31,195 nucleotides of DNA from a virus (IMGVR_UViG_3300022751_000237:1-31195); one strand, 5' to 3'; positions 1 to 31,195 are shown, counted from the first letter of the stretch. The notes: generated by a model not told the origin, from the sequence alone. Translations and numbers: made by a program.

Positions 1-363
1 ATGTCGTTATCAAATTTTTTCAGAGTAAATTTACCTTACGGAATTAAGCAAAATTCTAATGGAGAGTGGTTTGCATTCAATCGAGAGTATCATCCAATTG
101 GATGGAATACAACTTCTGAAATATCTATCCATGAAGATAGTGCATTTGCAGAAAATCCAATTTACACAAGATATAAAGCATTGACAGATTCAAAACTTTT
201 GAAAATTGCAGGTGGGGAGGAATCAGTTAAAAGGGATAGTGAAGGTAAGATTATGATGGTTTTTTTGTATAACGACGGAACCAATCCAAGTTCAAAGAAA
301 GAACATTGGAATGCTTACTTTGATAAGATTAAAGAGCTCAGCATTTTAGAAGTTAAACGATAA
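1..363 (+). CDS. Conserved hypothetical protein, 120 aa
   Basis: I do not recognise a characterised family. The protein is soluble, with no signal peptide or membrane segment, and is mixed alpha/beta in composition. The N-terminal segment (about residues 5-35, containing NFFRVNLPYGI and GEWFAFNREY) has the look of a compact domain that I associate, from memory only, with hypothetical proteins on Bacteroidota mobile elements. The reading frame opens at the first base of the window with ATG, so its promoter lies outside view. It is followed after 16 bases by another small gene on the same strand, which suggests a short accessory operon running into the GIY-YIG gene. That it is coding rests on its intact frame and context; its function is unknown. 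Confidence 0.7.
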   Translation: MSLSNFFRVNLPYGIKQNSNGEWFAFNREYHPIGWNTTSEISIHEDSAFAENPIYTRYKALTDSKLLKIAGGEESVKRDSEGKIMMVFLYNDGTNPSSKKEHWNAYFDKIKELSILEVKR

Positions 364-379
364 TCTAATTCATGGTGTT

Positions 380-607
380 ATGACTTATAGAGAAAAAATA
401 GCAGAGTTGGGAAAGCTTACGGTTGCGAAACTAAATGCAGTTCACAAAATTGAGGAAGACCAATCACATGACGGTTTTCATAAATATAATATTTTCGACT
501 ACCAGCAAGCTCTCGATGAACTTACACACGCCGCAAATTCGCATGGTAAGCTTGTAAACGATATGGTTAAAAAAAACCTAAGCCCTAATGATGACTACCA
601 TAAATGA
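380..607 (+). CDS. Small hypothetical protein, 75 aa
   Basis: A short hydrophilic, helix-rich protein rich in His, Asp, Glu and Lys, with no membrane segment and no motif that I recognise. The last 20 bases overlap the start of the GIY-YIG gene in another frame, and the gene begins 16 bases after the preceding one. Both spacings argue for co-transcription and possibly translational coupling. Alternative ATG codons within the gene would leave very little protein, so the first ATG is preferred. Function is unknown. Confidence is moderate, because the support is operon geometry and not similarity to a family. Confidence 0.6.
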   Translation: MTYREKIAELGKLTVAKLNAVHKIEEDQSHDGFHKYNIFDYQQALDELTHAANSHGKLVNDMVKKNLSPNDDYHK

Positions 608-1100
608 ATATCTTTTTGATGCAGATGGTCTATCTACAGCAATTATTTTAGAAAAAATTAAAAATGTAAAGGGTTTACCACTCTGTGATATGAAAGTTAG
701 CGACCTAATTTTTTATAATAAAGAGCCGATATACCGTGGTTGTGGAGTTTATGTCTTTAAATTAAAAGATGAGATTGTATATGTTGGAAGTTGCGTCTCA
801 AGAAGTTTTGTCGAACGTATTCCATCTCATTTTGACATAAGAGGAGTAGGCTGGTTCAATTCACTTCTTAGAACAATAAGAAAAAGCATACTCAAAAAAG
901 ATGTCCCAAGAAAGGATGATGCTTTTTTGCTTGATGCTGCTAGATTTGCAATGTCTCACATGACAGTAGTTCTTGTAAATTTCATTGAAGTAAATTCACG
1001 TGAACTGATAACCAGATTAGAACATGAGTTAATCGACATATTTAAAACTAAAAATAGGAAGCCAAGTTTGAAGATATTTAATTTGGTGGTTGAATCTTAA
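588..1100 (+). CDS. GIY-YIG nuclease-domain protein
   Basis: A 170-aa protein with the hallmarks of the GIY-YIG endonuclease fold in its middle and C-terminal parts. GVY is at residues 53-55 and YVG at 65-67, in the usual strand-turn-strand spacing. They are followed by Arg77 (VERI) and His81, then by Glu145 in a helix (RLEHELID) and a late Asn165, the order of catalytic residues known for the family. Such domains cut DNA in homing endonucleases, UvrC-type repair proteins and some restriction enzymes. There is no obvious DNA-binding NUMOD extension, so I cannot say whether this is a mobile endonuclease, a repair enzyme or part of an anti-invader function. ATG at 588 is followed directly by a second ATG at 591, and either could be the start. 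It overlaps the preceding gene by 20 bases. Confidence 0.78.
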   Translation: MMTTINEYLFDADGLSTAIILEKIKNVKGLPLCDMKVSDLIFYNKEPIYRGCGVYVFKLKDEIVYVGSCVSRSFVERIPSHFDIRGVGWFNSLLRTIRKSILKKDVPRKDDAFLLDAARFAMSHMTVVLVNFIEVNSRELITRLEHELIDIFKTKNRKPSLKIFNLVVES

Positions 1101-1134
1101 AGGACTGTCAGAAATTTCAAAAATTTAAGGAAAC

Positions 1135-1164
1135 TTGAGATTCCAAGTGTTAATTATATCTTTG
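1135..1164 (+). promoter_or_regulatory. Flavobacterial-type promoter for the 103-aa gene
   Basis: TTG (1135-1137) is followed after 19 bases by TATCTTTG (1157-1164). This fits the Bacteroidota/Flavobacterium housekeeping consensus TTG, 17-23 bases, TAnnTTTG. The predicted start of transcription lies 20-25 bases before the ATG of the next gene, so that gene is probably transcribed on its own and not read through from the GIY-YIG gene. Confidence 0.65.
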
Positions 1165-1189
1165 CATAATAACATTTAAACCCAATAAA

Positions 1190-1501
1190 ATGAATACTAA
1201 ACCGCTTAAGATAACAATTACAAAATCTGTTAGAGATACAGTTCAATATATTATTTCGAGACTAAAATCTGACAACAATGAGGAACACTTTATTGACACC
1301 GATGGATGGGGAAAATTTTTATTTATTTCATTTGAAAATCCTCAAGAATTAAATAAGGTTTTCTCCTACATTAATGCTAATGAAATAGGGTTTACTACAT
1401 TTAAACACAAAAAAGATAATTATCCATTATTTGGACTTGTTGCAGAATGGAAATTAGCCAATGTTACGAAAGGTCAAGAGTGGATAGATTTATATTCTTA
1501 G
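1190..1501 (+). CDS. Hypothetical protein, 103 aa
   Basis: A small soluble alpha/beta protein of unknown function. It has no signal peptide, membrane segment or recognisable catalytic motif. A well-formed host-type promoter lies directly upstream, and the sequence before the ATG (CCCAATAAAATG) is A-rich, as is usual for Bacteroidota starts. The gene ends 35 bases before the convergent replication-type gene, so it is the last gene of the left rightward block. Its own host-recognised promoter would allow expression in the lysogen or early after infection, which is inference. Confidence 0.65.
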   Translation: MNTKPLKITITKSVRDTVQYIISRLKSDNNEEHFIDTDGWGKFLFISFENPQELNKVFSYINANEIGFTTFKHKKDNYPLFGLVAEWKLANVTKGQEWIDLYS

Positions 1502-1536
1502 AAATATTCATACAATATTTATTTTTACACTAGCTT

Positions 1537-2325
1537 CTAGTTTTGATAACGTTGGTCAAGATGACCACTTGATGTGAACTTAGATTTGTAAGTCCAGATT
1601 TTGCTTTTCACCAATTTTTCTGAAATGGTTCCATCGAAGTTTTTGAAAAAATTTAAAGTCTTGGAGGTGATTTCTTTTTGCTGAGCGATTGTGATTCCTT
1701 TTCCACCAGCATGGTTTTCACATAAGTTGCTAATAAAACTATCCAAACTTACGTCGACGGAAATGTATTTAGCCATTATCTTTTCCAAGTGGGTCTTGCT
1801 AAGTTGCTCAGGTTTGGAAATCGTTCCGACATCGATTCTCGATTGGATGTCACGATAAAAATCCATAATGATTTGCGTGGGAGTATCATTTGGAATGATA
1901 GCGAGGATTAGCTCCTTGTAATCTTCTAAGTCGATGATTGACCCCTCAGTAAGGACTGCTGGTCTCTTTGTTGGAGTCATAGTAATTACTTCTTGAATTA
2001 CGGGCGAATGAACTTCATTATTTTCCTTGTTATTCATGTTGCCATATTCGCTAATTGTATAAAAATAACCGCGCTTTAGTTCTGCTCTCCTCAGATACCC
2101 GCAATCCTCAAGATTTTTGAAAGACTGTTGGACTGTTTTCTTGTTCAAACCAAAACGATTGATAATAAGCTCGCGTGTCAAGTTAAAATGGTCAGCGTCG
2201 CTTAGTATGCTAACTAGAATTCTAAAATCCGTTGATGACAACCTGTTGTCATTTAATATTGCGTGATGAACTGTTGTAAATTTCCCAGCTGCATTTTCTT
2301 TTCGGATTACTTTTTTGTTAATCAT
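1537..2325 (-). CDS. Winged-helix protein, probable phage replication initiator
   Basis: A 262-aa protein whose N-terminal part (about residues 18-92) reads as a winged helix-turn-helix. It has HHAILNDNRLSSTDFRILVS, then a recognition-helix segment (NRFGLNKKTVQQSFKNLED) and a basic wing (LRRAELKRGYFYT). This arrangement is typical of plasmid and phage replication initiators and DnaD-like proteins. The C-terminal 150 residues (helical, basic near the end) are not recognised. The gene is read leftward, opposite to the virion genes, and lies about 465 bp from three regularly spaced 17-19-bp repeats. That pairing supports a role in binding an origin, although a transcriptional regulator with the same fold is a real alternative. 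No helicase or primase gene accompanies it, so replication would depend on host enzymes. Confidence 0.62.
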   Translation of the reverse strand: MINKKVIRKENAAGKFTTVHHAILNDNRLSSTDFRILVSILSDADHFNLTRELIINRFGLNKKTVQQSFKNLEDCGYLRRAELKRGYFYTISEYGNMNNKENNEVHSPVIQEVITMTPTKRPAVLTEGSIIDLEDYKELILAIIPNDTPTQIIMDFYRDIQSRIDVGTISKPEQLSKTHLEKIMAKYISVDVSLDSFISNLCENHAGGKGITIAQQKEITSKTLNFFKNFDGTISEKLVKSKIWTYKSKFTSSGHLDQRYQN

Positions 2326-2382
2326 TGTGTTTTTGTATTATTCCATCATTATTTTTTCCATCTTTTTTACTCGGTAATGGAA

Positions 2383-2406
2383 GCTGGTGGTAGCTACTCC
2401 GCCAGC
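2383..2406. other. Hairpin between the two leftward genes
   Basis: GCTGGTGG and CCGCCAGC form an 8-bp stem (with one G-T wobble on one strand) around the loop TAGCTACT. It sits in the 141-base gap between the 63-aa gene and the replication-type gene. No T-run follows it on either strand, so it is not a typical terminator. It could be an mRNA processing or attenuation element for the leftward transcript. Confidence 0.4.
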
Positions 2407-2466
2407 AACCGAGGATTTAAAGTTTACTCTTTAATTATAAATAGTCGTCAGTTTTTAAAACGACCA

Positions 2467-2658
2467 TTAATTTGGATTTAATTTGTCAAAAATTTTAAAT
2501 TCATCACCTTTGAATGTGAATCTTCCTTCTTCAATTTTAGCGATAATTGTTTTGTACCAATGCTGCTTGCTACAGCCTGCCAAAATATAAACTTGGGTTA
2601 GTCTATCGGTTTCACCGATTTCGATGTTGTTCTTGTAAAGCGTGTATCGTTGTGTCAT
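2467..2658 (-). CDS. Small hypothetical protein, 63 aa
   Basis: A short basic protein (MTQRYTLYKNN at the start) with a central segment, TDRLTQVYILAGCSKQHWYK, that could form a helix-turn-helix, though this is weak. It is the first leftward gene after the large non-coding region, and a good promoter (TTGACT with TATATT) lies 10-35 bases before its ATG. It precedes the replication-type gene on the same strand. A DNA-binding partner or copy-control protein would suit the position, but the sequence does not prove that. Confidence 0.55.
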   Translation of the reverse strand: MTQRYTLYKNNIEIGETDRLTQVYILAGCSKQHWYKTIIAKIEEGRFTFKGDEFKIFDKLNPN

Positions 2659-2660
2659 AA

Positions 2661-2692
2661 GTAATATATAAGCACACTTTACGAAAAGTCAA
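2661..2692 (-). promoter_or_regulatory. Leftward promoter for the replication-type operon
   Basis: Reading leftward, TTGACT (from 2692) is followed after about 16-17 bases by TATATATT, just before the ATG of the 63-aa gene. It is one of the closest matches to a general -35/-10 promoter in the window. It would drive the 63-aa gene and the replication-type gene. Confidence 0.5.
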
Positions 2693-2789
2693 GAGGTTGG
2701 ATGAACTTTTTTTCTTTTTTTTCGTCTCAAGGCAATTATACACAATAATTGAATCAGCTGCAACAAATCAGATTGGATAGATTTTGATT

Positions 2790-2854
2790 GGGTTACATTT
2801 TGACCCCATATTGGGTTACTTTTTAACCCTATTAAGGGTTACTTTTTGGTACCC
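2790..2854. repeat. Three 23-bp-spaced palindromic repeats (iterons or operators)
   Basis: GGGTTAC begins at 2790, 2813 and 2836, giving an exact 23-bp period. Each unit is a partial palindrome: GGGTTACATTTTGACCC, GGGTTACTTTTTAACCC and GGGTTACTTTTTGGTACCC. The third unit runs into CCCTTTACTATAATAG, which contains a TATAAT box, so the array could also cover a rightward promoter. Tandem sites of about two helical turns next to a winged-helix initiator gene are typical of iteron origins. An operator array for a phage repressor is the main alternative. Confidence 0.65.
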
Positions 2855-2899
2855 TTTACTATAATAGTAATATAACTTAACAAGATTCTTCTAAAAATC

Positions 2900-2930
2900 G
2901 GGTGGGGGTTGCTAAGGCAACCTCCACTCC
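2900..2930. other. GC-rich imperfect hairpin
   Basis: The left arm GGGTGGGGGTTGC and right arm GCAACCTCCACTCC pair with a couple of mismatches around the loop TAAG. It follows the repeat array directly and stands out in an AT-rich region. There is no T-run after it on the plus strand. Confidence 0.4.
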
Positions 2931-2994
2931 TATAACAAATAGTGAGCAAAGTAAATTTATCCAACTTTCGTATCCATATTTTGTTTTCAAATCA

Positions 2995-3142
2995 TCCAAT
3001 TCACCGAAGGTGTTGGAGCTGATTTAAGCATAGTTTAAGCTAACAATATGATTTATATTTTCAGTTGGAATATAGTGTCGCAGAGCGACTGAAAATAGTC
3101 CCATCTACCAATTATAGTATCCAATACCGTAGGTGAATTGGA
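2995..3142. repeat. Nested inverted repeats
   Basis: TCCAATTCACC (2995-3005) is the exact reverse complement of GGTGAATTGGA (3132-3142). Inside them lie TATTTTCAGT (3056-3065) with ACTGAAAATA (3088-3097), and GTCGC-AGA-GCGAC (3077-3089), which competes with the former for three bases. The whole could fold as a cruciform or a structured RNA. Confidence 0.5.
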
Positions 3143-3163
3143 ATAGTTTCTAAACATAATTTA

Positions 3164-3192
3164 ATGATGGAAAGCCTTTCGGCTTTCATCAT
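3164..3192. terminator. Hairpin, possible terminator
   Basis: ATGATGGAAAGCC and GGCTTTCATCAT pair over 12 bp with one bulged G, around the loop TTTC. The sequence after it is only modestly T-rich (CCAAGTTTTAATT), so termination is plausible but not certain. It could separate the origin-like region from the late region. Confidence 0.45.
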
Positions 3193-3231
3193 ATCCCAAG
3201 TTTTAATTCTGGTTATATACTATTATAATAA

Positions 3232-3287
3232 AGGGGGGAATTTTCCCCCTATTGTTTCCATTTGAGGGGGATTATTTCCCCCTCAAA
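3232..3287. other. Tandem G5/C5 hairpins
   Basis: AGGGGG...CCCCCT (3232-3250) is followed by a perfect 10-bp stem, TTTGAGGGGG (3261-3270) with CCCCCTCAAA (3278-3287), and loop ATTATTT. The four G5/C5 arms are interchangeable, so alternative pairing is possible. No T-run follows either stem. Confidence 0.55.
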
Positions 3288-3342
3288 ACAGTTGTAGAGG
3301 ATATAAATACCTATCCAATTCTTGGCTATTTAATATCCAACA

Positions 3343-3374
3343 ACTTTACTTTTTCCCAATGCGAAGTATTCTAT
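3343..3374 (+). promoter_or_regulatory. Phage late-promoter element, copy 1
   Basis: ACTTTACTTT is followed after 12 bases by AGTATTCTAT, and the next base begins ATG (3375). The spacer shares CCCAATG with copy 2 (5750-5782). The upstream box is identical in all three copies and the downstream box follows AGTAYTCTWT. It does not match TAnnTTTG well. I infer that it is recognised by the phage-encoded sigma factor. Confidence 0.6.
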
Positions 3375-3806
3375 ATGTATATGACGGAATCAAAGCTACA
3401 TAAAGGAAAAGTCCAACTTAAAAACTGGCAGGGATTTCCTCCGATTGAAATTCTATTTGAAGATATTGGTCAAAATGTTATCCAACTGGACGTCAAAGCT
3501 AGCGGATTGCTTAATTACTTCGGTCAAGTTGACCGAAATTTGGAAATTGATATTCACACCAATATTTTAAATTCCCTTAAAGAATACTCCAACATAACGG
3601 AACATGATTGTTCTGAAATTGGGTATTCAATTATTTTCAAACCTTCAAAGAAATTAAACAGAAAGACCAATCTTTTCGAGCTTGAAATTGAGCTAACCGT
3701 CATTTTTAAAAAACCAGTTGAAGGCGCGTATGCACACACGCTACAGCCAACAATGCAACTCATAACCGCGACAATTCTTGCGGAAATATTTTTACAAAAC
3801 GACTGA
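3375..3806 (+). CDS. Phage protein of unknown function upstream of endolysin
   Basis: From ATG at 3375 this is 143 aa, and a second ATG lies at 3381. The frame is open further upstream and could begin at TTG 3252 (184 aa). I prefer 3375 because copy 1 of the late-promoter element ends at 3374, matching its position just before the start of the protease gene. The protein is soluble and alpha/beta, and ends in a helix (QLITATILAEIFLQND). No family is recognised. It overlaps the endolysin start by one base (TGATG), implying translational coupling. Its position suggests a lysis or virion-associated role, but nothing in the sequence shows one. If the TTG start is used, the promoter element and the second G5/C5 hairpin lie inside the gene. 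Confidence 0.6.
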   Translation: MYMTESKLHKGKVQLKNWQGFPPIEILFEDIGQNVIQLDVKASGLLNYFGQVDRNLEIDIHTNILNSLKEYSNITEHDCSEIGYSIIFKPSKKLNRKTNLFELEIELTVIFKKPVEGAYAHTLQPTMQLITATILAEIFLQND

Positions 3807-4297
3807 TGGATTTAATAACTCTGGAACGCATAAAAACTATGCATCCAAAGCTTCGCGATGAACTGCTTTCAGATTATACTCATGCGAATAACAAACTTTT
3901 ACCCAAAGGTGTAAGGCTTCGATTTGCTTACACATATCGCACAAATGAAGAACAAGATAAGCTTTATAATCAAAAGCCAAAGGTCACAAACGCCAAGGGC
4001 GGTCAATCGATTCATAATTATGGTTGCGCTTTTGATGTTGTGATTTTGTTTGACAAAAACGGTGACGGAAAATTTGAAACTGCCAGTTATGCAAAAGACA
4101 AACATTGGATGGCGGTCACCAATTATTTCAAATCAAAAGGATGGGTTTGTGGTGGTGATTGGAAGTCATTTCCAGACGCGCCACATTTTGAGAAAACATT
4201 TGGTCATACTTGGAAAACACTCAAATCTAAGGTTGACAAGGAAGATTATATTACTGAAATAATTGCCAAAATAAAATACATCTATCCAAATATTTGA
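3806..4297 (+). CDS. Endolysin, M15-family peptidase (VanY/L-Ala-D-Glu type)
   Basis: A 163-aa zinc peptidase that should cut peptide cross-links of the cell wall at lysis. The N-terminal part carries the family's YRTNEEQDKLY segment (residues 44-54). Zinc ligands fit the M15 pattern: His70 in QSIHNYG, Asp77 in AFDVV and His127 in DAPHFE. The whole length is the catalytic domain; there is no signal peptide and no separate wall-binding domain, so it needs a holin or a similar route to reach the periplasm. The single-pass protein at 13977-14222 is a candidate. The ATG overlaps the stop of the preceding gene by one base. Confidence 0.9.
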   Translation: MDLITLERIKTMHPKLRDELLSDYTHANNKLLPKGVRLRFAYTYRTNEEQDKLYNQKPKVTNAKGGQSIHNYGCAFDVVILFDKNGDGKFETASYAKDKHWMAVTNYFKSKGWVCGGDWKSFPDAPHFEKTFGHTWKTLKSKVDKEDYITEIIAKIKYIYPNI

Positions 4298-4329
4298 ATA
4301 TAAATTCGACTACTTTTATAAAAAAAAGT

Positions 4330-5697
4330 ATGAAGTTAAAAAGCAAAGATTTCGTTCCAACATCAGATAGACCTTTTTTTTATTGTAAACTTGGTAGGGA
4401 AAAATATGGAAAAATTTTAACTGAATTAATTAGTTCTGCGAATGATGGATTCGTCCTAGCGATTAATAACAAATGGGGAACTGGAAAAAGTACTTTTGTA
4501 AAGATGTGGCAACAACAACTTGCAAGTAGGGAATATGAAACTATATACTTTAATGCTTGGGAGAATGACTTTGAAGATAGTCCATTAGCGGCAATTATGG
4601 GCGAGTTAAAACAAGTTACCGATAAAGCTGGTTCAGAAAAATTATTTAAGGATATGCTAGAGGCAGCATCTGTATTTGCGAAGAATTTGGTTCCTCAAAT
4701 GGTGGGTAAGTATATTGAAACAAAAACAGGAATCAAAGATTTAGGCGAGTTTGCCGAAAATGCAAGCAAAGGATTTAGTGATATGTTTTCAAAAGATGTT
4801 GAAGAATATAAAAATAAAAAGATATCCATCCGTGATTTTAGAAAGAAGCTTAAAGCATATTTAGATGCAGTAAATAATAATAAGCCTCTAATTTTTATAA
4901 TTGATGAGCTTGATAGATGCAGGCCAAATTATGCAGTATCTTTACTTGAACAACTTAAACATTTTTTCAATGTAGATGGAATTGTGTTTGTGTTATCTAT
5001 TGATAAAGAACAGCTTGGACACGCTGTTTGTGGAGTATACGGTAGCGAAAAAATCGACTCACAGGAATATTTAAGACGATTTATCGACATCGAGTACTCT
5101 TTGCCTCAACCAAGCTTAATAGATTATTGCAATTTGTTATACAAGACATTTGAATTTTCAGAATATTTTAGGAGTGACTTTAATAGGGAACTAACTTTTA
5201 AGGATAGTTTTTTAAACACAATCGAAATCCTATCAGAGCATTCTCAAATTCCTTTAAGAGTTCAAGAAAAAATATTTGCTCACGCAAGGTTTGTACTAAA
5301 CACATTTACACTTGACGAAAGCTTAAATGCTTCCTTATTTGTGTATTTAATTTATTTAAAGATTTATAATCTAAACCTTTTTAATAGTCTGAAATTTAAA
5401 GAAATTAAATTTTTAAACGTACAAGAAAAAACAGTTGCTAGGTTACTTATTAATAATCCATACATCATCGAATTGGAGGCGAATCTAGTGTTTTATTATA
5501 ACATCTACACGGGAAATACTGCTTTTATAGTTCAAAGACAAGAAGTGACAATTTCCTCGTTAATAGACAATAAAAATCATGATGGAGTAAACTTCAAGGA
5601 AATTATAAAAAAATTGCACGATAATAATAAAAACAATAACATTCTTCAGGAGTTGTTCAACAGAATTGATATGATTGAAATAGGCTCAGAAATATAG
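4330..5697 (+). CDS. KAP-family P-loop NTPase
   Basis: A 455-aa protein with a Walker A motif NKWGTGKST (residues 47-55), the family segment FNAWEND (74-80) and a Walker B motif LIFIIDELDRCRP (187-199) followed by the LLEQLKHFF helix. These are the signatures of KAP NTPases. Many family members have membrane helices in the NTPase insert, but this one has only a weakly hydrophobic stretch near residues 111-128. KAP proteins include phage-exclusion factors such as PifA of plasmid F and many uncharacterised defence candidates on mobile elements. Here the gene sits between endolysin and head genes, where no virion function is expected, so I infer cargo that may block other phages. The frame is open from TTG 4294, which overlaps the endolysin stop; ATG 4330 is preferred because the family domain begins soon after it. 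It ends with TAG. Confidence 0.85.
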   Translation: MKLKSKDFVPTSDRPFFYCKLGREKYGKILTELISSANDGFVLAINNKWGTGKSTFVKMWQQQLASREYETIYFNAWENDFEDSPLAAIMGELKQVTDKAGSEKLFKDMLEAASVFAKNLVPQMVGKYIETKTGIKDLGEFAENASKGFSDMFSKDVEEYKNKKISIRDFRKKLKAYLDAVNNNKPLIFIIDELDRCRPNYAVSLLEQLKHFFNVDGIVFVLSIDKEQLGHAVCGVYGSEKIDSQEYLRRFIDIEYSLPQPSLIDYCNLLYKTFEFSEYFRSDFNRELTFKDSFLNTIEILSEHSQIPLRVQEKIFAHARFVLNTFTLDESLNASLFVYLIYLKIYNLNLFNSLKFKEIKFLNVQEKTVARLLINNPYIIELEANLVFYYNIYTGNTAFIVQRQEVTISSLIDNKNHDGVNFKEIIKKLHDNNKNNNILQELFNRIDMIEIGSEI

Positions 5698-5728
5698 TTT
5701 TTATCTTTTTAATTAGAAAATATTTCAT

Positions 5729-5746
5729 CCCTAAGAATAATTAGGG
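5729..5746. other. Small hairpin ahead of the late promoter
   Basis: CCCTAA and TTAGGG pair around GAATAA, immediately upstream of late-promoter copy 2. With no T-run after it, its effect as a terminator of the KAP transcript is doubtful; it may simply insulate or flank the promoter. Confidence 0.3.
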
Positions 5747-5749
5747 GAA

Positions 5750-5782
5750 ACTTTACTTTAACCCAATGTGATAGTACTCTTT
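5750..5782 (+). promoter_or_regulatory. Phage late-promoter element, copy 2
   Basis: ACTTTACTTT, 13 bases, AGTACTCTTT. The ATG of the protease gene starts only 5 bases after the second box, so a transcript starting at the usual distance would have almost no leader. The spacer shares CCCAATG with copy 1. It heads the largest virion gene cluster. Confidence 0.7.
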
Positions 5783-5787
5783 CTTTA

Positions 5788-6867
5788 ATGAATGGGACAA
5801 TCTACATAAGCGGTGAAATTGGAGTTAATACAACTCTGTTGGATGTAATCAAGCAAGTTAAAGCGCAACCACAAGCTCAATCATATCTTGTAAAGATTGA
5901 TAGCAACGGTGGCTATGTTGATGCTGGATTTGCAATCTACGATTACTTAAAAAATCTCGGTAAGCCAGTTACTACTTATACCACAAAGGCTTACAGCATC
6001 GCTAGCGTTATCTTCATGGCTGGTTCAATTCGAATCATCCCAGAAAACACTCCAGAAGCTCTGATGATTCACAATCCGTGGATGGAGGTTGCTGGTGACC
6101 AACAAACCCTTGCAGAATACGCGAAAGACCTAAAAAAGACAGAAGATGAGTTGATTGAATTCTATTCAAAAGCTGTCGAAATCCCAGGACAAACAATCCA
6201 AAATCTTCTTAAGAACGAAACATTCTTAAATGCCACCCAAGCTAAAGAACTAGGCTTTGCAACACAACTTCAAGTTGCTTCAAAAGCGGTGGCAAAACTA
6301 CATAACAAAGACAAAGACGAAAAGAATTTCATGTCAAACTACGGAAAACAGATTACAGAAATCTGGAACAAAGTCGTTGGTAATCCAACGGCCAAAAATG
6401 AATTAATTCTTCAAGATGCAACAGGAGAAGTTGAAATAAAATTCACCGAATTGGAGCCAACAGATGTCGCAGAAGTTGGAGCAATCGCAACAGTAAATGA
6501 TGAACCAGCAAACGAAAGCTACTTAATGCCAGATGGACAATCATTGGTATTCGTGGCGGGGGAATTGACTGAAATCATTCCAGCTGAGGAAACTGGGGAC
6601 GAGCCAGCAGATGAAGAGGAACCAGAAGCATCTGCTGAACAAAGCCATGCAATTGACTTTACCGCAAGATTAGATGAATTAGAGAATAAACTTTCTGAAA
6701 TCATCAACAAAATGGTTGAAAACCAAGACCAAGTTGCTGCAAGCGTAAAAGCGTTGGCTAAATCAATTGGTTCAGACTACTCAACCAAGAATACAAACGA
6801 AAAGGTATCAGCGGTGGCAAAAGCTAAAGAAACTGCAACTCCTAAATTTTCTATTAAAAGAAAATAA
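5788..6867 (+). CDS. ClpP-type prohead protease with scaffold-like C-terminus
   Basis: A 359-aa protein. Residues 1-160 are a ClpP/S14-like protease: SNGGYVDAG (39-47), the nucleophile Ser70 in AYSIAS, and the active-site His95 in MIHNPW. The remainder, from about 185, is acidic, rich in Glu, Ala and Pro (about 240-285), then a predicted coiled coil (RLDELENKLSEIINKMVEN, about 291-309) and a basic end. This layout fits a prohead protease fused to a scaffolding domain, as in several phages where protease and scaffold share one gene. It would act in immature capsids, cutting scaffold and possibly capsid protein. It precedes the major capsid gene by 33 bases. No other ATG is available until residue 77, so the start very close to the promoter is firm. 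Confidence 0.85.
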   Translation: MNGTIYISGEIGVNTTLLDVIKQVKAQPQAQSYLVKIDSNGGYVDAGFAIYDYLKNLGKPVTTYTTKAYSIASVIFMAGSIRIIPENTPEALMIHNPWMEVAGDQQTLAEYAKDLKKTEDELIEFYSKAVEIPGQTIQNLLKNETFLNATQAKELGFATQLQVASKAVAKLHNKDKDEKNFMSNYGKQITEIWNKVVGNPTAKNELILQDATGEVEIKFTELEPTDVAEVGAIATVNDEPANESYLMPDGQSLVFVAGELTEIIPAEETGDEPADEEEPEASAEQSHAIDFTARLDELENKLSEIINKMVENQDQVAASVKALAKSIGSDYSTKNTNEKVSAVAKAKETATPKFSIKRK

Positions 6868-6900
6868 TAACACGAATACGCTAGAAAGAATAAAAAAAGA

Positions 6901-7944
6901 ATGGCAAATTTCAATTTTGATAACGTAACGTTATCGCCAAAAGAGGTTCAAGAATTATCAAAAGTGATTTTTGAAGCTGCATTTACAAACCCAGCATTGG
7001 CAGAAATGCACGATATCGTTGAAGGAATCGATATGAAAACTCAAATCCTTTTGATGTCATCAATGGGATTGGTGGGTAAATCTGCTGCAGGTTGCACACC
7101 AGAAGATTCAGATGCTGGAATTGTTGCAACAGAAAAATTCTGGGAAAACAATCAGTTAGACATAAGAATCCCTTATTGTGTAAAAGACCTTCCAGCTTTA
7201 CTTAAAGCTTTTGGTCAAAAATCTAATAAGTATGATGTTGAAGGCTCAGAGGAAATCAAATTGATTGCTTCAAGACTTTTAGAAGCATTAGACGAAGCAA
7301 TCTTGAGGTTGACATGGTTTGGAGATAAGCAAGCAAATGTTGTAGCAAGTGGCGGTACTTTAAACAGTCCAGCAGTTGTTGACTATTTCAATACTGTTGA
7401 CGGAATTTGGAAACAGATTTTCACTGGCGTTGCATCAAGCACAATCCAAAGAGCTACAATCGCTTCAAACACGGGTACAACATATTCAGCACAGGAATTG
7501 AAAGATGGTGAAGCTTTGACAGCAATGAGAAAAGTTTATAACCAATCAGATACAAGATTGAAAAATCATGGTGAAGGAATCTTTATCGTAACGCAATCTG
7601 TTTATGACAATTTCATGGATAAATTAGAGGATGCTGGATTAAATGCTGTTGGTTCATTGGCTATTAATGATGGTGTTATGACCTATAGAGGAAAAAGAAT
7701 AATCGTTGCTGACTTTATGGACAGAATCATTACCTCTTACATGGATAATGGTACTAAATACAATCTTCCAAACAGAATCGTTTACACAATCAAAAACAAC
7801 ATCCCAGTTGGAACATTGGATGTGAATGAATTCAAGGATTTGAGTGTTTGGTACGACAAAACAGATAGAAAAGTCTACACGGAAAATATTTTCAGTTTGG
7901 ATGCAAAAGTCCTTGAAGGATACTACATCTCTGTAGCATATTAA
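6901..7944 (+). CDS. Major capsid protein
   Basis: A 347-aa protein directly after the protease/scaffold gene, the standard place for the major head protein. Its composition (mixed alpha/beta, no Cys-rich or membrane segment) and segments such as RIPYCVKDLPALLKAF, FIVTQSVYDNFMDKL and YRGKRIIVADFMDRII suit the HK97-type capsid proteins of Bacteroidota phages. There is no long N-terminal delta domain, consistent with the scaffold being on the protease protein. A hairpin follows the stop codon and may lower read-through into later genes, so that capsid is made in excess, which is an inference. Confidence 0.82.
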   Translation: MANFNFDNVTLSPKEVQELSKVIFEAAFTNPALAEMHDIVEGIDMKTQILLMSSMGLVGKSAAGCTPEDSDAGIVATEKFWENNQLDIRIPYCVKDLPALLKAFGQKSNKYDVEGSEEIKLIASRLLEALDEAILRLTWFGDKQANVVASGGTLNSPAVVDYFNTVDGIWKQIFTGVASSTIQRATIASNTGTTYSAQELKDGEALTAMRKVYNQSDTRLKNHGEGIFIVTQSVYDNFMDKLEDAGLNAVGSLAINDGVMTYRGKRIIVADFMDRIITSYMDNGTKYNLPNRIVYTIKNNIPVGTLDVNEFKDLSVWYDKTDRKVYTENIFSLDAKVLEGYYISVAY

Positions 7945-7949
7945 TAACA

Positions 7950-7970
7950 GGGTGGCATCATCTGCCACCC
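7950..7970 (+). terminator. Hairpin after the capsid gene
   Basis: GGGTGGCA and TGCCACCC form a perfect 8-bp stem around TCATC. A-rich, not T-rich, sequence follows, so it is probably a weak terminator or an RNA end-stabilising element of the capsid message. Confidence 0.5.
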
Positions 7971-8002
7971 AAAAAATAACAAGAATGAGAACATAATTAT
8001 AA

Positions 8003-8584
8003 ATGGATTGTATTTCAAAACTGACTGCCAACATTTCATACGATTGCACACCAGCTGGAAGAGCTAAAGCAGGACTTGAGACAAAGGCAGTTTTAATAAA
8101 TAAATCTGATATTGACTTGACAGCATTGACTTCATCTGGAGCAACAGTTACTAATCTATCACTTGTTTCTGGCTCGACTGGATTCAAAATCGATTGGGCT
8201 AAGCAACTTGGAAACACTGCTTCGGAGTTTGCTGCAAATGATTCTGGAGTCGATACTTTCACTCATAGCTTTGCTTGTAGAGTTTTTGGTCAATCTGCAG
8301 CTGATGCAGAAAGGGTAAGAGAATTATCCGCTGGTGAGTTTGTCGTGGTTGTAGAGTCGAAGTGGAAAGGCGCAAACAATGCATCGGCTTTCAAGGTTTT
8401 CGGAATCGAGAATGGATTGAAAATGAGCGAAGGTTCATTCACATCATTGGAAAATGATGGCTCATTTCTTTTTACGCTTTCTAGCGTCGAAGGATTTGGT
8501 GAAACATACCCTTTCCAAGTTTACTCTGAAACTTCTTATACCGCTACTAAAGCCAAATTTGATGGCTTGTTTACTACGGTATAA
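8003..8584 (+). CDS. Probable tail tube or other structural phage protein
   Basis: A 193-aa protein that looks beta-rich, with alternating polar and hydrophobic stretches and Ser/Thr/Gly content typical of virion proteins (FKVFGIENGLKMSEGSFTSL in the middle). Family assignment is by context and look: it follows the major capsid gene and is isolated by hairpins on both sides, as highly expressed structural genes often are. A major tail tube protein is the best guess, since none other is evident among the tail genes. A head decoration protein is an alternative. Confidence 0.5.
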   Translation: MDCISKLTANISYDCTPAGRAKAGLETKAVLINKSDIDLTALTSSGATVTNLSLVSGSTGFKIDWAKQLGNTASEFAANDSGVDTFTHSFACRVFGQSAADAERVRELSAGEFVVVVESKWKGANNASAFKVFGIENGLKMSEGSFTSLENDGSFLFTLSSVEGFGETYPFQVYSETSYTATKAKFDGLFTTV

Positions 8585-8602
8585 ACAAATAATAATACAA
8601 AG

Positions 8603-8642
8603 AAAAAGGTAGGTAAGGCATTTGTCCTACCTACCTTTTTTA
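8603..8642 (+). terminator. Rho-independent terminator
   Basis: GGTAGGTA and TACCTACC pair over 8 bp, extended by flanking A5/T5 pairing, and end in a T-run. This is the strongest terminator inside the head cluster. Partial read-through must still supply portal and later genes, unless another promoter lies downstream that I did not find. Confidence 0.7.
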
Positions 8643-8658
8643 TTTAAACGATAAAAAT

Positions 8659-8946
8659 ATGGCTTGCACAAGTTGTAAAAAAAAGACTGAAATATCTGAG
8701 AAATTTGTTCCTAGCGTTGGGGATTTCTCACTAAGAAATACTGGCGTTCACCAAATCAATTTTGGTTCTGATTTATTCATTTCGAATGCAAATATGACAA
8801 ACCAATTGGCAATCCAATTCTTAAAGGAAAACCCAAATCGAATCTCATTGTTTGAAACATTTCCCGCCAATTGGAAAGACCTTGTAAATCCAAAACAAGT
8901 TGAAACCGAAATAACAAAAGTTAAGGTTACCCGCAAAAGTAAGTAA
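8659..8946 (+). CDS. Small hypothetical phage protein, 95 aa
   Basis: A short protein with an N-terminal Cys pair (ACTSCKKK, residues 2-9) and a C-terminal basic stretch. The middle (QLAIQFLKENPNRISLFE) is likely helical. Only two nearby cysteines are present, so a zinc site would have to form between subunits. It shares the TAATG overlap with the portal gene and so is probably translated with it. A head-completion or portal-associated role fits its position, but no family is recognised. Confidence 0.6.
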   Translation: MACTSCKKKTEISEKFVPSVGDFSLRNTGVHQINFGSDLFISNANMTNQLAIQFLKENPNRISLFETFPANWKDLVNPKQVETEITKVKVTRKSK

Positions 8947-10097
8947 TGAGAGTTAAACTGATAAATGTAGATAACCGTTTGAAAATAAAATTTGATAAGA
9001 CTGACGGGATTTACAATTGGGGTGACGACAATGCTTATCCTTCGCTAGTTAAAAGCTTGATTGGTTCATCAGTTACCGCACGTCAATGTGTGGATATGAA
9101 TGCCAAATATATCTACGGTAAAGGATTTAAGTTTGTTGACTCTGTATTGGATAAATCGTTGCTTGTTGTAAACAAAAAAGAACATTCTTTAAATCAACTT
9201 TTAAGGATTGTATCAAAAGAATTTGCTGAACAAAACAACATATTTCTTCATGTTAACTACAATAGTCTATTTGAGGTGACTAGCGTTGATTTATTGCCCT
9301 GTACGGATGTTAGAATTGGCAAGAGCGATTCAACTGGCTACAGTGGAAAATTTGTCAAATATAACAATTTCGATAAGAGCAAAGACAAGAATGTGAAATC
9401 GGAAGATTTTGCCATTATCGATAGGTTAAACATGAATTCATCTGTTATCCAAGCGCAAGTTGATGCAGCGGGCGGTTGGTCAAAATATAAAGGGCAAATC
9501 CTTCACGTCACATCTGATTTCTCAGAATTGTATTCACTTACGGATGCTGATTCAGTTCTGCTAGATTGTGATTCAGAACATCAAGCATCATTATATAAAA
9601 ATAGCGGACTCAGAAAGGGATTTTTTGGAGCCAAACTTTTCATCACCAAAAAGTTCAGCGATGACGATGAGCGAGATGATTTTGTTAAGACTATAGAAGA
9701 TTTAAAAGGTGCAGAAGATAGCAACGGAATCCTCCATTTGGAAGCAGACCTTGAAACTGATGTATTGAGCGAGCAAATGCTTATCCAAAACATAGACTCA
9801 AATATTGATGACAAAACTTTTGAATCGACTGAATCTTCAACGTCAAGAAATATCAGGAAGGCATTCGGTGTACCAGCTATTCTCTTGGAAGATTCTGATA
9901 ATTCAATTTTTGGTAACAGCGGTGAGCTGCTTATCCAAGCTAAAATGATGCATTGGGAGAATAAGGAGGAAGAAAGAAATATAATAACGGAAGCCTTTGA
10001 GAAAGTTTTCTCAAGATTCCATGTAAATCTTAATCCAAATAATGATTGGACTGTAAAGCCTATCATCGATGTTAAAGCCGATAATATAAATGAATAA
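8946..10097 (+). CDS. Phage portal protein
   Basis: A 383-aa protein with the portal pattern. The N-terminal half starts with a wing-like region (QCVDMNAKYIYGKGFKF, about residues 47-63). The C-terminal half carries the conserved stem/crown segment RNIRKAFGVPAILLEDSDN (about 300-318), followed by a long charged helix (KMMHWENKEEERNIITEAF). It would form the dodecameric ring through which DNA is packaged and to which the tail connects. It overlaps the stop of the previous gene and the start of the next, so the three are likely coupled. Its length is at the short end for portals, but no piece appears to be missing. Unusually, the terminase genes lie downstream of it. Confidence 0.8.
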   Translation: MRVKLINVDNRLKIKFDKTDGIYNWGDDNAYPSLVKSLIGSSVTARQCVDMNAKYIYGKGFKFVDSVLDKSLLVVNKKEHSLNQLLRIVSKEFAEQNNIFLHVNYNSLFEVTSVDLLPCTDVRIGKSDSTGYSGKFVKYNNFDKSKDKNVKSEDFAIIDRLNMNSSVIQAQVDAAGGWSKYKGQILHVTSDFSELYSLTDADSVLLDCDSEHQASLYKNSGLRKGFFGAKLFITKKFSDDDERDDFVKTIEDLKGAEDSNGILHLEADLETDVLSEQMLIQNIDSNIDDKTFESTESSTSRNIRKAFGVPAILLEDSDNSIFGNSGELLIQAKMMHWENKEEERNIITEAFEKVFSRFHVNLNPNNDWTVKPIIDVKADNINE

Positions 10098-10605
10098 AAT
10101 AATCACAGTTGAAGAAATTGCTCAGATAAAAGATTTGGGCAAAAAGCTTGATGTAAACAAGATTAATCCAATCATTGAGCAAGCTCAAGATATTGAATTG
10201 AGAGACTATTTAGGGATGAAATTCTATTTTGAAATTCTCTCCAATATTGAAAGCCCGGACTTTCAAGATTTGCTATCTGGTTCAACATTTGTTTTTGAAG
10301 GAATAAGCTATTCTCAACAAGGCATAAAATCAATGCTTGCTGACCTATTTATGGCTCGCTTTATACCACAAATGAATGTGAATGTTACTCCTTTTGGAGT
10401 AACTGTAAAACAGTCTCCAGATAGTGAACCAGCTGACAGAAATTCGCTTAAAGACCTTGCTCAAATGCAGCGAGAAGCCGCTGGAAGCAAGTGGGAAATC
10501 ATCAAGCTTTATTTGAAATCCAACAAGGCTTTATTCCCAATTTATAATTCTAAACCAGATACAATAGCGACTGGTGAAAGAAGACTGAAATTCAGAAAAA
10601 TTTAA
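10090..10605 (+). CDS. Head-tail adaptor/connector protein
   Basis: A 171-aa, mostly helical protein. The segment ELRDYLGMKFYFEILSNIES and the Asp/Leu-rich helices fit the connector-type proteins found after portal genes in Bacteroidota phages. I infer a head-completion role joining portal and tail. It overlaps the portal gene by 8 bases and the fibre start by one base (TAATG). The family is assigned from memory and position only. Confidence 0.6.
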   Translation: MNKIITVEEIAQIKDLGKKLDVNKINPIIEQAQDIELRDYLGMKFYFEILSNIESPDFQDLLSGSTFVFEGISYSQQGIKSMLADLFMARFIPQMNVNVTPFGVTVKQSPDSEPADRNSLKDLAQMQREAAGSKWEIIKLYLKSNKALFPIYNSKPDTIATGERRLKFRKI

Positions 10606-13600
10606 TGCAAATATTCGAAAATTTTGATGGCTCAACCTTCAAATTAAATTCAAAGAAATATGTAAAAAACTTCATTGTAATGCCTGTTGGAACTACTTCA
10701 ATTGCCATATACAATGCCTATGATACCAGCTTGCAGTTGTTGCCAGCGACAAGCTACAAAGACATCAAAGTTAACAACGCAAGCTTCCAAAGCCAGCAAA
10801 CTTTGATGGAAGTTCTTTCACCTATGTTGTTCTCAAAAGTGGTCTATTCTGATGGTATCTTGCCAAATCAGATTATCTATTTGAGCGAGATGAACAGACT
10901 TGGGAACAGGCTTGCAATTCCAGCTGGATGTATTTGGCGAATTGACGGAATTGTTTTGTCAAATGATTCATCTTTTTTCACAGACATTGCCCCAGCAACT
11001 GACGGATTCCACCGTATTGACATTATTGTTGCTAAATCGGACTCAACATTTGAGAAAATCCAAGGTGGCGAAAGCTCAACAGTTGCAACGGCTCCATTTT
11101 TGCCACCAAATTCATTATTAGTTACCACAATCAATATTTCTGGAAATGAAATAAACGACGGTAATGAGCCTATTGTTGGTAGTTTGTATATTGAGAAAAC
11201 GGATGAAGCGATTGTGATTGAAAGCAGAATTGGGGAAATCACAATTGACATTGATGTTGACGGGAAAAATAAATATAAAATTACCGATGCTGATGTAATA
11301 CTTGGATTTTCTGCAAATTTAATTTCACGCGCAGCAATGTGGACGGGAAAGCCTTATTTCGTAACCAATACAAGAAATACATCAATTAAATTAAAACATA
11401 ATACCTCCAACATATATGGATTTTCATTTCCTTCCCATGAAGATATGATTTTGCCAGCTGGTGGAACAGCTATGTTTTATTTCGACAAGAGGATGATATA
11501 TGTCGGATTGGAGTTCAAAAAGTACGCGTCACTCGATTCAAACGGAAAAGTACCTTTGAGCCAGATAAATGATGCTTTGCTTGGTAATGTTAACTATCAA
11601 GGTTTGTGGAATTCTGCTACAAACGCGCCAGATTTGACTGTTGTAGGAACAAAAGGTCATTACTACATAAACACTGTCAGTGGCATTCAATTTGGCAAAT
11701 ATTGGGAAAATGGTGATTGGATTATATCGGATGGAAATGATTGGGCAAAAGTAGATAACACTGATGCGGTTTCAAGTGTCGCTGGAAGAACGGGAAATAT
11801 TATTTTAACTAAGGACGATATTGAAGGATTAACTGCAACATTGGCGGCGACTGCTGTAGATTCAAACGTAGTTCACAAACTTGGAAATATAACCGAATCA
11901 ATAAACGGTGAAAAGACATTTACATCACCTATGAAAGTTAATCCAACTACGACAGAACCAAGCTTGATTGTAACTAGCACCGCTGGGCAAGGTGCATATA
12001 CCACTATGCAAATTAATGGACCATCTTTTTCAAATAATGATGGTTTGCAAATTAGGCAAGCAACTGACGGTCGAGTTGAAATTAAAAATATGTCCACTAT
12101 TGGCGGTAATACGGTGATGATTGGTAATAGAAACCATAATCACCTTATCCTTAATAATGACGGGACTTCTACCTTTAATGGAAAAGTCAAAGGAGTTGAA
12201 GCTACAAATCCGAATGAATTTACGACACTTTCACAAGTTTCAACTAAAATCACAAATGGTGGTCAAAACGGAGCAATCAGTATTGGGTCATTAAACGGTT
12301 ATATAGCTCAATTAACTGGATATTGGGATTTTCAAGGAATTGCGGGATTAACGCTTCCATCATTTAGTATGCCTAACAATTCTCAAATAATAAATGGATT
12401 AAATGGCGGTGGTATTTTCAAACTTTATTTAGGTGATACCGATTATAAAACACCTTACATTTCAAAGAATCAAGCTGGGTCGCGACCAACATTTGAATTC
12501 ATCGATGAAAATCCAGATTCTACTGGTGATATTGTAACATTCAAAAACTCGGATGGCGTAGTAGCAAGAATGTTTCACAATGGAGATTTTGCGGCCAAAA
12601 GGTTTTACGGTGAAGGTTTTATTGCCGACAATGGAACTACTAGCGTAGAGATGAGACATTTTTCACCAAGTGAGCCAGCTATTTTTTTCAACGGAATTTA
12701 CAGAATGCTTTACGCTGCAAATTATGGGATAGTTTATAATGTGGGTAGCGGTGAAAATCAATCGTGGAGAATTAATAACGACCCTTACAACCAGATGGAA
12801 TTTAATTCTTCAAGAGAATTAAGACTAGGATATGCAACTGCAGAAACTTCAACAGGAGAAAAATTGCAAGTGAATGGAAAGGGTATGTTCAACGGAACAG
12901 TGAAAGGCTTGCCAGCGACACTTCCTACAGAATTTGTAACGAAAGCGCAACTAGATTTACTTGGCTCTGGCCAATCTAGTTCTGGGCTTGAGAAAATTAC
13001 TCAAGAAGGTAAAAGCGGTTGGAGATTGAAAGGTATTGATGCACAAAATTATGGAAGTGTTGGTCAAAATTCTTTGGATTTATCTGTCAACAATGGAAAT
13101 GCAGGACAAGGAAATGGAGCGACTGGTGACAACTCTTCAATATTGGGTGGTCAATTCAATAAAGCTATTGGTGAATTTTCGAATATTCTAGGTGGAGATT
13201 TTAATATTGCTAATTCAAACTACTCTACAGTCATTGGAAGGGTAAATACTATTGGCACTAATGCTGATGCATCAATAGCAATTGGTAGCCAAAATGAAAT
13301 CTTTACGGGTTCTTATAACGCAAATGCAATCGGATATGGCAATTATATTTATGGTCAAGAAGCAACTGCAATCGGTTCGTTAAACATTGCTAGAAGTTTC
13401 AGAGAGACTGTTTTGGGTTCTTGGTCATCTGATGTCGCTGGAAGCACAAATACTTGGGTTGCAACTCAACCGATTCTGAGAGTTGGGATTGGAACCAGCA
13501 ACAGTGACAGGAAAGATGCTTTACGCATTTATAAAAATGGAAATGTTGAATTAACTCAGACATTGCCATCTGGTGGGAGTGACGCAACTCAAGTTCTATT

Positions 13601-13976
13601 TCGAAATAATAATGGTGTAATAGTTCAAAAACCAAGTGATGCTATTTTCTTTAGAAAAGAACTGTCAAATAAGTCACCGACTGTTGTTACTTACACATTA
13701 GCTCAAACAGACGAAAGATGGATTGTTCAATTCTTTTCTGACAGCCCAGTTACCGTAACTGTGCCAGCATCAATTGTTCAGACTACACGATTCGAAATTA
13801 GACAAATGGGACTTGGACAAGTTACAATCGTTGGGGCAAGCGGAGTGATTTTAAAAACAATAACTGGAAAAACACCAAGCACGATTAGCCAATATGGTCT
13901 TGTCACTTTGGAACAGACTGGCTCTGTTTCTGGGAATACTTGGATTGCCAGAGGAGATTTAGCTAATGCAGTATAA
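10605..13976 (+). CDS. Large tail fibre/receptor-binding protein with YadA-like head repeats
   Basis: A 1123-aa structural protein. Residues 1-320 form an N-terminal attachment region. About 328-385 hold a Trp- and Tyr-rich module (NYQGLWNSATNAPDL, GHYYIN, DGNDWAKVD), followed by SSVAGRTGNIILTKDDIEGL, a linker common in phage fibres. Two similar blocks occur near residues 520-545 (FNGKVKGVEATNPNEF) and 760-780 (FNGTVKGLPATLPTEF), indicating internal duplication. About 843-935 contain repeats of the ILGG..N.A / AIG..N type, as in the left-handed beta-roll heads of trimeric autotransporter adhesins. The protein probably trimerises and contacts the host surface. It lies between the portal module and the holin-like gene. 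No intramolecular chaperone is seen at the C-terminus. Confidence 0.8.
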   Translation: MQIFENFDGSTFKLNSKKYVKNFIVMPVGTTSIAIYNAYDTSLQLLPATSYKDIKVNNASFQSQQTLMEVLSPMLFSKVVYSDGILPNQIIYLSEMNRLGNRLAIPAGCIWRIDGIVLSNDSSFFTDIAPATDGFHRIDIIVAKSDSTFEKIQGGESSTVATAPFLPPNSLLVTTINISGNEINDGNEPIVGSLYIEKTDEAIVIESRIGEITIDIDVDGKNKYKITDADVILGFSANLISRAAMWTGKPYFVTNTRNTSIKLKHNTSNIYGFSFPSHEDMILPAGGTAMFYFDKRMIYVGLEFKKYASLDSNGKVPLSQINDALLGNVNYQGLWNSATNAPDLTVVGTKGHYYINTVSGIQFGKYWENGDWIISDGNDWAKVDNTDAVSSVAGRTGNIILTKDDIEGLTATLAATAVDSNVVHKLGNITESINGEKTFTSPMKVNPTTTEPSLIVTSTAGQGAYTTMQINGPSFSNNDGLQIRQATDGRVEIKNMSTIGGNTVMIGNRNHNHLILNNDGTSTFNGKVKGVEATNPNEFTTLSQVSTKITNGGQNGAISIGSLNGYIAQLTGYWDFQGIAGLTLPSFSMPNNSQIINGLNGGGIFKLYLGDTDYKTPYISKNQAGSRPTFEFIDENPDSTGDIVTFKNSDGVVARMFHNGDFAAKRFYGEGFIADNGTTSVEMRHFSPSEPAIFFNGIYRMLYAANYGIVYNVGSGENQSWRINNDPYNQMEFNSSRELRLGYATAETSTGEKLQVNGKGMFNGTVKGLPATLPTEFVTKAQLDLLGSGQSSSGLEKITQEGKSGWRLKGIDAQNYGSVGQNSLDLSVNNGNAGQGNGATGDNSSILGGQFNKAIGEFSNILGGDFNIANSNYSTVIGRVNTIGTNADASIAIGSQNEIFTGSYNANAIGYGNYIYGQEATAIGSLNIARSFRETVLGSWSSDVAGSTNTWVATQPILRVGIGTSNSDRKDALRIYKNGNVELTQTLPSGGSDATQVLFRNNNGVIVQKPSDAIFFRKELSNKSPTVVTYTLAQTDERWIVQFFSDSPVTVTVPASIVQTTRFEIRQMGLGQVTIVGASGVILKTITGKTPSTISQYGLVTLEQTGSVSGNTWIARGDLANAV

Positions 13977-14222
13977 ATGGATAGTAATATAGAAATAGGT
14001 AGCTGGTTACTACAACAAGCACCAGTTATTGTAGTAATGGGAGTTGTAATTTGGTGGCTCGCTAAACGCCTTGTAAAGGCAGAAGATGAAAAGGATTTGT
14101 TATCGAAAGATGTTATCAAAATTTCAACTCTTTGGGAATCAAAAGCTGATAAAATGGATGGAAGCAAAGAGGAAATCTTGAAGCTTTTGGCGGAAATAAA
14201 ACAAATCGTAAGTTCAAAATAA
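13977..14222 (+). CDS. Single-pass membrane protein, holin-like
   Basis: An 81-aa protein with a short N-terminus, one strong membrane helix (about residues 12-30, APVIVVMGVVIWWLAKRLV) and a charged, likely coiled-coil C-terminal half (KADKMDGSKEEILKLLAEIK). The layout resembles small class III-like or XhlA-like holin-associated proteins. The endolysin of this phage lacks a signal peptide and would need a partner of this kind, although it is encoded about 10 kb upstream. It starts directly after the fibre stop. A different membrane role is possible. Confidence 0.55.
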   Translation: MDSNIEIGSWLLQQAPVIVVMGVVIWWLAKRLVKAEDEKDLLSKDVIKISTLWESKADKMDGSKEEILKLLAEIKQIVSSK

Positions 14223-14377
14223 TGAGAAAAATATATGATATACTATTCAAAAAAAGAGATAACCAAACTTACTTAACTGCTCAAGATAAACTTTGTCTCA
14301 TAAAAAAAATTTTGGAAGAACACCCTCCAAAAATAATTAAATACAAGGAAATATATGTAACCGAAGTACATTTCTAA
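14222..14377 (+). CDS. Small hypothetical protein, 51 aa
   Basis: A short frame whose ATG overlaps the stop of the holin-like gene (TAATG) and which ends just before a terminator. It reads MRKIYDILFKKRD at the start and is basic, with no clear membrane helix. Its position at the end of the operon, the overlapping start and the immediately following terminator support a real gene, perhaps a lysis accessory protein. No family is recognised. Confidence 0.5.
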   Translation: MRKIYDILFKKRDNQTYLTAQDKLCLIKKILEEHPPKIIKYKEIYVTEVHF

Positions 14378-14381
14378 AAAG

Positions 14382-14407
14382 AAGCCGCTGGATCAGCGGC
14401 TTTTTTT
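14382..14407 (+). terminator. Rho-independent terminator ending the head/fibre operon
   Basis: AAGCCGCTG and CAGCGGCTT form a 9-bp perfect stem around GAT, followed by a run of seven T (14401-14407). It separates the capsid-fibre-holin unit from the terminase-tail unit. Confidence 0.85.
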
Positions 14408-14416
14408 ATGGTCACG

Positions 14417-14448
14417 ACTTTACTTTCTGGATTTTGAAAGTACTCTTT
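14417..14448 (+). promoter_or_regulatory. Phage late-promoter element, copy 3
   Basis: ACTTTACTTT, 12 bases, AGTACTCTTT, directly after the terminator and 23 bases before the small terminase ATG. The boxes are identical to those of copy 2, but the spacer is unrelated, which points to the two boxes as the recognised parts. Confidence 0.7.
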
Positions 14449-14471
14449 AATTAAACAACGAGCGAAATAAT

Positions 14472-15005
14472 ATGAGTGATGAGACTAAAAAGACGAGCGG
14501 GCGACCGTTTAAAATGGAGAATTGGGTTGCCGAACTTAAAAAGGTTTTAGCAACCGAAGACATATTGTTTTTGAGCGACAAAGACCTTCAATTTTTGGTA
14601 AACCAAAATCTTGAAGAAAAAGACAGAATCACTGACAGGACATTTGAAAATTGGAAAGGCGGGAAATTCCATCCAGATGAGGAAATCGGAAAGGAATTTA
14701 TGTCTTGCATACACCTTTCACTTATCAAACAAAAACAAGAAATGTCGCGTAGGATGCTTGGTGATGATGACAAGAACTGGACACGATTTGCTTGGGTGAT
14801 GGAAAGAAAATTCACTGAATGGAATTTAAAACACATCAGTGAAAATATTAATAGGAGTGAACACCAAACTACTATTCAGATAACAGCGGCCAACGATGAG
14901 CAAAGGATGTTAATCGACAAAATTATTAATGTAGACTTTGAAGAAATCAAGACGAAAGGGATTGATGAATCAAACGATAACAAAAGCGAAGACTATGATT
15001 TTTAA
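14472..15005 (+). CDS. terS: Terminase small subunit
   Basis: A 177-aa protein directly before the large terminase, with the start of the latter overlapping its stop by one base. It is largely helical. An N-terminal DNA-binding region (about residues 13-70, including TDRTFENWKGGKF) is followed by a helical oligomerisation region and an acidic, disordered C-terminus. It would recognise phage DNA for packaging and recruit the large subunit. The assignment rests on position and general layout. It is the first gene after late-promoter copy 3. Confidence 0.75.
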   Translation: MSDETKKTSGRPFKMENWVAELKKVLATEDILFLSDKDLQFLVNQNLEEKDRITDRTFENWKGGKFHPDEEIGKEFMSCIHLSLIKQKQEMSRRMLGDDDKNWTRFAWVMERKFTEWNLKHISENINRSEHQTTIQITAANDEQRMLIDKIINVDFEEIKTKGIDESNDNKSEDYDF

Positions 15006-16183
15006 TGCCAATCCAACCAACAACTTGCTTTGAGAAAATTGCAAAGCTTGACAAACCAATTAGAGTTATCCAAGGCGGGACATCAGCTGGTAAGACCTAT
15101 TCAATCCTTTTATATCTCATCTATTTTTGTTTAAATCCTAAGAGAAAACTGTTAGTGTCAATCGTTGGTGAAAGTCTTCCAACATTAAAGCGTGGTGCAG
15201 AAAAAGACTTTTATAATATCCTCAAAGAAAATAGTTGGTATGATGAAAATAATCACAACAAAACCGACCGTACTTACAAGATTGGAAACTCTATCATAGA
15301 ATTTTTTAGTGCTGATGATTCATCTAAACTGAGGGGTTCACGTAGAGATTTGCTTTTTTGTAATGAGGCAAATAATATATCATTCGAATCCTTTTCAGAG
15401 CTTAATGTTAGAACAAGGCTTTTTTCTATTCTCGATTATAACCCAACCTCTCCATTTTGGGCAACAACCGAATTAGTCGGTCAAGATAACGTTGATTTTT
15501 TATGTGTCACATATAAAGACAACCAATTCCTTGAACAGAAAATCATCGATGAAATTGAAAGCTGGGAGAAAAAAGGTGAAACATCTGACTTCTACGCCAA
15601 CAGATGGAAGGTGATGGGATTAGGTTTGATGGGGCAGCAAAGCGGTGCAATTTTCAATGATTGGGAAATCATTGACTCCTTGCCAGAAAATGCTCAATTG
15701 TTAGGTTCGGGAATGGATTTCGGATTTTCACAAGACCCAACCTCACTAATATCAGTTTACAGATATGACGGTGAAATCATCGTCGATGAAGTGATTTACC
15801 AGAAAGGACTTTTGAACAGTCAAATTGGTAATCTTATCAAATCATCCAATTCAAAAAATGCTGTTGTTTACGCTGATTCTGCTGAGCCGAAATCAATTGC
15901 AGAATTAAGAAGTTATGGCCTAACGGTAATGCCAGTTTTCAAAGGAAAAGATAGTATCAATTATGGAATTAGCTTGATTCAAGAAAACCCCTTTAAAGTG
16001 ACCTCAAGGTCAATTAATCTGATAAAAGAGTTGCAAAATTACACATGGGCAAAAGACAAAGAAGGAAATCCTCTGAACATCCCAATCGATAATTGGAATC
16101 ACGGATTAGATGCACTAAGATACTTTTATTTAATGAGAATGAGTAAGAAGTCAACAACGTTTGCATTGAAATGGAGAAGATAA
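15005..16183 (+). CDS. terL: Terminase large subunit
   Basis: A 392-aa packaging motor of the PBSX/Terminase_3 type. The ATPase domain has Walker A GGTSAGKT (residues 24-31), Walker B DLLFCNEA (115-122) and a coupling motif LDYNPTSPFW (143-152). The nuclease domain has acidic positions in GMDFGFSQDP (Asp239), YADSAEP (Asp292) and NHGLDALRY (Asp370). It translocates DNA into the prohead and cuts concatemers. The length is normal for the family and all key residues are present. The last 13 bases overlap the next gene. Confidence 0.93.
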   Translation: MPIQPTTCFEKIAKLDKPIRVIQGGTSAGKTYSILLYLIYFCLNPKRKLLVSIVGESLPTLKRGAEKDFYNILKENSWYDENNHNKTDRTYKIGNSIIEFFSADDSSKLRGSRRDLLFCNEANNISFESFSELNVRTRLFSILDYNPTSPFWATTELVGQDNVDFLCVTYKDNQFLEQKIIDEIESWEKKGETSDFYANRWKVMGLGLMGQQSGAIFNDWEIIDSLPENAQLLGSGMDFGFSQDPTSLISVYRYDGEIIVDEVIYQKGLLNSQIGNLIKSSNSKNAVVYADSAEPKSIAELRSYGLTVMPVFKGKDSINYGISLIQENPFKVTSRSINLIKELQNYTWAKDKEGNPLNIPIDNWNHGLDALRYFYLMRMSKKSTTFALKWRR

Positions 16184-16785
16184 CCAATTACAAACTGAGC
16201 CAATTTTTTGCCCTTCAAGATATTGAAACGGTAGATTCTTATATGTCAATTTTAGACCTTTTGAGACCCATAAATCACATCACGAACCCGAAGTATCACT
16301 GGTTCAATAAGGAGCCTAAAACACTTCCCATTAAGCCAGTAATGACACTTTCTTTTGGAGAAGTAATAAGCTTAAGAAAAGATTTTAATAATGTGACTCA
16401 ACAGGCAATATTTGAAGCAATTAAGTTAGTAACTGGATTAAGTCAAAAATCGATTTTGAACCTTAGAATAATTGATTTTTACAGTATCATTTCAACAATC
16501 AAACAGCAGCTGATTGACATCAGTAATATGGAAATAAATGAGCTGTCACCAGATGAAAACCAAGAATCCAATGTTGATTCACAAATGGTCAGAGCGGATG
16601 AAAGAATGGCTCGATTTGGAGAGTTGAACACAATCAATTTTATAACTGGAAAAGATATTACCAAATGGGCAGAAATTCAAAAGCTGCCTTATTTAACTGT
16701 TTTCACATGGTTGATTATGAATAAGGAGCAATCTGCTATCCAGAAAGATATTGAAAAGCTCCAAAAGAATAGAAACAAGAATTAA
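16171..16785 (+). CDS. Possible tail assembly chaperone
   Basis: A 204-aa helical protein. The C-terminal segment (KWAEIQKLPYLTVFTWLIMN, then a charged coiled helix to the end) resembles the ends of tail assembly chaperones in Bacteroidota phages, as I recall them. It sits between the terminase and the tail completion genes, well upstream of the tape measure. I see no translational frameshift signal with the following gene, which has its own ATG right at the stop (TAATG). An adaptor protein is an alternative. Confidence 0.45.
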   Translation: MEKITNYKLSQFFALQDIETVDSYMSILDLLRPINHITNPKYHWFNKEPKTLPIKPVMTLSFGEVISLRKDFNNVTQQAIFEAIKLVTGLSQKSILNLRIIDFYSIISTIKQQLIDISNMEINELSPDENQESNVDSQMVRADERMARFGELNTINFITGKDITKWAEIQKLPYLTVFTWLIMNKEQSAIQKDIEKLQKNRNKN

Positions 16786-17186
16786 TGTACGAATTTTTAA
16801 AATCACTTTCCGCAGACAACAACTGGAAATTTGAATATAGCAGACCAGATTACCAGAGCTTACAAAACGACATTGAGCCAAATGAGATTTGCCTATATGC
16901 AGACCCAGTTACAATTGAAAGTAAATTTTCTGATGCTGGAAATGAATCAGTTACTTATTCTGGAAAGTTCATGTTACTACTGTCATCTGATGTAGATGAA
17001 GAATATGAAGAAAAATATCTCAAGTATGTGAAGCCGTTGATTGATGAATCGCTTCAAATTATTAAGGATTCTTTCACCTGTTCAGAGTACCAAATTAATA
17101 TGTTCAGAGCTATTGAAGTAATAAACTTGTTTGATTTCAATCTCGATGGAGTGCTGGTAACCTATAACATATTGCTAGTAGATTAA
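16785..17186 (+). CDS. Phage tail terminator/completion-like protein
   Basis: A 133-aa alpha/beta protein with a central acidic helix (DEEYEEKYLKYVKPLIDESL). Its size and its position, just before the gp10-like gene, fit the small proteins that cap the tail tube or join the tail to the head. No specific family is recognised. Translation is coupled to neighbours: it starts on the preceding stop and ends three bases before the next ATG. Confidence 0.5.
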   Translation: MYEFLKSLSADNNWKFEYSRPDYQSLQNDIEPNEICLYADPVTIESKFSDAGNESVTYSGKFMLLLSSDVDEEYEEKYLKYVKPLIDESLQIIKDSFTCSEYQINMFRAIEVINLFDFNLDGVLVTYNILLVD

Positions 17187-17188
17187 TC

Positions 17189-17656
17189 ATGCTTGGAAGT
17201 GAAGAAAACCAGAAGCTGCTAGAGGAAGAAATGACAGCCTTGAGAAAGGAAATCCTTGAAGTTTACAATGCTAGTGGGAAGAGAACTACTGGGGAATTTG
17301 AGAGCGGACTTGAAGTAGTTTACAGCACGAATAACGCGACCTTAATGGGATATGAATATCTTGGAGGAAGGCGCGCGGGAAAACAACCTCCGCTAAAAGC
17401 TATTGAAGATTGGCTTGAGGCAAAAGGAATCACTCCGATTGAATCGACAATGACCGTTTCAACTTTAGCTTATTTAATTGCGCGGAAGATTGCCAAGGAA
17501 GGAACCAAAAAAGAGAACAATCTTCCAATTTATACTCAGGTGATTACCCCCGAACGAATTGACCAGATTTTAGAAAAGGTCAATCAACTTAATGTCAACT
17601 CATTCATTTCAGAAATCGTTGGCACAATAACAAAAAAATTCAATGATTACCAATAG
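17189..17656 (+). CDS. HK97 gp10-like head-tail joining protein
   Basis: A 155-aa protein with a central signature seen in Bacteroidota phage head-tail joining proteins: GYEYLGGRRAGKQPP (about residues 54-68), then LKAIEDWLEAKGI, and later LAYLIARKIAKEGTK. This order (glycine-arginine loop, helix, helix) resembles the HK97 gp10 group. It ends with TAG, whose G is also the first base of the GTG start of the next gene. Confidence 0.6.
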   Translation: MLGSEENQKLLEEEMTALRKEILEVYNASGKRTTGEFESGLEVVYSTNNATLMGYEYLGGRRAGKQPPLKAIEDWLEAKGITPIESTMTVSTLAYLIARKIAKEGTKKENNLPIYTQVITPERIDQILEKVNQLNVNSFISEIVGTITKKFNDYQ

Positions 17657-18771
17657 TGATTACATTTTCAAAAGATTTACTAGCACAAAATCCAGTTTAT
17701 AATAATAGCGTTGTCGAATTTTCAAGCAACATCGCTGACATCTTAAAAGCTGTTATTACTGTTGGAGGAAACAGCTACAATATTTATCCAATCAACAATA
17801 TATTTTACTTCAATTTTAAAGAGATTGCCAAATCGATTTTCAATCAAAATAGATTTGAAGATTCAATAATTCCCAACATTGCTGATTCAATATTTTACTC
17901 CGATGATTCAATTTTGAAATCATTGACAGTGAATTTCAAGGTGATTTCAAAAACTGGTGTTGAGGATATTATTGATAAGGATTACAACTTTATCCGCAGC
18001 GTGGAGCAACTACCATTTTATCGAAGAAAATTGAATATGGATACTGATGTCAAAGCGTTGCTTCCAACCAAAAATTTCATTGATTATGAGGTTACACACT
18101 TTGAAGGATTTCCCTTTGACTTTACTATTGAGGGACTAGTTAGTGGCGATGAATTTTACTTTAGAAATATTTCAACAAACATTTCAAGTGAAGTATATCA
18201 ATCGCCAGACAATCAAGTTAAAAGGATTTTCCTTAGTGATGGCGAATCCGACACCACGATTGATGATGTCTTGCTTTTGAACTCTGCAGTAAACAGAATT
18301 GAACTATTCAAAAACGGTGAATTCAAATGTAATTTCAATATCAGAAAAATTGAAAGTGAATGTGGGGTTTACCTAAAATGGGCAAACAATCATGGCGGTT
18401 ATTCTTATTGGAAATTTGATAAAGTTTGGAGAGAAAATACCAGTGTTAAGACGATTGGAGAAATCGCTGGGGATTTTGATAATCTTCAAAATATCTACAA
18501 GAATGGAAATCTGATGGGTAAAACGTCAACCGTTACAATGTCACTCCAATCGAAAATTGAAGAACGTGACCGCGAATATGTTAATGGAATTCTGGAAAGT
18601 CCGACTGTCCAAATGTACGTTCACACATCGCCATTTAACAAGATGGAAGAGTTTGATTTTATCAACGTGAAAGTGAACGATGGCTCATTTCCGACTGCAA
18701 ACAACAAGCTATCAAAGAGCAAAATAAATCTGACAATCGAAATGCCAGAAAGATATTTAATGACGCTTTAA
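17656..18771 (+). CDS. Phage tail/baseplate protein
   Basis: A 371-aa protein starting at GTG, whose first base is the last base of the previous TAG stop. It looks beta-rich and ends with NLTIEMPERYLMTL. A central motif CGVYLKWANNHGGYSYW (about residues 235-251) recurs, as I recall, in Bacteroidota prophage tail proteins. Its place upstream of another long tail gene and the tape measure suggests a distal tail or baseplate component. The next gene starts at the overlapping TAATG. Confidence 0.6.
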   Translation: MITFSKDLLAQNPVYNNSVVEFSSNIADILKAVITVGGNSYNIYPINNIFYFNFKEIAKSIFNQNRFEDSIIPNIADSIFYSDDSILKSLTVNFKVISKTGVEDIIDKDYNFIRSVEQLPFYRRKLNMDTDVKALLPTKNFIDYEVTHFEGFPFDFTIEGLVSGDEFYFRNISTNISSEVYQSPDNQVKRIFLSDGESDTTIDDVLLLNSAVNRIELFKNGEFKCNFNIRKIESECGVYLKWANNHGGYSYWKFDKVWRENTSVKTIGEIAGDFDNLQNIYKNGNLMGKTSTVTMSLQSKIEERDREYVNGILESPTVQMYVHTSPFNKMEEFDFINVKVNDGSFPTANNKLSKSKINLTIEMPERYLMTL

Positions 18772-19193
18772 TGCCTTATAAATTATTCATTAACAACAAA
18801 GAGGTTCAACTAGAAAACAATGATACTATAGCGCGAACGCTTCAAGTGAACGACATTGGAAATCTTTCATCGAGACAAGCCAACTTCACTCAGAATATTA
18901 AAGTTCCGATGACAGCGGAAAACATGAAACTGTTTGATTTCCTTGGAGTTGCTGGCAGTCAAAGTAATTTTCCCTACCAAAAGAATTTAGCGACCTTAAT
19001 CAGCGATACTGGCGAGTGCATAGTTTACAACGGTTATGCAGTTCCAACCTCAACAAAAGACTATTACGATTTGCAAATTTATGATGGCGTAATTGACTTT
19101 TACAAGGCAATTGAGAACAAGAAAATTACCGATGTCGGACTTGCTGAAATCAATCATATCAAAAATCTTGAAAGCGTCATTGATAGCTGGTAG
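18771..19193 (+). CDS. N-terminal part of a tail protein ended by an in-frame amber codon
   Basis: A 140-aa reading frame starting at the TAATG overlap. It ends at TAG (19191-19193) after VIDSW, and the same frame continues without other stops for 715 more codons. The segment (LFINNKEVQLENNDTIARTL, then SSRQANFTQNIKVPMT) reads as the start of a large tail protein. Without the TAG, one protein of about 855 aa would result. Either the short product is made alone, or it is extended by read-through, or this is a damaged gene. The separation may instead be natural if the downstream TTG is used. Confidence 0.65.
   Translation: MPYKLFINNKEVQLENNDTIARTLQVNDIGNLSSRQANFTQNIKVPMTAENMKLFDFLGVAGSQSNFPYQKNLATLISDTGECIVYNGYAVPTSTKDYYDLQIYDGVIDFYKAIENKKITDVGLAEINHIKNLESVIDSW
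19191..19193 (+). other. In-frame TAG inside a large tail gene
   Basis: Codons run GAT AGC TGG TAG AAT AAC TTG AAC TAT with no change of frame. TAG ends ordinary genes here (KAP, gp10-like, recombinase, XRE), so it is not a general sense codon in this genome. The bases after it do not match the well-known CAR-YYA read-through context. Confidence 0.75.
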
Positions 19194-19199
19194 AATAAC

Positions 19200-21338
19200 T
19201 TGAACTATGTGTATAATCTAGCTGATTACAACGGTAAAGCAATCTACGGCAATCAAGTAATCAACACTGATTACCTAGTACCATCTGCGAAAGTAAGTTA
19301 TATCTGGGATAAAATTTTCAACTACAGCAATTTCACATACGGTGGCGACATATTTCAATCCGAGGACTTTCAAAATTTTTGGTTGTCCTATCCTAAGCCA
19401 GTCGGTTCCGAAATACAAGAAATTGTTTTGATTAACTCTCAAACCTACACTATGCCATTAACTTACACTCAGGCGGTCGGAGTAGGTTCTGGAGTCGAAT
19501 ATGTGACATTTAGCGAAAGTAATCTCCTAAGGCAACCATTTTCAAATCAATATGCTCAAGCGGTTGCTCAAGCTGATGGAAACGCGAGAAATATTGATAC
19601 AGCTGGAAGTGGTCAGTTCCAATTCAAATTAAAAGGAAGTTTAACCAATACCAGCAATCCTTCAATGACTTTTGACATTGCAATTGGAAAAACAGTCCAA
19701 GGGCAAATGCCAACTTATGAAATAATTATATCTGGAGCCACTAATGCGACCCAGATTGATTTAACGCATTCATTTACAGTTAATGACAATGAACTGATTT
19801 CACTTCATTTAATGAAAAATGGTTTGCCCTTGGCTGGTCAATTCCAGTTCATCGCTTTTTATGGGAATTTGAAAATAGATTTTACTAAAGTTGTCGGTGA
19901 CGTGGTGGACTTCGAGCAAGCATTGGTCGAATTTTCAATCAAAGATTTTGTCAGTGAAATTCTTCAACGATTCAACTTGACAATGTTCAAAGATAAGTAC
20001 ACCAATCACATAGAATTTCTCACGTTGGCTCAATGGATTCAAACGGATTCAATTGTTGATTGGAGTGAAAAATTTGTAAGTCATCAAACAACGACTTATA
20101 CTTATGACAATTACGCACAACGAAATGTTTTCAAATATCGGTACGATGACCAGAATGCTAGCCATCATGATGGGATAATTAAAATCGACAACGTTAACTT
20201 AAAAGATGAAAACGTTGTAATCAATTCTGCAATTTATTCTCCAAACAAAATCAAAGGATATTTGGCTGGAAAGGTTGTAAATGTATATCCTTTTTGGAAC
20301 AAAGAAGTAAAGGAAGGGAGCAATGAAGGTGAGCAAACAATTACATATAAGCCGTTAGATAATCGCTACTACTTCATGAGAAGTGAGCTGTATGATTTGC
20401 AATCTGGAACTACGGTTGGTAGTGAAGTTTTTAACCAATCTCAACAAGTTTACCTAGCTAAATTTGAAGACTACTCAAGGTTGCCGTTCCAAAATATAAT
20501 TGACAATTATTACAAGTCATTTGAAAGTATAATCAATAAAGCAAAGATTGTAACAGCTGAAATCTTTCTGACCGAAACTGATATTGTGAATTTTGATTTT
20601 CAAAAGCTTGTGTACATAAAACAACTTGGAAGTTATTTTCTGGTGAACAAGATTCAAAGCTTTATTCCAAACAAGCTGACAAAAGTCGAATTTATTAAAC
20701 TGGAATATTTCGAAGAGCAATTTTCGCAACCAGAAGTACCGAATGGAACATTTATTACAATCACTGATGTAGTAAAGGACAACTGCGAAATTACAATCAA
20801 TTTTGATACTGATGCAGTATTGCCGAGGGAAATTAAAGTTACAGCGACAAAAAATCTATTTGGAGGAATTTCCAATCCTCAAACCGACATTTTTGAAACA
20901 ACGGTAATTCCAACTGGCAATTCCATAACGATAACACTTCCATCGGGGGGATTGTGGGGAATGTATTTATCATTCAGCAACTTCGGTGTGGTTGTCAATT
21001 CAAACAATTTCACAATTGAAAATACAACTGAGTGCAACTATACGCCACCAGTTTCAGATTTGACGAAACTTAATCTGACAAGCGTTGTCTACAACGGATT
21101 GCAATCACAAGTGCTGGACGGAAATTTTACATTGAATTGGACAAGTGATGTCTTTCCAGCTAGTGAGCTGACATTAATAGTTAAGGATGGGACTAACAAC
21201 TCTTTAATTTTCTCTACACAGATTCCAGCATTTTGGAATCAAAGCTACACTTTCTGGGTCAATTTCCCACCAAGTCAATTGACATTCCAACTGGCTTACA
21301 ACGGTGTCGCAAGTAACACTATCACCGTAAACATATAA
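19200..21338 (+). CDS. C-terminal part of a large tail protein, downstream of the amber codon
   Basis: The frame continues directly from the preceding piece. If translated separately it could start at TTG 19200, only 6 bases after the TAG, giving 712 aa; there is no ATG near the beginning. The first 110 residues (NYVYNLADYNGKAIYG, SYIWDKIFNYSNFTYGGDIF) look like the middle of a domain and not a natural N-terminus, which supports a single original gene. The middle portion is beta-rich with long charged stretches. The last 190 residues read as two Ig-like beta domains. It probably belongs to the baseplate or tail tip. It ends 28 bases before the tape measure gene. Confidence 0.7.
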   Translation: MNYVYNLADYNGKAIYGNQVINTDYLVPSAKVSYIWDKIFNYSNFTYGGDIFQSEDFQNFWLSYPKPVGSEIQEIVLINSQTYTMPLTYTQAVGVGSGVEYVTFSESNLLRQPFSNQYAQAVAQADGNARNIDTAGSGQFQFKLKGSLTNTSNPSMTFDIAIGKTVQGQMPTYEIIISGATNATQIDLTHSFTVNDNELISLHLMKNGLPLAGQFQFIAFYGNLKIDFTKVVGDVVDFEQALVEFSIKDFVSEILQRFNLTMFKDKYTNHIEFLTLAQWIQTDSIVDWSEKFVSHQTTTYTYDNYAQRNVFKYRYDDQNASHHDGIIKIDNVNLKDENVVINSAIYSPNKIKGYLAGKVVNVYPFWNKEVKEGSNEGEQTITYKPLDNRYYFMRSELYDLQSGTTVGSEVFNQSQQVYLAKFEDYSRLPFQNIIDNYYKSFESIINKAKIVTAEIFLTETDIVNFDFQKLVYIKQLGSYFLVNKIQSFIPNKLTKVEFIKLEYFEEQFSQPEVPNGTFITITDVVKDNCEITINFDTDAVLPREIKVTATKNLFGGISNPQTDIFETTVIPTGNSITITLPSGGLWGMYLSFSNFGVVVNSNNFTIENTTECNYTPPVSDLTKLNLTSVVYNGLQSQVLDGNFTLNWTSDVFPASELTLIVKDGTNNSLIFSTQIPAFWNQSYTFWVNFPPSQLTFQLAYNGVASNTITVNI

Positions 21339-21366
21339 CATGAAAAGATATACGCATGATTAAAAA

Positions 21367-24123
21367 ATGGCTAAACAAGTCGAAATCCTTTCGCTTAATA
21401 TAAACAACGACCTACTGGTTAAAAAGTTATCTGAAACCAAAGCACAGATAGAACAATTACAGGCTTCACAAAAAAGTTTGACAGCACAAGGTAAATCTTC
21501 ATCAGTTGAATTCATTCAACAGGCAGCGCAACTGAAAAATCTGCAGAACCAATATAACAGCCAGTTTAATGTGGTGACCCAATTGACAGCAGCCAAAAAG
21601 AATGCTGAGAACGTTTCCGACGCATTGAATCAAGCTTTGCATGAGGAAAGTCTTTCAATCGCTCAAGCGACTGCAAACAACAAACAACTGAGAGAAATCA
21701 GAAATCAGTTGAATGCCACGACAGAGGAAGGTGCGGCAGCGATTGAATTAATCAACCAAAAGCTCCAAGAAAATACCGCATTCATCCAAGAGAATGTTAG
21801 CGGTTACGAGCAACAGAAAATGGCTATTGGTGATTACTCTAACCAAATTCAAGACGCGCTCAGCAACTTGAATCCTTTCAACGGAGGGATTTCGGGATTC
21901 ATTTCTCGTTCGAAAGAAGCTGGTGGCGCTGGAAATCTTTTGACAGAGTCATTCAAAGGAATGACAGTCGGAATGTACGGAATGATTAAGGCGGGACTAG
22001 CCTTTATTGCGACTCCAATTGGTGCAGCAATCGCAATCCTTGCTGTTGCAATCGGGGCGGTTGTTGGAGCTTTTAAGTTTATGACAGCAAGTATGAACTC
22101 AACCGAAGAAGGTAGCCAGAAACTAGCAAAAGTTACTGCTACTGTTACTGGAGTTTTTAATGGTTTTTGGAAATTGATAAAACCGCTCGGTGAATTCATG
22201 GGGAATGCTTTCATAAAGTATTTTGAAATGGCGGCTGCGGCAGTTGAAGCAACCGTTGGAGCCGTATCATCAGGATTGAAGTTTCTTGGATTCGATGATG
22301 CTGCCAAAAGTGTAGATGGCTTCGCAAACTCTATCAAGCAATCAGCGCAAGATGCGGCCAACTTAGCTCAAGCCGAGGGTGAGTTGGATAAGATGCAAAG
22401 AAAATCTAAAATCACCCAGCTTGATTATCAAAAGCAAGCGGAGAAATTAAGGCAGCAAAGGGATGATGAAAGCAATTCAATTTCGGAAAGAATCACACTC
22501 AATAATCAACTTGGCGAGGTGTTGAAAAAACAATTGGCTGATGAGCTATTGATTGCTCAACAAGCATTGAAAGTAGCAAATCTTAGAATACAAAGCGAAG
22601 GCAGAACGAAAGAAACGCTTGACGGACAAGCCGAAGCACTTGCGGAAATAGCTGACATCCAAGAAAGGTTGACAGGCCAAGAATCTGAACAACTGGCAAA
22701 TCAAAATAGCCTTAGAAAAGAAGCAGCAGATGCTGAGAAGGAAAGACAAGCGAAAGCAGCGGAAGCTAGACAAAAGGCAGTCGATAAAGCTATCCAGCAA
22801 AACAAAGATGAGATTGATTTATTTATTGCTCAACAAGGAATTAAAAAGAAAGCTTTAGCAGATGAATTAGCATTTGAAGAGCAACTTTCAAAGAAAAGGC
22901 TGGCATTATTGGAACGTGAATATAAAGCTGGTAAAATGTCTAAGACTGCCTATGAGACAGAGAAACTTAATATCTCAAATGAGTTTCTTAAGAAGCAAAT
23001 GGATTCAATTGTTGCCGAAGCTCAAAGAGAATTGGATTTGTACAAGATGTCTATTGAGCAAAAGAAAGCCGATGACAAATTCTTCACAGAGGATAAACTT
23101 TTAGCTAAACAAACCGAAGACAATACTCTAGCAATGAAGGAAAGGGATTTCCAATTGCTGAGGAAAGAACAAGGGCAAATCAATGAGCAAGAATACTTGG
23201 ATGCCATTAATTTAATTAATGAAAACAACCGAGTTAAGAATGAAGAAGCTGAAAAAATAAGAGAAGAAGCTAAGAAAGAGCAAAAGCTTATTGATTTAGA
23301 AAATCAAAGAATTATTGATGAGGAAAAATTCACCAATGATTTCGATAGGCAGATAGAAGACGAACGTATTCGTTACGAAGCTGAAAAGAAAGCCGCTGAA
23401 ACAAATGGTGCAAACCTTAATCTTATTGAACAAAAACATGCAACTGCAAATAAGAAAATCAATGAGACCAAAGAAGCTGCAAAGCGGCAAGCAGCTGCAG
23501 ATACACTTGGCGACCTCGCATCGCTATTAGGCGAAGAAACTGCAGCAGGAAAAGCGGCAGCAATTGCTCAAGCAACAATTAACACTTACAGCGGTATCGC
23601 TCAGGTCTGGGGAGCAGATTCAGTTTTGCCAGAACCTTTTGCGACGGCTGCTAAAGTAGTTTCAACTGGCGTTGTATTAGCTAGTGGTTTAGGGGCAGTT
23701 AAAAAAATTACAAGTACTAAAACGCCACAACTTGCTGGGGGTGGTATTGTACCAAAATTATCTTCGGGCGTAATAAATAACGGCGCAAATCTTGAAATCC
23801 CTTTAACTAACGGCGATGATACATTAGCATATTTGACGCAAGGTGAGTTGGTGCTCTCACAAAAACAACAGGCGGATATGGGTGGCTCGGCTTTTTTCAG
23901 AAGCCACAAGATTCCAGGCTTCGCAAATGGCGGACTAGTTGGTGGAACTTCGAATTTAGGTAGTCAAGGCGGAATTAAAATAGACATGGATTTACTCGCA
24001 CAAAAAATTGGTGAACAAGTCGGGCGAGCCAATGCTAGTCTCCCAGCACCACGTGTCGGAGTAGATACAATTACACAAGCACAGAATTATCAGGTCAGGA
24101 TAGAATCTGGCGCAAACTTTTAA
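21367..24123 (+). CDS. Tail tape measure protein
   Basis: A 918-aa protein, the longest in the tail operon after the fibre. The N-terminal 190 residues are coiled coil. Residues about 199-240 are strongly hydrophobic (FIATPIGAAIAILAVAIGAV), as in tape measures that help DNA cross the membrane. About 330-740 is a long Lys/Glu/Gln-rich coiled coil. The C-terminus (from about 790) has the Gly-rich segments AGGGIVPKLSSG and GFANGGLVGG seen in Bacteroidota tape measures. It sets tail length and implies a long, non-contractile tail, as no sheath gene is visible. A terminator follows the stop. Confidence 0.88.
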   Translation: MAKQVEILSLNINNDLLVKKLSETKAQIEQLQASQKSLTAQGKSSSVEFIQQAAQLKNLQNQYNSQFNVVTQLTAAKKNAENVSDALNQALHEESLSIAQATANNKQLREIRNQLNATTEEGAAAIELINQKLQENTAFIQENVSGYEQQKMAIGDYSNQIQDALSNLNPFNGGISGFISRSKEAGGAGNLLTESFKGMTVGMYGMIKAGLAFIATPIGAAIAILAVAIGAVVGAFKFMTASMNSTEEGSQKLAKVTATVTGVFNGFWKLIKPLGEFMGNAFIKYFEMAAAAVEATVGAVSSGLKFLGFDDAAKSVDGFANSIKQSAQDAANLAQAEGELDKMQRKSKITQLDYQKQAEKLRQQRDDESNSISERITLNNQLGEVLKKQLADELLIAQQALKVANLRIQSEGRTKETLDGQAEALAEIADIQERLTGQESEQLANQNSLRKEAADAEKERQAKAAEARQKAVDKAIQQNKDEIDLFIAQQGIKKKALADELAFEEQLSKKRLALLEREYKAGKMSKTAYETEKLNISNEFLKKQMDSIVAEAQRELDLYKMSIEQKKADDKFFTEDKLLAKQTEDNTLAMKERDFQLLRKEQGQINEQEYLDAINLINENNRVKNEEAEKIREEAKKEQKLIDLENQRIIDEEKFTNDFDRQIEDERIRYEAEKKAAETNGANLNLIEQKHATANKKINETKEAAKRQAAADTLGDLASLLGEETAAGKAAAIAQATINTYSGIAQVWGADSVLPEPFATAAKVVSTGVVLASGLGAVKKITSTKTPQLAGGGIVPKLSSGVINNGANLEIPLTNGDDTLAYLTQGELVLSQKQQADMGGSAFFRSHKIPGFANGGLVGGTSNLGSQGGIKIDMDLLAQKIGEQVGRANASLPAPRVGVDTITQAQNYQVRIESGANF

Positions 24124-24131
24124 AACAAAAG

Positions 24132-24162
24132 AACCTCAAGCAAAAAAGTTTGAGGTTTTTTT
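24132..24162 (+). terminator. Rho-independent terminator ending the tail operon
   Basis: AACCTCAA and TTGAGGTT pair over 8 bp around an A-rich loop and are followed by a T-run. It marks the end of the terminase-tail unit. Confidence 0.8.
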
Positions 24163-24279
24163 ATATACCTAAACCAGCCAAACAATATCAAAAACACCTA
24201 TTGTAAAAAATAATTTAAAAAAAGATGAAAATAAAAGGTCGTTTGCTTTTTGTCAGACTATTTATAATAAACACAGAGA

Positions 24280-24408
24280 ATGAACGTGAAACATTTTGAT
24301 GAAGAACTTGATGAACTATTAAAGCATATCAGGCGATTAAAACAGCGAGCCATTGACAATTTGGCTCAAAATATCTCAAAAAGCAGCAAGCCGAGGGAGA
24401 AAAAATAA
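24280..24408 (+). CDS. Small hypothetical protein, 42 aa
   Basis: A short charged, helical frame (MNVKHFDEELDELLKHIRRL at the start, then SSKPREKK at the end) lying between the tail terminator and the HNH gene. The acidic-then-basic helical pattern and its position ahead of co-oriented genes make it plausible. It overlaps the upstream extension of the HNH frame, which I therefore do not accept. No family is recognised. The bases before it (24163-24279) show no clear promoter beyond a weak TATAAT. Confidence 0.45.
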   Translation: MNVKHFDEELDELLKHIRRLKQRAIDNLAQNISKSSKPREKK

Positions 24409-24430
24409 CAAGAGTACCAACAACAAATAT

Positions 24431-24922
24431 ATGAACTCTAACCAAAAAACCAATGAAAGCTGGAAAGCTATAAACTCAACATCTTACGAAGTTTCTAATC
24501 TAGGAAGAGTAAGAAATAATTATAACAATGGAACTTCTAGCGTCCTAACTCCATCATCAAATGGTCAAAAGAAAAATGACTATCTGTTTCACATTATTGG
24601 TGGAAAGAAATATTATGTTCACCAACTGGTGTTACAAGCATTTGAAGGAGATAAGCCAGACGGATATGAATGTGACCATAAAGACAGAAACAAACTGAAC
24701 AATGACATCTCAAATTTGAGATATATCACAATAGCTGAGAACCGTTCACATAAAGGTGAGAATCACCCCAATTGTAAGCTGAACAATAAGAAGGTAAGGG
24801 CGATAAGATTACTGCCATTTTTGGTCGAAGGCGTGACCAATAAGAAGATTGCCGATATGTTTGAGGTATCAGCCAACACAATCTCTGCGGTAATAAAAAG
24901 AAGAAGCTGGAGCCATATCTAA
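24431..24922 (+). CDS. HNH homing-type endonuclease with NUMOD4 and HTH
   Basis: From ATG 24431 this is 163 aa. Residues 10-29 (SWKAINSTSYEVSNLGRVRN) are a NUMOD4 motif. Residues 63-105 form the HNH nuclease (VHQLVLQAF, then ECDHKDRNKLNNDISNLRYI, with His64, Asp82/His83 and Asn95). Residues 118-160 are a helix-turn-helix (NKKIADMFEVSANTISAVIK). This order is that of free-standing phage homing endonucleases, which cut a specific site and spread by copying themselves. The frame is open from TTG 24353, but the domain starts after the ATG. It lies just after the tail operon and overlaps the sigma gene start by one base. Confidence 0.85.
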   Translation: MNSNQKTNESWKAINSTSYEVSNLGRVRNNYNNGTSSVLTPSSNGQKKNDYLFHIIGGKKYYVHQLVLQAFEGDKPDGYECDHKDRNKLNNDISNLRYITIAENRSHKGENHPNCKLNNKKVRAIRLLPFLVEGVTNKKIADMFEVSANTISAVIKRRSWSHI

Positions 24923-25689
24923 TGTCAAGTAATGAGAATTATTTTAAAGAACTATCCAAGCTGTCAAGATTAAGTGAAGAACAAATCCGAGCCGAAGCCA
25001 GATTGCTGAAGCTTGGAGACCTTCAAGCATTGGATAAAATTGTAAACGCCAATTTGAGATTGGTGGTGCATATTGCAAAGAGATACCAAAAAGCAATTGA
25101 GAAAGTTGAAATCTTTGAATTGAACGATTTAATTAGTGAAGGAAATTATGGATTAGTACAAGCTGCCAAAAAGTATGACCCAGACCGTGGAGTGAATTTT
25201 GGATATTATGCAAGCTTTTCAATCCAAAGTAAAATAATTGATTTCATAATTAATCATCAATCCACAATCCGCTCGCCATATAATAAGATGAAGACGGATT
25301 CCAAGATTCGAAAGGTTGTAAATGAGTTATTTCAAAAACTAAACACTGAAATAGGGGCGGAGCAGCTAAAAGATTTGGGAATATTTACAGACGATGAAAT
25401 CAAACATTTCTTTGAAAAGACAGAAGTAGTTCCCTACGAAAATTACTATGACAGCGAAGAGGAAATTGAAGATTTAGAGTTTCAAGCAACACAATTTGCA
25501 ATGATGAAAAATGCTTTAAAATTCCTTAAACCAAATGAAAGATTCGTCATCAAGAAATTCTTTGGAATTGACTGTGAAAGAATGACCCTGTTGCAAATTG
25601 CAAAAGAGCGCGGAGTTACCAAATCAAGGATTGGGCAAATCAAAAAAATAGCTTTGGAAAAGCTAAATCAATTGATGAAAAATAAATAA
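24922..25689 (+). CDS. Phage-encoded sigma-70 family factor
   Basis: A 255-aa sigma factor. Region 1.2/2.1 is around residues 12-56 (ALDKIVNANLRLVVHIAKRY). Region 2.2-2.3 is at 69-97 (DLISEGNYGLVQAAKKYDPD). Region 4 is at about 199-253 (LKPNERFVIKKFFGID, then TLLQIAKERGVTKSRIGQIK). In RpoD the segment after SYA reads WWIRQ; here it is YYASFSIQSK (95-104), so the aromatic promoter-melting pair is changed. There is no region 1.1, and the part corresponding to region 3 is short and acidic. Such a factor is expected to direct RNA polymerase to phage-specific promoters. The three two-box elements upstream of the late units are the obvious candidates, an inference. It is likely co-transcribed with the HNH gene. 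Confidence 0.85.
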   Translation: MSSNENYFKELSKLSRLSEEQIRAEARLLKLGDLQALDKIVNANLRLVVHIAKRYQKAIEKVEIFELNDLISEGNYGLVQAAKKYDPDRGVNFGYYASFSIQSKIIDFIINHQSTIRSPYNKMKTDSKIRKVVNELFQKLNTEIGAEQLKDLGIFTDDEIKHFFEKTEVVPYENYYDSEEEIEDLEFQATQFAMMKNALKFLKPNERFVIKKFFGIDCERMTLLQIAKERGVTKSRIGQIKKIALEKLNQLMKNK

Positions 25690-25696
25690 TCAGTTG

Positions 25697-25719
25697 AAAC
25701 CAGCATAACCGCTGGTTTT
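25697..25719 (+). terminator. Rho-independent terminator after the sigma gene
   Basis: AAACCAGC and GCTGGTTT form an 8-bp stem around ATAACC, followed by a short T/A stretch. It begins 7 bases after the sigma stop codon. Confidence 0.65.
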
Positions 25720-25781
25720 ACCTGTTTAAAGAGCGTTCCGCCAAAAAAAAACAATCGCGCGGGGTAAGAAAAACAAAAACC

Positions 25782-26012
25782 ATGACAAGATACCAATTAC
25801 TAAAAGACAATGAAGATATTGTATTCCAATTTATAAAAGCGGGAGTATTATCTTTTCAAATAATAAGGGATATCGAAATTTTTGAAACATTTCAAGAAAT
25901 CCCACTCAATAACAATGAAGCTAAATATCTTTTGCTTGGAGACCAATATGAACTCTCAGCCAAAAGGATTGAACAAATAATTTATCAAATGATGAAACTG
26001 GCTTATAAATAA
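25782..26012 (+). CDS. Small HTH-like protein, 76 aa
   Basis: A small, mostly helical protein. Its C-terminal half (LLLGDQYELSAKRIEQIIYQ) resembles the helix-turn-helix of sigma region 4 and of Mor-type regulators. A role in phage gene regulation together with the sigma factor would suit it, but the match is short. A stretch unlike the AT-rich surroundings (TCGCGCGGGG, around 25756-25765) precedes the gene; I recognise no promoter. The start is taken at the first ATG after an A-rich run, usual for Bacteroidota. Confidence 0.6.
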   Translation: MTRYQLLKDNEDIVFQFIKAGVLSFQIIRDIEIFETFQEIPLNNNEAKYLLLGDQYELSAKRIEQIIYQMMKLAYK

Positions 26013-26060
26013 ACACACAACAAATCTTTTTCGTATTTTTGAAATAATTAATATTGTAAT

Positions 26061-26642
26061 ATGCGCAAGAGAGACCCAAAGCAAATTAAGAAATATCTCA
26101 TTACAAGAAACACTAAAAGGTTGAATGAAGTGAATGTTAAGAATCTATCCAATCAACAAAAAATTGATATAATTAATTGGATTAACAAAAATCAATTTGA
26201 TTCATTGAATAACCGTACAGTTTTAATAAATAATTATTCTAATTTATTTTCAAAAAATATAAAGCAAATATTTTCTCATGAAATTTCATCTGAGAATTCA
26301 AACACATCTATTAGAACTGAATGGACACCAGAAATAGTCACTATTTCATATGAAGGCTTCAGTAGTAATATCTTAGATAATGATTTGTATAGAGAAGCGT
26401 TTGGAGCTAACTATATAAAAAATCACTGTTACAATATTTCGACGGAAAAGGACGATGAGCTGACAAAAAGACTTAAAGAATTAGCTGAAAAAATATTAGC
26501 TGACCCAGTAGAAAATTATAGTAAGGAAGATGTTACCATTTTATTGTTGACTTGTGCTTACAAATTCGAACAGTTAAATAGTCAAAAAGACAAGAATATA
26601 TTTCACTCTTTTTGGTACTCAACAAATAATAAAAAAGTATAA
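26061..26642 (+). CDS. Hypothetical protein, 193 aa, probable cargo
   Basis: A lysine- and asparagine-rich soluble protein of unknown family, with a basic N-terminus (MRKRDPKQIKKYLITRNTKR), a middle beta-rich part and a helical C-terminal part (LTKRLKELAEKILADPVENY). A TAnnTTTG-like box (TATTTTTG, 26034-26041) lies 19 bases before the ATG, without a clear upstream TTG, so host-directed expression is possible. It is followed 17 bases later by a membrane protein gene. Base use is more AT-rich than in the virion genes. The pair is unlike any standard phage gene and could be accessory cargo. Confidence 0.6.
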   Translation: MRKRDPKQIKKYLITRNTKRLNEVNVKNLSNQQKIDIINWINKNQFDSLNNRTVLINNYSNLFSKNIKQIFSHEISSENSNTSIRTEWTPEIVTISYEGFSSNILDNDLYREAFGANYIKNHCYNISTEKDDELTKRLKELAEKILADPVENYSKEDVTILLLTCAYKFEQLNSQKDKNIFHSFWYSTNNKKV

Positions 26643-26659
26643 TAACTAAAATCAATTAT

Positions 26660-27145
26660 ATGTTTTGTAACACAGATATAGATTGGTCTGCAACTGGAAG
26701 TATGTTGTCGGCAATTGCTGCTTTTGTTGCTATAATAGCTGTCTGGTATCAAATAAGTCAGGTTAGAAAAAGTTTAGATGACAGCAATATTATGAAAGTT
26801 TTAGAAATAGAATTCGAACTTAATAGGAGAAGAGAGCGAAGTTCTGATTTAAAAATGGAAATAATTAAAAATACAAAAGACAAATTAAAGATAGATTATT
26901 CTCAAGAAGAAATTCAAGCATTTAAAGATTCCCTTGCATTTTATGATGCATCCTATGAAAATTATTTGAACTGCCTTGACAGAATGTGCTTTTTCATTAT
27001 TCGTGGAAGTTTCAGCGAGATTGACTTTAGAGAGGATTATAAAAAGACCCTAGACATAATTGTAAATAGCGAAGACTTTAATGAAAAATTTAATGGTCAA
27101 GCTAATTATAAAAATATTGTAAGGTTGCAACAAAAATGGAATTAA
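26660..27145 (+). CDS. Single-pass membrane protein with cytoplasmic helical domain
   Basis: A 161-aa protein with one N-terminal membrane helix (about residues 12-31, TGSMLSAIAAFVAIIAVWYQ) followed by a charged, helical cytoplasmic part with Arg-rich and Glu-rich segments (ELNRRRERSSDLKMEII). This layout resembles a group of DUF4760-like membrane proteins, some of which occur near defence genes; the match is from general appearance only. It follows the 193-aa gene by 17 bases, suggesting a two-gene unit. Function is unknown. Confidence 0.6.
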   Translation: MFCNTDIDWSATGSMLSAIAAFVAIIAVWYQISQVRKSLDDSNIMKVLEIEFELNRRRERSSDLKMEIIKNTKDKLKIDYSQEEIQAFKDSLAFYDASYENYLNCLDRMCFFIIRGSFSEIDFREDYKKTLDIIVNSEDFNEKFNGQANYKNIVRLQQKWN

Positions 27146-27515
27146 TGGCATAATATATTATATTATTTCGCCCTATAAAAGTCAAATTCCCAAAAAAATA
27201 GTCATCCTTCACATTTCCGCTTTCTCACCAAGGAAAACAAATCAATCCTTCCGTCAATCCGCGCTTATAAATTAACATACGAAAATGGTGGAACCTCACA
27301 CACCATGAGCGGTCAATTTTTGGTTGTTCAAATCTAGGTTATACTTTAAAAATGACTGTTGAAATGACGATAACACTAGTAAAATAATATTATTTTTTTG
27401 TGCAAAAACTTGGTAATTAATTTGCACAATAAATAATTATATCTTATCTTTGAAGTGTTCAAAAAAGGAACAGAAGTACATTGAAATATTGAGATTGCCA
27501 CCAATAAAAAAAGGG
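27146..27515 (+). other. Gene-free stretch with promoter and operator-like dyad
   Basis: I see no supportable gene in the first 300 bases, only frames of fewer than 15 codons. The left part (27170-27320) is less AT-rich than its surroundings and shows nothing recognisable. The right part contains the inverted repeat and promoter described separately. The stretch separates the cargo genes from the recombinase region and could contain an attachment site, but I found no repeat to show that. Confidence 0.4.
27398..27452 (+). promoter_or_regulatory. Promoter with overlapping inverted repeat
   Basis: TTGTGCAAA (27398-27406) and TTTGCACAA (27421-27429) are perfect inverted arms 14 bases apart. The right arm includes TTG (27422-27424), which is followed after 20 bases by TATCTTTG (27445-27452), a full flavobacterial promoter. 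A protein bound to the dyad would cover the -33 element, so this is a good candidate operator. Confidence 0.65.
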
Positions 27516-27532
27516 ATGCTCGAACATCCCTT
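27511..27532. other. Hairpin at the start of the 134-aa gene
   Basis: AAGGGATG and CATCCCTT pair over 8 bp around CTCGAA, and the stem contains the ATG at 27516. Read leftward it is followed by TTTTTATT and would be a good terminator for leftward transcripts. Read rightward it could hide the start codon. Confidence 0.5.
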
Positions 27533-27920
27533 CCGAAGCATTAGAATGAATCTAATACTTACAAATATGAAAGACAAAGATAATAAAATTTATTTTGATA
27601 ACATGGACAGCCTTTGCTGTCGAGAATTTGACGTGAAAGAAACGTTGCTTTTATTGCATCATCCAAATCCCAACATCTTTTACAGTTGGGGAGTTTCACG
27701 GAAAGCGAACTATAAAAACATCGGTTTGCTTCTCTATGTGGAAGCTAGAAGGCATACAGGTTGGATTTTAATCAGCCTATCTGCTGCAGACCTTTACGAT
27801 GTTCATCTTTTTAACCTTGGAAACAAGTCGATTAAGAAGCAAATTAAAGACCTCTATTTTGACCAGTTGCTTGCTGCAATTGATGATGAGATTGAGAGAA
27901 TTGATGAATATAAAATTTAA
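27516..27920 (+). CDS. Conserved hypothetical protein, 134 aa
   Basis: A soluble alpha/beta protein with a Trp/Tyr/His-rich middle (LLLHHPNPNIFYSWGVSRK) and an acidic helical end (DQLLAAIDDEIERIDEYK). No function is recognised. The frame is open from a TTG at 27450, but that codon lies inside the promoter's -7 element and cannot be used from that promoter. ATG 27516 or ATG 27546 is therefore the likely start; I take the first. It precedes the serine recombinase by 75 bases on the same strand and may share its transcript. Confidence 0.6.
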   Translation: MLEHPFRSIRMNLILTNMKDKDNKIYFDNMDSLCCREFDVKETLLLLHHPNPNIFYSWGVSRKANYKNIGLLLYVEARRHTGWILISLSAADLYDVHLFNLGNKSIKKQIKDLYFDQLLAAIDDEIERIDEYKI

Positions 27921-27995
27921 TAAATAACCTTTCATTTCTAACGCTTCGGGTTGGTGGTTCTCAATAATTTTTAATCTAACAAACATCAGAATAAA

Positions 27996-28628
27996 ATGAA
28001 AAAAGCTAGATACATAAGAGTTTCCACCAAAGACCAGAACCCAGCCAGACAGCTTGCAAAGAAGCATCAAGATGAACTATTGTATATTGATTATGCTAGT
28101 GGGTCGCTTTCGTTAGATAAACGCCCAGAGGGGCGCAAATTGATTATTGACGTTGAAGCAGGACTGATTGACTACATTACATTTGAAAGCGTTGATAGGA
28201 TAGGGCGTAGCACTACAACGGTTATCAACCAACTCCAATATTTTCTGGACAAGGGAATCGTAATTAAGATTGAAAATCTTGGACTTGAGTCAATGTTGCC
28301 AGATGGAAAACCCAATGAAATCTTCTCATTGATTACAACTATCCTTGCTAACTTGAGCCAGATGGAAAAGACTACATTGCTGGAGCGTCAGAAGGCTGGG
28401 ATAGAAGCCGCCAAATTAAAAAACGACGTTTATCTTGGTAGAACAAAAGGGAGTGTCGAGAGTGATGAGGTTTTCTTGGCAAAGCATGCTGGCGTTGTAA
28501 AGGCTTTGAAAAAATATCCTGACATGTCATTAAGAGAATTAGCAAAACAGGCGAGTGGTGCAGATTACAATCCAAGTCCTAACACGGTCAAAAAAGTAAA
28601 GAAATTATTGGAATCTAAAAATGGATAG
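27996..28628 (+). CDS. Small serine recombinase (resolvase/invertase family)
   Basis: A 210-aa recombinase. The catalytic region has Arg8 and nucleophile Ser10 in YIRVSTKDQ, then the SVDRIGRS motif (residues 65-72, with Arg68 and Arg71), the long dimer helix (about 103-135) containing LLERQKAG, and a C-terminal helix-turn-helix (about 160-205, ending TVKKVKKLLES). This is the size and layout of Tn3/gamma-delta resolvases and Gin/Hin invertases, not of large serine integrases. It could resolve multimers of a circular phage genome, invert a segment, or integrate the element. No crossover site or invertible segment was identified. It ends with TAG inside a hairpin shared with the convergent gene. 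Confidence 0.85.
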   Translation: MKKARYIRVSTKDQNPARQLAKKHQDELLYIDYASGSLSLDKRPEGRKLIIDVEAGLIDYITFESVDRIGRSTTTVINQLQYFLDKGIVIKIENLGLESMLPDGKPNEIFSLITTILANLSQMEKTTLLERQKAGIEAAKLKNDVYLGRTKGSVESDEVFLAKHAGVVKALKKYPDMSLRELAKQASGADYNPSPNTVKKVKKLLESKNG

Positions 28629-28643
28629 CTATTAGCTATCCAT
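28621..28643. terminator. Bidirectional hairpin between convergent genes
   Basis: ATGGATAGC and GCTATCCAT form a perfect 9-bp stem around TATTA. It overlaps the ends of both the recombinase and the convergent Abi-alpha gene. T-rich sequence is weak on both sides, so it may stabilise RNA ends more than it terminates. Confidence 0.55.
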
Positions 28644-29235
28644 CATTATTTGACCTAGAACAGCATTTAATAAATTCAGAACCTATATGAGTTATTGAAT
28701 ACCGCTTATGCTGTTGAATAAATCCACTAACGTATATGTCGTCATTAATTAATTGAACTTCTAATAAACCTAATCTAATTAGATTTGAGAATGATGTTAT
28801 ATCGCATACCGTTTCATTATCATCTACACTGCCATTTTCATTAAAATTGTTTAAAACTTCGATATCAATAGTAGATAGTTGACTTAAGATGAATGGAAAA
28901 ATGGAAGATTCATAATTTTTATTAGCATCAACAAAATTAACAATCAGATTTATCCATTTTTCTTGTAGTGATTCATCTTCTTCAAGTGAAGAATATTCAA
29001 TCAAAGGTACAAGTGTTCTAAGAGATAATTTTTTGGTATCAAGATTGTTATCTTTAGCTATTTTTTGTGCTTTTTCAAAAATTCTTATTTGATTTTTAAA
29101 CCTTCTAAGTTTTATATTATCTGCCCACATAAATCCAATTTCTTCAATTGCTGCGCCAGATATTTTCTCTAAAAATCCTTTCACTAACTCGATAGATTTT
29201 TCGATTGCAGTTGATGTAATGTCTAGTTTGCTCAT
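28636..29235 (-). CDS. Abi-alpha (DUF4393) family protein
   Basis: A 199-aa soluble protein with the DUF4393/Abi-alpha pattern. It has an EEIGFMWADNIKLRRFKNQI segment (residues 31-50), a helix of alternating charge (RIFEKAQKIAKDNNLDTKKL), then LVPLIEYSSLEEDESLQEKW (75-94) and a final winged-helix-like part (NLIRLGLLEV, then YSITHIGSEFIKCC). Family members are annotated as abortive-infection proteins from their genomic settings; I do not know a mechanism. It is the last gene of a four-gene leftward operon, five bases after the 94-aa gene. I infer that it protects the lysogen against other phages. Confidence 0.75.
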   Translation of the reverse strand: MSKLDITSTAIEKSIELVKGFLEKISGAAIEEIGFMWADNIKLRRFKNQIRIFEKAQKIAKDNNLDTKKLSLRTLVPLIEYSSLEEDESLQEKWINLIVNFVDANKNYESSIFPFILSQLSTIDIEVLNNFNENGSVDDNETVCDITSFSNLIRLGLLEVQLINDDIYVSGFIQQHKRYSITHIGSEFIKCCSRSNNDG

Positions 29236-29240
29236 TCTAA

Positions 29241-29525
29241 TTATTTTAGAACATTTGCAATTGTATCCCTATCGACCTCTGATTTTTCAAAATCCTGAAA
29301 AGTTAATTCAAATGGAACCTGACCAAAAGTATATAAAAAATGTTTTGTTTGATTTGCAATTAATTCTACCGAATCGTTGACAAAAGTGACAATATGCTTA
29401 TCGTTATACATTCCTAAAATTCCAATATAATAAAGTATTTTTTCTGAATCTTTAGAAATAGGCGTGATTTGTAAGTAACGCTCAACATGATTTTTTTCAA
29501 CTAGAGTTTTAAATTTTACTATCAT
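29241..29525 (-). CDS. Small hypothetical protein, partner of Abi-alpha
   Basis: A 94-aa soluble protein of unknown family, with beta-strand-like N-terminal and middle parts (MIVKFKTLVEKN, YYIGILGMYNDKHIVTFVND) and a helical end. The gaps to the genes on either side are 5 and 6 bases, so it is almost certainly translated as part of one operon with the Abi-alpha and DUF4468-like genes. It could be an immunity, sensor or partner protein, but the sequence alone does not say. Confidence 0.65.
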   Translation of the reverse strand: MIVKFKTLVEKNHVERYLQITPISKDSEKILYYIGILGMYNDKHIVTFVNDSVELIANQTKHFLYTFGQVPFELTFQDFEKSEVDRDTIANVLK

Positions 29526-29531
29526 AATTAA

Positions 29532-30056
29532 TTACCAAGATTGTTTTGGCTTGGTGATGTAAACATACAAATTATTGAGTAAAATACTTACACTTTCATT
29601 AAAGCTTTCAGCTGAGCCATCAAATCCATTTCCGTTCTGGTCTTTCACATTGCCAATAACATCACCCAATTTAAAATAAACCTTTCCACCATCTACGCTC
29701 AAATCATTCACGTCAAACTTTGTTCGATATTTCCCATCTTGGAATTCAATTACCAAAGCGTAAGTACAATCGTAACCTGCCGTTGAGGTTGGAAGTTGAC
29801 GAACGAAGGCATCTTCCATAAATCCGCTAATCCTAATCATTTCATTTTCTGTCTTGGCTTTAGTAACCTCGTTTGGATTCTTGTAAGTTTCATTTATCCA
29901 AGCTATTGTTTTGGTGTAGAGTTGAGCTGCTGACATCTTTTCCGCGGAATAGACCATATGTTCAGTTGTTCCATCATTTTTAAATGTGAAAGATGGTGAT
30001 TGCGCAAAGCTGGCACTTGTTGCCAGCATTGTTATAATAAGTGTTAGTCTGTTCAT
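29532..30056 (-). CDS. Secreted DUF4468-like protein
   Basis: A 174-aa protein with a clear signal peptide (MNRLTLIITMLATSASFAQS; cleavage probably after Ala18). The mature part contains the segment QLYTKTIAWINETYKNPNEV (about residues 45-64), then ISGF and YALVIEFQDGKYRTKF. This is the pattern of DUF4468 (TBP-like fold) proteins common in Bacteroidota envelopes. It should be periplasmic. It begins three bases after the lipoprotein gene and ends six bases before the 94-aa gene. An envelope protein in the same operon as an Abi-type protein is unusual. Confidence 0.75.
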   Translation of the reverse strand: MNRLTLIITMLATSASFAQSPSFTFKNDGTTEHMVYSAEKMSAAQLYTKTIAWINETYKNPNEVTKAKTENEMIRISGFMEDAFVRQLPTSTAGYDCTYALVIEFQDGKYRTKFDVNDLSVDGGKVYFKLGDVIGNVKDQNGNGFDGSAESFNESVSILLNNLYVYITKPKQSW

Positions 30057-30059
30057 AAA

Positions 30060-30470
30060 TTATTCTATTATAATATATCCAGTTAAGTCAGGTTTTACCA
30101 TTAATCGATAGCCTTGGAATTGGCTTGTGTTTTCTCTTGAAAGCAAGTAAAATTTGTCACTGTTTCCTATTGTGTACGCCACGCTTGGCAATACTTCATG
30201 ACCTACTTTAGAAGTAACGGTTAATTTATCCCCGCTTTTAACTTGAAACATATAATTGTCATCAGCATAATCTAGTCTTATAACTGGGCTACCATCGGCT
30301 TTCTCTAGGTAGATAACGATTTGACTAGCGTGTTGGTGTACTCTGAATAATTTGCTTTCAGTTGGTGTGCTTGGGTTGTCAATTACAGTCTCTTCATTTG
30401 TTGATTCATCGTTGCTGGAACAACCAACGAATAGTAATGCGATGATAATCAAAGTAAATAATTTTCTCAT
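30060..30470 (-). CDS. Lipoprotein, probably surface-exposed
   Basis: A 136-aa protein with a lipoprotein signal (MRKLFTLIIIALLFVGC, lipidated Cys17). The acidic run after the Cys (SSNDESTNEE) resembles the export signal that sends Bacteroidota lipoproteins to the cell surface. The mature part is beta-rich (LFRVHQHASQIVIYLEKADG and later YMFQVKSGDKLTV), with no recognised family. It is the first gene of the leftward operon, transcribed from the region shared with the divergent XRE gene. A role in blocking phage adsorption or DNA entry is conceivable for a prophage surface lipoprotein, but this is inference. Confidence 0.75.
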   Translation of the reverse strand: MRKLFTLIIIALLFVGCSSNDESTNEETVIDNPSTPTESKLFRVHQHASQIVIYLEKADGSPVIRLDYADDNYMFQVKSGDKLTVTSKVGHEVLPSVAYTIGNSDKFYLLSRENTSQFQGYRLMVKPDLTGYIIIE

Positions 30471-30493
30471 GATAAATATATTTTTAATGTTAA

Positions 30494-30530
30494 TCCTACA
30501 AATATATGTAATACCTACAAATATGAGTAC
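30494..30530. promoter_or_regulatory. Direct repeats over the leftward operon promoter
   Basis: CCTACAAATAT occurs at 30495-30505 and again at 30514-30524, a spacing of 19 bp, with similar flanks (ATGTA and GAGTA). Read leftward, the first copy contains TATATTTG (from 30506), a match to the flavobacterial TAnnTTTG box, about 30 bases before the lipoprotein ATG. The pair is a likely binding site for the divergent XRE regulator. Confidence 0.55.
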
Positions 30531-30596
30531 ATAAATATGATGGTATTTTTATGAGGGTTCAAATTTATCTTGCACCAACCTAAACAATTACCCCAA

Positions 30597-30833
30597 ATGG
30601 CTACAGATAGAAAGAAAGAAATTCCAAATGAAGTGATTACTGTTGGAAATAATATCGCCAGAATAATCAGAGAGAAAGATTTAAAACTTAGGATTGTTGC
30701 CCACGATTCCGACCTTGACATTGAGGCTTTGAGGCGTTACATCAAGGGGTCGGTTGTGATGGGAATTGACAAAGCCTTGAACATTGCCAAGGCTTTGTCT
30801 GTTGATATATCTGAACTTTTCAAGGGCGTTTAG
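30597..30833 (+). CDS. XRE-family transcriptional regulator
   Basis: A 78-aa helix-turn-helix protein from ATG 30597. The frame is open from a TTG at 30570, but the ATG fits the domain better. The HTH spans about residues 15-76: VGNNIARIIREKDLKLRIVA, then IEALRRYIKG and ALNIAKALSVDISELF. It is a stand-alone DNA-binding domain like small phage repressors and antitoxin-type regulators. It lies divergent to the Abi-alpha operon, with two direct repeats between them, so it probably represses or tunes that operon. Its last bases overlap the convergent 121-aa gene by four bases. Confidence 0.8.
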   Translation: MATDRKKEIPNEVITVGNNIARIIREKDLKLRIVAHDSDLDIEALRRYIKGSVVMGIDKALNIAKALSVDISELFKGV

Positions 30834-31195
30834 AACTCATCTTCATTTCGTAATAAAATCCTATTTGATACCCCCCCCTTAATATTATAATATTCCCAAT
30901 AATTTCTATCTCCGTTCGCCATATTTGGCGCGTGAAAATGCAGGACTCTATCATCCTCAAATTTAATCCTTGCATAAGCTGCCCACTCACCCCAACGGTA
31001 CCCAAAATTTCTTGTTGTTGATGCATCCCTAATTTTTTGCATTGCATCATCAAGGTCTGTTCGATTTTTGAATTTCAGCTGGTAGGTATCATCTTCATAT
31101 AAGTTATCAACGATTAAATGTTTTTTATTCGTCGGTAATTTTAAAGATTTCAAAATGCTTTTTAATTCTTTACTCACTTCTAATTTTGTTTCCAT
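30830..31195 (-). CDS. Hypothetical protein, 121 aa
   Basis: A soluble protein whose start codon is at the window edge, so upstream sequence is not visible. The N-terminal part is helical and charged (METKLEVSKELKSILKSL). The middle is rich in Trp, Tyr and His (RNFGYRWGEWAAYARIKFED, NYWEYYN). A C-rich run (seven C at 30872-30878) lies in the last part of the gene; on the coding strand it is a G-run giving KGGV. No family is recognised. It converges with the XRE gene and overlaps it by four bases. Confidence 0.65.
   Translation of the reverse strand: METKLEVSKELKSILKSLKLPTNKKHLIVDNLYEDDTYQLKFKNRTDLDDAMQKIRDASTTRNFGYRWGEWAAYARIKFEDDRVLHFHAPNMANGDRNYWEYYNIKGGVSNRILLRNEDEF

Follow-up and report, generated by a model that had tools for sequence, protein, structure and literature searches.

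Three copies of a two-box element in a viral genome record are very probably late promoters in a temperate siphovirus of Flavobacterium type, read by the host core RNA polymerase together with a sigma factor that the phage itself encodes at 24922–25689. The record is an IMG/VR virus sequence of 31,195 bases, analysed over its whole length and referred to here as the window. Computation establishes that the elements exist, are kept before orthologous genes and are confined to prophages, and that the sigma gene is conserved; it also establishes the concerted divergence of the boxes and the absence of the elements from relatives that lack the sigma gene.

Three two-box elements precede the lysis, capsid and packaging units

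A search for ACTTTACTTT followed after 12 or 13 bases by AGTAYTCT returns exactly three matches in the window (3343–3372, 5750–5780 and 14417–14446), all on the plus strand, where dinucleotide shuffles of the window give an expectation of 0.00 for the pair. The upstream box alone is likewise present in three exact copies. The window genome is AT-rich, and single boxes are frequent by chance. The elements and the genes that adjoin them are:

3343–3374, plus strand: predicted late promoter copy 1, lysis unit (-35 TTTACT at 3345–3350, 16 bp, -10 TATTCT at 3367–3372)
3381–3806, plus strand: first gene of the lysis unit, function not assigned
3806–4297: M15 endolysin, next in the lysis unit
5750–5782, plus strand: predicted late promoter copy 2, protease/capsid unit (-35 TTTACT at 5752–5757, 17 bp, -10 TACTCT at 5775–5780)
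5788–6867, plus strand: ClpP-type head maturation protease, opening the capsid unit
14380–14410, plus strand: intrinsic terminator (GC-rich hairpin, T-run) closing the capsid/fibre unit, just upstream of copy 3
14417–14448, plus strand: predicted late promoter copy 3, terminase/tail unit (-35 TTTACT at 14419–14424, 16 bp, -10 TACTCT at 14441–14446)
14472–15005, plus strand: small terminase candidate, opening the packaging/tail unit
15005–16183: large terminase, after the small terminase candidate

These matches bear out an earlier sequence-only reading, which had described three copies with identical upstream boxes, each directly preceding the first gene of a unit and the third standing straight after a terminator. 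The ATG codons of the first genes lie right after copies 1, 2 and 3 at 3381, 5788 and 14472, the units hold the genes that had been claimed for them (an M15 endolysin; a ClpP-type protease and capsid; terminase and tail), and the hairpin and T-run at 14380–14410 immediately precede copy 3. That reading had also drawn attention to the sequence CCCAATG in the spacer; it is indeed common to copies 1 and 2, but it varies in relatives, and since their spacers do not keep it, it is probably incidental and we have dropped it as a functional part.

Read as sigma-70 promoters, the elements have a -35 box TTTACT and a -10 box TATTCT or TACTCT, with spacers of 16, 17 and 16 bp. Placing +1 at 7 nt past the last T of the -10 box gives predicted starts at 3379, 5787 and 14453 for copies 1, 2 and 3 respectively, puts ACTTTACTTT, which is not a dyad, at -36 to -27, and yields an A as the predicted +1 base at most sites. 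No Rfam families were found in the window.

The elements are conserved at orthologous genes

The closest annotated phage is Cellulophaga phage phi46:1, in which the order of the protease, capsid, portal and terminase genes is identical, but which differs in having neither a sigma-70 region 2 protein nor promoter sites of this kind. Searches with the single sigma protein as query returned no relatives, and the terminase proved to be the productive bait, revealing closer, syntenic relatives with 66–75% identity in the large terminase. These are the viral contigs L026–L030, L106 and L169–L173, together with prophages from eight genomes of Flavobacterium, among them F. muglaense, F. aquaticum, F. 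hibernum and F. sedimenticola. The same phage was found twice in the pairs L028/L145, L172/L146 and, by matches, L170/L143, and one of each was kept for comparisons. In contigs whose terminase identity is about 50%, sigma-like genes occur elsewhere and none of these promoters is present; no motif was apparent in them by eye.

Upstream of the small-terminase gene the relatives carry TTTAC(A/T)-N16/17-TATWAT, with AG or GG before the -10 box, and the same element is found upstream of the protease gene and the lysis genes and, in most of them, between two head genes. The layout of a terminator followed by a promoter before the small terminase is common among them, and the boxes are kept across many genomes while the spacers are not. 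When a weight matrix is built from the relatives' terminase sites, with the window excluded, the three sites of the window rank first, second and third over both strands, and 14 of 15 close relatives have one to five sites scoring at least 16 on the late strand, as against at most 0.10 in shuffled sequence. The window's own sites reach a best score of only 11.4 (still its top three) because its -10 box has changed, and L171, which lacks a site upstream of the small terminase, falls under 16 because its -35 box has changed. The sequence-only reading had asked for a two-box search in related phages and named conserved genes without conserved boxes as the outcome that would count against it; the search recovers the element before the same genes, with the boxes kept upstream of orthologous protease, small-terminase and lysis genes.

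An IMG/VR scan for the exact boxes of the window gave 13 contigs with one match each, and is uninformative because the relatives use TATWAT. In most relatives the matrix also matches inside the gene after the large terminase, which we do not regard as a promoter: the match falls on conserved codons (FTI..FYGII) whose synonymous conservation is ordinary (0.547 versus 0.561), and it was omitted from the permutation test described below.

The protease mRNA is predicted to be leaderless

The distance from the predicted +1 to the protease ATG is 0–3 nt in all ten of ten genomes, and 1 nt in the window, where the predicted start of the lysis unit is likewise 2 nt before the ATG at 3381. By the same +1 rule the terminase leaders are mostly 14–37 nt. 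The protease mRNA would thus seem to lack a leader; in F. psychrophilum leaderless messages make up only 5.5% of mapped mRNAs (PMC9723704).

Confinement to prophages and contrast with host promoters

We scanned nine genomes (eight Flavobacterium and one Tamlana; 36 Mb) for TTTACW, 15 bases and RGTATWATT. This exact family pattern has 29 matches; 22 of them fall within prophage sequence, which totals about 0.3 Mb. The 22 include a few coding matches, and the pattern was itself derived from these phages. Per unit length the pattern is approximately 400 times as frequent in prophages as in the remaining genome sequence, and as controls in the same nine genomes the reversed pattern and the pattern with one base added to the spacer give three matches each.

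Sigma-A promoters of Flavobacterium have the form TTTG/TAnnTTTG (PMC6847099, PMC9723704), and the sigma inventory of F. psychrophilum consists of sigma-A, sigma-54 and ECF factors only (PMC9723704). None of the three window sites matches the host -7 box TAHHTTTG, in agreement with the poor fit to flavobacterial housekeeping promoters remarked on earlier, and neither the GG..GC boxes of sigma-54 at -24/-12 nor the CGT box of ECF factors in the -10 region is present in them. Bacteroidota sigma-A (sigma-ABfr) resembles the proposed system in belonging to the sigma-70 family, using two-box promoters and acting with the same core polymerase, but the phage boxes are nearer to the E. coli TTGACA/TATAAT than to the host type.

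A phage sigma factor is the likely reader

The features around the sigma gene, together with a second copy of the element that precedes it, are:

1537–2325, minus strand: replication-initiator/DnaD-like HTH gene, downstream of an M element
2435–2465, minus strand: M element again, its boxes identical to those at 24237–24267, ahead of the replication-initiator-like gene
24237–24267, plus strand: M element, upstream of the HNH/sigma unit (GGTCGTTT-N12-ACTATTTATAA)
24922–25689, plus strand: sigma-70-family factor (regions 2 and 4), proposed to read the late promoters (Pfam, PHROG, PDB profile, Foldseek)
25782–26012, plus strand: conserved protein of 76 aa encoded downstream of sigma, with a weak likeness to Mor activators; candidate for a second regulator

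The protein at 24922–25689 matches sigma region 2 at 1.2e-12 and region 4 at 1.4e-7 in Pfam, over the curated cut-offs, and the PHROG family 'RNA polymerase sigma factor' at 7e-41; its family profile finds RpoD in the PDB at 3e-42, and Foldseek relates its predicted fold to sigma-S/sigma-A (mean pLDDT 75, pTM 0.45). In all close relatives with sequence extending that far, the gene comes after the tape-measure gene. A genus-wide search with the sigma profile returned mostly host RpoD and was not used for prophage counts.

Conversely, no PF04542 protein was found in phi46:1, FPSV-S2, BS-TP3 or TCUEAP1, no sigma gene was seen beside the tape gene of the Tamlana prophage L149, and none of these five has a site scoring at least 16. 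Across the phages compared, the promoter type appears to go with the sigma gene, being present with it and absent in the five without. A coordinated late regulon under a phage factor had been proposed from the sequence with the factor left unnamed; the proposal gains support from boxes that are absent without the sigma gene and nearly absent from host chromosomes, and the protein at 24922–25689 is our candidate for the factor, likely the best one for the reader of the three promoters. All of the phage sigmas compared have lost two residues of the host factor, E585 and R588 (E. coli numbering), from the helix that reads the -35 box. E585 reads the third -35 position, as structural work on sigma region 4 has established, and there the phage promoters have T, not G.

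Promoter boxes of each genome diverge in concert

For 48 sites in 15 genomes (protease, terminase, head and lysis; picked by matrix and curated by hand), similarity within genomes exceeds that between genomes for both the -35 box (0.936 versus 0.815) and the -10 box (0.853 versus 0.795), and neither difference was equalled in 5000 permutations of the labels. This figure is strong but not exact, because the sites were hand-curated and the genomes are related. With the window, L171 and L173 removed, the difference is reached by 0 of 3000 permutations for the -35 box and by 6 of 3000 for the -10 box, so that the first result stands and the second very nearly does.

Three genomes illustrate the pattern. 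The window has TAYTCT as its -10 box in all three copies; L171 has TTCAAWA as its -35 box in four of four copies (one being the coding match), and the region 4.2 helix of its sigma reads STRR, versus TRQR or alike elsewhere (RQ to TR); in L173 the base before the -10 box is C or T instead of G at three of three sites. Joint change of homologous sites is not expected if they are separately inherited, and a shared reader explains it. An association of sigma residues 584/585 with the -35 base (Fisher p 0.05–0.07, with no tree correction) is weak alone and is not relied on.

Another class of element lies upstream of the sigma and replication genes

In 15 genomes including the window, the sigma gene is preceded by an element of roughly the form TGTCTTTT-N11/12-GATATTTATTA (the M element), which differs from the late promoters and is common to the replication-initiator gene. 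A matrix made from the M sites at sigma genes finds 18 further sites where 1.8 are expected; almost all of them lie in the left arm on the minus strand, and several are upstream of replication-initiator-like genes. The two M copies of the window carry identical altered boxes, GGTCGTTT and ACTATTTATAA. This distribution suggests that the M element is an earlier tier that may activate the replication and sigma genes jointly, in a two-tier cascade. The 75–76 aa protein family beside sigma has a weak Mor match in seven of eight members, below the curated cut-off, and the window's member at 25782–26012 could take part in late control.

Proposed mechanism and alternative explanations

In the mechanism we propose, early genes would be transcribed by host polymerase with sigma-A, which is the least supported step; the window has a host-type promoter before an early-side gene at 1135–1164. 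The second element class would then turn on the replication genes and the phage sigma, which would bring the host core polymerase to the three late promoters, with sigma region 4 reading TTTACT and region 2 reading TAYTCT 16–17 bp downstream. The phage sigma is thus predicted to bind these boxes, and the lysis, protease/capsid and terminase/tail units to be expressed late, being silent before the sigma is made because host sigma-A prefers TTTG/TAnnTTTG. We note that the -10 boxes of the window deviate from the family consensus, which runs counter to this explanation.

Activators that stand in for a -35 box are common in phages, as with Mor and C of phage Mu, and the elements might instead be host sigma-A promoters at which a phage activator, such as the Mor-like 76-aa protein or another HTH protein, occupies ACTTTACTTT in place of the -35 box. 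The conserved 75–76 aa protein adjoining sigma, with its weak Mor matches, speaks for such an arrangement, but we think it unlikely: the TATWAT and TAYTCT boxes are without the TTTG that host sigma-A needs (PMC6847099), the upstream box lies at -36 to -27 with 16–17 bp spacing as a -35 box should, and the -10 box co-varies by genome too, which an activator binding upstream would not by itself predict. The Mu-type activators would moreover call for a dyad site, and ACTTTACTTT is not one, even though a weakly Mor-like protein is present.

It is very improbable that the elements serve as operators or as binding sites for some protein, such as a lysogeny repressor, rather than as promoters. The phage does look temperate, with a Cro/C1-like protein, a serine recombinase and prophage relatives, and in some of the relatives a CCTAA..TTAGG palindrome lies just upstream of the protease element; against this stand the -35/-10 geometry, the fixed strand, the position just upstream of first genes, and the predicted +1, mostly an A and never more than 3 nt from the protease ATG in ten genomes. 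Chance repeats or copied DNA without regulatory function, which the AT-rich composition and the abundance of single boxes might bring to mind, are scarcely credible given a pair expected 0.00 times in shuffles, boxes conserved over many genomes in which the spacers are not, and the roughly 400-fold enrichment in prophages, and the comparative data refute them for practical purposes.

Beyond the sigma-directed late promoters that we favor, it is possible, and we offer this tentatively, that this Flavobacterium prophage family has a two-tier promoter grammar of its own. In it TGTCTTTT-N11/12-GATATTTATTA, for which the Mor-like protein might be the driver, would switch on replication and sigma, sigma would in turn switch on E. 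coli-like late promoters, sigma and promoters would have shifted jointly lineage by lineage, so that a prophage might no longer be able to activate the late genes of its relatives, and the protease mRNA would be leaderless by design.

Relation to known phage sigma factors

Phage late sigma factors have long been known, including gp55 of T4 and gp28 and gp33/gp34 of SPO1, and the present case resembles them in that a phage sigma would redirect the host core polymerase to phage promoters before virion genes. Several features of a late sigma regulon are found here: a protein of the sigma-70 family in which the regions for core binding and for DNA reading are both present, and several promoters of non-host type before virion and lysis genes that are kept in relatives. 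Unlike those of T4 and SPO1, the window sigma has the appearance of a small but complete factor of the RpoD/RpoS type, spanning regions 2 to 4; its proposed target is a promoter with both a -35 and a -10 box, and it belongs to a temperate-type siphovirus of Bacteroidota of about 30 kb.

Sigmas annotated elsewhere among phages (PHROG 351, Salisaeta icosahedral phage 1 and Klebsiella prophages) are of the same family, at 26–33% identity to that of the window, and in the literature searched no mapped regulon was found for them; nor did the open literature, to which the search was largely confined, yield a phage sigma with a regulon in Bacteroidota phages. Within this known kind of system, what we rate as new is the variant: a complete RpoD-like sigma in small temperate phages, E. 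coli-like promoters unused by the host, and visible co-divergence. Late gene control in Bacteroidota phages is nearly undescribed, and more than a dozen natural sigma/promoter pairs whose members have changed jointly, in one case with the -35 box replaced altogether, offer raw material for the study of how sigma reads DNA. The promoters and sigma should be silent in the host alone and could serve for controlled gene expression in Flavobacterium, in which promoters of E. coli are non-functional.

A second repeated element

A further repeated element, of the CTTTT-N-TATTTAT type, is present upstream of the unit encoding the phage sigma-70-family factor and of the replication-initiator gene, and across the whole set there are 18 additional sites of this class, compared with 1.8 expected.

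24237-24267, + strand: CTTTT-N-TATTTAT element, upstream of the sigma unit
2465-2435, - strand: CTTTT-N-TATTTAT element, upstream of the replication-initiator gene

Sigma-like genes in more distant phages

In the contigs of L036, L039, L050, L072, L080, L100 and L101, phages with a terminase identity of about 50%, short proteins have weak to clear matches to sigma region 2, several of them encoded near the terminase gene, and none of these contigs contains the late promoters of the window and its close relatives; these proteins perhaps form a separate group of phage sigma factors that have promoters of their own.

Variation among the syntenic relatives

An HNH endonuclease gene with a NUMOD4 motif (24353-24922) separates the tape measure and sigma genes; L173 has one in the same interval, as probably does the G246 prophage. 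Because none was detected there in the remaining relatives, we regard it as probably a mobile gene. The lysis unit includes a 467-residue P-loop NTPase-like protein (4294-5697; PHROG 8614, a family of unknown function) with no homologue detected among the syntenic relatives, and this may be an accessory gene.

Most relatives (L028, L029, L030, L141-L144, L147, L148) have a strong late promoter between two head genes, where transcription is predicted to start at a terminator hairpin, in its 5′ arm; the window retains the hairpin (8603-8640), with no clear late promoter there. Immediately 5′ of the protease promoter, here (approximately 5730-5747) and in several relatives, is a CCTAA..TTAGG palindrome, possibly an operator or weak terminator.

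Downstream of sigma is a conserved 76-residue protein (25782-26012), and seven of eight homologues match Mor activators weakly; in L146 the homologue's reading frame runs open, continuous with that of sigma.
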